From positions 414,199 to 478,198 of the forward strand of contig NZ_JAKFHA010000002.1 of assembly GCF_021502675.1 (NCBI RefSeq): 64,000 bases of DNA, written 5' to 3'. The stretch's first letter is position 1; the number at the start of each line of letters is the position of its first letter. This DNA is from Yinghuangia soli (GTDB taxonomy: Bacteria > Actinomycetota > Actinomycetes > Streptomycetales > Streptomycetaceae). Position numbers and translations under genes: made by a program. This document shows positions 1-64,000 of this stretch, in pieces. The notes under the pieces were generated by a model that saw only the letters and a program-made list of their open reading frames with translations, had not been told where the DNA came from and ran no database searches.

Positions 1-11
1 CACCCCCCCCT

Positions 12-39
12 CCCCGGCCGGCGCCGGGCGCGGCCGGGG
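12..39 (-). terminator. Hairpin after the 140-aa gene
   Basis: Nine-bp perfect inverted arms (12-20 and 31-39) separated by 10 nt lie just past the stop codon of the minus-strand gene that ends at 65. It is GC-only with no U-tract, as is usual for actinomycete terminators. It could also serve a gene left of the window. Confidence 0.5.
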
Positions 40-64
40 CCCCCGCCCGGGCACGCGCGCGGGC

Positions 65-487
65 TCAGAACTGCGCGATGTCGACCGGCGCCACGAAGGG
101 GTTCTCCGGGCCGGCCGGGAACGAGGTCCAGCCCTGCGCGTCGTACACGTCCATCAGCTCGTGCTCGGTCTTCTCGTCCTCGGGCCACTCGGCGCGCACC
201 ACCACGTGCACCGAGGGGTGCGGGTACTGCTCCCACCACTCGACTATGTGGCCTTCGAGGTCGACCGGCACCGGGTGGTGCTCGACGCGGTGCACCATCA
301 TGTACGGCCCCCCGGTCCACGGGCCGACGTACGCGCCGCCCAGCGGGATCGCGGAGACCGAGTCGCCGCTGCGCGGGAGGGCGGGCCCGGCGAAGTCGCC
401 GGACAGCAGAGAGCCGACGTACCCCGTCGGGGGCCGGTCCTCCGGGACGTCTTGGTAGAAGTCCACCCGGAGTCGGTACCGGATCAC
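65..487 (-). CDS. Hypothetical protein, 140 aa
   Basis: I do not recognise this family. The 140-residue protein reads from a GTG at 487-485 to TGA at 65. It is rich in aromatic and acidic residues, has no signal peptide or membrane segment, and looks like a soluble cytoplasmic protein. The middle contains a W-E-Q-Y-P-H-P stretch and the C-terminus is acidic. It is monocistronic: the next minus-strand gene upstream ends 125 bp away. Codon use is typical of the window. The small size and absence of motifs prevent a functional call. Confidence 0.7.
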   Translation of the reverse strand: MIRYRLRVDFYQDVPEDRPPTGYVGSLLSGDFAGPALPRSGDSVSAIPLGGAYVGPWTGGPYMMVHRVEHHPVPVDLEGHIVEWWEQYPHPSVHVVVRAEWPEDEKTEHELMDVYDAQGWTSFPAGPENPFVAPVDIAQF

Positions 488-612
488 GCGCTGCCCCTCT
501 GGTTGCTGACGTCAGGCGGCCGGCCAGACGGCCGGTTCCATGAGTCAAATACGTATACCAGCCAAATCGGGTTGCGCCGAGAGGCGGAGAGAAACCTCCT
601 GATTTGCCGGAT

Positions 613-1143
613 TCAGGAGGGCTGGTCGTCCGCGGTGAAGTCCTGCCAGGTTTTCCACAGGCTGGGGACGGTGCCCGACCCGGCGGAGTGCTCCGGCCAG
701 TTCGCGGGCGGCAGGCCGATGGGGTTCGCGCCCACGTCGGCGCCGTACCAGAGGTCGTGGCGGCGCCGCACGAACAGCCAGCGGCCGCCGCGCCGCTCGT
801 ACACGTCGCGGTACAGGATCGCCTGGTGGATCCAGCGCGGCCCTTCCTGGATCTCGCCCTTGCAGTACACGTGCCCGGTGGCGTGGTCCTCGTCGAGCAG
901 GTCGATGACGTGCGTGCCGACGTTCAGGATGGTGACGCCCAGCGGGCGCAGCTGCGCGGCGAAGGAGGCCCGCAGCGCGTCGCGCCCGGACTCCTCGCGG
1001 GTGACCCGCACGTCGTCCACGAAGAGCCCGCACAAGGCGTCCAGGTCGCGGCTGTCCACCGCGAGGGCGTAGCGCGCGGCAAGCTGCCGGATCTCCTCGT
1101 AGGCGAGAAGCCTCTGTACGTCGCGCCGTGCGCCCTCGTCCAT
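613..1143 (-). CDS. SnoaL-like/NTF2-fold protein
   Basis: A 176-aa protein with features of the SnoaL_4/NTF2-like family: an N-terminal helix (EEIRQLAARYALAVDSRD), the pattern ‘LDALCGLFVDD’, and a C-terminal beta sheet with RGGRWLFVRRRHD. Members are small-molecule isomerases, dehydratases or hydroxylases, or ligand-binding pockets; the substrate cannot be inferred. The ATG at 1143 gives a length normal for the family. The gene is divergent from an SDR oxidoreductase at 1246, with a 102-bp shared promoter region holding an inverted repeat, so the two may act in the same small-molecule pathway. That link is inference. Confidence 0.8.
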   Translation of the reverse strand: MDEGARRDVQRLLAYEEIRQLAARYALAVDSRDLDALCGLFVDDVRVTREESGRDALRASFAAQLRPLGVTILNVGTHVIDLLDEDHATGHVYCKGEIQEGPRWIHQAILYRDVYERRGGRWLFVRRRHDLWYGADVGANPIGLPPANWPEHSAGSGTVPSLWKTWQDFTADDQPS

Positions 1144-1166
1144 GCCTGCTCCGTTCCGTCGCGTCG

Positions 1167-1187
1167 CGCATCGATCTTGATGATGCG
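1167..1187. promoter_or_regulatory. Inverted repeat between divergent genes
   Basis: CGCATC (1167-1172) and GATGCG (1182-1187) form 6-bp perfect arms around a 9-nt spacer, midway between the SnoaL-like gene and the SDR gene. TTGAT occurs in the spacer and again about 17 nt downstream. It is a candidate operator or divergent promoter element; no regulator is encoded next to it. Confidence 0.3.
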
Positions 1188-1245
1188 TCAGTTCCTTGAT
1201 ACCGGATTGAGGCGGAAGAAAGAGCAGTCGGGAAGGGTGTCGTGC

Positions 1246-2034
1246 ATGACCGGGAGCCTTGCGGGACGTGTGGCGGTGATCGCCGGGGCAGGCGAGGGGA
1301 TCGGCCTGGCCAGTGCGCTGGCCTTGGCCGGTGAGGGCGCCGACCTGGTGCTCGGCGCGCGCCGGGAAGGGCCGCTGCGCGAGCTGGCGGCGTCGGTGGC
1401 GGACCGGACGGGGCGCAAGGTGCTCGCGGTGCCCACCGACATCGCGGACCGCGACGCGTGCCATGCGCTGGTCGCGGCGGCCGCGGACGGGCTGGGGCGG
1501 GTCGACGCGGTGGTCAACGTCGCGACGTACAACCCGTCGGGCCGGGTCGAGGACCTGGACCGCGACGAGTTCCGGCGGGCCTTCGACGTGAACGTCCTGG
1601 GCGTGCTGGAGGTGAGCCGGGCGGCGCTGCCGCATATGCGGGCCGCGGGCGGCGGTTCGATCGTGCAGATCAGCACCGAGGCGCCGCGCATGAAGCTGCC
1701 GTACATGGCGGCGTACGCGTCGACCAAGATGGCGATGGAGATCGCCTCGGCGACCATGGCCCGCGAGGTGGGGCGGGACGGGATCCGGGTCAATGTCGTC
1801 GTCGCGGGCTACACCGACAACGCCAAGCTCGCCGCGTACCTGGGCGAGGTCGCGGAGCGCCGCGGGATGACCGCCGAGGCGGTGCGCGAGGAGTTCGCCG
1901 CGAGTGCCGCGCTGCGCCGCATCACGCAGCCCGAGGACATCGCCGAGGCGGTGCTCTTCCTGGCCTCGCCGCGCTCGCGGGGCATGACCGGCACGGTCAC
2001 GCACGTGACTTCGGGGGTCGTCCTGGAGCCGTAG
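1246..2034 (+). CDS. SDR-family oxidoreductase
   Basis: A 262-aa classical short-chain dehydrogenase/reductase. The cofactor loop GAGEGIG is at 14-20 and catalytic Ser143, Tyr157 and Lys161 (YASTK) are visible. The usual NNAG structural motif is replaced by NVAT near 91-94. An acidic residue (D66) follows the third strand in the usual place. The start is the ATG at 1246, nine nt after GGAAGG; an in-frame GTG at 1237 would add three residues. The C-terminus (TGTVTHVTSGVVLEP) keeps the normal SDR cap. It is probably a cytoplasmic NAD(P)H-dependent alcohol/ketone oxidoreductase of unknown substrate. It diverges from the SnoaL-like gene and is followed by a strong hairpin. Confidence 0.88.
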   Translation: MTGSLAGRVAVIAGAGEGIGLASALALAGEGADLVLGARREGPLRELAASVADRTGRKVLAVPTDIADRDACHALVAAAADGLGRVDAVVNVATYNPSGRVEDLDRDEFRRAFDVNVLGVLEVSRAALPHMRAAGGGSIVQISTEAPRMKLPYMAAYASTKMAMEIASATMAREVGRDGIRVNVVVAGYTDNAKLAAYLGEVAERRGMTAEAVREEFAASAALRRITQPEDIAEAVLFLASPRSRGMTGTVTHVTSGVVLEP

Positions 2035-2056
2035 GGAGCTGTCGGCCGCTTCGGCC

Positions 2057-2088
2057 GCACCGGCCGCCCCGGTCGGGGCGGCCGGTGC
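2057..2088 (+). terminator. Strong hairpin after the SDR gene
   Basis: Perfect 14-bp inverted arms (2057-2070 and 2075-2088) with a GGTC loop begin 23 nt after the SDR stop codon. There is no poly-U run. A factor-independent type seems likely given the stem length. Confidence 0.75.
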
Positions 2089-2205
2089 CCCAGGTGTCCC
2101 CGCCGACCGGCCAATCCGGCCAAGCTCGTCGAATCCGCGCAACCTCGTACGCTCCCGCGCGTATGCCCGCGTATTTCCGGGCAGACCAGCGGATGGAGGG
2201 GTCCG

Positions 2206-2499
2206 GTGCGGTCGGGGAGGGGGACTCCGGTGGGGCGGAACCGGATGTCGGAACGCGCGGGCGACGCGGCGGCGTTGACCGTGGTCTTCTTCGCGCTGAT
2301 GCTGGTCGCCGCGATGGTCGCGGCGTTCGCGGTGATCGCCGGCTCGTGGCTGTGGATCGTGGCGCTGCTGTTCGCCGCGCTGTTCCTGCTCGGCTGCGGG
2401 TGGAGCGCACTCGAGGTGGTGATCGCCCGGCAGATGGACCGGGAGAACCGGGCCCGCGCGCGCGGCGACTACGCGGTGCGGCCCATCGAGCGCAGGTAG
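2206..2499 (+). CDS. Small membrane protein, 97 aa
   Basis: A predicted 97-aa protein with two hydrophobic helices (about 24-45 and 48-70) and a basic, Arg-rich C-terminal tail. The GTG at 2206 is preceded six nt upstream by GGAGG, which decides the start; an ATG at 2245 (MSERAGD) is the alternative and would leave the membrane part intact. The family is not recognised. It is convergent with the YcxB-like gene, only 9 bp from its stop codon. Confidence 0.65.
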   Translation: MRSGRGTPVGRNRMSERAGDAAALTVVFFALMLVAAMVAAFAVIAGSWLWIVALLFAALFLLGCGWSALEVVIARQMDRENRARARGDYAVRPIERR

Positions 2500-2508
2500 G
2501 CCGGGCGG

Positions 2509-2997
2509 TCAGCGCCGGGACGTGCGGCGGTCCTGCAGGAAGCCGCCGATCACGGCGTTCTCCTCGGCGCTGAAGATGCGGTGCGGCACCATGATGGCCT
2601 GCGCCGGGTTGAACTCGAAGATCCACTGGCCGTCCACCGAGCGCAGCTTGCGGAACGTGGTCCAGGGGATCTCCGCCCGGTTCGCGCCTATGGTCGAGCG
2701 GTAGACCTCGTCGGTCAGCGTCACTTCGCAGACGTCGCCGTGCATGTGCTTGTTCTGCCGGGCGGCCTGCAGCGGCGCCCAGAAGCGCAGCGCGAGCATC
2801 GCCCCGCCGAATGCCAGGAACACGAACGGCCAGAAGGCGAGCGCGCCTTCGAGCGCCTCGATGAGCAGCACCACCAGGCCCAGGCCGACGAGCAGTGCGC
2901 CGCCCGCGGTCAGACCGCGGAACAGCCCCCGGCGGAACGCGACGACGCCGTCCGCGATGTCGTGCTCGGTCGGAATGTAGCTGGCGGTGATGTGCAC
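2509..2997 (-). CDS. YcxB-like membrane protein
   Basis: A 162-aa protein with two adjacent transmembrane helices (about 30-50 and 55-73), then a soluble C-terminal domain with the pattern EVTLTDEVYRSTIGANRAEIPWTTF and a tyrosine/phenylalanine-rich beta structure. This matches the layout of YcxB-like proteins (two TM helices followed by a PH-like fold). The function of that family is unknown. The GTG at 2997 has GGAG eight nt upstream. It lies 125 bp downstream of the PrsW-like gene in the same direction, so co-transcription is possible. Confidence 0.72.
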   Translation of the reverse strand: MHITASYIPTEHDIADGVVAFRRGLFRGLTAGGALLVGLGLVVLLIEALEGALAFWPFVFLAFGGAMLALRFWAPLQAARQNKHMHGDVCEVTLTDEVYRSTIGANRAEIPWTTFRKLRSVDGQWIFEFNPAQAIMVPHRIFSAEENAVIGGFLQDRRTSRR

Positions 2998-3122
2998 GGG
3001 CGGATCTCCAGTCGGGCCTGCCGGCGCGGCGGGCGGCGGGGACCATGGTCCCATGGCCCGTGCGCTCCGGCCGAAGCGCCTGCGCCGGCCGGACTGCCGG
3101 GCGGCCCGGCTCGCCGGCGGGG

Positions 3123-4730
3123 TCAGCGCATCGGGGCGGGGCGCTGCGGCGGCCAGGGGGCGTACGGTTCGGGCTCGGCATTCCCGGCGGGTGCGGCGAG
3201 CGCGCCGGGGAGATCGGGGACGCCGTTCGCGGCGGGCAGGGCGGCCGCCGGGTGGACGCCCGGGGGCAGGGCACCCGGCTGCGCGCCGGGGACGTACTGC
3301 GCGGGCCACGGCGCGGTGCCGCCCCAGCCGGGCGGCGGACCCCAGCCCGGGACGCCGGCACCGCCGCCGGCGAAGCCTGCGCCGGGGACGCCCGCGCCGG
3401 GAGCTGCCCAGCCCTGCGGCGCCCCCCAGCCCTGCGGTGCGCCGGGGTGCTGCGGGGGACCCCACTGCGCTCCGGGCATCGGTGCGTATGCCGGCTGCGG
3501 CGTCCAGCGCGGCAGCGGCATCGTGCGGGTGAGCACCTGGCCGAGGGCGGCCCGGGCGGCCCACAGCTTGTCCAGCAGGTCCCGCTCCTGCGGCGTGAAC
3601 TCGGCCTCGGTCACGCGTCCGCGGGTGGCGCGCTCGCGCAGCTCGGCCAGCGCGGTGGCGTTCCAGTGGTACTGCCGCAGCGCGAGCTCGCCGGGCCGTC
3701 CGTACAGCGCGGCTGCGGCGCGGCGCTGGCGGTCCCGGTCGGCGATCGAGCCGAGCACCAAGGGCTCGTTCCAGGTGAACCAGCCGGCCTGGACGTACCA
3801 GGGCAGCTGGGCGGACACCGCGGCGAGCTGGCGGCGGCGCATCTTGCCGCCCAGCACGAACACCCCGGCCAGCAGCGGGGCCATCACCACGAAGTAGACC
3901 AGCAGCATCAGCTCGGGCGCTTCGTCCACGGTGCTCTTCCAGGCCGCGCCGTTCCAGGCCGAGTGCAGGCCGACCGCGACCAGGTACCCGGCCGCTCCGA
4001 ACAGCACCGCGGCGGACCGCTTGCGGGCCAGCACCGCGAGTCCGAGCGCGAGCCCGGTGGCGGCGGTGAACAGCGGATGCGCGAACGGGGTGAGGATCGC
4101 GCGGCCCAGGAAGGTCGCGGAGGTCTGCGCGGCCGCCTCGCCCTGCTCGCTGCCCTCGACGAACGCGCGGCCGAAGTACAGGACGTTCTCGGTGAACGCG
4201 AATCCGGCCGCGGTGGTCGCGGCCAGCACGAGCCCGTCGAGCGGGCCGCGGAACCAGTGCCGCCGGAAGAACAGCAGGAGCAGCAGCGCCGCGCCCTTGG
4301 TGGCCTCCTCGACGAACGGCGCCACCACGGTCAGGCCGAGCAGCTCGGCCTGCTCCTCGCCGGACCGGTCGACGATTGCGTCGATCGACCACGTGTTGGC
4401 GTACAGCGCGGCGAGCGCACCCGCCCCGGCGCCCCAGGACAGCGCGAAGGCCAGGTGCGGCCACGGCTGCGGGCGCGCCTTGCCGAGCAGCAGGAAGACC
4501 CCGACCACCAGCGGCACGGGCAGCGCGGCGAGCGGGAGGCCGATGGCCAGACCGAGGAAGCCGGTCGCCTCGACCATCTTGACCGCGGCGGTGATCCAGC
4601 AGGCCGCGAACAGCAGGGCGAGGGCGGCGACGCGGTTGCGGGGGCGCGCGAAGAACACGCGGAGGCGGGCAGCCATGCGGCCGCCGCGGTCCGGGACCGG
4701 GGCGATCGGTGCGTGATCGGGTGCGTCCAT
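3123..4730 (-). CDS. PrsW-family intramembrane metalloprotease
   Basis: A 535-aa polytopic protein. Residues about 30-310 carry the PrsW/CPBP-like membrane core with the expected motifs: E141-E142-x2-K145, E181-N182-x2-Y185, H218 and H256-x3-N260. These are the presumed metal-binding and catalytic residues. PrsW proteases of Bacillus cleave anti-sigma factors in the membrane; the substrate here is not known. The C-terminal 130 residues are an unusual Pro/Gly/Trp-rich tail with repeated GW/GWGAP units, probably disordered and cytoplasmic, as in many actinobacterial homologues. The ATG at 4730 lacks a good ribosome binding site. The gene follows trmB in the same direction after a hairpin. Confidence 0.88.
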   Translation of the reverse strand: MDAPDHAPIAPVPDRGGRMAARLRVFFARPRNRVAALALLFAACWITAAVKMVEATGFLGLAIGLPLAALPVPLVVGVFLLLGKARPQPWPHLAFALSWGAGAGALAALYANTWSIDAIVDRSGEEQAELLGLTVVAPFVEEATKGAALLLLLFFRRHWFRGPLDGLVLAATTAAGFAFTENVLYFGRAFVEGSEQGEAAAQTSATFLGRAILTPFAHPLFTAATGLALGLAVLARKRSAAVLFGAAGYLVAVGLHSAWNGAAWKSTVDEAPELMLLVYFVVMAPLLAGVFVLGGKMRRRQLAAVSAQLPWYVQAGWFTWNEPLVLGSIADRDRQRRAAAALYGRPGELALRQYHWNATALAELRERATRGRVTEAEFTPQERDLLDKLWAARAALGQVLTRTMPLPRWTPQPAYAPMPGAQWGPPQHPGAPQGWGAPQGWAAPGAGVPGAGFAGGGAGVPGWGPPPGWGGTAPWPAQYVPGAQPGALPPGVHPAAALPAANGVPDLPGALAAPAGNAEPEPYAPWPPQRPAPMR

Positions 4731-4820
4731 ATGGTGTGACGATAGCCGGGAGTGCCGACCACTTCGTTTCCTTGACCGAAAAAGCCGGGCCGGTTCCGGT
4801 CATGATCGACCGGTCCGCGG

Positions 4821-4844
4821 CGCTCCGCCCCCTTGCTCGGAGCG
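4821..4844 (-). terminator. Hairpin after trmB
   Basis: CGCTCCG (4821-4827) and CGGAGCG (4838-4844) form a 7-bp stem immediately beyond the trmB stop codon at 4849, before the PrsW-like gene. It is short and may only attenuate read-through. Confidence 0.45.
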
Positions 4845-4848
4845 GCCG

Positions 4849-5694
4849 TCAGATGCGGCGGAAGACCAGGTCCGCGACCTCGTGGCCCTTGGCCAGGCCC
4901 TGCCGCTCGAACCTGGTCTGCGGCCGCCACCCCGGGCGCGGCGTGTAGCCGCCGTCCGGCGCGGTGTTGGCCAGCGCGGGCTCGGCGGAGAGCACCTCCA
5001 GCATCCAGGCGGCGTACGGCGCCCAGTCGGTGGCGCAGTGCAGCGTGCCGCCCGGGGCCAGCCGGGACGCGGCCAGCGCGGCGAAGCCGGGCCGGATCAG
5101 GCGCCGCTTGTGGTGCCGGGACTTGGGCCACGGGTCCGGGAAGTACACCCGGATCCCGGCCAGCGAGCCGGCCGCGAGCATGTCGGTGAGCAGCACCACG
5201 GCGTCGCCCTCGGCGAGCCGCACGTTGTCCAGGCCGCGGGATTCGACCAGGTGCAGCAGATTCCCTATGCCGGGCGTGTGGATGTCGGTGGCCAGGATGT
5301 TCACGTCCGGCTCGGCGGCGGCCATCGCGGCGGTCGCCTCGCCCATCCCGAAGCCGATCTCCAGGACCACGGGCTTGCCGTTGCCGAACAGTGCGGCCGG
5401 GTCCAGCGGCGTCCCGTCCACCCGGAGCCCGTGGGTGGGCCACAGCCGGGCGATGGCGTCCTGCTGCTGCGGGCTGAGCCGGCCGCGGCGCGGGTGGAAG
5501 GAGCGCACCGTGCCGGTGGGCGGCCCGCCGAACGGGTCGGGCACCAGGGTGGACTCGGTGCCGGGCGGCGGCGAACCGGGCTTGCGGGCCGCGCCGGGCG
5601 CGTCGGACGTGTCGGGGGACACTGCGGGAGACGGGGAGGACATGGAGAAGACCGTCGGCTCGGGGGCAGGGCGGGGTGCGGGCGGCGAGGCCAC
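4849..5694 (-). CDS. trmB: tRNA (guanine-N7-)-methyltransferase TrmB
   Basis: A 281-aa class I SAM-dependent enzyme that methylates N7 of G46 in the variable loop of tRNA. The SAM loop EIGFGMG is at 112-118, followed by ATDIH (135-139). The hallmark FPDPWPK is at 185-191 with HHKRRL just after, and the C-terminal TRFE/KGHEV segment binds substrate. The first 60 residues are a Pro/Ser/Ala-rich extension seen in many actinomycete TrmB proteins. The GTG at 5694 with GAAGGG upstream is preferred over the ATG at 5643, which has no ribosome binding site. It sits 43 bp downstream of lhgO and is probably co-transcribed with it. Confidence 0.95.
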   Translation of the reverse strand: MASPPAPRPAPEPTVFSMSSPSPAVSPDTSDAPGAARKPGSPPPGTESTLVPDPFGGPPTGTVRSFHPRRGRLSPQQQDAIARLWPTHGLRVDGTPLDPAALFGNGKPVVLEIGFGMGEATAAMAAAEPDVNILATDIHTPGIGNLLHLVESRGLDNVRLAEGDAVVLLTDMLAAGSLAGIRVYFPDPWPKSRHHKRRLIRPGFAALAASRLAPGGTLHCATDWAPYAAWMLEVLSAEPALANTAPDGGYTPRPGWRPQTRFERQGLAKGHEVADLVFRRI

Positions 5695-5737
5695 GCGGAC
5701 CCTTCGATGCTACGGGAGCCCGCGGCCCCGGCCCGGC

Positions 5738-6961
5738 TCAGACCACCGGGGCCAGCCGGTCCAGCACGCGGCCGGCGATCTCCTCGCCGATCGGCAGCGA
5801 CGCGGTGGCCGCCGGGGACGGGGCGTTGAGCACGTTGACGATGCGCTCGCCGCCGGTGAAGAGGAAGTCGTCGACCAGTTCGCCGTCCGGGCGCACCGCC
5901 TGGGCGCGCACTCCGGCCGGGGCGCGGACCAGGTCGTCGGCGGTCACCGCGGGCAGCATGCGCTGCACGGCCTTGGTGAACGCGGGCTTGGCGAGCGAGC
6001 GCAGCATCTCGCCGGCGCCGTACCGCCAGTGCCGCTTCGCGATGTGCCACATGCCGGGGTAGGCCAGCGTCGCGGCCAGCTCGCGCGGGCTGGCCTGCGC
6101 CCACGAGTAGCCCTCGCGGCGCAGCGCGAGCACCGCGTTCGGGCCGACGTGCACATCGCCGTGGATGCCCCGGGTCAGGTGCACCCCGAGGAAGGGGAAC
6201 GCCGGGTCGGGGACCGGGTAGACCAGGCCGTTGACCAGACCGCGGCGGTGCGGCGCGAGCTCGTGGTACTCGCCGCGGAACGGCACGATGCGCACCGGCG
6301 GCGGCGCGCCGCCCTCGGCGCGGGCCGCCATCGCCGCGATGCGGTCGCTGTACAGCCCCGCGCAGTTGACCACCACCCGGCCGCGCACCTCGCCGAGCCG
6401 GGTCTGCACCACCACCTCGCGCGGGTGCACGGCCAGCGCGGTGACGCCTGCCCCGGTGCGCAGCGAGACGCCGTGCTTGTGCAGCAGGTCGACCAGCGTG
6501 CGGCAGACCTCCGCGTAGTCGACGATGCCGGTGGTGCCGACGTGCAATCCGGCGATCGCGCGGATGTTCGGCTCGTGCTCGCGGATCTGCTCCGGCGTCA
6601 GCTCCTGCACCGGGACGCCGTTCGCCTCGCCGCGCTCGAACAGCGTCTTCATCCGGCCCAGTTCGGACGGATCGGTGGCCACCACGAGCTTGCCGGTCAC
6701 CTGGTGCGCGATGCCGTGCTCGCTGCAGAACTCCACCATCCGGCGGGCGCCTTGCACCGCGAAGCGGGCCTTGAGGCTGCCCGGCTTGTAGTAGAGCCCG
6801 GAGTGGATCACCCCGCTGTTGCGGCCGGTCTGGTGCGCGGCCCAGGAGGTCTCCTTCTCCAGGACGGCGACGGTGGTCCCGGGGGAGCGCCGGGTCAGGG
6901 CGTACGCGGTGGACAGACCGACGATCCCGCCGCCGATCACGATCACGTCGTACCTGAGCAT
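5738..6961 (-). CDS. lhgO: L-2-hydroxyglutarate oxidase
   Basis: A 407-aa FAD-dependent oxidoreductase of the DAO fold. The FAD dinucleotide loop GGGIVG is at 10-15, then LEKE-type ribose contact and the family signature TGRNSGVIHSGLYY near 58-72. It matches the LhgO/YgaF family, which oxidises L-2-hydroxyglutarate to 2-oxoglutarate and passes electrons to the respiratory chain; it is probably membrane-associated. The start at the ATG 6961 lies after a GGGGAG/GAAGG element; an upstream in-frame extension would precede this ribosome binding site. Length equals the usual ~400 aa. It is upstream of trmB with a 43-bp gap. Confidence 0.92.
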   Translation of the reverse strand: MLRYDVIVIGGGIVGLSTAYALTRRSPGTTVAVLEKETSWAAHQTGRNSGVIHSGLYYKPGSLKARFAVQGARRMVEFCSEHGIAHQVTGKLVVATDPSELGRMKTLFERGEANGVPVQELTPEQIREHEPNIRAIAGLHVGTTGIVDYAEVCRTLVDLLHKHGVSLRTGAGVTALAVHPREVVVQTRLGEVRGRVVVNCAGLYSDRIAAMAARAEGGAPPPVRIVPFRGEYHELAPHRRGLVNGLVYPVPDPAFPFLGVHLTRGIHGDVHVGPNAVLALRREGYSWAQASPRELAATLAYPGMWHIAKRHWRYGAGEMLRSLAKPAFTKAVQRMLPAVTADDLVRAPAGVRAQAVRPDGELVDDFLFTGGERIVNVLNAPSPAATASLPIGEEIAGRVLDRLAPVV

Positions 6962-7063
6962 GAACTCCCCGCCTTCGCCGCACCGGACGCCCCCAGTATC
7001 CCGCACGGGCCGCGCCCGGCCCGCCGGATCAGCCCCGGTTCCCCCGGACGAGGCAGGCGGCGG

Positions 7064-7696
7064 TCAGCGGTGGAACCACACGACGAGCCGCACGCCGTCG
7101 TCGCCGTGCACCTGCGCGAGGGCGCGCATGACGTCCCACACCGGCTGCCACTCGGAGCCGGCCGGGATGGCGTCGCGGCGCCGCATGAGCACTGTCCGGA
7201 ACACCATGTCGCCGTGAGTCCATTCGGTCTCCTCGCGCGGCAGGCGGTCGGCGTACGAGCCGCCGAAGCCGGTGCCGAGGCTGTCCGCGACCGCGCGGCT
7301 CCACGCGGCCTTGCCGAGCGGCCGCAGTCCGGTCTCGGTGCGCACGTACTCCGTGACGCGCGCGTCGACTCCCTCGGCGGGCTCCTCCCAGTCGATGTCG
7401 CGGAGCTCGGGCCACCCGACCCAGGTGGCGGAGAAAGCGGACGCCGCGCCGTATCCCCGGTCCCGGTCGTATATGGCGCGCACGGCGGAGGAGGTGTCGG
7501 CGGGCAGGCCGCGTTCCGCGGCCACCGGGCGGAACCGGGCGTGGTTGGCGACGCCGAACAGGCAGCCGAAGGCGTCGTAGTCGCGGCCCAGGTAGAGCTC
7601 GCTCAGGGCGATGACGGAATCCCAGGACGGTGTGTCCCCGTCGTTGCCGCCGTACGGCGTCAAGCGCTCGATGTACCCGGTGATGTCGATGCCCAT
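7064..7696 (-). CDS. Hypothetical protein, 210 aa
   Basis: A 210-aa soluble protein of unknown family. It begins MGIDITGYIE and is rich in Trp and acidic residues. A repeated feature is paired aromatic/acidic patches such as W-V-G-W-P-E-L-R-D-I-D-W-E-E. Many short actinobacterial proteins with this start are uncharacterised. The ATG at 7696 is chosen because an upstream in-frame extension overlaps the NsdA-like gene; no strong ribosome binding site precedes it. It lies 58 bp downstream of the NsdA-like gene and could be its operon partner. Confidence 0.7.
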   Translation of the reverse strand: MGIDITGYIERLTPYGGNDGDTPSWDSVIALSELYLGRDYDAFGCLFGVANHARFRPVAAERGLPADTSSAVRAIYDRDRGYGAASAFSATWVGWPELRDIDWEEPAEGVDARVTEYVRTETGLRPLGKAAWSRAVADSLGTGFGGSYADRLPREETEWTHGDMVFRTVLMRRRDAIPAGSEWQPVWDVMRALAQVHGDDGVRLVVWFHR

Positions 7697-7754
7697 GGGC
7701 CCGATTGTCCGGACGCCCCAAGGGAATGCACGCGGTTTTCCGGCCGGCGGAGGG

Positions 7755-9278
7755 TCAGGCGGTGATGCCGATGCTGTTGCGGACCTGGTCGGCGAAGCTG
7801 CGCACGACCGGCTCGCGGGGGTGGGCCGCCTGCAGGCCGGTGACCAGGTCGCGGACGTACGCGGTGTTGCGGGCGGAGTGTACGCGCTGGGCCACCGCGA
7901 GGGCGCGCAGCCCGGCGCCGCAGGCGGCGTCCAGGTCGCCGGCCGCCAGTTCGGCCTGCGCGCCGACCGCGAGGCGCAGGCCGTGCGAGCGCACGAACGC
8001 CTCGCTCTGCCCGGCCAGCGCGGCCGCGGTGAAGCGCCGGGTCTGGTCCGGCAGTTTGAGGTCGCGGTAGCACTCGGCGCCGTCCGCGCAGAAGCGGTCG
8101 TAGGAGAAGAAGTCGATCCACTCGGGGTCGTCGTCGCCGGGCCGCGCCCGTTCCAGATGGGTCTCGGCGGCGTTGAGCGAGCGCGCACAGGCGGCCGGGT
8201 CGCCGGCCCGGGCGTGCGCGCGGGCCTCGACCAGGTGCAGGAAGCCGGTGACCTTGGCGGTGGCGATGCCGCGGTTGCGCTCCACCGCGGCCTGCGCGAG
8301 GTCCACCGCGGTCTGCGGGTGGCCGCGGTAGGTGGCCTGCAGGCTCATGGTGGCCAGCACGTAGCCGCCCAGCGGCACGTCGGCGGCCGCGCGGGCCAGC
8401 CGCAGTGCCTGGATGTAGTAGCGCTGGGCTATCTCGTGCTGCCCGGTGTCGAAGGCCATCCAGCCGGCCAGCCGGGACAGTTCGGAGGTGGCGCCGAACA
8501 ACTGGCGGCCCACCGCGTCCTGGTAGGTCCCGCGCAGCAGCGGCGAGGCCTCGGCGCGCAGGCATTCGGGCACCATGGAGGCGCGCCAGTCGCCGCCGCC
8601 GTACTTGCTGTCCCAGCGCCGTGCCTCGGCCGCCGCCTCCCGGAGCTTTGCCACATCCGCCTGGCCGACCTTGCGGTCCGTGCCGCGGTGTTCGGCCAGT
8701 GCGTCCGCCGGGGTGATGAGCCATCGCGCCAGAGGCGTCGCGAAGGCGGTGACGGCGAATGTCCCGGTCAGGAATTCGCGGCGGTTCACGTGGTCGTGCC
8801 TCCACAGGTCGGTGGCCTTGAGGACGGCTTCGGAGAGGTCGCGCGGGAAGGACAGGCCGAGCTCCGGGTCGGTCGGGCCGCTCTCCTCCAGCCCGATTTC
8901 GTCCAACGGCACCGGCCGGCCCAGGCGTTCGGCCAGCACGGCGGCGATCAGGTGGGGCACCGGGCCCTGCGGGGTCATGCCCTTGCCGACCCAGCGGGCC
9001 ACCGACGTCTTGTCGTACCGCAGGGTCAGGCCGCTGGCCGCGCCCAGGTCGTTGACCCGGCGCGCCAGGCCGGCGTTGCTGACCCCGGCGCGGACCAGGA
9101 GTCCGCCGAGGCGCTCGTTGGGGCCGCGGGCGGCCGCGGACCGGCCGGTGTGGTCCGGGGGTTCGGGCACCGGGCGGGCCTCGCGCGGGCGCGGCAGTGC
9201 GCGGGGCAGGCGGGCAGGCGCCGCCGCGGGTCGGAGGGCGGCTTGCCCTGACCCGTCGCGCTTAGGACCACTGCGCAT
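7755..9278 (-). CDS. NsdA-like sporulation/antibiotic regulator
   Basis: A 507-aa protein resembling Streptomyces NsdA, a negative regulator of differentiation and antibiotic production. Residues about 57-130 hold the conserved [26 protein letters not shown] segment and the [10 protein letters not shown] motif, a helix-turn-helix-like part. The remainder is a helical TPR-like repeat region (about 200-500) with many A/L-rich pairs. An internal RREFL motif followed by a hydrophobic stretch looks like a Tat signal but is internal and shared by the family. The ATG at 9278 follows a GGGGG tract. Whether this is NsdA itself or a paralogue cannot be decided here; S. coelicolor has several. It is divergent from the cyclase-like gene. 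Confidence 0.85.
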
Positions 9279-9634
9279 GGCTTGCCCCCAAAGGCGACCT
9301 CCGTCCCACTCAGGGTAACGGGCGGTTGCCGTACGGGTAAGAGGAATCCCAAGGAATGGGGCAACCGGACGAATGGCGGCCGGCGGGTGTACGGATCGCG
9401 CCGGAACGGTACGCATCAAGTAGCTGATGGGGTGTCAAAACCAGGGACCATCAGGGGTAATTCGAACAAAAGAGAGAGAGTCGGGCGCACCGGTGCGTCG
9501 TGCGCCGGTACCGTGTGCCTGTGCGCCTGTTCATGCGCTCTGCACAGGGTTGCCTAACCTTGCTTCACTGAAAGGGTCGGCGACCGGCGGTCGGAGCCGG
9601 CGCCGTGGAGGACCGCGGTACAGGGGGATCTGAC
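9279..9634. other. Divergent intergenic region with small ORFs
   Basis: This 356-bp region separates the NsdA-like gene from the cyclase-like gene and is less GC-rich than its surroundings around 9421-9480. It contains a 23-codon ORF at 9356-9427 (+) with GAGGAA nine nt upstream. A 68-codon ORF (9427-9633, +) overlaps its end and abuts the cyclase start but has no convincing ribosome binding site or family. It presumably holds both promoters; no clear -35/-10 pair stands out. Confidence 0.5.
9356..9427 (+). CDS. Possible 23-aa leader/precursor peptide
   Basis: ATG at 9356 with GAGGAA at 9341-9346 (nine-nt spacing) opens a 23-residue peptide ending in three serines. Its second half reads G-V-R-I-A-P-E, with a Glu seven residues after a Gly, the geometry of a lasso macrolactam ring. 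The leader is only ten residues and lacks the usual Thr at -2. It may equally be a chance ORF. Confidence 0.2.
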
Positions 9635-11542
9635 ATGCGCTGGTTCGCGGGCACGAGCGGCAGCCACACGGCGCCGCGTCCGGACGGTTCGACCGCCCTG
9701 TGGGACGGTCCCGACCCGCTGTGGCTGGTAGGTGACTGGCCCGCCGACGAAGTGCGGACCTTCACACGCGGCCAGGTGCGCATGGCGGTCCTGGGCGATT
9801 GCCGCGCCACCGACGCGGAGTTGGAGGTCGGCCTCGCGGTCGCCCGCGGCGGCGGCCTGCGGCACCTCACCTGCTGGCCGGGCAGCTACCACGTGGTGCT
9901 CCGGCTCGGCCGCCGCACGCTGGTCCTCGGCGACCTCGCAGGCCTGCGCCAGCTCTACTACGCGCCCTACGGCGACGGCGTCGTCTACTCCTCGCACGCC
10001 CTTCCGCTCGCCGACCTCACCGGCGCGCGCATCGACCGCGACCTGCTCGCGGCCCGCATCGCCTGCCCCGAGGTCACCGAACTGGCGGAGCGCCGCTCGC
10101 TCTTCACCGGCATCGAGCGCCTCGACGTGGGGCACACCCTGGAGCTGGCCGGCGCCAAGACCCGGTTGCGGCTGCACGAACAGGGCGCCGCGCCGCTGGA
10201 CTTCCCGGCGGCCGCCGCGGCGCTGCGCGATGCCCTGACCGCCGCCGTCGGGCGCCGCGTCGAGGCGGCCGGCAAGGCCGGCACCGACCTGTCCGGCGGC
10301 CGCGACTCGACCGTCCTGTCGCTGCTCGCGGCCCGCGCCACGATGCACGAAGTCGTCGCGCTGACCTGGGCGGACCCCAGCGCCCAGGACGACGTCGACT
10401 ACGCCTCCCGGGTCGCCACCGCGTCCGCCCGGCTGCGCCACGTGCTGGTGCCGGCTGATCCGGACTGCCTGCCGTACGCCCGGCTGGCCGACGCCTTCGA
10501 CGTGCCGCCCGCCACCGACGACCCGGCCGCCCCGCTGGTCACCGCGGCCCGCACACTGCGGCACCTGGAGGCCGCCCGCGGCGCGGGCATCGACGTGCAC
10601 CTGACCGGCTACGGCGGCGACGCGGTGCTCGGCACGCCGCTCGCCTACCTCGCCGACCTCGCCATGGACCGGCATCCGGTGGCCGCCATGCGGCACGCCC
10701 GGTCCTGGGCCAAGGTGGCCGGGCTCCGCCCCGGCGACCTGTCCGCGGCCGCGCGGCGGGTCGGCCGCACCACGTTCGACCAGGCACTCGGCGAACTCGC
10801 CGGGATGCTCACGCAGTCCGGCCCCGGCCTCCCGCGCGGCGGTGCGGACGCGCTGATCCGCTGGGTCGGCCCGGCGCCCGCCGCGGCCTGGACCACGCTC
10901 GACGCCCGGCACCAAGTCGCCGCCGCCCTGCGCGCCCTGGCCCGCGAGACGGCCGAGACCGCGGCCCGGCCCGGCGACCCGTCGGTGCATCGGCGGCCCG
11001 GCGACCGCGCGTCGTGGGTCGCGGTGCGGCGCTCCGCCGACCGGCACCGCGTCATGCAGCAGCTGGCCGAGGACTCCGGGGTGCGCATGCGCGCGCCTTA
11101 TCTCGACAACGCGGTGGTGCGGGCCGGGCTCGCACTGCCCGCCTGGGCGCGCGGCCGCGGCGACGGACCGCGCACACTGCTGCACACCGCGGTGGAAGGC
11201 CTGGTGCCGCGCTCCGCGCTCTCGCGTACCGGCAAGGGCGACTACACGCAGTCGGAGATCCGCGGCCTGCGCCGCAACGCCGCGGACCTGCGCGACCTGT
11301 TCGCGGCGCCGCTGCTCGGCGAGATCGGGATCCTGGACGCCGACGCGCTGCGCGCCGCCCTGGACCGCGCCACCCGGCCGGTCCTGGGCAAGGGCGCGGC
11401 GGCCGGCGATCCGGGCGAACTCCTGGGCGGGTTCGCCGACGTGGTCGGCGCCGAGCTGTGGCTGCGCGCGGTCGCGGCCGGCCGCGCGGCCCGCTGGGGC
11501 AGCACCGCGACCGCGGGCTCGGTGATCGCCGCGGTCGCCTGA
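9635..11542 (+). CDS. Asparagine synthase/lasso cyclase-like enzyme
   Basis: A 635-aa two-domain protein. Residues 1-190 resemble the Ntn glutaminase domain of asparagine synthetase B, but the essential N-terminal Cys2 is absent (M-R-W-F). So it cannot hydrolyse glutamine, as in lasso-peptide C proteins. Residues 200-635 are the ATP-PPi synthetase domain with SGGRDS at 220-225, which binds pyrophosphate and would adenylate a carboxylate. ATG 9635 follows GGGGGA at 9623-9628. No B1/B2 leader protease, RiPP recognition element, exporter or obvious precursor lies next to it. It could be an orphan lasso cyclase, a beta-lactam-synthetase-like enzyme or a differently acting amidotransferase. Confidence 0.8.
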   Translation: MRWFAGTSGSHTAPRPDGSTALWDGPDPLWLVGDWPADEVRTFTRGQVRMAVLGDCRATDAELEVGLAVARGGGLRHLTCWPGSYHVVLRLGRRTLVLGDLAGLRQLYYAPYGDGVVYSSHALPLADLTGARIDRDLLAARIACPEVTELAERRSLFTGIERLDVGHTLELAGAKTRLRLHEQGAAPLDFPAAAAALRDALTAAVGRRVEAAGKAGTDLSGGRDSTVLSLLAARATMHEVVALTWADPSAQDDVDYASRVATASARLRHVLVPADPDCLPYARLADAFDVPPATDDPAAPLVTAARTLRHLEAARGAGIDVHLTGYGGDAVLGTPLAYLADLAMDRHPVAAMRHARSWAKVAGLRPGDLSAAARRVGRTTFDQALGELAGMLTQSGPGLPRGGADALIRWVGPAPAAAWTTLDARHQVAAALRALARETAETAARPGDPSVHRRPGDRASWVAVRRSADRHRVMQQLAEDSGVRMRAPYLDNAVVRAGLALPAWARGRGDGPRTLLHTAVEGLVPRSALSRTGKGDYTQSEIRGLRRNAADLRDLFAAPLLGEIGILDADALRAALDRATRPVLGKGAAAGDPGELLGGFADVVGAELWLRAVAAGRAARWGSTATAGSVIAAVA

Positions 11543-11572
11543 CACGCCGCGCGCTCCGCACCGCATCGGACC

Positions 11573-11614
11573 GAAGGCCCGGCCCGCCTGCCGCCGCAGG
11601 CCGGCCGGGCCTTC
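11573..11614 (+). terminator. Hairpin after the cyclase-like gene
   Basis: GAAGGCCCGGCC (11573-11584) pairs perfectly with 11603-11614; an inner CCTG/CAGG pair (11587-11590, 11597-11600) extends the stem. It starts 31 nt after the stop codon. Confidence 0.75.
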
Positions 11615-11698
11615 GCGCTGCCCGCACGAGCAGGCCGGACGCGACCGGATGCGGACCGGGCGGGTGTTGGGGCCGGTCCCACGGTTTGCCGCCATCCC

Positions 11699-11727
11699 TT
11701 GATCCGGACCGGTGCCGCGCCTAGCAT
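11699..11727 (+). promoter_or_regulatory. Candidate promoter of the TetR-ACAD operon
   Basis: TTGATC (11699-11704) and TAGCAT (11722-11727) are separated by 17 nt, a plausible housekeeping-sigma -35/-10 pair. The predicted transcription start would be near 11735, about 40 nt before the TetR ATG. Confidence 0.55.
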
Positions 11728-11752
11728 CCGACGCATCCGACCATCGAGTCGG
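11724..11752. promoter_or_regulatory. Candidate TetR operator
   Basis: A 9-bp tandem direct repeat GCATCCGAC (11724-11732, 11733-11741) overlaps the -10 box, and its second copy forms an inverted repeat CCGAC-N6-GTCGG (11737-11752). The position over the transcription start is what is expected for autorepression by the adjacent TetR protein. Confidence 0.45.
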
Positions 11753-11774
11753 AATTCCTACTGCAGGGTTGACG

Positions 11775-12533
11775 ATGCCGCCACGGAACCGCCTGATGCG
11801 CGACGAGATCCGCGCCGCCGCCACCCGGCTGTTCGGGGTGCGCGGCCTGGGCGCGGTGACCCTGCAGGAGATCGCCGACGAGCTGGGCGTCTCCAAGGCC
11901 GCGCTCTACCACTACTTCCCGAACAAGGACGCCCTGGTCCGGGCCATCTTCGAGGACTGGGCCCGGGTCGGCGTGGACCGCATCGACGCGGTCGTGGCGC
12001 TGGACGAGCCCGCCTCGGTCCGGCTGCGCCGCATGATCGAACTGCACGTGCTGGGCCTGACGCGCGACCTCGACCTGTACCGGCTGGGCTTCCGCGACGA
12101 GGACCAGCTGCCGGACGGCGCCCGCGAGGTGTTCGCCAAGTTCAAGCGCGACGTCGACAGCGCGGTGCGCACCGTGGTCCGGGAAGGCGTGGCGAGCGGC
12201 GAGTTCCTGCCCGTCGATCCCAAGATCGCGGGTTTCGCCGCGATCGGCATGTGCAACTGGATGTTCAAGTGGTACCGGCCGGACGGCGAGTACGAGGCGC
12301 ACGAACTGGCCGCCATGCTGGCCCGCTTCGCGCTCGGCGGGCTGCTGCGCCGCGACCATCCGCCGGCCGGCGCCCCCGGCGCCGCCCTCGACCGTGCCGC
12401 GCTCATCGCCGAGATGGCCGCCGACCTCCAGCGCGAGGTCGACGCCCTGCGGGCCGCGGTGCACCACCAGAACGTCGGCAATCCGTCCGCGCCGCACCGC
12501 ACACCCGAGCCGAGTCAGGGGGAGCAGTCATGA
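11775..12533 (+). CDS. TetR/AcrR-family transcriptional regulator
   Basis: A 252-aa regulator. The N-terminal helix-turn-helix lies at about 28-58 (VTLQEIADELGVSKAALYHYFPNK region). The C-terminal half is an all-helical ligand domain with a FadR/KstR-like helical character and a TetR_C-type Trp/Met-rich segment. ATG 11775 follows AGGG; the upstream in-frame ATG at 11712 overlaps the promoter. Its stop overlaps the next gene's start in an ATGA, so it is translationally coupled to the acyl-CoA dehydrogenase. It likely represses this catabolic operon and responds to an acyl-CoA or acid; the effector is inferred. Confidence 0.9.
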   Translation: MPPRNRLMRDEIRAAATRLFGVRGLGAVTLQEIADELGVSKAALYHYFPNKDALVRAIFEDWARVGVDRIDAVVALDEPASVRLRRMIELHVLGLTRDLDLYRLGFRDEDQLPDGAREVFAKFKRDVDSAVRTVVREGVASGEFLPVDPKIAGFAAIGMCNWMFKWYRPDGEYEAHELAAMLARFALGGLLRRDHPPAGAPGAALDRAALIAEMAADLQREVDALRAAVHHQNVGNPSAPHRTPEPSQGEQS

Positions 12534-13675
12534 GGGACCGCCATCTCGAGCCCGAGCACATCGCGTTCCGCGAGAGTGCCCGCGAGTTCGTCCGCCGCGA
12601 AATCGTGCCGTTCCACGAGCAGTGGGAAAAGGCCGGCATCGTGGACCGCGAGCTCTGGCGCAAGGCCGGCAAGCAGGGCCTGCTGGGCATCGACGTGGAC
12701 GAGGAGTACGGCGGCGGCGGGGTGCGCGACTTCCGCTACCTCATGACGCTGTCCGAGGAGATCGTCCGGGCCGGGGCGTCCGGCGTCGGCTTCGGCCTGC
12801 ACAACGAGGTGGTGGCGCCGTACCTCAACGACCTGGCCACCGACGAGCAGAAGGCGCGCTGGCTGCCCGGCTTCTGCTCCGGCGAGATCATCACCGCGAT
12901 CGCGATGACCGAGCCGGGCGCGGGCAGCGACCTGCAGGGCATCCGCACCACCGCGGTACGCGACGGGGACGCCTGGGTGCTCAACGGCGCCAAGACCTTC
13001 ATCACCAACGGCATCCACGCCGACCTGGTGATCGTGGTGGCCAAGACCGACCCGGAGGCCAAGGCCAGCAAGGGCATCAGCCTGCTCGTCGTGGAGCGCG
13101 GCATGGCCGGCTTCGAGCGCGGCCGCAACCTCGACAAGGTCGGGATGAAGGCGCAGGACACCGCCGAGCTGTTCTTCTCGGACGTCCGGGTGCCGGCCGC
13201 GAACCTGCTCGGCGACGTGAACCGCGGCTTCTACCACCTCATGCACAACCTGCCGCAGGAGCGGCTCGGCATCGCCACCGCCGCGGTGGCCGGCGCCGAG
13301 TCGGTGTTCGAGCACACGCTGGAGTACTGCAAGACGCGCACCGCGTTCGGGCAGCCCATCGGGTCGTTCCAGAACACCCGCTTCGAACTCGCCGAGATGG
13401 CCACCGAACTGGACATCGCCCGCACGTACATCGACGACTGCGTGATGCGGCACCTGGACGGCGAGCTGGACGCGGTGGCCGCGTCGAAGGCCAAGTGGTG
13501 GACCACCGACCTGCAGAAGCGCGTCGTGGACCGCTGCCTGCAACTGCACGGCGGGTACGGCTACATGATGGAGTACCCGGTCGCCAAGGCCTTCGTGGAC
13601 AGCCGCGTGCAGGCGATCTACGGCGGCACCAACGAGATCATGAAGGAGATCATCGGGCGCTCGCTCGGGGTCTGA
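12530..13675 (+). CDS. Acyl-CoA dehydrogenase, LCAD-like
   Basis: A 381-aa flavoprotein with all three ACAD domains: helical N-domain, beta middle domain with AMTEPGAGSD (125-134) and FITNG (157-161), and C-terminal helical bundle ending IYGGTNEIMKEIIGR. The Glu of the medium-chain family in the YEGT position is Gly here. The candidate base is Glu244 in QERL, as in long-chain and isovaleryl-CoA dehydrogenases. It oxidises an acyl-CoA to the trans-2-enoyl-CoA and passes electrons to ETF. Start ATG overlaps the TetR stop by 4 nt and follows a GGGGGAG ribosome binding site. A 72-bp gap precedes the AMP-ligase remnant. Confidence 0.95.
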   Translation: MRDRHLEPEHIAFRESAREFVRREIVPFHEQWEKAGIVDRELWRKAGKQGLLGIDVDEEYGGGGVRDFRYLMTLSEEIVRAGASGVGFGLHNEVVAPYLNDLATDEQKARWLPGFCSGEIITAIAMTEPGAGSDLQGIRTTAVRDGDAWVLNGAKTFITNGIHADLVIVVAKTDPEAKASKGISLLVVERGMAGFERGRNLDKVGMKAQDTAELFFSDVRVPAANLLGDVNRGFYHLMHNLPQERLGIATAAVAGAESVFEHTLEYCKTRTAFGQPIGSFQNTRFELAEMATELDIARTYIDDCVMRHLDGELDAVAASKAKWWTTDLQKRVVDRCLQLHGGYGYMMEYPVAKAFVDSRVQAIYGGTNEIMKEIIGRSLGV

Positions 13676-13747
13676 CGGGTCTTCACGCCCCGATCCGGGT
13701 GCACGACGATGCTTACCGTTGGCCGGTTCCGGCGGGAGGGGACCGTC

Positions 13748-14536
13748 GTGGAGCATGCACGCAACCTGCTGGCCTCCTTGTGGCGCGCCGCCGACCACTG
13801 GCCGGAGCGCCTGGCCGCGTACCGGCGCGGCCCGGCCGGGCCCGAGGACCGCGCGCTGACCTGGCGGCAGCTGGAGGACCGGGTGGTGGCGGTGGCGGCC
13901 GGGCTGATGGCCGGCGGCGTGCTGCCCGGGGACCGCATCGGCGTCATGGTGCGGCCGTGCGTCGAGTGGACGGTGCTGGACCTCGCGGTGCTGGCCGCGG
14001 GGGCGGCGACGGTGCCGATGCCGCCCGGCCAGGGGATCGCGGCGTGCCACCGCGCGCTGCGCGGCACCGCACCGCGCATGGTGTTCGTGGAGGGCCCGGC
14101 GGACGCGATGACCGTGGCGCGGGCCACCGGCGGGGCGGCCGATCCGCCCCAGGAGATGTTCGTGCTGCGGGAAGGCGGACTGCAGGTGCTGACGTCGTGG
14201 GCGGAGCCGACCGACCGGGATGCGGTGCGGCCGTACGCCGAGCGCGTCGCCACATCCGCGGTGGCGCTGTTCGACCGCGGCGCGGCACCCGCGACGCACG
14301 GCCCGGCCCGGCCGCTCACGCACGCCGAGGTCGGCCGGGCGGCCCTGCGGCTCGGCACGCTGCACGGCGTCTCCGGGCCGCGCGGCACGGACCCCGGGCG
14401 GCTGCCCGGGCCCGCGGTCACGGTCGGTCCGCTGCACCGGCTGCTGCCGCACCTCATGCAGTTCGCGGCGCTGGAGGCGGGCCGCTCGCTGGCCTTCCCC
14501 GGCCGCCCGGCCCGACCGTACGCCGCGGCGGGGTGA
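13748..14536 (+). pseudogene. Truncated AMP-ligase N-domain, probable pseudoenzyme
   Basis: A 262-aa protein resembling only the first part of long-chain acyl-CoA synthetases. The N-terminal ‘LTWRQLEDRV…GDRIGVMV…TVLDLAVLAAGAATVPM’ region (about 38-100) fits the ANL superfamily. Where the ATP-binding TSGTTGxPKG loop should be, the sequence is degenerate around residues 170-190. The protein then ends after a segment resembling the LPLAH-type region, with no C-terminal catalytic domain. Full members are about 600 aa. The GTG at 13748 has GGGAGGGG upstream. Codon use is normal, so it may be a retained binding protein instead of a decaying gene. The family is known; its lost catalysis is inferred. 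Confidence 0.65.
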
Positions 14537-14567
14537 GCGCCCGGAGCCGCTGCCGCACACCTTGACC

Positions 14568-14648
14568 GACCCGCGACCACTGCGACGACTGCGACGCTGC
14601 TGTCTGAATACCTGGCACGACCCGCGGCGCCTGCGACGACCCGCGACC
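14568..14648 (+). repeat. Direct repeats upstream of the second dehydrogenase
   Basis: GACCCGCGACC occurs at 14568-14578 and 14638-14648. CTGCGACGAC occurs at 14580-14589 and 14631-14640, with a shorter TGCGACG copy between. The copies flank a 70-bp segment in the only long gap (145 bp) of the operon. They may mark a regulator site or an internal duplication. Confidence 0.45.
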
Positions 14649-14681
14649 TACCTGCACCGATCAGCGAGGGGATGGGCACGA

Positions 14682-15989
14682 ATGGCCTGGGACTTCTCCA
14701 CCGAACCGGAGTTCGAGGAACAACTGGAGTGGATGCGCGGATTCGTCCGCACCGAGATCGAACCCCTGGAAACGGTCGACCTCGACGACGCCGCGATGCG
14801 CGCGGTGACCGCTCCGCTCAAGGAGGAGGTCAAGGCCCGCGGCCTGTGGGCCGCGCACCTGCCGCCGGACCTGGGCGGCCAGGGCTTCGGGCAGGTCCGG
14901 CTGGGCCTGATGCACGAGATCCTCGGGCGCACCCCGTACGCCCCGGTGGTGTTCGGCAACAACGCCCCCGACTCGGGCAACGCCGAGCTGCTCGCGCACG
15001 GCATCGCCGCGTCCGGGCGCACCTGGCAGCGCGAGAAGTGGCTGGAGCCGCTGCTGGAGGGGCGCATCCGCAGCGCGTTCTCGATGACCGAGCGGGACAC
15101 CGCCGGCTCCGACCCCACGCTGCTGGCCACCCGCGCGGTGCGGCACGGCGACGAGTGGGTGATCGACGGCCACAAGTGGTTCACCTCGAACGGCTCGGTC
15201 GCCGACATCCTCATCGCCATGGTGGTCACCGACCCGGAGGCCAACCCGCACAGCCGGGCCTCCATGATCGTGGTCCCGGCGGACACCCCGGGCGTGGAGA
15301 TCGTGCGCGACGTGGCGACGCTGGAGGACCCGGGGCGCACCGAGCGCCTGCACGGGTTCGGCGGCCACGCGGAGATCCGCTACCACGCGGTGCGCGTGCC
15401 CTACGAGAACCTGGTCGGCCACGAGGGCGACGGCTTCAAGCTGGCCCAGCTGCGGCTCGGCCCGGGCCGCATCCACCACTGCATGCGCTGGCTCGGGCAG
15501 GCCCAGCGGGCGCTCGACATGCTGTGCGAACGCGCGCTGTCGCGCTATGCGCACGGCTCGCTGCTGGCCGAGAAGCAGACCGTGCAGAACTGGATCGCCG
15601 ACTCGTACGCGGGCATCCAGGCGGCCCGGCTCATGACGCTGCACGCGGCCTGGCGGATGGACCGCGACGGCGCGCCGGCCGCGCGCACCGAGATCTCCGC
15701 GATCAAGTTCTACGGCGCGCAGGTGCTGTACGACGTGATCGACCGGGCCATCCAGATCCACGGCTCGCTCGGGTTCTCCACCGACCTGCCGCTGGAGCAG
15801 ATGTACCGCTACGCGCGAGCGGCCCGCATCTACGACGGCCCCGACGAGGTGCACCGCGTGAGCGTGGCCCGCCAGGTGCTGCGCAACTACCGTCCGGCGG
15901 ACGTGCCCACCGAGCACGTGCCGACCCGGCGCGAGGAGGCCCGCAAGAAGTTCGCGGCCCTGCTCGACACCGCGGAGGGCGACGCGTGA
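14682..15989 (+). CDS. ACAD10/11-type acyl-CoA dehydrogenase
   Basis: A 435-aa acyl-CoA dehydrogenase with the middle-domain FSMTERDTAGSDPT and WFTSNG motifs and the C-terminal YDGPDEVHRVSVARQ signature. That ending places Asp where medium-chain enzymes have Glu, typical of the ACAD10/ACAD11 branch. In animals those enzymes are fused to an aminoglycoside-phosphotransferase-like kinase; here the kinase is the next gene with a 4-nt overlap. The combination is linked to conversion of 4-hydroxyacyl-CoA through a phosphorylated intermediate. ATG 14682 follows GAGGGGA; an ATG at 14672 is in another frame. Confidence 0.93.
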   Translation: MAWDFSTEPEFEEQLEWMRGFVRTEIEPLETVDLDDAAMRAVTAPLKEEVKARGLWAAHLPPDLGGQGFGQVRLGLMHEILGRTPYAPVVFGNNAPDSGNAELLAHGIAASGRTWQREKWLEPLLEGRIRSAFSMTERDTAGSDPTLLATRAVRHGDEWVIDGHKWFTSNGSVADILIAMVVTDPEANPHSRASMIVVPADTPGVEIVRDVATLEDPGRTERLHGFGGHAEIRYHAVRVPYENLVGHEGDGFKLAQLRLGPGRIHHCMRWLGQAQRALDMLCERALSRYAHGSLLAEKQTVQNWIADSYAGIQAARLMTLHAAWRMDRDGAPAARTEISAIKFYGAQVLYDVIDRAIQIHGSLGFSTDLPLEQMYRYARAARIYDGPDEVHRVSVARQVLRNYRPADVPTEHVPTRREEARKKFAALLDTAEGDA

Positions 15990-17053
15990 CCGAGCTCTCC
16001 CCTGCTCCGGCGGGCGTGGACGCGGACGCGGTCACCGGCTGGCTGGCCGCCCGCGTCCCGTCCCTCGCCCCGCCGCTCGCCTTCACCCCGGTCGTCGGCG
16101 GGCACTCGAACCTGACGTACGTGGTCGCCGACCAGGGCGGCCCGCAGTGGGTGCTGCGCCGCCCGCCGCTCGGCCATGTGCTGGCCACCGCCCACGACAT
16201 GGGCCGCGAGCACCGCATCCTGGCGGCGCTCGGCGGGGACCGGACCCCGGTGCCGGTGCCGCCGGTGGTGGGCCTGAGCCCGGACGACTCCGTCAACGGG
16301 GCGCCGTTCTACGTCATGGAGTTCGTCGACGGCGCGGTGCTGCGCAACGAGGCCGCCGCGACCCGGGAACTCGATGCGGCCGGGCGGCGCCGGGCCGGCG
16401 AGCAGCTCGCCGACACGCTCGCCGCGATCCACGCGGTCGACATCGATGCCGTGGGGCTGGGCGACCTGGGCCGCCGCGAGGACTACATCGGCCGCCAACT
16501 GCGGCGCTGGCACCGGCAATGGGATGCCACCCGGGTGCCCGGCATCCCGGAGATCGACGAGGTGCACGCCGCGCTGGCCGCGTCGGTCCCCGAGCAGCAG
16601 GGCGCCACGATCGTGCACGGCGACTTCCGGCTCGACAACTGCATCATCGGCCCGGACGGCACCGTACGCGCGGTCCTGGACTGGGAGTTGTGCACGCTGG
16701 GCGATCCGCTCGCGGACGTCGGCACGACGCTCGTCTACTGGGTCGAGCGCGGCGAGGCCGCCGAGCTGCTGCCGTCCGACGGCACCGCCTCGGAGGGCTT
16801 CCCGGACCGCGCCGCGTTCTGCGCCCGGTACGCGGCGGCCACCGGCCGGGACCTGTCCGGCATCGCCTGGTACACCGCGTTCGCCTATTGGCGGCTGGCC
16901 TGCATCCTGGCCGGCGTGCTGGACCGCTACACCGCGGGCGCGATGGGCGACCAGGCCGGCGACGGCGGGGCGTCGCGGTTCAGCAGGGAAGGCCTGGCCG
17001 GTCTCGCGGCGAAGGCCCGCAGCGTCCTCGAGGAAGGGAAGTTCGTGTCATGA
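15986..17053 (+). CDS. APH-like kinase (ACAD10/11 or LvaA type)
   Basis: A 355-aa protein-kinase-fold phosphotransferase of the aminoglycoside phosphotransferase family. The catalytic loop HGDFRLDN is at 211-218 with Asp213 and Asn218, and D232-W-E corresponds to the metal-binding DFG. The N-lobe nucleotide region GGHSNLTYVV is at 38-48. The GTG at 15986 overlaps the preceding dehydrogenase stop (GTGA) and follows GGAGGG. Its partners make antibiotic phosphorylation unlikely. Relatives fused to ACAD10/11 and LvaA of Pseudomonas phosphorylate 4-hydroxyacyl-CoA. The substrate here is inferred. Confidence 0.9.
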   Translation: MTELSPAPAGVDADAVTGWLAARVPSLAPPLAFTPVVGGHSNLTYVVADQGGPQWVLRRPPLGHVLATAHDMGREHRILAALGGDRTPVPVPPVVGLSPDDSVNGAPFYVMEFVDGAVLRNEAAATRELDAAGRRRAGEQLADTLAAIHAVDIDAVGLGDLGRREDYIGRQLRRWHRQWDATRVPGIPEIDEVHAALAASVPEQQGATIVHGDFRLDNCIIGPDGTVRAVLDWELCTLGDPLADVGTTLVYWVERGEAAELLPSDGTASEGFPDRAAFCARYAAATGRDLSGIAWYTAFAYWRLACILAGVLDRYTAGAMGDQAGDGGASRFSREGLAGLAAKARSVLEEGKFVS

Positions 17054-17808
17054 CGGTCGACTTCACCGGGAAGACCGCGCTGGTCACCGGGGCGAGCCGG
17101 GGGATCGGGCTGGGCATCGCGGCCGAACTGGCCGCGTGCGGTGCCAACGTGGTCCTGACCGCGCGCAAGAAGGAGGCGCTCGACGAGGCGGTCGCGCAGC
17201 TCGGGGGCCCCGGGCGGGCGATCGCGGTGGCCGGCAAGGCGGACGACCCCGAGCACCGGGCCGAGGCGGTCGCGGCCGCCGTGGAGACCTTCGGCTCGCT
17301 GGACGTGCTGGTCAACAACGCGGGCATCAACCCGCACTTCGGGCCGCTGATCGAGGCGGACCTCTCCGCGGTGCGCAAGATCTTCGAGGTCAACACGGTC
17401 GGCGCGCTGGGCTGGACGCAGGCGGCGTACACGGCATGGATGCGCGAGCACGGCGGCAGCGTGCTGAACGTCGCCTCGATCGGCGGAATCGTGGCCGGCC
17501 CCTTCATCGGGGCGTACAACGTGAGCAAGGCCGCGCTCATCCACATGACCCGGCAGCTCGCCGCCGAACTCGGCCCCGCGGTCCGGGTGAACGCGGTGGC
17601 GCCGGCGGTCGTCAAGACCCGGTTCGCCGAGGCGCTGTACGAGGGGCGCGAGGAGGAGGCCGCGTCGGCCTATCCGATGAAGCGGCTGGGTGTGCCGGAG
17701 GACGTGGCCAAGGCGGCCGCGTACCTGCTCTCCGACGACGCGTCGTGGATCACCGGCGAGACGCTGGTCGTCGACGGCGGCATCTCGCTGGCCGGCGGGG
17801 TGGGCTGA
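17050..17808 (+). CDS. SDR-family oxidoreductase (FabG-like)
   Basis: A 252-aa classical SDR with TGASRGIG (13-20), NNAG (89-92), catalytic Ser143, Tyr156 and Lys160, and a conserved C-terminal TGETLVVDGG. ATG 17050 overlaps the kinase stop codon by 4 nt, so it is the last translationally coupled gene of the operon. FabG-type enzymes interconvert 3-oxo- and 3-hydroxyacyl-thioesters; the LvaD position in levulinate catabolism is also an oxidoreductase that reduces the 4-oxo group. Both substrate options are inferences. A hairpin follows at 17977. Confidence 0.92.
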   Translation: MTVDFTGKTALVTGASRGIGLGIAAELAACGANVVLTARKKEALDEAVAQLGGPGRAIAVAGKADDPEHRAEAVAAAVETFGSLDVLVNNAGINPHFGPLIEADLSAVRKIFEVNTVGALGWTQAAYTAWMREHGGSVLNVASIGGIVAGPFIGAYNVSKAALIHMTRQLAAELGPAVRVNAVAPAVVKTRFAEALYEGREEEAASAYPMKRLGVPEDVAKAAAYLLSDDASWITGETLVVDGGISLAGGVG

Positions 17809-18154
17809 GCGCGGCACCCGCCGAGGCGGCCGGACGCGGGCCGTACGCGGGGCCGGACACGGGGACGGACGCCGCGTACTGGTCATCAGGACGTCATCTG
17901 CTCCTAACAAGCGCCGGATAGCCTGCGGGCATCCGGCGGGCAGCGCAGCGGCGTCCGACCGGGAACCGAGGCCGGTCATGGGCAAGGGTCCGCCGGGGGG
18001 CGCCCTTCCCATGACCCCTTCGCCGCCGCGCTGCGCGGCCGGGCGGGTGATCCTCGGCCTACGCGTGATGGTAAATGTGATGAATTGACCATTTTGCGGT
18101 ACCAGCCCTTCCGACCCTTCGGCGCCGCCGATCGGGCGACGAGGAGGGCCACCC
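17809..18154. other. Intergenic region with hairpin, stress-gene promoter
   Basis: Of 346 bp, 17977-18013 is a hairpin: CATGGG…AAGGG pairs with CCCTT…CCCATG around a GC-rich loop with one bulged base, a likely terminator of the upstream operon. From 18060 to 18095 the sequence is locally AT-rich and probably carries the universal stress protein promoter. No gene is visible. Confidence 0.55.
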
Positions 18155-18607
18155 ATGACACAGGACGAGCCGCGCGGGGTCGTGGTCGGCGTCGACGGGT
18201 CCGATCCGGCGCGCCGCGCGCTGGACTGGGCGATGACCGAGGCGCAGCTGCGCGGGCTGCCCCTGTACGTGGTGGGCGCCGCCCCTCCCGCCGGTGCCTA
18301 CGCGGCGATGGCGCCCGGGTCGGTCTACGTCGAGGACATGAACGCCGCGCTGGAGGCGGTCCGCGGCGAGACCGAGGCGATGGTCGGGGACGTGAACCGG
18401 GGCCGCGACCAGCCGTTCGAGGGCGAACTGCACGTCAAGATCTACTCCGGGACCGCCACCGAGGTGCTGCTCGGCCTGTCCGAGCGCCATGTGCTGGTGG
18501 TGGTCGGCTCGCGCGGCACCGGCGGCTTCTCGCGGCTGCTGCTCGGCTCGGTCAGCACCGCGATCGTGCACCACTCGGCGTGCCCGGTGCTCGTCGTCCG
18601 CGAGTAG
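18155..18607 (+). CDS. Universal stress protein
   Basis: A 150-aa single-domain UspA-fold protein. The N-terminal VVVGVDGSDPARRALDWA and the ATP-binding loop GSRGTGGFSRLLLGSVS (near 125-141) are intact, so it is predicted to bind ATP and be of the nucleotide-binding subclass. The role is in stress or dormancy survival, by family. ATG 18155 is preceded by GAGGAGG at 18141-18147, seven nt away. It is convergent with the sigma-factor fusion, 24 bp apart. Confidence 0.93.
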   Translation: MTQDEPRGVVVGVDGSDPARRALDWAMTEAQLRGLPLYVVGAAPPAGAYAAMAPGSVYVEDMNAALEAVRGETEAMVGDVNRGRDQPFEGELHVKIYSGTATEVLLGLSERHVLVVVGSRGTGGFSRLLLGSVSTAIVHHSACPVLVVRE

Positions 18608-18631
18608 CGCCGACCGGGGCGCGGCGGCCGC

Positions 18632-20464
18632 TCACGTGCAGCGCAGCCGGGCGTCCGCCCAGTCCGCGTGGTCGTCGCCGTTGCCGTCGCCCGCATCGGT
18701 GACCCGGAGTTCGAGCATGCGGCGCCCGGTCAGGTCGACCGAGACCGGGACCGCGGGGGCGCCGCCGCGCCGCACGCCGGAATCGGCCAGCAGGATGCCG
18801 TCCGCGTACACCTGGAAGCGCACCGAGCCGCGCCCGCCGGTCTCGTCGTCGACGCCGACGGCGGATGTGAACGCCGAGCACTCGCCGTCGAGGCGCACCA
18901 CGATGCGCGAGGCGGCGTGCGCACCGACGCCGCCGTAGTAAGGCCTGCCCGCTATCTGCATGGTGCGGCCGTCCCAGATGCCGCTGCCGCCGTTACTGGA
19001 CGCCAGTTCGACCGGCCCCCAGCCGTTCGTCTCCGACTCCCGCCAGATGTCCTCCAGGCGGTACCACCAGAATTCGTCGGCGCTGTCGTCGGTCGCCGGG
19101 GCGAGACCCGGGTCGGGCAGGGTGGGGAGCACGGCCTTGCTGGGCGGCGCGGACGTCGAGGACGGACCCCGCGCGGGGGTCGTGGCCGAGGTGTTCGGCG
19201 CGGTGCGGGTGTCCGGCGGGCTGCCGGGCGTGCTCTCGACGGACTGCGCGGGGAGCAGCGGAATAGCCGGGAACACGGAGGGCCGGCCGGTGTGGGGGAG
19301 GGGCGAAGCGGACGCCCAGGGCTTCGCACCGGGCCCGTTCGCGGTCGGCCGGTGCGGCGGTCCGGGTTTGCCGCTGCGGGGAGTCGCGGGCGCGGAGGCC
19401 GCCGCGGGCGGGGCTTCGCGGCCGGGCAGCGGCGGCAGCAGTGCGGCGGCGTACAGCGCTCCGCCGGCGAGGGCGAGCCCGGCGCCTGCGACCGTGCTTG
19501 CGGAGGCCAACCCGCCGAGGGTCACGCCGGCGCCGGCGGCAGTTGCCGTACTTGCTCCTGCTGCGCTTGCCGCACCGGCACCTGCTGCACTGGCACTTGC
19601 CGCGGCTGCACTGGCTGCGCCGGCACCCGCCGCGGCGGCGGCTCCGCCGGCCGCGGTCCCGCCCGGGAGCAGCATGAGCCCCGCACCGCCCAGCAGTGCT
19701 GGGGCGACCAGCGCCCGCATGCAGCGGCCGATGTCGTCCAACTCCCGCCGCAGCTCGCGGCATTCGGGGCAGCCGGACAGATGCCGCTGCATCTCGTGCC
19801 GGGCCCGCAAACCCAAGGCACCGTCCAGGAACGCACCCATACGCCCCAGATGCACGCGGCACTCCGCCGCCGTGGCAGCGCTGTTGACGTGCGCCTGCAG
19901 GAACGCCCGGCGCAGGCCTGCGCGCGCCCGTACCGCCAGCGCGGCCACTGCGTTGGGCGAGACCCCGAGCAGCGGGGCTATTCGGGCGGGCGGATCCCCT
20001 TCGACGGCGGTGTGCCAGAGCACCGCCTGCCAGCGTTCCGGCAGCGACGCGTACGCGCGGCGCACCAGTGCGTGGTCGAGTCCGGCCGCCAGCGGGTCGG
20101 ACGGCGTGCCGCGCTCGGTGAGGTCCTGCGCCGACTCGTCCAGTGGCACGACGCGGCGGCCGGTGCGCGACCATTCGACCGCCAGCCGCCGCAAGGTGGT
20201 CAGCAGGTAGGCGCGGACCGCCTCCCGCGGGCCGCCGCCGGCCCGCAGCACTTCCAGGACGCGCGTGAACACCTCGCCGGTCAGGTCCTCCGCGGTGTCG
20301 CGGTCGCGGGCGCAGCGGCGCGCGGCCCGGCGGACCGCGTCGACGTGCCGGGCGTAGAGCAGCGCGTACGCCTGCCGGTCGCCGCCGCGGGTGCGCAGCA
20401 CGAGCTCCGCGTCCGGCGGCGCCGCAGTGTCCTCGGTGCCGTCCGGCGCGTCGTGCTCCCTCAT
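18632..20464 (-). CDS. ECF sigma factor fused to anti-sigma and NPCBM
   Basis: A 610-aa multidomain protein. Residues 20-100 resemble sigma-70 region 2 (RDTAEDLTGEVF) and 130-190 region 4 (LPERWQAVLW, then a helix-turn-helix GVSPNAVAAL). Residues 200-245 form a zinc-finger anti-sigma domain (C202, H228-x3-C232-x2-C235). A long Ala/Gly-rich segment (265-345) contains one or two membrane helices; 345-460 is a Pro/Ser/Thr-rich wall spacer. The last 140 residues match an NPCBM carbohydrate-binding domain (WGPVELASSNGG…IAGRPYYGGVGAHA). It appears to be a one-protein envelope sensor. Similar C-terminally extended ECF sigma factors are known in actinobacteria. Confidence 0.9.
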   Translation of the reverse strand: MREHDAPDGTEDTAAPPDAELVLRTRGGDRQAYALLYARHVDAVRRAARRCARDRDTAEDLTGEVFTRVLEVLRAGGGPREAVRAYLLTTLRRLAVEWSRTGRRVVPLDESAQDLTERGTPSDPLAAGLDHALVRRAYASLPERWQAVLWHTAVEGDPPARIAPLLGVSPNAVAALAVRARAGLRRAFLQAHVNSAATAAECRVHLGRMGAFLDGALGLRARHEMQRHLSGCPECRELRRELDDIGRCMRALVAPALLGGAGLMLLPGGTAAGGAAAAAGAGAASAAAASASAAGAGAASAAGASTATAAGAGVTLGGLASASTVAGAGLALAGGALYAAALLPPLPGREAPPAAASAPATPRSGKPGPPHRPTANGPGAKPWASASPLPHTGRPSVFPAIPLLPAQSVESTPGSPPDTRTAPNTSATTPARGPSSTSAPPSKAVLPTLPDPGLAPATDDSADEFWWYRLEDIWRESETNGWGPVELASSNGGSGIWDGRTMQIAGRPYYGGVGAHAASRIVVRLDGECSAFTSAVGVDDETGGRGSVRFQVYADGILLADSGVRRGGAPAVPVSVDLTGRRMLELRVTDAGDGNGDDHADWADARLRCT

Positions 20465-20507
20465 CCGACCATGATCACTTGCCGCCGGTGCGGCCCCGGC
20501 GCCGGGA

Positions 20508-21290
20508 TCACGCCACCCGCAGCCCGCCCCGGCGGCCGCCCGCGCCGCCGTCCGCCCAGTCCTGCTCGATGTGCACGAAGGACGGCCGCAGGGTCGGCAC
20601 CGAGGCGTGGCCGGTGGCCGCCACGATCGGGTCGTACGGGGCCAGGGCGGCCAGGTGGACCAGGGCCGGCAGGGCGTCGGTGCGGTCCGCCGCGACGGCG
20701 AGGCGGCCGTCGTCGAGCAGGTGCGCGGGCGTCCCGAAGATCTCCATGACGTGCTGGGCGACCAGCAGCGTCAGCCGCAGCCGCTCGTGCGCCGGGTACG
20801 CGCCGATCTGCGGCTCGACCGCCACCACGACCGGCCGGCCGGCCGGCTCGGCGGCCCCGCGGCGCATCAGGTGCCGGCGCAGCAGGGCCTCGGTGGGCAG
20901 CTCGGAGACCGGGTCGTAGCCCTCGACCACCGGGATCCGGGCGTGCCGGGCGGCGGCGTAGCCGGACACCACCGAGTCCGAGGCGCCGCGCCCGACCGCG
21001 GTCAGGAACAGCAGGTCCAGGTCGGACAGCGCGGCCAGCAGCGGGATGTCGGCGTCGGCCCGGTCACGGGCCAGCTGCTCGCAGGCGCCGCGAATCCGGC
21101 CGGGCCGGAAGAACGCCGCCACGGCGGCCTCGGCCCCGGCGGTCAGCCACGGTGCGTACCGTGGCCAGCCGGCCGCGGTGCTGCGCCGCCGCCACTCGGC
21201 GAGCAGCCAGGCGATGTGCCGGTCCTCTGCGGTGCCGGGCCGGTCGGCGGAGGTGTAAGGGTTCGCGGGGTGCTGAGGGTTCGCGGTCAT
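20508..21290 (-). CDS. Conserved hypothetical protein, 260 aa
   Basis: A 260-aa soluble protein that I do not recognise. An N-terminal helical segment (HIAWLLAEWRRRSTAAGWPRYAPWL) precedes a predicted alpha/beta region with DIPLLAALSDLDLLFL and VVVAVEPQIGAYPAHE. The C-terminus is Gly/Arg-rich. It lies 43 bp upstream of the sigma-factor fusion in the same direction and might be co-transcribed with it. The ATG at 21290 is chosen from a clear reading-frame start. A CRP-like palindrome lies 56-71 bp upstream. Confidence 0.7.
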   Translation of the reverse strand: MTANPQHPANPYTSADRPGTAEDRHIAWLLAEWRRRSTAAGWPRYAPWLTAGAEAAVAAFFRPGRIRGACEQLARDRADADIPLLAALSDLDLLFLTAVGRGASDSVVSGYAAARHARIPVVEGYDPVSELPTEALLRRHLMRRGAAEPAGRPVVVAVEPQIGAYPAHERLRLTLLVAQHVMEIFGTPAHLLDDGRLAVAADRTDALPALVHLAALAPYDPIVAATGHASVPTLRPSFVHIEQDWADGGAGGRRGGLRVA

Positions 21291-21345
21291 ACTCAGTGAG
21301 AGTGGGCAGACCGGGAATCGTGACGCGGTCCCGCGGGTGACTTCA

Positions 21346-21361
21346 TGTGATCCACGTCACA
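21346..21361. promoter_or_regulatory. CRP-like palindrome TGTGA-N6-TCACA
   Basis: The perfect site TGTGATCCACGTCACA fits both the E. coli CRP consensus and the Streptomyces Crp pattern GTG-N6-GNCAC. It lies 56 bp upstream of the start of the 260-aa gene and 24 bp past the end of the LysR gene, in a region with no other features. Chance occurrence in GC-rich DNA is possible. Confidence 0.6.
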
Positions 21362-21384
21362 CCAGATGGCCCCCGGGTGTGCTC

Positions 21385-22305
21385 TCAGGTGGCCCGCAGC
21401 GGGGGCCGCAGGAACCACTCGCGGCACACCGCGGCGAACGCGGCGGCCCGGCGGGTCGGCCGCACCCCGCGGGCCTGCGCGAGGATCAGCGGCAGCGGCG
21501 GCAGGTCGTCGGTCAGCTCCAGCGCCACCACGCGGCCGCCGTCGTACGTGGCGTCGGTGGCCGGGCGGTGGTTGAGGATCGCGAAGCCCTGGCCCGCCGC
21601 GACCAGGGCCCGGACCAGCTCGGTGCTGCGGCTGCGGAAGCGTATGCGCGGGCTGACCCCGGCCCGCCGGGCCAGCGAGGCGAAGTAGTCGCGGCTGTGC
21701 GGCAGGTCCAGCAGGATGAGCGGGTCGCCGGCCAGCGCGTGCAGCGAGACGGACTTCTCGCCGGCCAGCGGGTGGCCGGGCGGCACTATCGCGTGCGGCG
21801 GCACCTGGGCCAGCAGTTCCCCGTCCAGCGCCTCGGCGCCGTTGCCCAGGTCGTACATCAGCGCGAGTTCGCAGCCGCCTTCCAGGAGGCGGTCGCGCAG
21901 GCTGCCGTCGTCCGCGCCGTCGGCCATCCGGACCTCGACGTCCGGGAAGCGGGCGGCGAACTCGGCGAGCAGCGGCGGCAGGCAGAACGGCGCGATGGGG
22001 TCCGCGCATCCGAGGCTGAGCCGGCCGCGCAGCGAACCGCCGAACGCCTTGGCGCTCGCGGCCATCTCGTCGGCGTGGCCGAGGAGTCCGCGCGCCTCGC
22101 CGAGGAAGCGCTCGCCCGAGGTGGTCAGCGACAGGCCCTTGGCGTGGTGCCGGACCAGCAGTTGCACGCCGAACTCGCGTTCCAGGTGCGCGATCGCCGC
22201 GGAGATCGCGGACTGCGACACCATCAGCTCGCGGGAGGCCCCGGTCATGCTGCGGTGCTGCGCGGCGGCCACGAAATAACGCAGTTGGACCAGGGTGAAG
22301 TTCAT
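21385..22305 (-). CDS. LysR-family transcriptional regulator
   Basis: A 306-aa LysR regulator: winged helix-turn-helix at about 1-60 (FTLVQLRYFVAAAQHRSMTGASRELMVSQSAISAAI) and a periplasmic-binding-protein-like effector domain from about 90 to 300. The start is the ATG at 22305, which gives the canonical MNFTLVQL beginning; an in-frame ATG at 22344 would add 13 residues. No structural gene is divergent from it within 160 bp, so its target is not obvious. In the syntenic region recalled from S. coelicolor I remember a different gene (NADH dehydrogenase) near atrA, so this may be a lineage difference. Confidence 0.9.
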   Translation of the reverse strand: MNFTLVQLRYFVAAAQHRSMTGASRELMVSQSAISAAIAHLEREFGVQLLVRHHAKGLSLTTSGERFLGEARGLLGHADEMAASAKAFGGSLRGRLSLGCADPIAPFCLPPLLAEFAARFPDVEVRMADGADDGSLRDRLLEGGCELALMYDLGNGAEALDGELLAQVPPHAIVPPGHPLAGEKSVSLHALAGDPLILLDLPHSRDYFASLARRAGVSPRIRFRSRSTELVRALVAAGQGFAILNHRPATDATYDGGRVVALELTDDLPPLPLILAQARGVRPTRRAAAFAAVCREWFLRPPLRAT

Positions 22306-22465
22306 GGCATTCGCCGCTTCGGGGGTGTGTGCCGAAGTGCGCATTGCATGACGTCGATCCTAAGTCGGGGCCGCGGCTCCTGCGCGTCGGCGAAGCCGGT
22401 CGCGCGGGTCGCCGCGGCCCCGTCCGGGGCGGGTCAGCCCCGGGATGCCGTGGTGCTGCGGCGGG

Positions 22466-23257
22466 TCAGCGCGGGCCGCCGCGGAGGAAGAGCGTGTCCA
22501 GCTCGTCCTGGGTGAAGGGCTTGCCGGGCAGCGGCGAGGGCCGGTCCGCGCGGAGGCCGTCGAGGACGACCTCCAGATAGCGGGCGGCCACCGTCAGGCG
22601 CTGGGCCTTGGGCAGTCCGGGCGGAGGCAGGAGGCAGGACAGGAGCAGCGAGATGTCCGCATCGGACACGTCCTCGCGCAGGTAGCCCTCGTCCTTGGCG
22701 CGGTCCACCAGGTGGCAGACCGCCTCGTTGAGTGCGGCGCGGCCGGCCCGCATCTCCTCGGTGACCGGGACTCGGCCGCTCAGGGCCGGGAACAGCCGCC
22801 CGGCGCCGGAGGCGACCGCGCGCCGCAGGTAGCGGTTGAGCGCGGCCCAGGCGTCCGGTTCCTCGGCGAGTGCGGCCACCGCCTCGGCGGTGAGCCGGCC
22901 GGTCTCGGTGATCATGATGCGCTGGACCAGCGACTCCTTGCCGGAGAAGCGCCGGTAGATGGTGCCGACGCCGACGCCCGCGCGGCGGGCGATCTCCTCC
23001 ATCGGGGCGTCGTACCCCAGTTCGCCGAACACCTCGCGTGCTGCGCGCAGCACTTGTTCGAGGTTGCGGCGTGCGTCGGTGCGGAGTTGGGTGGTGGATT
23101 CCGGATCGGCGGGCCCCGGCGGCGCGGCGACCGCGGCGCGGCCCCGTTGCGGCCGGCGTGCCGACGGGATGACGGTGCCGCGCGATGCGCCGGCCGTCCG
23201 TCCCGCGGTGCCCCGATCCCGTGCGAGTTCGTTCGAATATGTACGCGAAGCGCCCAT
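22466..23257 (-). CDS. atrA: TetR-family regulator, AtrA-like
   Basis: A 263-aa TetR regulator with an unusually long basic N-terminal extension (about 55 residues), then TTQLRTDARRNLEQVLRAAREVFGELGYDA and a helix-turn-helix at about 86-110 (MEEIARRAGVGVGTIYRRF). The C-terminal ligand domain contains VASGAGRLFP. It resembles S. coelicolor AtrA, an activator of actII-ORF4 that also acts on sugar uptake and development genes, and its neighbours (a SpoIIE-like protein, MFS and MarR) match the AtrA neighbourhood. ATG 23257 follows GGGGGAAG. Gene name is by recalled synteny and partial sequence only. Confidence 0.75.
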   Translation of the reverse strand: MGASRTYSNELARDRGTAGRTAGASRGTVIPSARRPQRGRAAVAAPPGPADPESTTQLRTDARRNLEQVLRAAREVFGELGYDAPMEEIARRAGVGVGTIYRRFSGKESLVQRIMITETGRLTAEAVAALAEEPDAWAALNRYLRRAVASGAGRLFPALSGRVPVTEEMRAGRAALNEAVCHLVDRAKDEGYLREDVSDADISLLLSCLLPPPGLPKAQRLTVAARYLEVVLDGLRADRPSPLPGKPFTQDELDTLFLRGGPR

Positions 23258-23653
23258 TTACTTCCCCCGAAGGCAAGCGTTCGTGTCCCGTCTCGGACCG
23301 CTCAGTCATTGCCAGTTCGCCGAGCGTACCCGACCTGCCGATCGGCCAGAAGCGGAATCCGACGTAACGGTTGTGGAGGAAGCGTGTATTGCTGACGCTG
23401 AGTCAGCATGGCGGGGCGTTCGGGTGCCGCGTGCGGACACTGCGTCGACATGGCGTGTTCGGGCGTCACCGCTGTGTGACCGGGGTCACGAAGACGTCGC
23501 GGACATTGCGGGCACGTACCGATGAGTCCCCCGAACGGGGGGTCCGCTGCGCGGTCCCGATTCCCCTGTGGCCGAGTTTCGCCCACACTGGTGATGTCAC
23601 TAGAGGTAAACCTCACGGCACATAGTGTGAAGAACTCATCAGGAAGCAGGCGG
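23258..23653. promoter_or_regulatory. Divergent promoter region with operator-like palindromes
   Basis: 396 bp separate the AtrA-like gene and the SpoIIE-like gene. Inverted repeat TGCTGAC-N5-GTCAGCA occupies 23390-23408, a candidate operator for AtrA or another regulator. From 23560 to 23653 the sequence is AT-richer and carries a nested palindrome at 23584-23629. No coding feature is supported. Confidence 0.5.
23584..23629. promoter_or_regulatory. Nested palindrome before the SpoIIE-like gene
   Basis: CACACT (23584-23589) and AGTGTG (23624-23629) are inverted copies that enclose a second palindrome GAGGT-AA-ACCTC (23603-23614), almost concentric with it. It lies just upstream of the candidate TTG start at 23654, so it may be an operator or an mRNA structure. 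Confidence 0.45.
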
Positions 23654-25291
23654 TTGAACATCACTCGGTGGGGCGCCCGGCTGTCCGGTGACCGGCGGCG
23701 ATCCGTGCCCGCGGCGCGGATGCAGGACCGCATCGACACCTTCTCGCTGCGGGAGGTGCTGGCGCATGCGCCCGCGCTCATCGCGGTCACCCGGGGGCCG
23801 GCGCACGAACTGGCGTACGTGAACGAGGCCTACCGCGAGGTCTTCGGGCCCCGGCGGCTCGGCCTGCCGGCGCGCGACATCCTGCCCGAACTCGCGGACC
23901 ACGGGCTGCTCGCGCTCATGGACCAGGTGTACCGGACCGGCCGCGGGCGGACCGTGCGGGCCCGGCGTGTGGACCACCACGGCGCCGCGTACCCGGGCAT
24001 GCCGGAAAGCGAACGGCGGCACGGCTACTACACCTTCGTGTGCACTCCGGTGCGCGCGGACAGTGTGGGCGGCCAGGAGGGCGGCGACGGCAAGCGGCGC
24101 AGCTCGGTGCGCGGCGTCCTGGTCTTCGCGGTCGACGTCACCGACCAGGTGCAGGCCACCGACCGGTTGCGGGAGAGCGAGCGGCGGCACCGGCAGGCCG
24201 CCGTCACGCTGCAGCGCAGTCTGCTCCCGCAGCGCCTGGAGGACCCCGACGACCTGCGGGTGGCGGCCCGCTACCTGCCCGGCGGCGCGGATGCCGCGGT
24301 GGGCGGCGACTGGTACGACGTCATCACGCTGGGCGCCGGGCGCACCGCGCTGGTGATCGGCGACGTGATGGGCCGCGGCGTGCGCGCGGCCGCGGTGATG
24401 GGCCAACTCCGCACCGCGGTCCGGGCGTACGCGCGGCTCGACCTGCCGCCGCACGAAGTGCTGCAGCTGCTCGACGGGCTGGCCATGGAGATCGACGCCA
24501 CCCAGATCGCCACCTGCGTGTACGCCGTGCACGACCCCAGCGAGGGGGTGCTCACCTACTCGACTGCGGGGCATCTGCCGCCGCTGGTCCGCGACCCGGC
24601 CGGGCAGGTGCACCGGCTCGACGACGCGCTCGGCCCGCCGCTGGGCACCGGCGGCAGCTGGCCGCACACGTCCGGCAGCGTGCCGCTCGAACCGGGGTCG
24701 ACGGTCGTCTTCTACACCGACGGCCTGGTCGAGCGGCGCGGCGAGGACATCGACCGCGGCATCGATGACCTGGCCGGCGCCCTCGACGAGGCGGCCGGCA
24801 CCCCCGACGCGGTGCGCGACCGGCTGGTCGAGCACATGCGCCTGCCGGTCGAGCACGACGACGACGTCGCCCTGCTTGTGCTGCAACTGCCGCGCCACGA
24901 AGGGCGGGCCGCGACGCTGTTCCGCACCGCCTCGCTGGATCTGCTGGGCGGCCATGAAGTCGCGGCCCGGGCGCGCGCGTTCACCTCGGGCGTGCTGGCC
25001 AGCTGGCAGGTCGGCGAGGAACTGCGCGAGTCCGGCGTGCTGGCGGTCAGCGAGTTCGTCGCCAACGCGCTCACGCACGGCGCCGCACCGATGCGGCTGC
25101 GCCTGCGCCGCACCGACCGCCGCCTGATCGTCGAGGTCTCGGACGCTGACGACCACGTGCCGCGCCGGCGGCGGGCGGCCGCCGACGACGAGAACGGGCG
25201 CGGGGTGGCGATCGTGGCCACCATCGCCAGCTCGTGGGGGTCGCGGCTGACCGCCACCGGCAAGACGGTGTGGTGCGAGTTCCTGCTCTGA
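23654..25291 (+). CDS. PAS-SpoIIE phosphatase-HATPase protein
   Basis: About 545 aa. The N-terminal third is a PAS-like sensor (MQDRIDTFSLREVLAHAPALIAVTRG… from about residue 23). A PP2C/SpoIIE phosphatase domain follows with GGDWYDV, VIGDVMGRG (about 216-238) and YTDGLVER. The last 140 residues are an anti-sigma-B kinase-like ATPase (EFVANALTHGAAPM, then a GVAIVATIA G-box). Such proteins control partner-switch sigma factor regulators. The start is uncertain: TTG 23654 with AGGAAGCAGG upstream is chosen; GTG 23705 or ATG 23720 would shorten the N-terminus without affecting domains. Convergent with the MFS gene. Confidence 0.85.
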   Translation: MNITRWGARLSGDRRRSVPAARMQDRIDTFSLREVLAHAPALIAVTRGPAHELAYVNEAYREVFGPRRLGLPARDILPELADHGLLALMDQVYRTGRGRTVRARRVDHHGAAYPGMPESERRHGYYTFVCTPVRADSVGGQEGGDGKRRSSVRGVLVFAVDVTDQVQATDRLRESERRHRQAAVTLQRSLLPQRLEDPDDLRVAARYLPGGADAAVGGDWYDVITLGAGRTALVIGDVMGRGVRAAAVMGQLRTAVRAYARLDLPPHEVLQLLDGLAMEIDATQIATCVYAVHDPSEGVLTYSTAGHLPPLVRDPAGQVHRLDDALGPPLGTGGSWPHTSGSVPLEPGSTVVFYTDGLVERRGEDIDRGIDDLAGALDEAAGTPDAVRDRLVEHMRLPVEHDDDVALLVLQLPRHEGRAATLFRTASLDLLGGHEVAARARAFTSGVLASWQVGEELRESGVLAVSEFVANALTHGAAPMRLRLRRTDRRLIVEVSDADDHVPRRRRAAADDENGRGVAIVATIASSWGSRLTATGKTVWCEFLL

Positions 25292-25321
25292 GCACGGCGG
25301 CCGGCCGGGGCCGCGGCGGCC

Positions 25322-26650
25322 TCAGCCGGCGAGCACCGGCCGGGCCGCTGCGTCGCGCGGCCGGACCACCGCGGCCGGCTCGGCCTGCGGTCCGGACGGC
25401 AGCCCGGCGTGCGGCTCGACGGGCAGCGACGCGGCCACCACCACGCCGTTCTGCACCGGGCTGAGCTTGCGGCCCATGCGCACGCCGAGCACCGTGATGA
25501 GCAGCGAGCAGGCCATCAGCGCGACCAGGTACGGCCCGTACGCGCCGGACCCGACCATGAGCCCGGCGAACGCCGGGCCGGCCGCCATCGCCAGCTGCTT
25601 CACCAGCGACTGCGCGGCGTTGTACTGGCCGAGCAGATGCGCAGGCGCCAGGTCGGCGACCATCGGGCCCAGCGTCGGCGCGAGCAGGCTCTCGCCGACC
25701 CCGAGCAGCGCGTACGCGCCGATGATGGTGAGCACCGCCATCGCGGCGTTGCCGTGCACCAGCCCGGAGACCGCGGTGACGATCCAGGCGAGCAGCCACA
25801 CCAGGCCGGTCGCGGCGATCACCATGCTGCGCCGGCGGCGCGCGGTGATCTTCAGGACGGCGAGCTGGCCGACCACGATGACCGCGGTGTTCGCGGCCAG
25901 CGCGACGCCCAGCATGCTCGGCGAGATCCGGCTGACCTCGGTGGCGAACGCGGCCAGGCCGGACTCGAACTGCCCGTAGCAGGTGAAGAAGATCAGCGCG
26001 CTGACCGCGCACAGCCGGACCATGGCCTTGTTGCGCAGCAGGTGCCGCCACCCGGACTTGGCCCCGGCGCCCGCCGCGGCGTGCTCGGCGGCCGGCACCG
26101 CGGCGGTGCCCACCACGAGGCCGAGCACCAGGAACATCACGGTCTCCATGGCGAACAGCACGGTGAAGCTGGCCGGGTGCGCGGGATCGACGATCAGGCC
26201 GCCGATCAGCCCGCCGATGCCCAGCCCCAGGTTGTTGAAGGTGAACTGCAGCGCGAAGGCCCGGGCCCGGGTGGCCGGCGTGGTGCAGCGCACGATCATC
26301 GTGGCCAGTGCGGGCTGGATGCCCGCCACACCGGCGCCGAGCAGTGCCGCGCCGATCATGACCAGCGGTGCGTTCACCGCGAGGCCGAGCGTCAGCGAAC
26401 CCGCGGCGGCCACGACGGCGCCGGCCACCGCGACCGGGCGCGGTCCGCGCCGGTCGATGGCCGGGCCGATGAGCGGCAGCGCGGCGAGGGCGGCGACCGC
26501 CAGCACGCTGAACATGAGACCGGCCTGGCCGGCCGACATGTCGCGCACCCGCGTCACGTAGACGAAGAGAAAGGGAACGGTGAACCCGCTGCCGAACGCA
26601 CTGAGGGCGTTGCCGAGCTGGATCCGACGGAGCGCCGAGTTGGTCGCCAC
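25322..26650 (-). CDS. MFS multidrug efflux transporter
   Basis: A 442-aa major-facilitator protein with about 12 membrane helices. The loop-2/3 motif GPAIDRRGPRPV and the TM5-type segment (ALLGAGVAGIQPALATM) are visible; a mid-protein loop (about 190-205) divides the halves. It is divergent from a MarR regulator, the arrangement of the S. coelicolor SCO4121/SCO4122 pair, recalled as a multidrug efflux system. The start is decided by AGGAGG six nt before the GTG at 26650; an ATG at 26671 lies upstream of that ribosome binding site and is unlikely. Substrate is unknown. Confidence 0.92.
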   Translation of the reverse strand: MATNSALRRIQLGNALSAFGSGFTVPFLFVYVTRVRDMSAGQAGLMFSVLAVAALAALPLIGPAIDRRGPRPVAVAGAVVAAAGSLTLGLAVNAPLVMIGAALLGAGVAGIQPALATMIVRCTTPATRARAFALQFTFNNLGLGIGGLIGGLIVDPAHPASFTVLFAMETVMFLVLGLVVGTAAVPAAEHAAAGAGAKSGWRHLLRNKAMVRLCAVSALIFFTCYGQFESGLAAFATEVSRISPSMLGVALAANTAVIVVGQLAVLKITARRRRSMVIAATGLVWLLAWIVTAVSGLVHGNAAMAVLTIIGAYALLGVGESLLAPTLGPMVADLAPAHLLGQYNAAQSLVKQLAMAAGPAFAGLMVGSGAYGPYLVALMACSLLITVLGVRMGRKLSPVQNGVVVAASLPVEPHAGLPSGPQAEPAAVVRPRDAAARPVLAG

Positions 26651-26835
26651 CACACACCTCCTGACTGCCATGTGGCGGGACCGGCTGCTCCGGGCCCGCG
26701 GGGGTCCGCCTCCGGCCGGGACCGCGCCGCCCCCGGGCGCCCTGCGTGCGGGCGCAACTCAAGAAGCCGCCGCGCCGGCCGGACGGCCGCTGCGACGGTT
26801 CTCGGGGGTGGAAGGGGGTCTCAAAGCCTGAAGAC

Positions 26836-26885
26836 TTAGGACCTAAACTCTACTGCTATGAAGAGTTTCTGTCTAATGACTTAAG
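26836..26885. promoter_or_regulatory. Candidate MarR operator cluster
   Basis: In the divergent MFS/MarR interval (257 bp), the AT-rich patch 26830-26890 holds TTAGG-A-CCTAA (26836-26846), AAACTC-N12-GAGTTT (26845-26868) and CTTAAG (26880-26885), with GACTTA repeated at 26833 and 26878. Several symmetric elements over the promoter fit MarR binding and mutual repression. Confidence 0.55.
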
Positions 26886-26907
26886 TGCGTGCAGGTATGC
26901 TGACCGC

Positions 26908-27552
26908 ATGGAGTCGGATCAGCACGGACCGGCGGCCGCCTCCGGGCCTGCCGCGGCCGCCCCGGACGGGCCGGGCCCGGACGACCGGTCGTCCGGGCAG
27001 GCGTCCGTACAGCCTCCCGAGGCGGTGCTCGCGGACTCCGACCTGGAGGCCCACCTCGCGATGTTCCAGCGCGAGTTCCCCGAGGTGGACCCGCAGGTCG
27101 AGATCATCGTGGCGGCGCTCTTCCGGCTGCACCGCCGGATGTCGGTGGCGTACGGCCGCCAGCTCACGGCGCTCGGCATCACCAACGCCGAATGGGAGGT
27201 GCTGCGCGCCCTCGTCCTGGTCGGCGCCCCGTACCGGCTCAGCCCCGGCGAACTGGCCCGCAGCCTCGGCCTCACCCCGGCCGCCATGACGCACCGGGTC
27301 GACCGCATGGTCACCGACGAGCTCGTCACCCGCACCCGCGACGAGAACAACCGGGTCCGGGTGATCATCGAGCTGACCGATGCGGGCCGCGACATGTGGG
27401 TCCGCGTGGTGCGCGAGGCCGCCGGCTTCGAGGCGGCCCTGCTGCAGGACCTCGGCTCGGCGCAGCGCGACGCCCTCGCGGACGGCCTGCGCATGATGCT
27501 CGCCCGCATCGAGGAGACCCAGCCGGACGGCACCGGCCGCTCCGAAGGCTGA
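26908..27552 (+). CDS. MarR-family transcriptional regulator
   Basis: A 214-aa MarR protein. A variable, Pro/Ala-rich N-terminal arm (1-65) precedes the winged helix-turn-helix core (about 90-170): RLHRRMSVAYGRQLTALGITNAEWEVLRAL, LARSLGLTPAAMTHRVDRM and the wing DENNRVRVI. It probably represses the divergent efflux gene and itself, with drugs as inducers; this is family knowledge plus context. ATG 26908 has only a weak GCAGG-type site. A possible alternative start downstream would remove part of the N-terminal arm. Confidence 0.9.
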   Translation: MESDQHGPAAASGPAAAAPDGPGPDDRSSGQASVQPPEAVLADSDLEAHLAMFQREFPEVDPQVEIIVAALFRLHRRMSVAYGRQLTALGITNAEWEVLRALVLVGAPYRLSPGELARSLGLTPAAMTHRVDRMVTDELVTRTRDENNRVRVIIELTDAGRDMWVRVVREAAGFEAALLQDLGSAQRDALADGLRMMLARIEETQPDGTGRSEG

Positions 27553-27739
27553 CCCCGCCGGGCCGCCTGCGGGCGATCGCGGTGGAGGGCGCGGGAAGTT
27601 GGTGGGTCGAGCCGACCGGCGGGTGACCTGGCGGCCACGCGGCGGCCGACTCGGCCACGGTACGTACAGCGTTCCCCGCCGACCCGACACCGATGCCGGA
27701 TGGCCCCCTCGGTTCACCCGAAGGTGTGGTGCGGGCCTT

Positions 27740-28144
27740 CTACAGCGACTTCGCGGGCGGCTCCGGAGCCTCGCCCGCGTGCCGGCGCTCTGCCTGACGC
27801 AGCGTCACGCGCAGCCAGGCCCACAGCGCCAGGAACGCCAGCGCCAGCACGAACGCCGCCATCCCCCCGAACACCCACCAGAACGTCGATGCGGGCGGCA
27901 GCGCCTCGGGCGGCGACTCCGGCCACGCCGCCGCCACATCGCCGGGATCCGCGGCCAACTCCCGGATCGCGGTGCCGGACCGCGAGAAGCGCACCCCCGC
28001 CGGCCACTCCTGGTGCGACACCAGGCCGGCCAGCCCGGTGGACAGCCAGGTCGCCGCCGTCGCCCCCACCAGCAGCACCAGGACGCCGATCAGCACGCCG
28101 TCGGGTATGCCGCCCTGTGCGGACCGCGGACCCTGCTGCGCCAT
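27740..28144 (-). CDS. Two-helix membrane protein of T4SS-like cluster
   Basis: A 134-aa protein with membrane helices at about 19-40 and 82-105, the region between them predicted outside, and a charged C-terminal tail. Family unknown. ATG 28144 is preceded by GGGAGG six nt upstream. It is the last gene of the minus-strand type IV-secretion-like operon, 25 bp after the ATPase gene, and is likely a membrane accessory of the apparatus. No homologous named VirB subunit can be assigned by eye. Confidence 0.75.
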   Translation of the reverse strand: MAQQGPRSAQGGIPDGVLIGVLVLLVGATAATWLSTGLAGLVSHQEWPAGVRFSRSGTAIRELAADPGDVAAAWPESPPEALPPASTFWWVFGGMAAFVLALAFLALWAWLRVTLRQAERRHAGEAPEPPAKSL

Positions 28145-28169
28145 CGCCGCCTCCCGGTCCGGTCGTGCG

Positions 28170-29525
28170 TCAGGCGGCCGGATCGCCCGCCAAGGCCGCC
28201 TCCGCCCGCACCCGTTCGTCCATCGCATCCTCGGTCATCGCCCGGTCGGTGTACACCATCGGCCGCTCGGTGTCGGTGATCAGGTGCTTGACCACCTGCA
28301 CGTTGCCGTTCACGTCCCACACCGCGATGCCCGGCGTGAGGGTCGGGATGATCTCCACCGCCCAGCGCGGCAGCCCCAGCACCTTGCCGGTGGCCCGCGC
28401 CTCGTCGGCCTTCTGCATGTAGACGGTCCGGGTCGAGGCCATCTTCAGGATCGCCGCCGCCTCCTTGGCGGCCGCCCCGTCCACCACGTCCGACAAGTGG
28501 TGCACCACCGCCACGAACGACAGGCCCAGGCGCCGCCCGAACTTCAGCAGCCGCTGGAACAGCTGCGCCACGAACGGGCTGTTGATGATGTGCCAGGCCT
28601 CTTCGACCAGGAAGATCCGCTTGACCCGGTCCGGGCGGATCCAGGTGTGCTCCAGCCACACCCCGACGATCGCCATGAGGATCGGCATCGCGATGGAGTT
28701 CCGGTCGATGTGCGACAGGTCGAAGATGATCAGCGGGGCGTCCAGGTCGATGCCCGTCGTGGTCGGCCCCTCGAACATGTTCTTCAGGTCGCCGTCCACC
28801 AGCCGGTCCAGCACCAGCGCGACGTCCAGGCCCCAGATCCGCACATCGGCGAGGTCCAGGCTGAGCAGGTCCGCGGACTCCTTGGTCGGATTGCGCAGCG
28901 CGTCCACGACGTCCGGGAGTATCGGCTGGCGGCCGCGCACCGTGCGCATCACATGGACGTGCGCGGCCTTGAGCGCATACCCGGCCCGCTCCTCAAGCTG
29001 GCGGCCCATCGCCACCTCGATGATGGTGCGCAGCAGCGCCAGCTGGCCGGTCGAGGTGATCGCCGGGTCGAGCGGGTTGAGCCGCACCGCCTCGCCGGTC
29101 AGATCGCTCGGGTCCAGCCGGACCGGCTTGATGCCGAGCGCCTGCGCGATGTGGTTCCACTCGCCGACGCCGTCCTCGCCCTGCGCGTCCAGGACCACCA
29201 CTTGGCGGTCCCGGAAGCGCAACTGGCGCAGCACATACGTCTTCTCCAGCGCGGACTTGCCGTTGCCCGACTCGCCCAGCACCAGCCAGTGCGGCGCAGG
29301 GAGCTGCTGCCCGTACAGCTGGAACGGGTCGTACACGTAGCCCTTGCCGGAGTAGACCTCGCGGCCGATGATCACCCCGGAGTCGCCGAGGCCGGGCGCC
29401 GCGGTCGGCAGGTAGACCGCCTGGGCCTGCCCGGTGGAGGTGCGCACCGGCAGCCGCTGGGTCTCCGGCTTGCCGAAGAGGAAACTGGAAAAACCGTCGG
29501 TGAGCAGGGACATGATGCCGGTCAC
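28170..29525 (-). CDS. VirB4/TraC-like ATPase
   Basis: A 451-aa P-loop ATPase. Walker A GESGNGKS is at 84-91. A Walker B-like IFLVEEAWHII and the conserved VVDALRNPTKE and LKFGRRLGLSFVAVVHH motifs identify the VirB4/TraC branch. It would energise substrate passage or pilus-like assembly at the inner membrane. GTG 29525 is preceded by AGGAGGTGA, which overlaps the preceding gene's TGA, so translational coupling is likely. Usual VirB4 proteins are ~800 aa; the N-terminal part here appears to be supplied by the preceding gene. Confidence 0.88.
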   Translation of the reverse strand: MTGIMSLLTDGFSSFLFGKPETQRLPVRTSTGQAQAVYLPTAAPGLGDSGVIIGREVYSGKGYVYDPFQLYGQQLPAPHWLVLGESGNGKSALEKTYVLRQLRFRDRQVVVLDAQGEDGVGEWNHIAQALGIKPVRLDPSDLTGEAVRLNPLDPAITSTGQLALLRTIIEVAMGRQLEERAGYALKAAHVHVMRTVRGRQPILPDVVDALRNPTKESADLLSLDLADVRIWGLDVALVLDRLVDGDLKNMFEGPTTTGIDLDAPLIIFDLSHIDRNSIAMPILMAIVGVWLEHTWIRPDRVKRIFLVEEAWHIINSPFVAQLFQRLLKFGRRLGLSFVAVVHHLSDVVDGAAAKEAAAILKMASTRTVYMQKADEARATGKVLGLPRWAVEIIPTLTPGIAVWDVNGNVQVVKHLITDTERPMVYTDRAMTEDAMDERVRAEAALAGDPAA

Positions 29526-29529
29526 GACG

Positions 29530-31041
29530 TCACCTCCTGATGCCGGTGGCGAACGGCAGGGTGTTCACGAACGCGCGGTGCTGCTCGCGGTCGCACCACT
29601 CCAGCTTGAGGAAGCACTTGCCGGCCGAGGCCCGGATCGTCCGCTTGTCCCGGGCCAGTTGCTCCGGGTCGCGGGACGAGACGGTGATGTAGCCGACCAG
29701 GTTCACGCCGGCCGCGCCGCCCGCCAGGTCCTCGCCGCGCTGGTCCACCCGGCCGGTGTGGGCCAGGTCGCGCGGGTCGACCACGCGGTTCATCTTCGCG
29801 GCGCGCGCCGCATCCGCGTCGTCGTTGGTCTTCTCGGTGAGCATGCGCTCGATGGCGATGTCGGTCGGTTCCAGGTCCATGGTGACCGCGACGGTGCGGA
29901 TCACGTCCGGGGTGTGCACCAGCAGCGGCGCCAGGAAGTTCACCCCGACCGGGGTCAGCGGCCACTCCTTGACCCACGCGGTGGCATGGCACCACGGCCG
30001 CGCGGTCTCCGACTCGCGGGTCTTGGCCGCCACGTAGTTCGGGTGCGTGGCGTCCAGCTCGGCCGGCCACGCGTAGCGGGCCTGCATGCCGTCGAACTGG
30101 TCGATCTGGTGCTCCGGGTCGTACATGGAGTGGATCAGCGAGGCCAGCCGGGCCTCGTTCATCGGCTGCCGCACCCGGATGTCCGCCTCGGCGAGCCGGG
30201 CGCACACGTCGGTCAGCTCGCGGGCCATCACCACGCCCAGGCCGTCGTCGCCCTTGCCCATCACCGAGGACTCCGCGGCCAGGTCGCGGTTGTAGTGCAT
30301 GCACGCGACCAGGTACGCGCGGTGCTGCTCGCTCGACGTCGACACCATCGACTGCAGCTGGTCGTACGAGTCCTTCACCCAGCGCGGCGCCCCCGGGTCG
30401 CCGCGCCGCGCGACGTCCTTGGTGTGCGCGTCCGGGTCGGCGGGCATCGTGCGCGCCAGGATCTGCAGCCGGGTCACGAACCCGTCGCCGTTCGCCACGT
30501 GCTTCAGCAGCGTGCCGAACCGCTCGACCAGCGCCTCCTGGTCCTCCGAGTCGCGCAGCCCGACGCCGGGGCCCTCGATCTCGATCGCCGCGGTGACGGT
30601 GCGCCGCTCCAGGTGCATCAGCACCGCCAGCTCGTCCGGCCCGAACGGCACGCTCAGCCAGCTCAGCCGGCCGATCCCGGGCGGTGAGCCGACCGCGACG
30701 CGGCCGCCGTCCAGCCGGGTGCCCGCCTCCATCACCGACGAGCGGTACCGCGCACCGCGCTTCAGGGTGCGCTTGTAACTGCGGTTGATCTCGAACCACT
30801 TGTAGAACGTGCGCTGCTTGTACGGCATGTAGACGGCCGAGAACGCGATGAGCGGGAAGCCCACCAGGCCGACGATGCGGACCGGCAGCACCGGCACCAG
30901 CAGGCCCCACAGCAGCCCGAGGGCGCCGCCCGCGATGATCAGGAAGATCTCGCCGGGTTCGCGGTTCTTGCCGATGACGGCGGTCGGCTTGGCCTTGCCG
31001 ATGAGGAACGTCCGTCGGCGGTGGATCGGCTGTGTGGTCAT
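29530..31041 (-). CDS. SCO6880-family T4SS-like protein
   Basis: A 503-aa protein with two N-terminal membrane helices (about 32-50 and 55-72) followed by a ~420-residue soluble region with RTVTAAIEIEG, PRWVKDSYDQLQ and GVNLVGYITVSS. It matches what is annotated as the SCO6880 family, found beside VirB4-like ATPases in streptomycetes. It resembles VirB3/PrgI joined to the N-terminal part of VirB4. ATG 31041 has GAGG eight nt upstream and sits 3 bp after the preceding stop codon. It is part of a tight operon. Confidence 0.8.
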   Translation of the reverse strand: MTTQPIHRRRTFLIGKAKPTAVIGKNREPGEIFLIIAGGALGLLWGLLVPVLPVRIVGLVGFPLIAFSAVYMPYKQRTFYKWFEINRSYKRTLKRGARYRSSVMEAGTRLDGGRVAVGSPPGIGRLSWLSVPFGPDELAVLMHLERRTVTAAIEIEGPGVGLRDSEDQEALVERFGTLLKHVANGDGFVTRLQILARTMPADPDAHTKDVARRGDPGAPRWVKDSYDQLQSMVSTSSEQHRAYLVACMHYNRDLAAESSVMGKGDDGLGVVMARELTDVCARLAEADIRVRQPMNEARLASLIHSMYDPEHQIDQFDGMQARYAWPAELDATHPNYVAAKTRESETARPWCHATAWVKEWPLTPVGVNFLAPLLVHTPDVIRTVAVTMDLEPTDIAIERMLTEKTNDDADAARAAKMNRVVDPRDLAHTGRVDQRGEDLAGGAAGVNLVGYITVSSRDPEQLARDKRTIRASAGKCFLKLEWCDREQHRAFVNTLPFATGIRR

Positions 31042-31044
31042 GGG

Positions 31045-32526
31045 TCAGGCCTCGTTCCGGGTCCTGGCGTGCGGCGTGTTGCCGGGGCTGGCCGGGGAAG
31101 GAGCAGGTGCCGCCGCGGGGGACCCCGTCCCCCCGCCGCCGCGTCGGCCGCCGTGGGCCGCGATGCCGGACGACACCGCACCCGCGGCCGCCGGAGCGGC
31201 GCCTCCGCCGCCGCCCTGGCCGTCCTGACCGCGCCCCGCGTGCGCGCGGATGCCCTGCTTCATGAACGTCGCAGGCCCGCTCACCAAGGATGCCGCACCG
31301 CCGCCGGCCGCCATCGCGCGGCGCCCGCCTTGCATTTGCGCCATATCGTCGCCCAGATTCGGAACGAAGCGGTAGATCAGGACGCTTGCGAAGATCGACA
31401 GCAGCATGATCGACAGCCCGCCCAGCACCGCGGTGAACGCGTCCTGCTGCGTATTGCCCGCGGAAATCGCGGTCGCCAGACCCAGCACGATGACCACCAC
31501 CGGCTTGGCCAGCAGCACCGCGGCCATGATGCCCGCCCAGCGGCGCACGTGGTGCCACATGGCCTTGTCCACCAAGCCCGAGTACACGGCGGTGCCGAGC
31601 ATCGCCCCGACGTACAACATCGCGGCGCGTACCAGGAGTTCCAGCCACAGCACGGCCGCGGCCGCCATCGACAGCATGGACACGAAGATCAGCATCACCG
31701 GGCCGCCGCCCAGCCCCGCGTTGGGGTCGAGCGCCTTCGCGAACCCGCCCAGGAACCGGTCGGTGTCCTGCTGCGTGCCGGACGCGATCGCGGCGGTGAC
31801 GGCATCGGTCAGCGACACCGCCAGGTAGAGCGTCAGCGGTGTGAACGCCGAAGCCATCACGGCAAGCCAGAGGTAGCCCACCGCTTCGCTGATCGCAGTG
31901 CCGAGCGAGGCGCCGCGCATCGCGCGCTTCGCCACCGCCAGCATCCACAGCAGCAGGGTCAGGAACGTGGACGCCGCGAACACCACGGCGTACTGGCGCA
32001 GGAAGCCGGCATTGGTGAAGTCCACCTGCGTGGTGCTGTTCACGGTGGCGGCCAGCCGCTCGATGATCCACGTCGCGGCGTCCGCACAGCCCTTGGCGAT
32101 CGCGCCGAGCGGGTCGGTCACGAAGCCCGCAGTCTGCGCCGGGTTCCCCGGCAGCACCCCGAGGCCCGCCTCGCCGCTCTGGCAGTACGTCTTGGCCGGG
32201 CCGGTCAGCATGTCGCAATACGCCTGCGCCGCGCCGCTCGCCCCGCCTGACGGTGCCGGCGACGCCGGGGGGACCACCGGGGCTGCGGGCCCTGCGGGTG
32301 CCACGGCCGCGGCGGATGCGGCCGGCGGCGCGGGGACGGCACCCGGCGCGGCAGGCGCGGCCGGAGTCGGGTCGGCGAACGCGGACGACGCGGCCACCAC
32401 CACGGCCGCCTGCGCCGCCGCGAACACCCCGGCGACGACCGCGGCCATGCCGACCGCACCCACCGGGCGGCCGCGGCGTACCGGGCGGGGCATCGGACCG
32501 GGCACCGCACAGCGCTCAACGTGCAT
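31045..32526 (-). CDS. VirB6-like polytopic membrane protein
   Basis: A 493-aa protein. It starts with a basic N-terminus, a hydrophobic segment (about 25-50) ending in A-F-A, and then a Pro/Ala-rich stretch, so it may have a signal peptide. A central region with about six membrane helices (about 165-400) resembles VirB6/TrbL channel proteins. The C-terminal ~90 residues are Gly/Pro/Ala-rich and probably disordered. Two Cys-containing segments (C in AYCDMLTGPAKTYC) precede the helices. ATG 32526 follows GAGGAAC and overlaps the upstream gene by 11 nt. Assignment is by topology and context. Confidence 0.75.
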   Translation of the reverse strand: MHVERCAVPGPMPRPVRRGRPVGAVGMAAVVAGVFAAAQAAVVVAASSAFADPTPAAPAAPGAVPAPPAASAAAVAPAGPAAPVVPPASPAPSGGASGAAQAYCDMLTGPAKTYCQSGEAGLGVLPGNPAQTAGFVTDPLGAIAKGCADAATWIIERLAATVNSTTQVDFTNAGFLRQYAVVFAASTFLTLLLWMLAVAKRAMRGASLGTAISEAVGYLWLAVMASAFTPLTLYLAVSLTDAVTAAIASGTQQDTDRFLGGFAKALDPNAGLGGGPVMLIFVSMLSMAAAAVLWLELLVRAAMLYVGAMLGTAVYSGLVDKAMWHHVRRWAGIMAAVLLAKPVVVIVLGLATAISAGNTQQDAFTAVLGGLSIMLLSIFASVLIYRFVPNLGDDMAQMQGGRRAMAAGGGAASLVSGPATFMKQGIRAHAGRGQDGQGGGGGAAPAAAGAVSSGIAAHGGRRGGGGTGSPAAAPAPSPASPGNTPHARTRNEA

Positions 32527-33313
32527 AGCGAAGTTCCTCGAAGTCCCGGACGGCCTGGGCAATTTCCGCCGCCCCCGAAGCGGTCTGCAGACCGCTGACC
32601 GGGGTCGGCCCCTCCTTCTGGCCGAAGTCGACGAGCTTCCAGTCGCCGTCCGCCCAGGACAGCCGCATCGTCGTGGTGCTCCAGGCCTCGCTGACCGGCT
32701 TGGTCGAGCCCGCACCCGCGAGTCCCACCAAGCCCGCCCCCCATACCTCGACGGTCGCCGAATCCGCGGTGTACGACACCGGCTTGGTGCCCACCGGAAG
32801 CGCCCGGCACACGAAGACCAGCCCCTTGGGGGCATTGCCCTGGGCATCCAGCCCGAACAACGTGGTCTGCGCGGCGAATGCGGCGTCCGCGCGGGCCAGC
32901 AGGCCGGCCTTCGTCGCCGGGTCCGCGATCGCGGCGATCAGCGCCTGCCGCGAGGCGGGCTTGAACATCGCGGAAGACCCGTAGGCGGTGGCATAGTTGG
33001 CGGCCGCCGACTGGGCGCCCTCACGGGTGCGCGGATGGCCGACCGCGACGCCAGCCACGGTGCCCGCGTCCCGGCCGCCGGCAACCGCCGGGACGCCCGC
33101 GGAGTTCTGCGCACTGCCGGCCGGCTGCGTGCCGCCGGCCTCCTGATCCGTTCCGCCGCGCCGGCTTGCGTACGCCAACGTCAGCATCACGACGAGGATC
33201 ACCACGACCACGCCCACCCCGGACAGCACCGGATTGCGGCGCCGCGCCGGCAGCGCCCCCTCCTCGGCGCGCACCGGTAACCGCGTGCGCGTACGGGGCA
33301 GCTCGTCACTCAT
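32516..33313 (-). CDS. VirB8/TcpC-like single-pass protein
   Basis: A 265-aa protein: a short basic cytoplasmic part, one membrane helix (about 32-53), a Gly/Ala-rich linker and a ~150-residue exported domain ending VRDFEELRYAR. The helix-then-NTF2-like-fold layout is the VirB8/TcpC pattern, although sequence similarity cannot be judged here. ATG 33313 gives a normal cytoplasmic tail; upstream in-frame codons extend into a Cys-rich segment and are rejected. It overlaps the VirB6-like gene, so the proteins are probably made together. Confidence 0.68.
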   Translation of the reverse strand: MSDELPRTRTRLPVRAEEGALPARRRNPVLSGVGVVVVILVVMLTLAYASRRGGTDQEAGGTQPAGSAQNSAGVPAVAGGRDAGTVAGVAVGHPRTREGAQSAAANYATAYGSSAMFKPASRQALIAAIADPATKAGLLARADAAFAAQTTLFGLDAQGNAPKGLVFVCRALPVGTKPVSYTADSATVEVWGAGLVGLAGAGSTKPVSEAWSTTTMRLSWADGDWKLVDFGQKEGPTPVSGLQTASGAAEIAQAVRDFEELRYAR

Positions 33314-33454
33314 CCAGGCCCCCGCCCGGCCGCACGCGGTCCGCCCGCAGGTTCCGGACATACGGCGCAGCAGGGGAGTTGCGCGGGCAGGGGTCAGCCA
33401 CGTGAGCCACCTCGGGTCGGCGAATCGGGCAGGTCCGAAGGACCAGGGCGGGTC

Positions 33455-33763
33455 CTAGATCGCCATCCCGTAGATGATCGTGAAGAGCGTGCCGAGCGAG
33501 CCGATGATGAACACGCCGGTGAGTCCGGCGACGATCAGGCCCTTCCCCTGTTCGGCACTGAACGTGTCGCGCAAGGCCGTTGCCCCTATCCGCTGCTTGG
33601 CCGCGCCCCAAATGGCGATGGCCAGGCAGAGGAGGATCGCGACGGCCATGACGACCTGGACCATCGTGCGTGCCTCGGCTCCCAGCGTCGCGAAGGGCCC
33701 CCAGTCCGGGGCAATCCCACCGATGATCGTGTTGATGTCGCCGTTGCCTGCACCTAGATACAT
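33455..33763 (-). CDS. VirB2-like small membrane protein
   Basis: A 102-aa protein with two membrane helices (about 33-53 and 75-98) separated by a short loop containing RIGATALRDTFSAEQGKG. This is the size and topology of VirB2/TrbC pilin-type subunits, but without a signal peptide. ATG 33763 follows GGGCGGTGA; a GTG at 33772 is the alternative. It is the first clear gene of the minus-strand operon, 141 bp before the VirB8-like gene. Confidence 0.7.
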   Translation of the reverse strand: MYLGAGNGDINTIIGGIAPDWGPFATLGAEARTMVQVVMAVAILLCLAIAIWGAAKQRIGATALRDTFSAEQGKGLIVAGLTGVFIIGSLGTLFTIIYGMAI

Positions 33764-33909
33764 GCCGTTCACCGCCCCCGACTCGGGCTTCTCGAGTTAC
33801 CCCCGCCGGGTGAAGCGGAGGCGTCGTGCCACGGGATTATTCTGTCCTGACGACACCGTTCGGGCCACCACCTCACCGAAGCGGTCCGCTCACTGTGTGT
33901 ATCACGGGT

Positions 33910-34059
33910 GATTGCGCAGAGCAATCATGGCGCGCACAATGAGGCCGAGCCCGAAGCGTGCACGGTCCCTGCCCGCTGCCGCACCCCCATCGGGGCCGCC
34001 CGGAGTTCCGGCCGGTCCCCGTTGTCCCGAATGGTGTCCCGGATGTTGTCCCGCTCCAT
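33910..34059. promoter_or_regulatory. Divergent T4SS region, repeats and small ORF
   Basis: The 328-bp space between the VirB2-like gene and the SLT/NlpC gene contains GATTGC-N5-GCAATC (33910-33926), a candidate operator. It also holds three tandem 12-bp units beginning TGTCCCG (at 34023, 34035 and 34047). A minus-strand 44-codon ORF (33925-34059, ATG 34059, GAGGAG four nt upstream) reads the repeats as RDNI-RDTI-RDNG, so a small protein is conceivable. Confidence 0.45.
33925..34059 (-). CDS. Possible 44-aa small protein
   Basis: ATG at 34059 with GAGGAG upstream opens MERDNIRDTIRDNGDRPE and ends at TGA 33925. The three DNA repeats fall in phase as four-residue units, and the product would be charged and soluble. 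It would be the first gene of the T4SS-like operon, 162 bp before the VirB2-like start. Codon bias support is weak and it may be a chance ORF. Confidence 0.25.
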   Translation of the reverse strand: MERDNIRDTIRDNGDRPELRAAPMGVRQRAGTVHASGSASLCAP

Positions 34060-34091
34060 GATGCTCCTCTTCGCGCGCCCGGATACCCCGC

Positions 34092-35273
34092 ATGCGTAAG
34101 GTCTGGCTCGCGGGCGGCCTGGTCTCCGCGACGCCGTTCGCCCTGCTCGGCCTGGTCGCGCTGGGCATCGGCGCGCTGTCCGGGTTCCCGTCCGCCCCCG
34201 GAGGCTCCGGCGCGGTCGCACTCGCCCCCGGTGCGGTGCCCGCGGCGTACCAGCCGGCCATCGAGCGCTGGGGCCGGCTGTGCCCGGACATCTCCCCGGC
34301 GCTCCTGGCCGCCCAGCTCTACCAGGAGAGCGGCTTCGACCCGAAGGTGGTCAGCCCCGTCGGAGCCCAGGGCATCGCGCAGTTCATGCCGGGCACCTGG
34401 CCGCAGTGGTCGACGGACGGCGACGGCGACGGCCGCCGCGACCCCTTCGATCCGGACGACGCGATCCCGTCCGCGGCCAAGTACGACTGCGCACTGTCCC
34501 GCTCGATCGCCTCGGTGCCGGGGGACCGCACCAACAACATGCTGGCCGCGTACAACGCGGGCGCGTACCGCGTGATGCAGTACAAGGGCATCCCGCCGTA
34601 CACCGAGACGCGCAACTACGTGAAGAACATCCGCTCCCTGGAGCAGAGTTTCGGTGCGGTGAAGACCGCGCTGCCGCCTTCCGTGCTGGCGGTCGGCGCG
34701 ATCGAGTTCGCACAGTCCAAGCTCGGCACCCCCTATCTGTGGGGCGGCGAGGGCACCGCCGCGCAGGGCGGCCGCTTCGACTGCTCGGGGCTCACCCAGG
34801 CGGCGTACGAGAAGGTCGGCATCAAGCTGCCCCGGGTGGCGAACGACCAATGGAACGCCGGGAGGCATCCGGTGCGGGCCGAACTCCTGCCCGGGGACCT
34901 GGTGTTCTTTGCGAACGACCTGCGCGATCCGCGCAGCATCCACCACGTCGGGATCTACGTCGGCGGGGGCACGATGATCCACGCGCCCTACACGGGCGAG
35001 GTGATCCGCTTCGGCAAGATCGACAAGCCGGACTACATCGGGGCGACGCGCGTGACGCCGGAAGGCGCGGAGGCGCTGCCGGTACGCGGTCCGGGGGCAG
35101 TGCCGCCGGCCGGTGCGGGGGCGCCGCAGACGGTCTTCACCGAGGTGTCCGCGTCGTCCTCGGCGGCGCCCGCCACGCCCGGCGCGCCTTCGGCGGCAGC
35201 GTCGGCGACACCGGCCACCCCCGCGGCCACCCGCCGCCCGCCGCCGCCCCGCGCGGACCGCACACCGCGCTGA
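34092..35273 (+). CDS. Bifunctional SLT lytic transglycosylase/NlpC-P60
   Basis: A 393-aa secreted wall hydrolase. Residues 10-30 are a membrane anchor or signal. An SLT-type lytic transglycosylase domain (about 50-190) carries Glu79 (QESGF), GIAQFMPGTW (94-103) and AAYNAGAYR. An NlpC/P60 endopeptidase domain (about 200-320) has Cys231 in FDCSGL and His285 in HHVGIY. The Pro/Ala-rich tail is wall-spacer-like. It cuts glycan strands and peptide cross-links, a VirB1-like role in opening the wall for a secretion apparatus. It is divergent from the T4SS-like operon. No strong ribosome binding site precedes ATG 34092. Confidence 0.9.
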   Translation: MRKVWLAGGLVSATPFALLGLVALGIGALSGFPSAPGGSGAVALAPGAVPAAYQPAIERWGRLCPDISPALLAAQLYQESGFDPKVVSPVGAQGIAQFMPGTWPQWSTDGDGDGRRDPFDPDDAIPSAAKYDCALSRSIASVPGDRTNNMLAAYNAGAYRVMQYKGIPPYTETRNYVKNIRSLEQSFGAVKTALPPSVLAVGAIEFAQSKLGTPYLWGGEGTAAQGGRFDCSGLTQAAYEKVGIKLPRVANDQWNAGRHPVRAELLPGDLVFFANDLRDPRSIHHVGIYVGGGTMIHAPYTGEVIRFGKIDKPDYIGATRVTPEGAEALPVRGPGAVPPAGAGAPQTVFTEVSASSSAAPATPGAPSAAASATPATPAATRRPPPPRADRTPR

Positions 35274-35306
35274 CCCGCTGCCGCAGCTCCGCACTACGGG
35301 TACGGA

Positions 35307-35350
35307 CATGGGGAAGGCCCCGGACCACAAGGTCCGGGGCCTTCCCCATG
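35307..35350. terminator. 20-bp perfect bidirectional hairpin
   Basis: A 20-bp perfect inverted repeat (35307-35326 and 35331-35350, loop ACAA) lies between the convergent SLT/NlpC gene and the Rpf-LysM-M23 gene, 33 nt and 53 nt from their stop codons. It is a symmetric terminator serving both strands. Confidence 0.9.
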
Positions 35351-35403
35351 CCACCGTTCCGCTCGCCCCGCAGGGCGGCCGGGTCAGCGCGTGATCAGGA
35401 CGA

Positions 35404-36965
<1,562 letters not shown>

Positions 36966-37395
36966 GGCGGCAGAACTAGGCGTTCCGGTGGGAGGGGCCG
37001 GTGTGGGGACCGACGCGGAGCACGTTAGGCAGACGTCTTCCGAGATCACAAGCGACTCATCGGAAGAGCAGGTTTACGACCGTTTGAGGTGGGAAAAGCG
37101 ATGACTCCTTGTCATGCCCGAACAGCCGAAGGTGTCCGAATTCCTACCATCGGTGCTGGATCATTGACCGGTTGTGCACATTCATTGCTCTCTGTGCCGG
37201 TGGAGTCATCGAGCGTCAGGCCGATGTGACCTGGGACACAGTCGCTTGCTCATATCCGTAATGTCCGATGTAAGGCATTGGTTATGGCGTGCGTCACGCC
37301 GGCAGAGCCCGATCCCCGTAAGTCATAGGCGACTTGGTGGGTTTACATACGAATTGCACCCCACTTCAAGCGCGTGCGCCCCCACGACCCGACAC
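36966..37395. promoter_or_regulatory. Upstream region of the Rpf/M23 gene
   Basis: This less GC-rich region (430 bp) carries no supported gene. On the minus strand TTGTGA and CTAACG are 17 nt apart near 37025-37055, a possible promoter for the riboswitch transcript. Inverted arms CTTCCGA (37037-37043) and TCGGAAG (37060-37066) overlap it. The right end is the 3' flank of the PIG-L gene. Confidence 0.45.
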
Positions 37396-39489
37396 CTACT
37401 CCGGGACGCTCCGCATCATGCGCAGCCTGCCGTCCAGCCCGATCGCGGCGGTGACCACCCGGCCGCGCGCGTCGACCGCGATCCCCGGGCCGCGCACCAC
37501 GGGTCCGGGCAGCACGTCCGCCCCGCAGCGCACCGACCCGCGCTCGGTCCGCAGCGCCACCGCAAGCCCGTCCGGCAGCCCGGACCGCCCCGCCCCGGTG
37601 CCCGGCCGGTCCGGCACCGCCGCGACCGGCCCGTACCCCGCCGAGTCCGGCAGCCGGACGGGTGCCGACCAGCCGCCGCCCGGGGCCCGTTCGGCGATCG
37701 CCAGCACGCTCCCGGTGCCGGCCTCGTGGTGCAGGACGGTCAGCCGGCCGTCCGCACCGAGCACCGCGGCCGGCGGACCCACCGGCCGGCCGGCCGGCAG
37801 CGCCGGTCCCGGCCGCACCTGGCCACCCGGCTGCTCGGCCCAGCGCAGCACCGCATCGTGCCCGGTGCCGAAGACCTGGACGCGCCCGCCCGGCCCGGCG
37901 ACCGCGGCGAGCCCCTCGACCACCGGCCCGCCGCCCAGCGCGGTCCACCTGCCCCAACCGCCGCCCGGGCCCTGCCCGTTCGCGGTCCGCACCCGGGTGG
38001 ACACCCCCTTGCCGTGGTCGCGGACGAACACGTGCAGGCGGCCGTCGCCCCCGACCACCGCCGCCGGAGTCCCCAGACCGCGCACCGCATCGCGCCCGGA
38101 CGCCGCCGGGTTGCCCAGCGAAGTCCACGGCCCCAGCGGCCCGCCCGGCCGTTCCTCCGTCGCGGTGACCAGGTCACGCCGCTGCCCCGCGGGCCCCGGA
38201 CCCGGCGAGATGCGCAGCGCGAAGAGATGTCCTCGGCCGTCCGGGGTGCGGACCGCGGCCAATGCTCCGGCCAGCGGCCCGCCGCCCGGCCCGGGGAACA
38301 CCTCGGGGCCGGTCCACATGCCGCTGCCCGGCGCGGTCTCCAGCCAGCGCCCGACGCCCTGGTCGAGCACCGCCCACGCCGCCAGCCGCCCGTCCGGGCC
38401 GCGGGACAGCCACGGGCCGGACGAGTCCGGGTGCCGGTACGTCGTGCTGCGCGGCCACGGCCCGTCCATGCCCCGGTCGCCGACCTTCCGGTCGCCGCAC
38501 CCGGCCCGCTCCCCGCAGAACCGGCCGCGGCCGGGCCCGCCCCAGCCGTACACGTCCAGCGGAGCCCGCTTCGCCGCCAGCGCCTCCGGCCCGAGGTTCG
38601 CCGGCCAGCGCTCGTTGTAGTAGCCGCGGTACGCGGTCACCGTCGCGTGCCGCCCGTCCCCCGGCCCCGGATAGCCGCGCAGCGCCTCCCAGGAGAACAG
38701 CGCCGCGGCCGTGTGGTCCTGGTGGTCGGAGCGGTCGCCGTGGTCGCTGTGCCGCGGGTGGTCCGCGTCGTGCACCTGTTTGTCGGGGTCCGGGTCGAGG
38801 GTGCGCACCGCAGTGGGCCGGAAGGTATGCAGCAGCTCGGTCAGCGAAGCGATCAGCGACGAGCGCGTATAGGTGTAGGGGCCGCCGGCCCGGCTGTCCG
38901 TCGGGACCAGCGTGCCGAGGCGCTCGGTCTTGCCGTCCCACAGCGTGCGCAGCCGCCCCTTGCGGCCCGCGGCCTTCTTCTCCTTGCGGGTGTTCAGGAA
39001 GACGAGCCGCACCCGCGGCACCGCGGCGAGCGAGTCCACCTCGGCGACCGCACCGCCGGGCAGCCGCACGCTCTGCCGGATCCACGGCGATGCCCGGTCG
39101 CCGGTGGCCATATGCGCATAGGCGGCCCGCGCGCCGTTGTTGCGGGCCGCCGTATAGGCGTCGAAGTCCCGGCGCGAGCCCGGCCCGTTGCGGCCGTCGG
39201 CCTCGCCGGCCGCCAGGTAGACCGAGACCGACCCGGCGCCGGCCTCGATGGCCTGGCCGACGTCCGGGTTCATGAAGAAGAGGTCGTCGTCCTGGTGCGC
39301 GACGATCTGCATCACGGTGCCCGCCGCGGGCGCCGGGGCCGCGGCGAGCTCGGACAGCAGGACGACGTTCCGCGGTGCGCGGACCGGGTCCAGGTAAGGC
39401 CCGACCAGCAGCACCACCGAGGCCGCGGCCAGCAGCGCGACGACCAGGGTCGCGGTCAGGAAGCGGCGGGTCCCCGGCGGTGCGTTCAC
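37396..39489 (-). CDS. PIG-L deacetylase with beta-propeller domain
   Basis: A 697-aa protein with an N-terminal membrane helix (about 8-28). A PIG-L/LmbE-type deacetylase domain follows (about 58-330) with the motif AHQDDDLFF replacing the usual AHPDDE; the His and the two catalytic/zinc Asp are kept, the Glu is Asp. The C-terminal ~350 residues form repeated short units (PAAVVGGDGRLHVF, …) resembling a PLL-type beta-propeller lectin. It probably deacetylates a sugar in the cell wall or polymer. GTG 39489 has GAGGGA upstream and lies 19 bp after the polytopic membrane gene. Confidence 0.88.
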   Translation of the reverse strand: MNAPPGTRRFLTATLVVALLAAASVVLLVGPYLDPVRAPRNVVLLSELAAAPAPAAGTVMQIVAHQDDDLFFMNPDVGQAIEAGAGSVSVYLAAGEADGRNGPGSRRDFDAYTAARNNGARAAYAHMATGDRASPWIRQSVRLPGGAVAEVDSLAAVPRVRLVFLNTRKEKKAAGRKGRLRTLWDGKTERLGTLVPTDSRAGGPYTYTRSSLIASLTELLHTFRPTAVRTLDPDPDKQVHDADHPRHSDHGDRSDHQDHTAAALFSWEALRGYPGPGDGRHATVTAYRGYYNERWPANLGPEALAAKRAPLDVYGWGGPGRGRFCGERAGCGDRKVGDRGMDGPWPRSTTYRHPDSSGPWLSRGPDGRLAAWAVLDQGVGRWLETAPGSGMWTGPEVFPGPGGGPLAGALAAVRTPDGRGHLFALRISPGPGPAGQRRDLVTATEERPGGPLGPWTSLGNPAASGRDAVRGLGTPAAVVGGDGRLHVFVRDHGKGVSTRVRTANGQGPGGGWGRWTALGGGPVVEGLAAVAGPGGRVQVFGTGHDAVLRWAEQPGGQVRPGPALPAGRPVGPPAAVLGADGRLTVLHHEAGTGSVLAIAERAPGGGWSAPVRLPDSAGYGPVAAVPDRPGTGAGRSGLPDGLAVALRTERGSVRCGADVLPGPVVRGPGIAVDARGRVVTAAIGLDGRLRMMRSVPE

Positions 39490-39508
39490 GCGGCGGTGCG
39501 GTCCCTCG

Positions 39509-41659
39509 TCACCGGGGCGCGGGGCGCAGCTCGGGCGGGTTGCTGCCGTTCTGGACGTGCCGGCGGGCCGGGATCGACTCTTCGGCGCTGTCCGGGAGGC
39601 CCTTCACGTCCGGCTTGTACACCAGCTGGACCTTGGAGCCGGGGGTGCGCTCCACCGCGGCGGCCAGCTGCCGGTAGATGCTCGGCGAGAAGGTGACGAT
39701 CCGGAACTCTTCCTTGTTCTGCTCGATCAGGTGGACGAGGTTCCCGGTCCAGTCCCAGGTGATCGCATCCATCTCGCCCCAGGTCAGTTCCTTGCCCTCG
39801 AACTTGCCGGGCTGCGACTTCACGATGTCGGAGGCGAGCGTGTAGAGCCAGGCCAGGTCGTGGTTCTGGACCGCGTACTGCATGCTCAGCAGGCCGTTGG
39901 ACCAGCCGGAGCGGGACACCGCGACCAGCGTGCGCTTGCCGTCGTCCATCGTGCCGGTGGCGTAGAGCGGCGGGATCCACTGGGTGATCTTCGTCTGGAA
40001 CTTGCCCCAGGCGTACATGCGCGCCCACGAGGTGTCCGGACCGGGCCGGCCGGACGCGTAGGTCGGGCCGCCCCAGATCATGCCGCCGGCCAGGATGAGC
40101 GCGAGGAACGCGGCCGCGCCGTTCATTGCCACGGTGCGCAGGCGCCCGCGCCAGCTGGACGCGCGCACCTTCGAGGCCGCCCCGGAGAGGTCGCTGCGCA
40201 GGATGAGGCCGATCACGCCGGTCCCCATCAGCACGATGACCACCCAGCCGTGGATGGCCTTCTCGAAGTAGTAGGAGGTGCGGCCGATCGCGTGCCACTG
40301 GTACGCGGCCAGTGCGGCGAGGACCATCGTCGCGGCGCCGAGCTGCCCGGCCATCACGACCATCGAGGTGGCCCGGCGCGTGCAGCGGCGCATCACGTAC
40401 GCGACGGCGATGGCGGCCACGATCCCGATGAGCACGGTCCGCGGGTAGCGGCGGTTGAAGCCGTCGAGGGCGAACTGGCCGCTCTCGGTGAGCGCGCTGT
40501 TGAGCAGGTGCGGCACCACCAGCGGGAACAGCGCCACCGGTGCGCCGAGCACCGCGATCAGCGTGATGCCCTTCCACTTGGGCAGCAGCCGCTTGCGGTA
40601 GATCCACATCGACACGACCGCGCCGGCGCCGAGCATCGGCAGGAACAGCTGGTACGTGAAGGCGACGATGATCAGTGCGGACACCACGGCCAGGGTCTGC
40701 TCGAGCGGCCGGTTCGGGAACCGGGCGAGCACCGCGACGCCGAAGGCGAGGCCGACCAGGCCGAGCACCTCGGAGTCGAAGCCGTCGAACGCCGGGTGCA
40801 TCATCATGCCGGTCGCCAGGTACACGCCGACCGAGGTGAGGACCAGCGTGCGCTTCCAGCCGAAGAGCACCGGGCCGGCGATCCAGCGGGCGCCCCAGAC
40901 CACGAACATCACGAGCAGCGCGTAGCCGAGGAACGTGAGCCACACGTAGCGCTCGTACGCGGCGACACCCCCGCCGCCGTCGGTGTTCGAGCGCATGAAG
41001 ATGTCGAAGAAGCTGTAGAAGAAGCTCGCGCCGTTCGGGTACTGGTCGGCGAAGAACGGGGCCAGCACCTTCTCGGCACCCGACACGTCGAAGTACGTGT
41101 AGCCGCCCACCTGGTGGACCGCGTCGAACATGGAGAAGTGCCGCTGGCGGTCGCCGGTGTGGTTCGTCATGAAGAACTGCAGGCGGCGCGCGGTCGAGGC
41201 GCCCAGCAGCGGGTACGCCAGCATGAACCACGCGAGGATGCCGGAGCCCAGCACCACCAGGTCGCTGCCGATCACCCGGCGGGGCAGCTTCGGGCGGCGG
41301 TTGGCGAGGTAGCCGATCAGGATCAGCACGGTGAACGAGGTGCCCGCCACCGGGACCGGGTGCAGGCCCCACGGCCACACCGAGAAGAGCAGGCCGCCGG
41401 TGAGGATGCCGCCCATCGTGATGCCGAGGGCGACCATCATGCGGTCGAGCAGGGTGCCGCCGACGCGGAGCAGGGACGCGACACCCAGCCATATCAGCGC
41501 CAGCAGCAGGATGTCGGCCTTGACCAGGTGGGTGAGGACCGGAAGTACCCACGCCGCGGCGAGGAGCAGGAGGACGCGTACCGGATGGGGGCGCGCGGCG
41601 ACCGGGGAGCCTTCGGGCCCCGCCGGTACGTCCACCCGGGGGTCAGCAAGCGTCGCCAT
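39509..41659 (-). CDS. Polytopic membrane glycosyltransferase-like protein
   Basis: A 716-aa protein with about 13 membrane helices in the first 550 residues and a ~150-residue C-terminal exported domain. Features include VWPWGLHPV, VGGYTY, TSYYFEKAIHGW and SWARMYAWGK. It resembles GT-C-type arabinofuranosyl/galactan transferases in layout, but the catalytic Asp pair cannot be confirmed. The protein at 51070-53136 is a clear paralogue. ATG 41659 follows GGGAG ten nt upstream. Its PIG-L partner is 19 bp downstream, so the pair is one operon and probably modifies the same polymer. Confidence 0.8.
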   Translation of the reverse strand: MATLADPRVDVPAGPEGSPVAARPHPVRVLLLLAAAWVLPVLTHLVKADILLLALIWLGVASLLRVGGTLLDRMMVALGITMGGILTGGLLFSVWPWGLHPVPVAGTSFTVLILIGYLANRRPKLPRRVIGSDLVVLGSGILAWFMLAYPLLGASTARRLQFFMTNHTGDRQRHFSMFDAVHQVGGYTYFDVSGAEKVLAPFFADQYPNGASFFYSFFDIFMRSNTDGGGGVAAYERYVWLTFLGYALLVMFVVWGARWIAGPVLFGWKRTLVLTSVGVYLATGMMMHPAFDGFDSEVLGLVGLAFGVAVLARFPNRPLEQTLAVVSALIIVAFTYQLFLPMLGAGAVVSMWIYRKRLLPKWKGITLIAVLGAPVALFPLVVPHLLNSALTESGQFALDGFNRRYPRTVLIGIVAAIAVAYVMRRCTRRATSMVVMAGQLGAATMVLAALAAYQWHAIGRTSYYFEKAIHGWVVIVLMGTGVIGLILRSDLSGAASKVRASSWRGRLRTVAMNGAAAFLALILAGGMIWGGPTYASGRPGPDTSWARMYAWGKFQTKITQWIPPLYATGTMDDGKRTLVAVSRSGWSNGLLSMQYAVQNHDLAWLYTLASDIVKSQPGKFEGKELTWGEMDAITWDWTGNLVHLIEQNKEEFRIVTFSPSIYRQLAAAVERTPGSKVQLVYKPDVKGLPDSAEESIPARRHVQNGSNPPELRPAPR

Positions 41660-42333
41660 CCAGCGCAACTCCCTATCAAGGTGCTGTGAGCACATACATC
41701 CGATGTCGCCGTCCGCAGCAGCTTTGCGTTGCCGCTAGGCGGGGTCATGAGTCCTGCCGCCGCCGGCGTAATACCTTCGAGCCCCTCACCCGGCAATCGC
41801 TCGGCCGATAGCCGACTGCGCGCCCAGGAAACCCTAACAGCGTGTCCAATCCTGCCGTCACGACATCACGCTCCCGGTGTGGCTGCGCGACGAGTTGCGG
41901 TGATCGGCCGACTGGCGTCCGGGTGCCGCGGATTCCGAATTCCGCCCGCCGGCTTTGCCCGCGGCGGAGCCGGCGAGGCGCGCGGACTTTGCGTCGGGCA
42001 CCGAATCGCTCCTGGGGAATTGCGGCATTCGCCGGGCGTTTCGCGGACGTTTGGGCCGGATGTGCGCTCGCGGGCACGGAGCGTTCGGATCCGCACCGGC
42101 ATCCTGCGGCCCCGCGGCTGCAGCCGAGCAGGCGGCATGACAACCGAGCGTAACACCCGTAGCAGTCATACGATCATGACGACGTGATCCCGGCCACTCG
42201 ATCATGCGCGGCCGGCGGCCTGCCGGACCTGCCGCGGACGCGCGGGCCGCGGCAGGTCCGCGGGCCGGGCCGGGCGGAGGTGCGGGGGACGGGCGGGCAC
42301 GGACCGTAGGCAGGCGGCCATTAGCATGTTCGA
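41660..42333. other. Divergent intergenic region before galU
   Basis: 674 bp with no supported gene. 41700-42130 is locally less GC-rich and contains only chance ORFs. CGATCATG occurs twice (42171-42178, 42199-42206), 28 bp apart. A long hairpin at 42225-42259 lies in the presumed galU leader. The region presumably holds promoters for the membrane-protein pair and galU. Confidence 0.4.
42225..42259 (+). promoter_or_regulatory. Hairpin in the galU leader
   Basis: A 13-bp perfect inverted repeat (42225-42237 and 42247-42259, 9-nt loop) sits 75 nt before the galU ATG. It could be an attenuator, an mRNA-stability element or the terminator of an unseen upstream transcript. Confidence 0.55.
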
Positions 42334-43254
42334 ATGCATCCGACTCGCTCACGCGCAGGGAAGGCGGTCATACCCGCCGCCGGTCTCGGCACCCGATTCC
42401 TTCCGGCGACCAAGGCAACGCCCAAGGAAATGCTGCCGGTGGTCGACAAGCCCGCGATCCAGTACGTGGTCGAGGAGGCCGTGGCGGCCGGCCTCGACGA
42501 CGTCCTCCTGGTCACCGGACGGAACAAGCGAGCTCTGGAAGACCACTTCGACCGGGCCCACGAACTCGAGTGGATGCTCTCGTCGCGCGGCGACGAGCAG
42601 CGCCTGGCCCGGGTCCGCGAATCCAGCGAGCTGGCCGCGATGCACTACGTGCGCCAGGGCGACCCGCTGGGGCTCGGGCACGCGGTGCTGTGCGCCCGCG
42701 CCCACGTCGGCGACAACCCGTTCGCGGTGCTGCTCGGCGACGACCTCATAGACGAACGCGACCCCCTGCTGCCCCGGATGCTCGACGTCCAGCAGCAGTA
42801 CGGCGGCAGCGTCGTGGCGCTCATGGAGGTCGACCCCGCCCAGATCCGCCAGTACGGCTGCGCCGCGGTGAAGCCGACCGGCGACGACGACCTCGTGGAG
42901 ATCGTCGACCTGGTGGAGAAGCCCGACCCCGAGCAGGCGCCCAGCAACCTGGCGGTCATCGGCCGGTACGTGCTGGCCCCGGAGATCTTCGACGTGCTGG
43001 CCGAGACCGGCGCCGACGGCCGCGGCGAGATCCAGCTCACCGACGCCCTGCGCAAGCTCGCCCTCGATGCCGAAACCCCGGTGCACGGCGTGCTGTTCGA
43101 CGGCCGCCGCTACGACACCGGGGACCGCGGGGACTACCTGCGCGCGGTCGTGCGCCTGGCCTGCGAGCGGGAGGACCTCGGCCCGGAGTTCTCGCAGTGG
43201 CTGCTGGACTACGCGACCCAGGAGCTGGCACCGCGGATGCCCGCGGGCAACTGA
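42334..43254 (+). CDS. galU: UTP-glucose-1-phosphate uridylyltransferase
   Basis: A 306-aa nucleotidyltransferase with the classic GalU motifs: AVIPAAGLGTRFLPATKATPKEMLP (11-35), the sugar-binding VDLVEKP, GRYVL and GEIQLTDAL. It makes UDP-glucose from UTP and glucose-1-phosphate in the cytoplasm, supplying UDP-Glc for GalE and wall polymers. ATG 42334 has no clear Shine-Dalgarno; a long hairpin and direct repeats lie in its leader. It is followed by a poly-G tract and a hairpin, convergent with galE. Confidence 0.95.
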   Translation: MHPTRSRAGKAVIPAAGLGTRFLPATKATPKEMLPVVDKPAIQYVVEEAVAAGLDDVLLVTGRNKRALEDHFDRAHELEWMLSSRGDEQRLARVRESSELAAMHYVRQGDPLGLGHAVLCARAHVGDNPFAVLLGDDLIDERDPLLPRMLDVQQQYGGSVVALMEVDPAQIRQYGCAAVKPTGDDDLVEIVDLVEKPDPEQAPSNLAVIGRYVLAPEIFDVLAETGADGRGEIQLTDALRKLALDAETPVHGVLFDGRRYDTGDRGDYLRAVVRLACEREDLGPEFSQWLLDYATQELAPRMPAGN

Positions 43255-43288
43255 GCCCGGGACAGCGGGATTCGACCAATACGGCGCC

Positions 43289-43349
43289 GGGGGGGGGCGG
43301 GGGGGGGGGCGGGGGGGCCCCGCCCCGGGGGGGGGGGGGGGGGGGGGGG
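43289..43349 (+). repeat. Poly-G tracts after galU
   Basis: Runs of 9, 11, 7 and 23 consecutive G residues (43289-43297, 43299-43309, 43311-43317, 43327-43349), interrupted by C and CCCCGCCCC. They form a potential G-quadruplex and slippage hotspot between convergent genes. Assembly or sequencing error is also possible for the longest run. Confidence 0.9.
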
Positions 43350-43354
43350 CGGGG

Positions 43355-43377
43355 CCGTACGGAGTGACTCCGTACGG
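43355..43377. terminator. Palindromic hairpin between galU and galE
   Basis: CCGTACGGAGT (43355-43365) and ACTCCGTACGG (43367-43377) are perfect 11-bp inverted arms around a single G. It lies between the galU and galE stop codons, so it can serve both directions. Confidence 0.65.
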
Positions 43378-43409
43378 GCCCGGCGCCGTTTCCGCGGTGA
43401 TGGGGGAGG

Positions 43410-44375
43410 TCAGTCGCGCAGCTGCCAGCCCGCCCAGGCGGACTCGATCATGCTCTCGATGCCGTGCCGGGCCTTCCAGTCGAGCTCCGCGGCGATGCGC
43501 TCGGCCCGCGCGACGACCTGGGCGGGGTCGCCGGGGCGGCGGTCCACGACGACCGGCGGCAGGTCGGTGCGTCCGGTGATGCGGCCGATGAGGCCGACCA
43601 CCTCGCGTACCGAAGTGCCTTCGCCGCGGCCGACGTTGAGCGTCAGGGCGGTGTCCGGTGCGGCGGCCAGGCGCTGCGCGGCGGCGACGTGGGCCTCGGC
43701 GATGTCCTCGACGTGGATGAAGTCGCGGATGCAGGTGCCGTCCGGGGTCGGGTAGTCGGCGCCGAAGATCGTCGGCGACCGGTCCGCGGCGAGCTTCTCG
43801 AACACCATCGGGATCAGGTTGAACGCGCCCGCGTCGGCGAGCTCGGGAGCGGCGGCGCCGGCCACGTTGAAGTAGCGCAGCGAGACGTATCCCATGCCGT
43901 GCGCGGCCGCGGTGGCCCGGATGAGCCATTCGCCGGCGAGCTTGCTCTCGCCGTACGGGTTCATCGGCCGGCAGGGGCAGTCCTCGTCGACCAGGTCGAC
44001 GTCGGGCATGCCGTACACGGCGGCGCTGGAGGAGAACACGAAGCGCCGGACGCCGGCCTCGACTGCGGCGGACAGGAGCGTGCGCAGGCCCCCGACGTTC
44101 TCCTCGTAGTAATACAGCGGCCGGGCCACCGATTCGCCGACCTGCTTCTTGCCCGCGACGTGCACGATCCCGTCGATCTCGTGCGCGGCGAACACCTCGG
44201 CCAGCACGGCGCTGTCGAGCACCGAGCCGGCCACGAAGGGCACGTGGTCCGGGACCCGCGAGCGCGCACCGGTGGAGAGGTCGTCCAGTACGACGGCCGA
44301 CTCGCCGGCGGCCAGCATCGCCTGGACAACGTGTGCACCGATGTAACCGGCGCCGCCGGTGACGAGCCACTTCAT
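43410..44375 (-). CDS. galE: UDP-glucose 4-epimerase
   Basis: A 321-aa extended SDR. TGGAGYIG is at 6-13, VHVAGKKQVGES near 71-82, FSSSAAVYG near 114-122 and Tyr141-x3-Lys145. It interconverts UDP-glucose and UDP-galactose with bound NAD. ATG 44375 overlaps the flippase stop by 4 nt, so it ends the minus-strand operon glf, GT2, flippase, galE. UDP-galactose is then substrate for the mutase upstream. The sequence is typical of actinomycete GalE; specificity for UDP-GlcNAc cannot be excluded. Confidence 0.92.
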   Translation of the reverse strand: MKWLVTGGAGYIGAHVVQAMLAAGESAVVLDDLSTGARSRVPDHVPFVAGSVLDSAVLAEVFAAHEIDGIVHVAGKKQVGESVARPLYYYEENVGGLRTLLSAAVEAGVRRFVFSSSAAVYGMPDVDLVDEDCPCRPMNPYGESKLAGEWLIRATAAAHGMGYVSLRYFNVAGAAAPELADAGAFNLIPMVFEKLAADRSPTIFGADYPTPDGTCIRDFIHVEDIAEAHVAAAQRLAAAPDTALTLNVGRGEGTSVREVVGLIGRITGRTDLPPVVVDRRPGDPAQVVARAERIAAELDWKARHGIESMIESAWAGWQLRD

Positions 44376-45718
44376 GCGTCGATCGTATCCCCGGCCGGCT
44401 GTGCGGCAGCTCCGCCGACCGGCCGGCCGCGGTCCGCCGCGGGGTCGTCGCGCAGGTAGGCGGCGAGCCCGATGCCGGCCACCGCGATGGAGGCGACCGG
44501 TCCGGCGATCTGCGCGGTGACCGCCCAGAACACCGCGTCGCCGGGCAGGAAGAGGAGCGCTGCCATGGCACTTGCGCCGGCCGCCCACGACCAGGTGACC
44601 CACCGGTGCCGGTGCGCGGCGACCAGCGCGGGCTGCAGGACCTGCATCGCCATGAGGCCCACCGTGCCGAGCGCCAGCGCCGCCAAGGAGGTTCGGGACA
44701 GTTCGGCCTCGGCGCCGAAGAACACCCGGAGGATGTAAGGACCGAGGACCGCCGTCCCCACGACGCCGGCGAGGCCGATGCCGACGATGACCGCGAGGAC
44801 GGTCCGCACGCGGCGCTGCACGCCCGCCCGGTCGTGCCGCTCGACGCTCTCCACCAGGGACGGCAGCAGCACCGACTGCAGCGGGCTGAACAGGAACAGC
44901 GGGATGCGCGCGAGGACGAACGCCTGGGTCACCACCGCGGCCAGCGCGGCCTGTTCGGTGATCCGGCCGTTGACCACGATGGGTGCGACGTTCGCCATCG
45001 CCTGCATGAGCAGCGACGCACCCAGCAGCTGCGTCAGCCCGGCGCCGAGCGTCCGCGTGCTCGGCGCTTCCCCCGACCCGGCGGCCGGGGCCGCCGCGCC
45101 GGCCTCGGCCGCATCCTGCGGCGCCGGCCGCTTGAGGCACAGGAACCCGCCGGCCATCGCGAACGCCCCGCCGCACGCGAAGACCAGGCCGTAGAGCGTC
45201 GCGTCGGCGACCCCCGCGAGGTCCAGCGCCACCAGCGGCAGCAGCCGGGTGGCGCCTTCGAGCACCAGCGTCACCGCGTAGCCGGTGTACTGCCGGCGCC
45301 CGGCCAGCACGCCCCGGACCAGGGCGAGCGTGCCGTACGTCGCGATGCACACCATCAGGGCGAGCAGCAGGCCCCAGTTGTCCCGGAGCGGCCCCGACAC
45401 CAGGAAGGGCGAGGCCGCGCCGACGATCACCGCCGCCGCGGCCATGAGCAGGCCCCCGAGCCCGCACATGCGGCGGATGACGGTGCGCTGCGCGAGTCCC
45501 CGCGCCCGCGCCTCGCTCACCGCACGGTTGGTCTCCTGCTCGAGCGGGATGGCGATGCCCGGACCCACCACGTTGGCGAGCAGGTAGAGCATGCCGACCG
45601 CGCTCGCGTCGGCGGCGTCGAGCCTGCGTCCGGCGACCGCCAGCAGGTAGTACCCGGCGGCACCGATCAGCACCAGCCCGGCGGCGAGCTGCGTGGAGGA
45701 GCCGAACAACCGACGCAT
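44372..45718 (-). CDS. Wzx-like polysaccharide flippase
   Basis: A 448-aa membrane protein with about 12-14 helices in the MOP/polysaccharide-biosynthesis layout (two bundles of six, a loop near 205-225). Members move lipid-linked oligosaccharides across the inner membrane. Conserved substrate-specificity residues cannot be read by eye. ATG 45718 follows a weak site. It is tightly coupled to galE, 69 bp after the GT2 gene, in the galactofuranose-related operon. Confidence 0.83.
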   Translation of the reverse strand: MRRLFGSSTQLAAGLVLIGAAGYYLLAVAGRRLDAADASAVGMLYLLANVVGPGIAIPLEQETNRAVSEARARGLAQRTVIRRMCGLGGLLMAAAAVIVGAASPFLVSGPLRDNWGLLLALMVCIATYGTLALVRGVLAGRRQYTGYAVTLVLEGATRLLPLVALDLAGVADATLYGLVFACGGAFAMAGGFLCLKRPAPQDAAEAGAAAPAAGSGEAPSTRTLGAGLTQLLGASLLMQAMANVAPIVVNGRITEQAALAAVVTQAFVLARIPLFLFSPLQSVLLPSLVESVERHDRAGVQRRVRTVLAVIVGIGLAGVVGTAVLGPYILRVFFGAEAELSRTSLAALALGTVGLMAMQVLQPALVAAHRHRWVTWSWAAGASAMAALLFLPGDAVFWAVTAQIAGPVASIAVAGIGLAAYLRDDPAADRGRPVGGAAAQPAGDTIDA

Positions 45719-45787
45719 TCGCTCGGTCTCACTTCTCGGGAGGGGCCGACGCGGAGCCGACGCGGTGGGTCAGGTGTACCGGGCGGG

Positions 45788-46699
45788 TCAGGACTCGTGG
45801 ATGCGCTTGCTCGGTCCGAACGAGTGCCGCGAGAGGTTCTTCAGACCCACCTTGTGCTTGCTCTTCGCCGCACCGGGGATGCGGGTCAGGGCGTGCAGGC
45901 GCGAGGAGACGTGGAAGCGCGCGGCACGGGCGGCCCGCTTCCAGCCGAGCGCCTCCATTTCCTCGGAGATGCCCACGAAGTAGTTGCGCTCCTCGATGAA
46001 GCGCGTGCCGGCCATGGCCCGCCACGAGGAGTCGCTCGCCGCGTGGCGGCGGTACTGGAAGCACACCGTCTCGTCGACGATCATGTGCTCGCCGCGCATG
46101 ACCAGGTCGAGCACCAGGGCCAGGTCCTGCACCACGTCGAGGCCGGAGCGGAAGCCGACCTCCTTGACGATGTCGGTGCGCCAGACCAGCGACGGGAAGT
46201 ACAGCCAGTTGCCGCGCAGCAGGCTGTGCGCCAGGGCCTCGCCGCCCAGCACGCGCCGGCCGTGGACCTTCGGCATGTAGATGCGCTTCTTGGTGGCGTC
46301 GACGAGGTTGTTGGAGACCTTGTCGTCGCCGTCGATGACCTCGACACCCGGCTGGATGATGCCGGCCGTGGGGAACGCGGCGTACGCGGCCTTGACCGCG
46401 GCGACGTACTGCGGGAGCAGGAGGTCGTCCGCGCCCATCATCACCATGAGGTCGTACTCGGCCATGCCGATGCACTTCTGGTAATTCAGGTTGGCGCCCA
46501 GGTTCTTCTCGTTGCGGAAGTACCGGATGCGCTTGTCGTCGAGCGACTCGAACCAGCCCGGGATGCTGTCGTCGGGGTAGCCGTCGTCCACGACCGTCAG
46601 ACGCCAGTCGGGGTCGGTCTGGGCGATGACGCTGCGGACGGTCGCCTGCATGAGGCCGACGTCGCCGTAGTACGGCAGCATGATGTCGATCGTCGCCAT
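45788..46699 (-). CDS. Family 2 glycosyltransferase
   Basis: A 303-aa GT-A glycosyltransferase: MATIDIMLPYYGDVGLMQATVRSVIAQT, the nucleotide-binding VVDDGYPDDS, the DxD equivalent GADD (near 89-92), and a C-terminal helical region. It is inverting by family and probably transfers a sugar from a UDP-hexose to a lipid-linked acceptor. No membrane helix. It lies 48 bp downstream of glf; the acceptor and sugar are unknown, but Galf is an obvious candidate. The weak site precedes ATG 46699. Confidence 0.9.
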   Translation of the reverse strand: MATIDIMLPYYGDVGLMQATVRSVIAQTDPDWRLTVVDDGYPDDSIPGWFESLDDKRIRYFRNEKNLGANLNYQKCIGMAEYDLMVMMGADDLLLPQYVAAVKAAYAAFPTAGIIQPGVEVIDGDDKVSNNLVDATKKRIYMPKVHGRRVLGGEALAHSLLRGNWLYFPSLVWRTDIVKEVGFRSGLDVVQDLALVLDLVMRGEHMIVDETVCFQYRRHAASDSSWRAMAGTRFIEERNYFVGISEEMEALGWKRAARAARFHVSSRLHALTRIPGAAKSKHKVGLKNLSRHSFGPSKRIHES

Positions 46700-46747
46700 G
46701 TCGAGCGGGGCCTTTCTAGAGGGTGGTCGGGAAGGTGCCGGGCCGCA

Positions 46748-48459
<1,712 letters not shown>

Positions 48460-48810
48460 ATGAGACTCACTGTTCTGACGGCCGTTACCGGCTTGCTTGT
48501 ACTGGTGTTCATTTTCGAGCTGCTGAGGCGACGACAACTCCGCGAGAAATACGCGGTGCTGTGGCTGAGCGTCGGGATCGTGATCGTTCCCCTCGGTCTC
48601 TTCCCGCGGCTGCTCGACGGCATCGCGTCGAGTGTGGGCGTGGCCTACGGCATCAGCCTCGTCCTGTTCCTCGGCATCGTCTTCCTGCTGCTGGTCTGCA
48701 TACACCTGAGCTGGGAGGCGTCCCGGCTCGAGGAAGAGACCCGCACGCTGGCGGAGGAAGTCGCCCTCATCAAGACCGAGATGTCGAAGCGGGAACACAG
48801 CAATGATTAA
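48460..48810 (+). CDS. DUF2304 membrane protein
   Basis: A 116-aa protein with three membrane helices (about 2-22, 33-52 and 62-82) and a charged coiled C-terminus (EEETRTLAEEVALIKTEMSKRE). This matches DUF2304 proteins, which accompany glycosyltransferases of the DPM1 type and may anchor them. The start is ATG 48460; a longer in-frame extension to 48253 has no ribosome binding site. It overlaps the glycosyltransferase gene by 8 nt. Confidence 0.85.
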   Translation: MRLTVLTAVTGLLVLVFIFELLRRRQLREKYAVLWLSVGIVIVPLGLFPRLLDGIASSVGVAYGISLVLFLGIVFLLLVCIHLSWEASRLEEETRTLAEEVALIKTEMSKREHSND

Positions 48811-49504
48811 TGGGAAGCGCGTCCTGGTCATCGTCCCGGCCTGGGAGGAGGCCGAGTCGATAGGCGACACGGTCCGGGAGATCATCGACGTCCTCCCGGA
48901 GGTCGACGTCCTGGTGGTCGACGACGGTTCGACCGACCGGACTTCCGACATAGCCCGGGAAGCGGGCGCGACGGTCACGCGGCTGCCGTACAACCTCGGC
49001 GTCGGCGGCGCGATGCGCCTGGGCTACCTGTACGCGAAGACCCAGGGCTACGACGTCGCGGTGCAGATCGACGCGGACGGCCAGCACGACCCGCGGTACC
49101 TGCCCAAGCTCGTCGATCGGTTGGACGAGTCGGCGCTGGTCATCGGCGCCCGGTTCGCCGGCGAGGGCGACTACACGGTGCGCGGCCCGCGCAAGTGGTC
49201 GATGCTGCTGCTGTCGTTCGTGCTCTCGAAGCTGGCGAAGCGCAAGCTGACCGACACCACGTCGGGCTTCCGGGCCTGCAACCGCGACCTCATCGAGCTG
49301 TTCGCGTCCTGGTACCCGGTCGAGTACCTCGGCGACACGGTCGAGACGACGGTGCGCGTGATCCGCCTCGGCTACAAGATCGAGCAGGTGCCGGTGGCGA
49401 TGCGCCCCCGCGCCGGCGGTACGCCGAGCCAGTCCCCGGCCCGCGCGATGATCTACTTGGGCCGCGCGATCATGACGCTTCTGCTCGCCCTCAACCGCCG
49501 GTAA
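48803..49504 (+). CDS. DPM1-like family 2 glycosyltransferase
   Basis: A 233-aa GT2 enzyme with VLVIVPAWEEAESIGDTV, VVDDGSTDRT, QIDADGQHDP (metal-binding DxD near 90-93), and GSRF-like region RFAGEGDY. The C-terminus is basic and amphipathic but has no full membrane helix. It resembles polyprenyl-phosphate-hexose synthases such as DolP-mannose synthase; sugar is unknown. The preceding DUF2304 protein is likely its membrane partner. ATG 48803 overlaps it. Confidence 0.88.
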   Translation: MINGKRVLVIVPAWEEAESIGDTVREIIDVLPEVDVLVVDDGSTDRTSDIAREAGATVTRLPYNLGVGGAMRLGYLYAKTQGYDVAVQIDADGQHDPRYLPKLVDRLDESALVIGARFAGEGDYTVRGPRKWSMLLLSFVLSKLAKRKLTDTTSGFRACNRDLIELFASWYPVEYLGDTVETTVRVIRLGYKIEQVPVAMRPRAGGTPSQSPARAMIYLGRAIMTLLLALNRR

Positions 49505-49518
49505 GGCCACGCCGCGGT

Positions 49519-49557
49519 CCCGGTGGGCGGAGCGCCGCCGCCAACCGCCCCACCGGG
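49519..49557 (+). terminator. Hairpin after the DPM1-like gene
   Basis: CCCGGTGGGCGG (49519-49530) pairs with 49545-49557, with one extra C in the second arm. It lies between the GT2 stop and the PIG-L start and may partially separate two transcripts. Confidence 0.55.
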
Positions 49558-49582
49558 CACGTCGTGCCGCCAGGAGATCCAC

Positions 49583-51022
49583 TTGCCAGCGCATTTCGAA
49601 CCGCCGTACGGCCAGGGGGATTCGGGCGGACGCCCCGGCAGCACCGGCGATGCGGCGTTCCGCCCGGCCCGCCGGACCGTGCTCGCCGCACTCGGCGCCG
49701 CCCTTCCGCTCTCCGCGGTGCTCGCCGGCTGCGCGGACGACGGGGACGGCGCGCAGCCGGATCCGGCGGTGCCGCCCCGGCCGGGCGACCGGGTCCTCAA
49801 CGTGGTCGCGCACCACGACGACGACCTGCTCTTCCTCAGCCCGAACCTGATCCAGGACCTGCAGTCCGGCGCGCATGTGCGCTCGATGTACTTCGTCGCC
49901 TCGGACTACCGCAAGTACCCGCAGTACATGAAGGACCGCGAGGAAGGCGTCCGGCAGGCCTACGCGTTGGCCCTCGGGCGGAAGCCCTCGGAGTGGCGGT
50001 TCGAGCCCTACGCGGCGGGCGGCGTGCAGGCCACGCTGTGGAAGCTGGGCGACAACGTCTCCATCCTGGAGACCCGGATCCCCGACGGGTTCCGCAAGAC
50101 GCCGCTGGGCGCCGAGCGCCTGTGGGCGCTGTACGCGGAGAACAAGACCATCGCCACGCGGCCCGGCGACACGTTCCCCGAGCAGAAGGTGAACCGCGAC
50201 GCGCTCGTGCGGTACCTGCACGAGGTGGTCGCCGAGTACCGGCCCACGGTGCTCAACACCTTGGACCCGACCGCCGACCTGCAGGGCACGCCGGACGCCC
50301 AAGGCGGCTTCCACCAGGACCACATCGCGGTGTCCCGGCTGGTCATATTCGCGTTCGAAGGCCGGCCCGGCGCGCCGCAGATCAACTACTTCCGCGACTA
50401 CACGATCGACGGCGCTCCGGCAAACCTCGCCAAGGCCCAGGCGAAGCTCAAGGCCAAGTACTTCCACAAGTACACCGAGCACGACTCGGACGCGGCCTCG
50501 AACAAGGCCTACGACCCGTGGCTCGAACGGCTGTACCAGGTCGATGCGGCCTGGACCGGCGACCTGGTCATCCCGCTGCCCGCTCGCCTGGACGGCGCGG
50601 CGCGGCCGGCACCCGTCATCGGCCAGGCCTACCGGGTGGTGAACCGCGAGACCGGCCTCGAACTGGCGCTGCCCGCAGGCCCGCCAGGGTCCGCGGCGAC
50701 CGTGGAGGCAGCCTCCGCCGCCGCATCGCACCGCGTCGTCGTGCAAGCGGTGCGGCGCGGCTGGGCGCTTTTCTCCGCGGACGGGCTGTGCCTGGAGATC
50801 CCGGCAGGTGCGCGCGAGCCGCTGCGTACTCCCGCCATGGGCACGCCCGACCTGGAGCCGCACCAGTCCGTGCGGCTGCACGGCACCGCCGAGGGCGGCC
50901 ACGAGCTGGTGTTCGCGCATTCCGGACTGGCCTTGGCAGTCCGCACCGAGGGCGGTACGCCGACCCTGGTCCAGGCCTCCGGGGGCGCCGCGCGGCGGTG
51001 GGATTTCCGCCCGCTAGCGTGA
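49583..51022 (+). CDS. Lipoprotein PIG-L deacetylase with lectin domain
   Basis: A 479-aa protein. The N-terminus has RRTVLAALG followed by the lipobox LAGC, indicating a Tat-dependent lipoprotein. The PIG-L domain (about 60-290) carries AHHDDDLLF in place of AHPDDE, plus HQDHI-type zinc ligand. The C-terminal ~130 residues form a trefoil-like repeat resembling a ricin-type lectin. It is a paralogue of the PIG-L protein at 37396. TTG 49583 is chosen because AGGAGA lies five nt upstream; an in-frame ATG at 49523 has no site. It likely deacetylates a surface polysaccharide. Confidence 0.85.
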   Translation: MPAHFEPPYGQGDSGGRPGSTGDAAFRPARRTVLAALGAALPLSAVLAGCADDGDGAQPDPAVPPRPGDRVLNVVAHHDDDLLFLSPNLIQDLQSGAHVRSMYFVASDYRKYPQYMKDREEGVRQAYALALGRKPSEWRFEPYAAGGVQATLWKLGDNVSILETRIPDGFRKTPLGAERLWALYAENKTIATRPGDTFPEQKVNRDALVRYLHEVVAEYRPTVLNTLDPTADLQGTPDAQGGFHQDHIAVSRLVIFAFEGRPGAPQINYFRDYTIDGAPANLAKAQAKLKAKYFHKYTEHDSDAASNKAYDPWLERLYQVDAAWTGDLVIPLPARLDGAARPAPVIGQAYRVVNRETGLELALPAGPPGSAATVEAASAAASHRVVVQAVRRGWALFSADGLCLEIPAGAREPLRTPAMGTPDLEPHQSVRLHGTAEGGHELVFAHSGLALAVRTEGGTPTLVQASGGAARRWDFRPLA

Positions 51023-51069
51023 GTGCCAGGTCCGTCCGAGCCCGTCGAGTGGATTGAACAGGTTAGCCG

Positions 51070-53136
51070 GTGACTGTCTTGAAGGAACTGCCGGACGCGC
51101 GCGTCCAGGCCCCGGCCGGCACCGGGCCGGGACGCCGCGCGCACTGGGTGCGGGTCCTCGTGGTCCTGCTGCTGTGCTGGCTGGTCCCGGTCGCGGCGTA
51201 CGCGCTGAAGGCCGCGGTGATCCTGCCGGTCCTCATGCTCGTCGCGACCGCGTCGCTGCTGCGCGGCGGCCGCACGATGCTGGACCGCCTGGTGTTCGCG
51301 GGCGTCCTGCTGGTCGCGGCGACCTGCCTGTTCACCCTGGCCGCCTCGGTATGGCCGTGGGGGCTGCATCCCGTGGCACTGGCCGGGACCGGGTTCACGA
51401 TCCTGCTCGGCATCGCGCTGGCGACCGGGCGGCGCCCGGAATCCGCCCGCGCCGGCGGCCTGCCCGACCTGATGACGCTGGCCGTCTGGGCCGGCTTCAG
51501 CGTGCTCCTGGCGATCCCGTTCCTGACCCGGGACGCGGTCGGCCGGCTGTCCCTGGTGGTGGCCGGCGAGGACCTGACCCGGCACTACTTCATCATCGAC
51601 GGCATCCGCGAAGTAGGCGGCTACACCTTCCAGAACAAGGCCGACCTGGCGGTGACGGTCAAGGAGAACTTCCTGGCCTACCCGCAGGGCAGCCACATGG
51701 TGTCCGCGGTGCTGGAGAACTTCGTGTGGTCGTCGACCGGCCGCGTCGGCACCGGGGCCTCGGTCGACCTGTACATCTTCTTCTACGCGGCGTCGCTGGC
51801 GCTGCTGTGCCTCGCCGTGGTGTGGGGGATCCGCTGGGTCGCCGGCCCGTCCGCGTCCGTCTGGCGGTTCCTGCCGGTCGCCGTCGCGGCGGCCGCCTAC
51901 TTGTTCTTCGGCGACGCCACCGCGATGTTCCTGCGCGGGTTCTTCAGCGAGTTCGCCGGACTGGGCCTGCTGGCGGTGTTCGCCGCCCTCACCATGCGCC
52001 CGGTGCAGCGCAGCCGCGAGCAATTGCTGCTGCTCGCCGCACTGTTGGTGTCCATCGCGTTCACCTACTACCTGTTCCTGCCCGCGGCCGGGCTCATGAC
52101 GCTGTACTGGCTGGCCGCGAACCGCACGCGCGTGCTCGAAATCCGGTGGTGGGCCGCCGTGACCGCGGTGGCGACCGCCGTTCTGGTGGCGCTGCCGATC
52201 GTCGTCAACCTGAGCGAGAGCAAGGCCGAAGAGCTCAACGCCATGGGCGGCATCAGCCCGGTCAACCGCCACCTGCTCTACCTGCTGCTGTTCGTGGTGG
52301 GCATCGGGTTCGCGGCCCGCCGCACATGGCGGCATCCGGTCCGGCGCACGGCCGGTATCTGGCTCGTGCTGACCGCGGGTGCGGGAGCGGGGCTGTACCT
52401 GTATCAGTCGTTCGTCCTGGACGAGACCAGCTACTACTTCGAGAAGGTCCTGCACCAGCTGATCATCGTGGCGCTGGTGGCACTCGGCACGACCCGCATC
52501 GTGGTGCCGGCGTGGGGGCGCCGCGGCCGGACCGGCATCGCGGCGGTCGCGACCGGGCCGTGGACCGCACTGGCGCTCGTCCCGTGCATCGGCGTCGCGT
52601 TCCTGCTGACCGCGGGCCCGGACCGGCCGGTGTGGCGCAAGCCGCCAGGCACCATGAGCTGGGGCGAGGCCTACGAGCGGGGCAAGATGGCCCATCCCGG
52701 GCCGGCCGAGGCGGTGGCCGCCGTCCTGGACGCCCTGCCCGCCAAGCCCTCCCCGGAAGACCGCGCGAACGTGGTCCAGCTGAGCGGCGAGGACTGGCAG
52801 CGCAACTACTTCGGCAACCAGTGGACCGGCGCCCTGTCGCGGACGTACGGCAAGTCCTGGCCGTCATGGCCGACCCGCGGCGCGCAGGACACCCCGGAGC
52901 AACTGCGGGCGCGTATCGCCGACCAGGGCGGCAAGCCGCTGCGCTACTTCACCGACGACCCGGTGACGCTCCGGACCCTGCAGGAGATCCGCCGGGATTC
53001 CCCCGGGGTCGACCTGGAGGTGCTGTTCAGCCCGATCGGCGCCTGCGGCTACGACTTCGCGGTGGTCCCCGCCCCGGCTCCCGGGGCGCCGATCGCCCCC
53101 GCCCCCGAGGCGACGGCCGACCAGCGCTGCGCGTGA
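51070..53136 (+). CDS. Polytopic membrane glycosyltransferase-like protein
   Basis: A 688-aa protein with about 12-13 membrane helices and a ~160-residue exported C-terminus. The SVWPWGLHPV, REVGGYTF and TSYYFEKVLHQL segments match the paralogue at 39509-41659 at equivalent positions, with about the same length. It is probably a GT-C-type transferase or a related membrane enzyme acting on a lipid-linked polymer. GTG 51070 follows AGGTTAG. Its PIG-L partner is 47 bp upstream, so the same pair is present twice in the window. Confidence 0.8.
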   Translation: MTVLKELPDARVQAPAGTGPGRRAHWVRVLVVLLLCWLVPVAAYALKAAVILPVLMLVATASLLRGGRTMLDRLVFAGVLLVAATCLFTLAASVWPWGLHPVALAGTGFTILLGIALATGRRPESARAGGLPDLMTLAVWAGFSVLLAIPFLTRDAVGRLSLVVAGEDLTRHYFIIDGIREVGGYTFQNKADLAVTVKENFLAYPQGSHMVSAVLENFVWSSTGRVGTGASVDLYIFFYAASLALLCLAVVWGIRWVAGPSASVWRFLPVAVAAAAYLFFGDATAMFLRGFFSEFAGLGLLAVFAALTMRPVQRSREQLLLLAALLVSIAFTYYLFLPAAGLMTLYWLAANRTRVLEIRWWAAVTAVATAVLVALPIVVNLSESKAEELNAMGGISPVNRHLLYLLLFVVGIGFAARRTWRHPVRRTAGIWLVLTAGAGAGLYLYQSFVLDETSYYFEKVLHQLIIVALVALGTTRIVVPAWGRRGRTGIAAVATGPWTALALVPCIGVAFLLTAGPDRPVWRKPPGTMSWGEAYERGKMAHPGPAEAVAAVLDALPAKPSPEDRANVVQLSGEDWQRNYFGNQWTGALSRTYGKSWPSWPTRGAQDTPEQLRARIADQGGKPLRYFTDDPVTLRTLQEIRRDSPGVDLEVLFSPIGACGYDFAVVPAPAPGAPIAPAPEATADQRCA

Positions 53137-53141
53137 CCGGA

Positions 53142-53170
53142 GTCCGGCGGGCCGCAGCGGCCTGCCGGAC
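53142..53170. terminator. Bidirectional hairpin
   Basis: GTCCGGC-G-GGCCGC pairs with GCGGCC-T-GCCGGAC (53142-53155 and 53157-53170) with a single-A loop and one mismatch. It lies between two convergent genes that end at 53136 and 53180. Confidence 0.75.
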
Positions 53171-53179
53171 ACCCGGGCG

Positions 53180-54334
53180 TCAGCGGTGGACCAGGTCGAA
53201 GACCTTCTCCCAGCGCGCCACGACCGCCTCGGGCGAGAAGCGCCCGACGTCCGCGCGGGCCCGTGCGCCGAGTTCGGCGCGCCGGTCCGCATCGGACAGC
53301 AGCGCGTCCAAGTGGTCGGCGAACTGCCGGGTGTTGCCGGTGACCGCGAGCAGGCCGTCCACGCCGTCCCGGACGATTTCGCGGACCCCGGGGGCGCAGT
53401 CGAAGGCCACCGACGGCAGCCCGCAGGCCATCGCCTCCAGGAGGGACAGCGGGAACCCTTCGGCGCGGGAGGCGAGCGCGAACACCGAGCCGGCCTTCAG
53501 CGCGCCCTCGACGTCGGAGGTCTGGCCGGCGAAGTCGACGCTCGCCGCGATGCCGAGGTCCGCGGCCTGCTTGCGCAGGTTCGCCTCCTCGCCGCCGGTG
53601 CCGTGGATGCGCAGCGTCCAGTCCGGGTGCCGGCCGCAGATCCGGGCCCAGGAGTCCAGCAGCAGGTCGTAGCCCTTTTCGTAGGACAGCCGGCCCAGGC
53701 TGACCACCGTCTTCGCACTGCCGTCGGCCGGCTCGGCGGGCTCCAGCGGCATCGGGTTGGGCATGTAGCCGACGTTGGTGAGGCCGTCCACGGCCCAGGC
53801 GTCGGCGTCCTCGTGGGTGAGCAGCAGCAGGCGGTCCGCGTTCGCGAAGAAGCGCTTGACCCGGGCGTAGCGGCCGGAGGCGCGGGTGGCCTCGTACGAC
53901 TCGTGCGACATCGCCACGACCGGCAGCCCCGCGGTGTCCGCGAGCGCCACCCATTCCATCGCCCAGACCTGCGCGACCACGATCACCGAGTCCGCGGGTG
54001 CGGCGCGGAAGACCCGGGTGAGCTCGTCCGCGGCGGCCCGCATGCCCGCGTCGCGCTTCATCTGCCGGGCCCGGGCCTTCAGGTTGGCGTGCTGCCACGG
54101 GCGCCGCGCGCGCCAGGCGGGCGGCGGGTGCTCGGTGTACAAGGTGCGGGTGGTGTACGGCAGTTCGGCACCGTAGTCGGCACGTGTCCCGGCCGGGGTG
54201 ATGCCGATGATCTCGATGCGGTGGCCGGCGGCGGCCAGCAGCCGGGCGATGTGGTCGGCCCAGCGGGTGAGGCCGCCCATCTCGTCGACGCTGTTGCACA
54301 CGATGTAGACGTTGCGTCCGCCGCTGGTCGTCAT
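53180..54334 (-). CDS. Family 4 glycosyltransferase
   Basis: A 384-aa GT-B enzyme. The N-domain contains the GG(L) loop SVDEMGGLTRW (15-25); the C-domain shows SLGRLSYEKGYDLLLDSW, HGTGGEE and the EGFPLSLLEAMACG retaining-GT signature (near 296-310). It transfers a sugar from a nucleotide sugar in the cytoplasm. ATG 54334 overlaps the upstream TagF-like stop by 4 nt, so they are translationally coupled and probably act on the same polymer. Confidence 0.92.
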   Translation of the reverse strand: MTTSGGRNVYIVCNSVDEMGGLTRWADHIARLLAAAGHRIEIIGITPAGTRADYGAELPYTTRTLYTEHPPPAWRARRPWQHANLKARARQMKRDAGMRAAADELTRVFRAAPADSVIVVAQVWAMEWVALADTAGLPVVAMSHESYEATRASGRYARVKRFFANADRLLLLTHEDADAWAVDGLTNVGYMPNPMPLEPAEPADGSAKTVVSLGRLSYEKGYDLLLDSWARICGRHPDWTLRIHGTGGEEANLRKQAADLGIAASVDFAGQTSDVEGALKAGSVFALASRAEGFPLSLLEAMACGLPSVAFDCAPGVREIVRDGVDGLLAVTGNTRQFADHLDALLSDADRRAELGARARADVGRFSPEAVVARWEKVFDLVHR

Positions 54335-57204
54335 CGCCCCTCCTCCGTGGCCGGGCCGGTCGGGAAGAAGCGCTGCACGAGCGCCTTGGCCGCGGTTCCG
54401 GTGTCGAATTCGCCGAACCGCCGGACAAAGTCCCGGCGGGCGTCCGCGTAGTCGTCGCGCGCCGCATCGAAGTCCCGCAGCGCGGCGAACAGTTCGTCCT
54501 CGTCGCGGGTGAACGGCCCGGGGGCCGCTTCGCGCAGGTCGAAGTAGGTGCCGCGCTCGTGCTGCGTGTACGCCTCGTAGTCGTAGGCGTAGAAGAACAT
54601 CGGGCGGTCCAGCAGCGCGTAGTCGAACATCACCGACGAATAGTCCGTGACGAGCGCATCGGCGGTCAGCAGCAGCGGCGTGATGTCGTGCACCCCCGAC
54701 ACGTTCCGTACGAAGTCCCGGGCACCGGGCGGGACCGAGAACTGGTCCAGGTAGTGCGTGCGCACCAGCAGGATCCAGTCGCGGCCGAATTCGCGGCCGA
54801 AGCGCTCCAGGTCGAACGGCATCTCGAACTCGACGGCGCCGTTGTCGTCCTGCCGGAAGGTGGGGGCGTACAGCAGGACGCGGCGGTCGTCGTCGAGGCG
54901 CAGCTTCGTGCGCAGTTCGCGCAGTTCGGCGGCCAGGCCGGCGCCCCGGTCGACCAGGGCGTCGTTGCGCGGATAGCCGATCGGGAGCACCTCGGCGCGC
55001 AGGCCGAAGGCCCGCACCAGGGTGTCCGCATCGTGCTGCGAGCGGGTGACGAAGTAGTCGAAGCGGTCGAGCATACGGCGGGTCGCGGCGCGCTGGGCCT
55101 GCGTGCGGCGCTTCTCGGCGGGCACGTCGTCGCCCATGTTCTTCAGCGCCGAACCGTGCCAGGTCTGGATGTACGTGGTCTCGGGGCGCTTGAGGATGTC
55201 CCGCGGGAAGCCCTGGTTGTCGATCCAGAACTCGGCCTGCGCCAGCGCCCGGTAGTACTCCAGCGAGCCGCGGCGGACCAGCTTGGCGTCCTTGGGGAAG
55301 CCGGTCGGCTTGCCGCTGTAGGACCAGATCCCCTCGAACGGCACGCCGGCGCGGCGCATTTCCTCGTAGATGTACTTGGGGCTGTCGCTGTACTGCTTGC
55401 CCATATGGCTCTCGAAGACCACGGTCCCCTTGCGGATCGGGAGCTTCATGAAGAGCTTGGCGTACGCCTTGGCCTTGGTCTTCGGGCCGGTCAGCTTGCG
55501 GCCCAGGCTGCGGGCGGCCACCGCGCGGCGCAGCGTGGTCTCGCCGCTCGGCGAGTTGACGAAGCGGTGCACGAACTCGTGCGAGCGGCGCGCCGCGGCG
55601 GACTCCTGGTCGAGCCAGAACTCCAGTTCGCCGCGCTTGCCGCCGACCGCCTGGAAGCGGTCCGCGGAGATCGGGCCGGTGATCGGCAGCACCGGCACGC
55701 GCACGCCGTCGAGCGGGACGTCGCCGATGGTCAGGCCGCTGACCGTGGCGGTGCCGTCGACCTTGAGCCGGAAGCGGACGTCCCACACCTTGTCGAGCAC
55801 GCCCACCGGGTGCACGCGGCGGCCCAGTTCCGCGGCCGCTTCCCACTCGACGGTTCCGCCCGCGTGCCGCAGGGTGACCGGGACCTCGATGCCGCGGCCG
55901 CGCAGCATGCCGCGCCGCGGGTGGATCTGCAGCACCGCGGTGAGCTCGGCGTCGGCGGGGATCCGGCCGAGGACGTTGGCGACGCTGCCGGAGAACCGGA
56001 TCTCGTCGCCTTCGACGGTGAGCCGGGTGAGCCGGTTGCCGAGCGAAAGCTCCTGCAACGGCATGGTGTGGAAGCCGAGTTCGGTGACGTCGAGCAGCTC
56101 GCGGTGCCACGCGCTGTCCAGGTACCGGTCGCACCAGTAGACGCGGCCGTCCTCGACGTGCAGCGGCACGGTGGCCTTGCCGGGGTTCATCAGGCTGTCC
56201 GCGGCCGGCAGCAGGTCGTCCCAGTCGCGGCGCGCGGTGAGCAGGGCGCAGACGCCGTGCATGGTGCCGACGTTCTGGTACGCCTCGGGTTCGATCTGGT
56301 CGAGGTAGTCGGCGACCGCGTCGGCGAACTGCCCGCGGTACTCCTCGTCGCGGTGCGGCAGGTCGCGCACGTGCAGGACGAGGTCGTGCTTCAGGAACTT
56401 GGTGTCCTTGCGGACCTTCAGCTCGTGCCCGGCCTGCTCGCCCTGCCGGGCGAAGAGGGCGTCGATGCGGCGGTGGATCTCCAGCCGGTCGAGCAGGTTC
56501 TTGATCTCGTGCCGGCGGTTGGTCACCGAGGGCCGATCGGTCCGCTCGACGACGTTCCAGTAGTAGATGATGTTCGGGATGATCGCGATGCGCTCCGCGG
56601 CCAGCCAGGCCTCCGCCGCGAACAGCAGGTCCTCGTAGACGACGCCGGTCGGGTAGCGCAGTTCCTTGCCGAGCAGGAAGTCGCGGCGGTAGCACTTGTT
56701 GGTCGACAGCGTGTCCCAGACGACCAGGTCGGGCTCGTCCAGTACGGAGTCCATGACCCGCGAGGTCTCGTAGAGCCACGGATGCCACTGGGTGACCTTG
56801 TTGCGCTTGTCCTGGTGCACGCGCACCACGCGGGCCGAGACGAGGTCGGCGCCGGTCTCCTCGGCGGCCGCCAGCATGCTCAGGCAGGCGTGCCGGTCCA
56901 GGGTGTCGTCGCTGTCCAGGAACATCAGGTAGCGGCCGCGGGCCGCCTCGATGCCGGCGTTCCGGGGGCCGCCGCCGCTGCCGCTGTTCTCGGGGAGCTG
57001 TATCGCGCGTATCTTGCCCGGGTGTTCCGCGGCGAGTGCCTGGGCCACGGCGTACGAGTCGTCCGGGCTGTGGTCGTCGACGACCAGGATCTCCAGGTTG
57101 TCCAGCGTCTGGGCGAGCACGGACCGGACGGCGATCGGCAGCCGCTCGGCGTCGTCGTACACCACGACGACGACGGTGACGTCCGGGATCCGGTTCGCTG
57201 ACAC
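54331..57204 (-). CDS. GT2-TagF fusion (glycerophosphotransferase)
   Basis: A 957-aa protein with three parts. Residues 1-300 are a GT2 domain (TVVVVVYDDAERLPIAV, VVDDHSPDDS, the DxD equivalent DSDD near 97-100). Residues about 310-560 are a beta-rich linker as in TarS-type proteins. The last ~380 residues match CDP-glycerol:glycerophosphotransferases: TWHGSALKNMG, then TDYSSVMFDYA and LDRPMFFYAYD. It likely adds a sugar and glycerol-phosphate units to a wall teichoic acid. GTG 57204 follows AGGAGGTAG six nt upstream, which fixes the start. Confidence 0.92.
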   Translation of the reverse strand: MSANRIPDVTVVVVVYDDAERLPIAVRSVLAQTLDNLEILVVDDHSPDDSYAVAQALAAEHPGKIRAIQLPENSGSGGGPRNAGIEAARGRYLMFLDSDDTLDRHACLSMLAAAEETGADLVSARVVRVHQDKRNKVTQWHPWLYETSRVMDSVLDEPDLVVWDTLSTNKCYRRDFLLGKELRYPTGVVYEDLLFAAEAWLAAERIAIIPNIIYYWNVVERTDRPSVTNRRHEIKNLLDRLEIHRRIDALFARQGEQAGHELKVRKDTKFLKHDLVLHVRDLPHRDEEYRGQFADAVADYLDQIEPEAYQNVGTMHGVCALLTARRDWDDLLPAADSLMNPGKATVPLHVEDGRVYWCDRYLDSAWHRELLDVTELGFHTMPLQELSLGNRLTRLTVEGDEIRFSGSVANVLGRIPADAELTAVLQIHPRRGMLRGRGIEVPVTLRHAGGTVEWEAAAELGRRVHPVGVLDKVWDVRFRLKVDGTATVSGLTIGDVPLDGVRVPVLPITGPISADRFQAVGGKRGELEFWLDQESAAARRSHEFVHRFVNSPSGETTLRRAVAARSLGRKLTGPKTKAKAYAKLFMKLPIRKGTVVFESHMGKQYSDSPKYIYEEMRRAGVPFEGIWSYSGKPTGFPKDAKLVRRGSLEYYRALAQAEFWIDNQGFPRDILKRPETTYIQTWHGSALKNMGDDVPAEKRRTQAQRAATRRMLDRFDYFVTRSQHDADTLVRAFGLRAEVLPIGYPRNDALVDRGAGLAAELRELRTKLRLDDDRRVLLYAPTFRQDDNGAVEFEMPFDLERFGREFGRDWILLVRTHYLDQFSVPPGARDFVRNVSGVHDITPLLLTADALVTDYSSVMFDYALLDRPMFFYAYDYEAYTQHERGTYFDLREAAPGPFTRDEDELFAALRDFDAARDDYADARRDFVRRFGEFDTGTAAKALVQRFFPTGPATEEGR

Positions 57205-57557
57205 GCGACTACCTCCTGCGAAGTGCACCAAGATGTAGCCGTTCGACGGCGGCGCGGCCAGGTGCCGAGGGTATAGCGACGAGAAGCCGGACCTGGCTTG
57301 CGGGCAGTGCTCACGGGCAGTGCTCACCCTGGGACCGGAAGGCCACATCCTAGCGCAACGCCCTTCGGCGCCGGGGGTCGGCCGAACCCGGAAATCCTTG
57401 TGCGGCACACTGCGTGACCAGCGGAATCGGCTAGTCTTTCCTGTCCCCGGCCGACCGGTTCCCCTGGTCCCGGCGAGGCGACCGCGTTGCTGCCGTATGC
57501 CCCGTTCGCACGCCGTCCTGAGGTCGGCGGCTCCCGATGGAGTGGTGACGTTTGACC
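57205..57557. promoter_or_regulatory. Divergent promoter region
   Basis: 353 bp between the TagF-like gene and the CDP-alcohol phosphotransferase gene. The middle (57225-57330) is GC-rich with no gene, and the right part has a TAGTCT-like -10 near 57432. No clear operator was found. Confidence 0.4.
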
Positions 57558-59390
57558 ATGTCGTTGGTCCTCGGCAGGGCCGAGGCCTCCGGAGCCGACC
57601 TCGGCGTCCGGCTGACCGGGTCGGGGGCCCCGGAGGCCGTGCACGTGCCGACGTCCGCGCAGCTCGCGCAGGCATTGGCGGCGGCCGACGGCACGGTGCT
57701 GCTGGTCGACCCGCACTACGTGGGCCACAGCCATCCGCTGCGCATGGCGATACGCGACTCGCGCTTCGCCGCCCGCCGCGTGCCCGGTGCGCTCGCCGTA
57801 CAAGAGGAAGCGCTCGACGCGCTGCGGGCGCTGGTCGCCGCAGCGCCCGAAGGGCCGCTGCCCACGCCGGACGAACTGGCCGCGGGGCTGTCCGCGGCCG
57901 GCACCGAGGTGCGCGACCTGCCGCTGGGCGACCTGGTCGCCGCGGTGCCGCGTACTCCCGGCGAGCACCGCGCCGCGGCCGAGCAGGCCGCCGCGGTCGA
58001 CGAGGAGGCCGTGCGGCTCGCCGCCGCGGTCAAGGCGCGGGACGGGTTCTTCACCACGTTCTTCGTGAGCACCTGGTCGCGCTACGTGGCCCGGTGGTGC
58101 GCGCGGCGCGGGCTGACGCCCAATCAGGTCACCGTCGCGTCGCTCCTGGTGGCGCTGGCCGGTGCGGCCGGTGCGGCGACCGGCACCCGGGCCGGATACA
58201 TCGGCGCCGCACTCGCGCTGTACTTCTCCTTCGTCCTGGACTGCACCGACGGCCAGTTGGCCCGCTACGCGGTGGACTACTCGCGGATCGGCTCGTGGCT
58301 GGACGCCACGTTCGACCGGGTCAAGGAGTACGCGGTCTACGCGGGCCTGGCCCTCGGCTCCGCGCGCGACGGCGACGACGTGTGGCTGCTGGCCGCCGCC
58401 GCGATGGCCCTGCAGACCACCCGGCACATCGTCGACTTCGCCTTCAACGAGACGCGCGCCGGCGGCGGTGGCGGTGGCGGCGGGGAGGGCGACGAGGGCG
58501 ATACGGGCGCGGGCGCCAAGCTGTCCGGGAAGCTGGACCACGTCGGCTGGACGGTCTGGGCCCGGCGCATGATCATCCTGCCGATCGGCGAACGCTGGGC
58601 GCTCATCGCGGTGCTCACCGCCGCGACCACGCCGCGCGTGGTCTTCGTGGCCCTGCTGATCGGCTGCACGTTCGCGGCCTGCTACACGACCGCGGGCCGC
58701 GTGCTGCGCACCCTGCCGCGCCGCCGCCCGCAGGATCCGAAGGTCGGCGCGGTGCTGTTCGCGCTGTCCGACAGCGGCCCGGTGTCCGCGGTCGCCGCCC
58801 GTGTCATGCGGCTGCCCGGCATCGGCGGTGCGGTGTGGCTGGTCCCGCTCGCGCTCGCCGCCGCGCTGCTCGGCTTCGCGGCGGGCGAGGACGCCGGCGC
58901 CTGGCTGCTCGCCCCCGCCGCGGCGTACGCGCTGTTCGCCGGCGCGGTGGTGGCCCGGCCGCTGACCGGCCGCCTCGACTGGCTGGTTCCGCCCGTTTTG
59001 CGGGCCGCCGAGTACGGCGCTGTGATCGCCGTCACGGCCCGGACGGAACCCGAAGCACTGCCGACGGCTTTCGGGTTGCTGGCGGTGATCGCCTACCATC
59101 ACTACGACACCGTCTACCGGCTGCGCGGCGGTCACGAACCGCCGCCGCGTGCTCTGGTATGGGCGGTCGGCGGCCACGAAGGCCGGGTCCTGCTGCTGGC
59201 CGCCCTGGCCGCCGCCGGGCCGCGGGTACTGCACACGGGCATGGCCGCTTTCGCGGTCGCGGGGGCCGTGGTGGTCGTCGCCGAGAGCACCGCTTTCTGG
59301 GTGCGCGGCGCACGTCCGGACCTGGACGAGGCCGACGGGGGAGGCCGGACGGCCGCGTCCGCACCGAAGAGCCGGGTTCCGGCGTCCTAG
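57558..59390 (+). CDS. CDP-alcohol phosphotransferase, DUF5941-type
   Basis: A 610-aa integral membrane protein. The CDP-alcohol phosphotransferase motif is complete: D228, D231-G232, A235-R236, G245, D249, D253. An N-terminal ~150-residue soluble domain (with LVDPHYVGHSHPLRMAI) and a C-terminal membrane domain (DUF5941-like) flank it. A poly-Gly insertion of about eight residues lies near 299. It transfers a phosphoalcohol from a CDP-alcohol to an acceptor. ATG 57558 is preferred over a TTG two codons earlier. It begins the plus-strand operon ending at the ABC transporter. Confidence 0.9.
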   Translation: MSLVLGRAEASGADLGVRLTGSGAPEAVHVPTSAQLAQALAAADGTVLLVDPHYVGHSHPLRMAIRDSRFAARRVPGALAVQEEALDALRALVAAAPEGPLPTPDELAAGLSAAGTEVRDLPLGDLVAAVPRTPGEHRAAAEQAAAVDEEAVRLAAAVKARDGFFTTFFVSTWSRYVARWCARRGLTPNQVTVASLLVALAGAAGAATGTRAGYIGAALALYFSFVLDCTDGQLARYAVDYSRIGSWLDATFDRVKEYAVYAGLALGSARDGDDVWLLAAAAMALQTTRHIVDFAFNETRAGGGGGGGGEGDEGDTGAGAKLSGKLDHVGWTVWARRMIILPIGERWALIAVLTAATTPRVVFVALLIGCTFAACYTTAGRVLRTLPRRRPQDPKVGAVLFALSDSGPVSAVAARVMRLPGIGGAVWLVPLALAAALLGFAAGEDAGAWLLAPAAAYALFAGAVVARPLTGRLDWLVPPVLRAAEYGAVIAVTARTEPEALPTAFGLLAVIAYHHYDTVYRLRGGHEPPPRALVWAVGGHEGRVLLLAALAAAGPRVLHTGMAAFAVAGAVVVVAESTAFWVRGARPDLDEADGGGRTAASAPKSRVPAS

Positions 59391-59504
59391 GCGGATAGCG
59401 GAACCAGGTAGAAACGAGGCGGCCCCGGACCGGGCCGCCGACGAGCACGAGGGCTCCGCCCTGGCCCAAGCCCCCGGGCTGCCGTACCGAACAGGAGAAC
59501 CACG

Positions 59505-60242
59505 ATGATCGGCCTGATCCTTGCCGCCGGAGCCGGCCGCAGGCTGCGCCCCTGGACCGACACCCTGCCCAAGGCCCTGGTCCCGGTGCGCGACGACCGG
59601 TCGGTCGTGGACTTCACGCTGGAGAACTACGCCAAGGCCGGCCTCACCGAGGCCGCCGTGGTGATCGGCTACTGCGGCGAAGCGGTGCGCGAGCGCAAGG
59701 CCGCGCTGGAGAAGGCGTACGGCGTCACCCTCCACCTCGTCGAGAACGACAAGGCCGAGGAGTGGAACAACGCCTACTCGCTGTGGTGCGCCCGCGACTA
59801 CCTCGCGGACGGCGTGCTGCTCGCCAACGGCGACACCCTGCACCCGCTGTCCGTCCAGGAGGCGCTGCTCGGCGCCCGCGGCGACGGCAAGGGCATCATC
59901 CTCGCGCTCGACGACGCCAAGCCGCTCGCCGAGGAGGAGATGAAGGTCCGCCTCGGCGAGACCGGCGCGGTGGCCCGCATCACCAAGCTCATGGACCCGG
60001 CCGAGGCGGTCGGCGAGTACATCGGCGTCACGCTCATCGAGGGCCACGCCGCCCCCGCCCTGGTGGACGCCCTCGAAGTGACCTGGCGCCGCGACGCGCA
60101 GCTCTACTACGAGGACGGCTACCAGGAGCTGGCGGACCGCGGCGTGCGCATCGAGGTGCAGTCCATCGGCGGCGCGGTGTGGACCGAGATCGACACGACC
60201 GAGGACCTCATGAAGGCGCGGGAGATAGCGTGCCGATACTGA
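59505..60242 (+). CDS. LicC-like sugar/choline nucleotidyltransferase
   Basis: A 245-aa nucleotidyltransferase with LILAAGAGRRLRPWTDTLPKALVPV (4-28), NAYSLWCARD and a C-terminal DTTEDL-type region. It belongs to the NTP_transferase group that includes phosphocholine cytidylyltransferase LicC and sugar-1-P nucleotidyltransferases. Beside a glycerol-1-phosphate dehydrogenase it may make a CDP-activated alcohol, here inferred. ATG 59505 follows AGGAGA eight nt upstream. The next gene overlaps it by 13 nt. Confidence 0.88.
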   Translation: MIGLILAAGAGRRLRPWTDTLPKALVPVRDDRSVVDFTLENYAKAGLTEAAVVIGYCGEAVRERKAALEKAYGVTLHLVENDKAEEWNNAYSLWCARDYLADGVLLANGDTLHPLSVQEALLGARGDGKGIILALDDAKPLAEEEMKVRLGETGAVARITKLMDPAEAVGEYIGVTLIEGHAAPALVDALEVTWRRDAQLYYEDGYQELADRGVRIEVQSIGGAVWTEIDTTEDLMKAREIACRY

Positions 60243-61291
60243 CGCGCCTGGTCCCGGCGCCGCTGACCGTCGACATCCGCGGCGGTGCGCTGGAGGACCT
60301 CGCGGCGATCCTGGAGGACCGCCGCATCTCGACGTCCGGGCGCCTGGCCATCGTGGTCAGCGGCGGCTCCGGTGCCAAGCTCCGCGACCGCCTCGCCCCG
60401 GGCCTGCCGGACGCGGAGTGGTTCACCGTCGCGGGCGGCTCGCTCGCGTCCGCGGTCGACCTGGCCGACCGGATGCGCGCGGGCAGCTACGACGCCGTGG
60501 TCGGCATCGGCGGCGGCCGCGTCCTGGACACCACCAAGTACGCGGCGGCCCGGGTCGGCCTGCCGGTCGTCGCGGTGGCCACCAACCTGGCGCACGACGG
60601 CATCGCGTCGCCGGTCAGCATCCTCGACAACGACGCCGGCCGCGGCTCGTACGGGGTGCCGATCCCGATCGCGCTGGTCGTCGACCTGGACCTCATCCGG
60701 GCCGCGCCGCAGCGCTACGTGCGCTCCGGCATCGGCGAGGCGCTGTCCAACCTGTCCGCGGTCGCCGACTGGGAGCTGTCCGCGCGCGAGACCGGCGAGG
60801 CGTTCGACGGCCTGGCCGCGGCCTTCGCCCGGACCGCGGCCGAGTCGCTGCTGTACCGGCCGGACAGCGTGCACGACGACGCCTTCCTGATCGCGCTCGC
60901 CGAGGGGCTGGTGCTGTCCGGCATCGCGATGTCGATCACCGGCAACACCCGGCCGTGCAGCGGCGCCTGCCACGAGATCTCGCACGCGATCGACCTGATG
61001 CACCCGGCCCGCGCCGGACTGCACGGCGAACAGGTGGGCCTGGGCGGGGTCTTCGCCTCCCACCTGCGCGGCGACAAGGACCTCACCGGCCGCCTCGTCG
61101 AGGTGATGGACCGGCACGAGATCCCCTACCTGCCCGGCCAACTCGGTTTCACGAACGACGAGTTCGTGTCGGTCCTGGAGTACGCCCCGGACACCCGGCC
61201 CGGTCGCTACACCATCCTGGAACACCTCGGTCTCGGGCGCGAAGCCCTCGTCGATGCGGTGGCGGACTATGTCGACACCTACAGCAGCTGA
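60230..61291 (+). CDS. Glycerol-1-phosphate dehydrogenase-like enzyme
   Basis: A 353-aa iron/zinc-dependent alcohol dehydrogenase fold. GGGRVLDTTK (94-103) binds NAD(P); HDGIASP (122-128), the CHEISHAIDL helix (His248/His252) and H265 in LHGEQVG match the AraM/EgsA family, which reduces dihydroxyacetone phosphate to sn-glycerol-1-phosphate. The usual metal-ligand Asp before LSNLSAV is Glu170 here. GTG 60230 overlaps the preceding gene by 13 nt. Likely provides an alcohol phosphate for the neighbouring cytidylyltransferase; not proven by sequence. Confidence 0.87.
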   Translation: MPILTRLVPAPLTVDIRGGALEDLAAILEDRRISTSGRLAIVVSGGSGAKLRDRLAPGLPDAEWFTVAGGSLASAVDLADRMRAGSYDAVVGIGGGRVLDTTKYAAARVGLPVVAVATNLAHDGIASPVSILDNDAGRGSYGVPIPIALVVDLDLIRAAPQRYVRSGIGEALSNLSAVADWELSARETGEAFDGLAAAFARTAAESLLYRPDSVHDDAFLIALAEGLVLSGIAMSITGNTRPCSGACHEISHAIDLMHPARAGLHGEQVGLGGVFASHLRGDKDLTGRLVEVMDRHEIPYLPGQLGFTNDEFVSVLEYAPDTRPGRYTILEHLGLGREALVDAVADYVDTYSS

Positions 61292-62045
61292 GCTCCGCGC
61301 GGTCTGCCACCCCGCGGGGTTGCTGGACCGCCGGAGCGGCGAACACTGGGCCGGGCGCCTGTACATGCGGCAGATCTCGCTGCAGGTCACGCGCCGCGTC
61401 GTGGGCACCCGGATCACGCCGAACCAGCTGACGTACCTCATGATCGTGGCGGGCATCGCGGCCGGTGCCGCGCTGACCCTGCCCGGGCTCACCGGCCCGC
61501 TGCTCGCGGCCGTGCTGATCCAGGTCTACCTGCTGCTGGACTGCGTGGACGGCGAGGTGGCCCGCTGGCGCCGGCAGACCTCGGTCACCGGCGTCTACCT
61601 CGACCGGGTCGGGCACTACCTGTCCGAGGCCGCACTGCTGATCGGCGCCGGGCTGCACGCCTCCGACATCTGGGGCGACGGGCGGCTGGGCGGCTGGGCG
61701 TTCCTCGGCGCGATCGCCGCGCTGGGCGCGATCCTGATCAAGTCCGAGACCGACCTCGTGGACGTCTCGCGGGCCCGCTCCGGGCTGCCCCCGGTGCAGG
61801 ACGCGGCCTCGGTGCCGCGCTCGTCGGGCGCCGCGAAGGCCCGCAAGATCGCCGCCTCGCTCAAGTTCCACCGGCTGGTCGGCGGCGTCGAGGCGTCGCT
61901 GCTGCTGCTCGCCGCCGGCGTGCTGGACGCGCTGGACGGCGGGCTGCTCTACAGCCGCATCGCGGTCGCCGTCCTCGCCGGCGTCGCGGTGCTGCAGACC
62001 TTCCTGCACCTGGCCAGCATCCTCCTGTCGAGCAGGCTCAAATGA
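61269..62045 (+). CDS. CDP-alcohol phosphotransferase
   Basis: A 258-aa membrane protein with about six helices. The signature reads D91-x2-D94-G95-x2-A98-R99-x8-G108-x3-D112-x3-H116: the final Asp (presumed base) is His. It belongs to the same superfamily as the 610-aa protein upstream but lacks extra domains. It overlaps the dehydrogenase gene by 23 nt. The substrate would be the CDP-alcohol made by the two preceding enzymes. The His replacement makes activity uncertain, or marks a distinct subfamily. Confidence 0.88.
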   Translation: MSTPTAAELRAVCHPAGLLDRRSGEHWAGRLYMRQISLQVTRRVVGTRITPNQLTYLMIVAGIAAGAALTLPGLTGPLLAAVLIQVYLLLDCVDGEVARWRRQTSVTGVYLDRVGHYLSEAALLIGAGLHASDIWGDGRLGGWAFLGAIAALGAILIKSETDLVDVSRARSGLPPVQDAASVPRSSGAAKARKIAASLKFHRLVGGVEASLLLLAAGVLDALDGGLLYSRIAVAVLAGVAVLQTFLHLASILLSSRLK

Positions 62046-62992
62046 CGACGCTTCCGATACAGCGCGCGGGTGCGCGCAAGAACCGCCGCGCGGCCCGCAA
62101 GCTGCCCGCGCAGACCGCGCGCGACGTGACGCTCGGCGCGGTGGTCCTGACCCGCGGCGACCGGCCCGCCGAACTGACCGCGCTGCTGGCCTCGGTGGCC
62201 GCGCAGCAGGGCAGCCCGATCCCGGTCGTGGTGGTGGCCAACGGCGCGCCCGCGCCCGAGGTGGGCAGCGCTCCGGGGCAGGTGCGGGCGATGTCCCTCG
62301 ACGAGAACGTCGGCATACCGGCCGGCCGCAACGTCGGGGCGGCCGAACTCGACACCGACGTGGTGCTCTTCCTCGACGACGACGGGAACCTGCCCGACCC
62401 GGCCGCCGCGGCCCTGCTGCGCGACGCCTTCGCCGAGGACCCCGAGCTGGGCATCGTCAGCTTCCGCATCGTCGACCCGGAGACCGGCACGACGCAGCGC
62501 CGCCACGTGCCGCGCCTGCGGGTCGGCGACCCCGGCAAGTCCGGACCGGTCACCACGTTCCTCGGCGGGGCCTGCGCGATCCGCGCGGACGTCCTGGCCG
62601 AGACCGGCGGCCTGCCGGACGCGTTCTTCTACGCGCACGAGGAGACCGACCTGGCCTGGCGGGCGCTGGACGCGGGCTGGGACGTCGAGTACCGCGCGGA
62701 CGTCGTCCTGGAGCACCCGGCGACCTCGCCCGCCCGGCACGCGGTGTACCACCGCATGAACGCCCGGAACCGGGTCTGGCTGGCCCGCCGCAACCTGCCT
62801 TGGCCGCTGGTGCCGGTCTACCTGGGCTCGTGGGTCGTGCTCACCGTGGCCCGCGGCTCCTCGCGGGCCGGGCTGCGCGCCTGGGCCGGGGGGTTCAAGG
62901 AAGGCTGGCGCACGCCCTGCGGCCCCCGGCAGCCGATGGCCTGGCGCACCGTGTGGCGCATGACCAGGCTGGGCAGGCCACCGGTCATCTGA
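62042..62992 (+). CDS. Family 2 glycosyltransferase
   Basis: A 316-aa GT2 with LGAVVLTRGDRPAELTALLASV, DENVGIPAGRNVGA, the DxD-like LDDDGN (near 115-120), a VLTVARGSS hydrophobic region near 265-275 and a basic C-terminus. It is rhamnosyl- or galactofuranosyl-transferase-like in architecture but the sugar is not predictable. ATG 62042 overlaps the preceding stop codon by 4 nt (ATGA). It is part of the polymer-assembly operon. Confidence 0.9.
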   Translation: MTTLPIQRAGARKNRRAARKLPAQTARDVTLGAVVLTRGDRPAELTALLASVAAQQGSPIPVVVVANGAPAPEVGSAPGQVRAMSLDENVGIPAGRNVGAAELDTDVVLFLDDDGNLPDPAAAALLRDAFAEDPELGIVSFRIVDPETGTTQRRHVPRLRVGDPGKSGPVTTFLGGACAIRADVLAETGGLPDAFFYAHEETDLAWRALDAGWDVEYRADVVLEHPATSPARHAVYHRMNARNRVWLARRNLPWPLVPVYLGSWVVLTVARGSSRAGLRAWAGGFKEGWRTPCGPRQPMAWRTVWRMTRLGRPPVI

Positions 62993-63061
62993 CCGGACGA
63001 CCGCCGGTCCGCCCGGCGGCAAGTACCGCGACCAGGAACCGACTCGAACGAAAGCGTCAAC

Positions 63062-63979
63062 GTGGCCAATAGCGCGCAAGCCGACACCGTCCCCGCCGGC
63101 GGGCCTTCGGCCGACGGCGGCGGGATCCCGCTCGCCGAGCTCGCCGCCCGGCACAACCTGAGCGTCAGCGGTGCCCGGCCCAAGCTGCCCGCGTACATCC
63201 GGCAGCTGTGGCAGCGCCGCCACTTCATCGTGGCGTTCGCGAACGCCAAGACGCGGGCGTCGTACGCGACGGCGCGGCTCGGCCAGGTCTGGCAGATCCT
63301 CACCCCGCTGATGAACGCGGCGATCTACTACCTGGTCTTCGGCCTGATGCTGAAGAGCGACAAGGGTGTGGACAACTACGTGGCCTTCCTGGTCACCGGG
63401 ATGTTCATCTTCACCTTCACGCAGAGCGCGGTACTGGCCGGCACCCGCTCGATCAGCGACCAGCTGCCGCTGATCCGGGCCCTGCACTTCCCGCGCGCCT
63501 GCCTGCCGATCTCGTTCACCATCGTCCAGCTGCAGCAGCTGATGATCTCGATGGTCGTGCTGTGCGCGATCGTGCTGGGCACCGGGGAGCCGCTCACCGC
63601 CAACTGGCTGCTGCTGCTCCCGGCGCTGCTGCTGCAGTTCATGTTCAACGTCGGCCTCAGCATGATCGTCGCGCGGATCGGCGCGGAGATCACCGACATG
63701 AAGCAGCTGATGCCGTTCCTGCTGCGCACCTGGCTGTACGTCAGCGGCGTCTTCTACAGCATCGCGCACTTCGCCAAGGACGCCCCGGACTGGGTCCGCT
63801 GGATCCTGGAGGCCAACCCGGCCGCGGTGTACATCGAACTGGCCCGCGACGCACTCGTCGAGAGCCATGCACACGTCCCCATGCACACCTGGGCCCTGGC
63901 GGTCGGCTGGGCCTTCGTCGTGGGTGTCGGCGGATTCCTGTTCTTCTGGCAGGCGGAGGAGAAGTACGGCCGTGGCTGA
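63062..63979 (+). CDS. TagG/Wzm-type ABC exporter permease
   Basis: A 305-aa ABC-2 permease with a basic N-terminus (~65 residues), about six membrane helices and the conserved TPLMNAAIYYLVFGLML and PRACLPISFTIVQ regions. It exports a lipid-linked wall polymer with its ATPase, whose gene starts at 63972. GTG 63062 has no strong ribosome binding site. Stop TGA (63977-63979) overlaps the next gene's start by 8 nt. Confidence 0.9.
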   Translation: MANSAQADTVPAGGPSADGGGIPLAELAARHNLSVSGARPKLPAYIRQLWQRRHFIVAFANAKTRASYATARLGQVWQILTPLMNAAIYYLVFGLMLKSDKGVDNYVAFLVTGMFIFTFTQSAVLAGTRSISDQLPLIRALHFPRACLPISFTIVQLQQLMISMVVLCAIVLGTGEPLTANWLLLLPALLLQFMFNVGLSMIVARIGAEITDMKQLMPFLLRTWLYVSGVFYSIAHFAKDAPDWVRWILEANPAAVYIELARDALVESHAHVPMHTWALAVGWAFVVGVGGFLFFWQAEEKYGRG

Positions 63980-64000
63980 TCGAATTGGCGACCCCACCGT
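63972..64000 (+). CDS. ABC ATPase, partial (TagH/Wzt-like)
   Basis: Only the first nine codons are in the window, starting GTG 63972 (V-A-D-R-I-G-D-P-T), overlapping the permease stop. No ATP-binding motif is visible yet; the call rests on its position after a TagG/Wzm-type permease. Confidence 0.5.

Follow-up and report, generated by a model that had tools for sequence, protein, structure and literature searches.

ECF52 sigma factors combine a sigma factor, a zinc finger, a membrane part, a Pro-rich stretch and a carbohydrate-binding head in one polypeptide, an architecture known from SCO4117 of S. coelicolor (PMC5826349). They have been reviewed alongside ECF48 and ECF53, which are also fused sigma factors (PMC8999054). 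For all three groups, release of the sigma factor by cleavage is a published proposal; according to the review, the only fused sigma factor for which it has been demonstrated is a different one, IutY of P. putida (PMC8999054). In the text consulted from both sources, SCO4117 is the characterised member of the ECF52/53-type fused sigma factors, and neither the signal nor the protease that would switch it is named (PMC5826349, PMC8999054).

The window, i.e., the whole stretch of 64,000 nucleotides of Yinghuangia soli DNA that was analysed, encodes a protein of this kind at 18632–20464. The original prediction, in which sigma factor, anti-sigma domain and sensor are joined in one chain, was right about this protein, but the architecture had already been published (ECF52, SCO4117). 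Taking the evidence jointly, we modestly favour the explanation that it is an ECF52-type tethered sigma factor, the positional orthologue of SCO4117, with a glycan head outside the cell, a GGDEF-like partner inside, and expression set by a Crp-family regulator.

Domain order and probable topology of the fused sigma protein

The gene is a single open frame of 610 codons on the minus strand, and homologues match the protein across nearly its entire length, so that high GC content alone does not account for the open frame. The following features were assigned to it:

18632–20464, minus strand: fused ECF sigma / zinc anti-sigma / membrane anchor / NPCBM protein, 610 aa (open reading frame, Pfam, NCBIfam, homologues)
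20153–20359, minus strand: sigma region 2, residues 36–104 (PF04542; AlphaFold2 helices 18–101)
19919–20068, minus strand: sigma region 4, residues 133–182 (PF08281 slightly below cut-off, TIGR02937 above cut-off; AlphaFold2 helices 131–195)
19757–19861, minus strand: zinc anti-sigma (ZAS) domain, C202-x25-H228-x3-C232-x2-C235, residues 202–236 (PF13490; ligands invariant)
19691–19720, minus strand: short hydrophobic helix, residues 249–258 (AlphaFold2 helix, block pLDDT 84 and 76)
19421–19714, minus strand: Ala/Gly/Ser-rich stretch of 98 residues lacking D, E, K, R, H, N and Q, residues 251–348 (composition)
19436–19492, minus strand: marginal candidate membrane helix, residues 325–343 (hydropathy; site of a stronger helix in relatives; absent from the AlphaFold2 model)
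19079–19420, minus strand: Pro/Ser/Thr-rich spacer, residues 349–462 (composition; low pLDDT)
18635–19069, minus strand: NPCBM/CBM51 head, residues 466–610, with Cys529 and Cys609 (PF08305; fold match 7jrm; cysteines)

ECF sigma regions 2 and 4, as originally predicted, were recovered by profile searches. Sigma70_r2 (PF04542) matched residues 36–104 with 33.2 bits against a Pfam cut-off of 24, and the NCBI model TIGR02937 (sigma70-ECF) passed with 54.7 against 42.9, with Sigma70_r4_2 (PF08281) at residues 133–182 remaining slightly below its cut-off (23.3 against 25.7 bits). The zinc finger had been proposed as H228-x3-C232-x2-C235; the zinc site is real (zf-HC2, PF13490, residues 202–236, 35.9 bits against a cut-off of 22.2), but its first ligand, C202, had been omitted. 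The ZAS zinc motif is H/C-x25-H-x3-C-x2-C, which is present here as C202-x25-H228-x3-C232-x2-C235, and all four ligands are identical in 81 of 81 aligned rows. AlphaFold2 modelled residues 11–250 with block pLDDT values of 82–97, the linker 101–130 excepted, and the whole chain reached a pTM of 0.42.

The wall spacer and the NPCBM domain of the original prediction were likewise found, as the Pro-rich residues 349–462 and as a Pfam match (PF08305) at residues 470–607 with 154.8 bits against a cut-off of 23.9 (E 1.8e-45). Structure comparison of the model assigned the head to the CBM51 fold, with Z 19.2 to 7jrm and 18.4 to 2vmg, a methyl-galactose complex. Cys529 and Cys609 both occur in 32 of 32 NPCBM rows, and two such invariant cysteines would suit a disulphide outside the cell. 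NPCBM matches in the genome are confined to the fused sigma protein; two further sigma-zinc-membrane fusions of the same genome end in a short Cys-containing part (L099) or a Big_9 Ig domain (L100). When ten relatives' proteins were checked for heads, DUF642 was found in L008 and DUF11 in L049, and no recognised head in L005, L016, L032, L050, L055, L075 and L099. The head looks exchangeable on a fixed chassis.

The Ala/Gly-rich region that had been described before the head corresponds to residues 251–348. For the membrane helix placed within it, the claim stood in part: a hydrophobic 19-mer lies where the helix of the relatives sits, but its hydropathy is marginal and AlphaFold2 did not build it. 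The best 19-mer, residues 325–343, has a Kyte-Doolittle value of 1.83, the lowest of the 77 rows left from 90 tree rows after filtering by length and gaps (others 1.85–2.71, median 2.28). On the Hessa scale its sum is 1.46, with a median of 0.0 for the 76 other rows, six of which are equally weak or weaker, and the segment has no net flanking charge. AlphaFold2 gave no helix at residues 265–355, a result formally against the original prediction, obtained where the model has no confidence (pLDDT <50). Judged by its position and by the stronger helix of the relatives, a single membrane helix at 325–343 is likely. Residues 251–269 were considered as the first of two membrane helices, and this is less likely: AlphaFold2 built a short helix at 249–258 (block pLDDT 84 and 76), and the corresponding segment of the relatives is equally poor on the Hessa scale (median 3.59, n=76, against 3.53). 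Two membrane helices would leave the head inside the cell, and the two invariant head cysteines also make this topology less likely. From the model, helix 249–258 would be anti-sigma helix 4 and not a first membrane helix.

On the favoured reading, the resting protein would have its own zinc anti-sigma domain packed on sigma2/sigma4 within the same chain, and the packed domain, with three helices and the hydrophobic fourth (249–258), would keep the sigma factor off RNA polymerase. The one weak membrane helix (325–343) would carry the Pro-rich spacer through the wall to the CBM51 head, which may bind a glycan, either from the envelope of the same cell or from its surroundings. A change in glycan binding would then lead some protease to cleave the chain and free the sigma part.

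It is also conceivable, though rather unlikely, that no cleavage occurs and that a shape change coming from the CBM head or the GGDEF-like partner loosens the anti-sigma domain, the sigma factor working while membrane-bound. This alternative of Pinto and Mascher is quoted in PMC5826349; ECF41 is described as changing shape without cleavage and ECF42 is predicted to do so (PMC8999054), and the long low-confidence stretch 265–462 would permit movement. However, IutY, the nearest tested analogue, is cut (PMC8999054), and a membrane-bound sigma factor must still reach its promoters. We retain release by cleavage as the putative step, the one most widely accepted by others.

The GGDEF-like partner gene and its Crp-type promoter

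Directly upstream of the sigma gene lies a second gene, preceded by two promoter features:

20508–21290, minus strand: partner gene, 260 aa, with a helical N-terminal part and a probable degenerate GGDEF domain (separated by 43 nt from the downstream sigma gene, which has the same orientation)
21320–21324, minus strand: GTCAC block (in 9 of 9 aligned promoters, 21–24 nt downstream of the palindrome)
21346–21361, no strand assigned: Crp-type palindrome TGTGA-N6-TCACA before the putative partner-sigma operon (scan, relatives, genome count)

Searches of Pfam, NCBIfam and PDB sequences with the partner protein gave nothing significant, and a Pfam GGDEF match was absent from its family members when 8 and then 10 of them were searched. 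An AlphaFold2 model from an eight-row alignment had a mean pLDDT of 64.8 and a pTM of 0.64, the second half being better. The first eight Foldseek matches to this model were all GGDEF proteins, none at E ≤0.001. VIA-align, which re-examined Foldseek's list and is not independent of it, returned GGDEF proteins for 50 of 50 listed entries, with Z 8.7–10.2 over residues ~120–260; a Z of about 10 is moderately above the best Z of 7–8 of models without a clear match. The alignment contains D-x-LTGLP...YLRTRL, which we take to be the GGDEF entry motif. The catalytic GG[D/E]EF motif is absent, and the aligned place has, for example, LGPSxxAVL, PxGRLMAL or DDGRLAVA. The partner is thus probably a degenerate GGDEF protein, as far as fold comparison of a model can tell, and an active cyclase is improbable.

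A family search of 121 genomes (at most 21 candidates scored per genome) found eight partner copies in six genomes; six of them, beyond the one in the window and its counterpart in the sister genome G001, have a fused sigma gene immediately downstream on the same strand. Among 391 genomes of an order-wide search (at most six candidates scored per genome) the partner was seen only in the window genome, and such searches can miss members: a profile found others in fetched loci of other orders. That profile, built from eight seeds, was searched against 9,893 ORFs taken from the window and the fetched loci and collected 34 proteins in the first pass (the eight seeds and 26 others) and 40 at convergence.

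Relatives of the fused sigma gene were compared in the loci of the best-scoring 80 of 564 confirmed relatives, which are not an even sample and to which all counts out of 36 and 44 refer. The partner adjoins the sigma gene in 32 of the 36 rows that are not of the Streptomyces type, divergently in all 32, with its conserved part starting 235–522 nt before the first aligned sigma codon; in the profile search it was absent beside the sigma gene in L005, L008, L023 and L075, with a weak tblastn trace in L023. It also adjoins the sigma gene in six of seven b/g4 rows, here co-directionally, and the seventh (L098) has an N-terminal remnant of the partner, with the promoter retained. The profile found it in neither of the two Ig-type rows (L096 and L100) and, even at E 10, in none of the 44 Streptomyces-type rows. 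The window partner is 32–37% identical to b-type and g4 partners.

A scan of the 64 kb window for the palindrome gave a single match, TGTGACGTGGATCACA at 21346–21361, whereas 100 shuffles gave none. The same palindrome stands before eight of eight partner operons (seven perfect, L111 with one mismatch), and the L098 remnant has it too. Perfect palindromes number 18 in the 9.7 Mb of the genome, and the two partner-sigma operons of this genome account for two of these; a reversed-pattern control gave none. The nine promoters belong partly to close relatives and are therefore not nine independent cases; since the window partner is merely 32–37% identical to the b-type and g4 ones, the shared palindrome is more than recent copying. 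It was absent from 33 Streptomyces NPCBM-type sigma genes (up to two mismatches, 700 bp upstream). Among 47 other loci it occurs with two mismatches in four, approximately the background of 0.045 per 500 bp and thus chance level, so that the divergent Pseudonocardiales-type loci do not share it. The palindrome fits the Crp consensus of S. coelicolor, GTG(N)6GNCAC (Gao 2012, as quoted in PMC10033298).

By eye, no standard pair of an ECF-type promoter was evident in 21291–21384. The GTCAC block reads CGTCAC in five of the nine aligned promoters, which resembles the ECF −10 element CGTC; an AAC-type −35 at the right distance from it was not seen by eye.

Taken together, the degenerate GGDEF gene and, after it, the sigma gene probably form an operon, and a Crp-family regulator may set the expression of both. 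The partner could be the cytoplasmic half of the switch, acting on the sigma/anti-sigma part and perhaps receiving a nucleotide; this action is the least supported step of the mechanism. In the fetched set, Streptomyces ECF52-type loci lack both partner and palindrome, so that some ECF52 members do without the proposed inner half. Both the Crp-type promoter and the conserved, degenerate GGDEF neighbour appear to be new: titles and abstracts from a literature search reported no GGDEF-like partner of ECF52/53, although an earlier mention is possible.

The degenerate GGDEF gene might simply lie beside the fused sigma gene without any functional link, but this is unlikely. One gene can persist without the other (L109, L098), as in the Streptomyces ECF52-type loci without a partner (0/44, best 80 of 564), but adjacency in 32 of 36 rows of one clade (divergent) and six of seven of another (co-directional) means that it was kept despite a change of orientation. 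The sister genomes give the same picture of two separable genes: in G001 the partner remains at the locus although the sigma gene is absent, and in G002 a b-type sigma gene is accompanied by no more than a remnant of the partner. Each is found without the other, and they are therefore not strictly dependent. We continue to prefer a functional pairing of the two.

The gene block, its relatives and the PrsW protease

Two further genes belong to the conserved block:

22466–23257, minus strand: TetR regulator where atrA (SCO4118) would be expected, named by position alone
3123–4730, minus strand: PrsW-type protease in the same conserved gene block (PF13367; link to the sigma protein unsupported)

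Gene order and orientation are those of Streptomyces loci, with MarR, MFS, PP2C, TetR, sigma, Asn synthase, the genes at 7755–9170 and 5738–6961, a trmB-like gene and PrsW. Among the loci of the best 80 of 564 relatives, PP2C was found in 42, MFS in 41, MarR in 41, TetR in 37, Asn synthase in 31 and PrsW in 16 at that coverage, with many loci ending inside the block. In the window, two genes separate the TetR gene (22466–23257) from the sigma gene; SCO4117 is described as lying beside atrA. The protein has the ECF sigma regions, the zf-HC2 domain and the Pro-rich extension with a carbohydrate-binding domain that characterise ECF52. As judged from domain order and gene block, it is a diverged positional orthologue of SCO4117 and of the ECF52 type.

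A tree of the sigma and zinc part (90 rows) placed the window protein next to a clade of 44 Streptomyces NPCBM-type rows, with weak support (88/39) and a long branch (1.24). NPCBM was found in 33 of these 44 rows and not in 11, several of which are cut by contig ends. Median identity to the Streptomyces orthologues is 57–60% in the sigma parts, 33% in the anti-sigma part and 37% in the head; the anti-sigma domains of the Streptomyces orthologues are 81% identical among themselves.

In the sister genome G001 the fetched block is intact (70–96% protein identity), but the sigma gene is absent between the partner and USP genes; G002 has neither the partner nor the sigma gene between LysR and USP. 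The sigma gene is therefore dispensable. One genus thus holds a series at this locus: both genes, the partner alone, or neither.

The PrsW-type protease that had been noted about 14 kb away is genuine (PF13367, E 9.5e-50; 13.9 kb from the sigma gene) and is the only one found in the assembly, which is 96% complete in 91 contigs. PrsW makes the first cut of RsiW in Bacillus, a precedent for the guess that the protein at 3123–4730 makes the first cut freeing the sigma part. It belongs to the right family, it is the only PrsW found in the genome, and it shares the block in 21 of 80 loci (those of the best 80 of 564 relatives), all in the Streptomyces-type clade. The conserved unit is, however, the whole block and not a sigma-PrsW pair. 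In both G001 and G002 PrsW stands in its usual position although the locus lacks the sigma gene, and its proximity is therefore not evidence for the pair. PrsW is also missing from the fetched flanks of all 31 fused sigma genes not of the Streptomyces type that have at least 7.8 kb downstream (36 rows, five with shorter flanks left out), and the three PrsW genes of the four g4 genomes are each either on a different contig from the fused sigma gene or megabases distant from it. We found no support for PrsW cutting this protein, a reading that is quite improbable; its closeness reflects inherited synteny of the whole block.

Least probable of all is a decaying copy, a fast-evolving relic of SCO4117 with a failing membrane helix at a locus being lost in the genus, as the branch of 1.24, the anti-sigma median identity of 33% against 81% among orthologues, the weakest membrane helix by one scale and the two sister genomes without the gene might suggest, since the frame is full, the zinc ligands and head cysteines are intact, the palindrome is perfect and the sigma regions are 57–60% identical.

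Comparison with known systems

The window protein resembles SCO4117 (ECF52, S. coelicolor) in its sigma2/sigma4 regions, zinc finger, membrane part, Pro-rich stretch and carbohydrate-binding head (PMC5826349). Its gene also lies near a TetR gene in a block common to Streptomyces, SCO4117's own locus being outside the fetched set. In contrast to the SCO4117 type, the window sequence is much diverged from the fetched Streptomyces orthologues, and the locus has an upstream degenerate GGDEF gene and a Crp-type palindrome; its block also contains a LysR gene and a further cassette. With ECF48 and ECF53 of Actinobacteria it shares a sigma factor fused to a zinc anti-sigma domain and membrane helices (PMC8999054), and a divergent GGDEF-like neighbour occurs in loci that may be ECF53, whereas ECF48 and ECF53 carry other outside heads. 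IutY (ECF243) of Pseudomonas putida likewise has a sigma factor and membrane anti-sigma in one chain and needs release, but it belongs to Gram-negative surface signalling with Prc and RseP, and the available text describes neither a zinc finger nor a glycan head (PMC8999054). The head has the fold of the CBM51/NPCBM modules of Clostridium perfringens (2vmg, 7jrl; Z 18.4–19.1), which differ in being parts of secreted enzymes and were solved with methyl-galactose or GlcNAc.

RsiG-sigmaWhiG is the c-di-GMP-controlled anti-sigma system of Streptomyces, and we take its proteins to be unrelated to the window sigma factor and partner. The likeness is that, on our reading of the partner, a sigma factor would here too be coupled to a second messenger. 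More broadly, and as a doubtful extension, fused sigma factors of Actinobacteria could be two-sided switches in which an outside domain reads the envelope and a dead GGDEF neighbour reads a second messenger (c-di-GMP or another), both gating one clamp; cAMP/Crp would set the amount here, and the Streptomyces ECF52 would have lost the inner half. The conserved GGDEF-like neighbour is a concrete candidate for a missing inside input and, if this were true, one small module would connect the sensing of the envelope with second messengers and the control of developmental genes. The genus series with both genes, the partner alone or neither offers ready comparison strains. The fused sigma factor itself is a known design; the partner and the Crp-type promoter appear to set this locus apart from one more ECF52 member.

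Stepwise states of the locus in sister genomes

Comparison of the window with the two sister genomes revealed one locus in three states: the window contains both the degenerate GGDEF-like partner gene and the fused sigma gene, G001 contains the partner only, and G002 contains neither. The sister-genome stretches behind this series are as follows.

L109, 9761-11319
L138, 17412-18797

The window also carries additional genes inside the block, i.e., the gene order conserved among Streptomyces loci.

11796-18607: cassette
21385-22305: LysR gene

The cassette was assigned by eye to TetR, two acyl-CoA dehydrogenase-like, AMP-ligase-like, kinase/APH-like and SDR genes, together with a USP gene identified by Pfam. 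The block is compact in the fetched Streptomyces loci. G001 retained the whole cassette and the LysR gene. In the fetched stretch of G002, no orthologues of window genes 12530-13675 and 13748-14536 were found, and the MFS and MarR genes were also absent.

NPCBM protein of G001 and a partner copy with many substitutions

G001 encodes a secreted-looking protein with a C-terminal NPCBM domain. A fused sigma gene lies at a distance of 4 kb, and the C-terminal portion of its product is similar to the Ig-domain type.

L096, 6688-8412: NPCBM protein, with lectin-like repeats (by eye)

Its NPCBM domain is 50% identical to the C-terminal head of the window's sigma protein, and it is possible that this protein was a source for head swaps.

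L112, 9731-10339: partner gene copy

Compared to close relatives, this copy contains many W-to-R, L-to-P and C-to-R differences, which in sequence look as if they arose by biased decay; its promoter is retained.

Crp-type palindromes

In b-type and g4 operons (L097, L099, L110, L111, L112 and L113), which have co-directional partner and fused sigma genes, a CTCGAAAGGGTC-like block was seen by eye 5' of the palindrome; by eye, none was seen upstream of the palindrome in the window copy.

Within the window, GTGA-N6-TCAC occurs at five sites (0.72 expected), including an additional palindrome in the stretch that separates the TetR gene at the atrA position from the divergently oriented PP2C gene.

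23476-23489: additional GTGA-N6-TCAC palindrome

Across the 9.7 Mb of G000, the window's own genome, only 18 perfect TGTGA-N6-TCACA sites are present, which on sequence grounds provide a short list of candidates for its putative Crp-type regulon.
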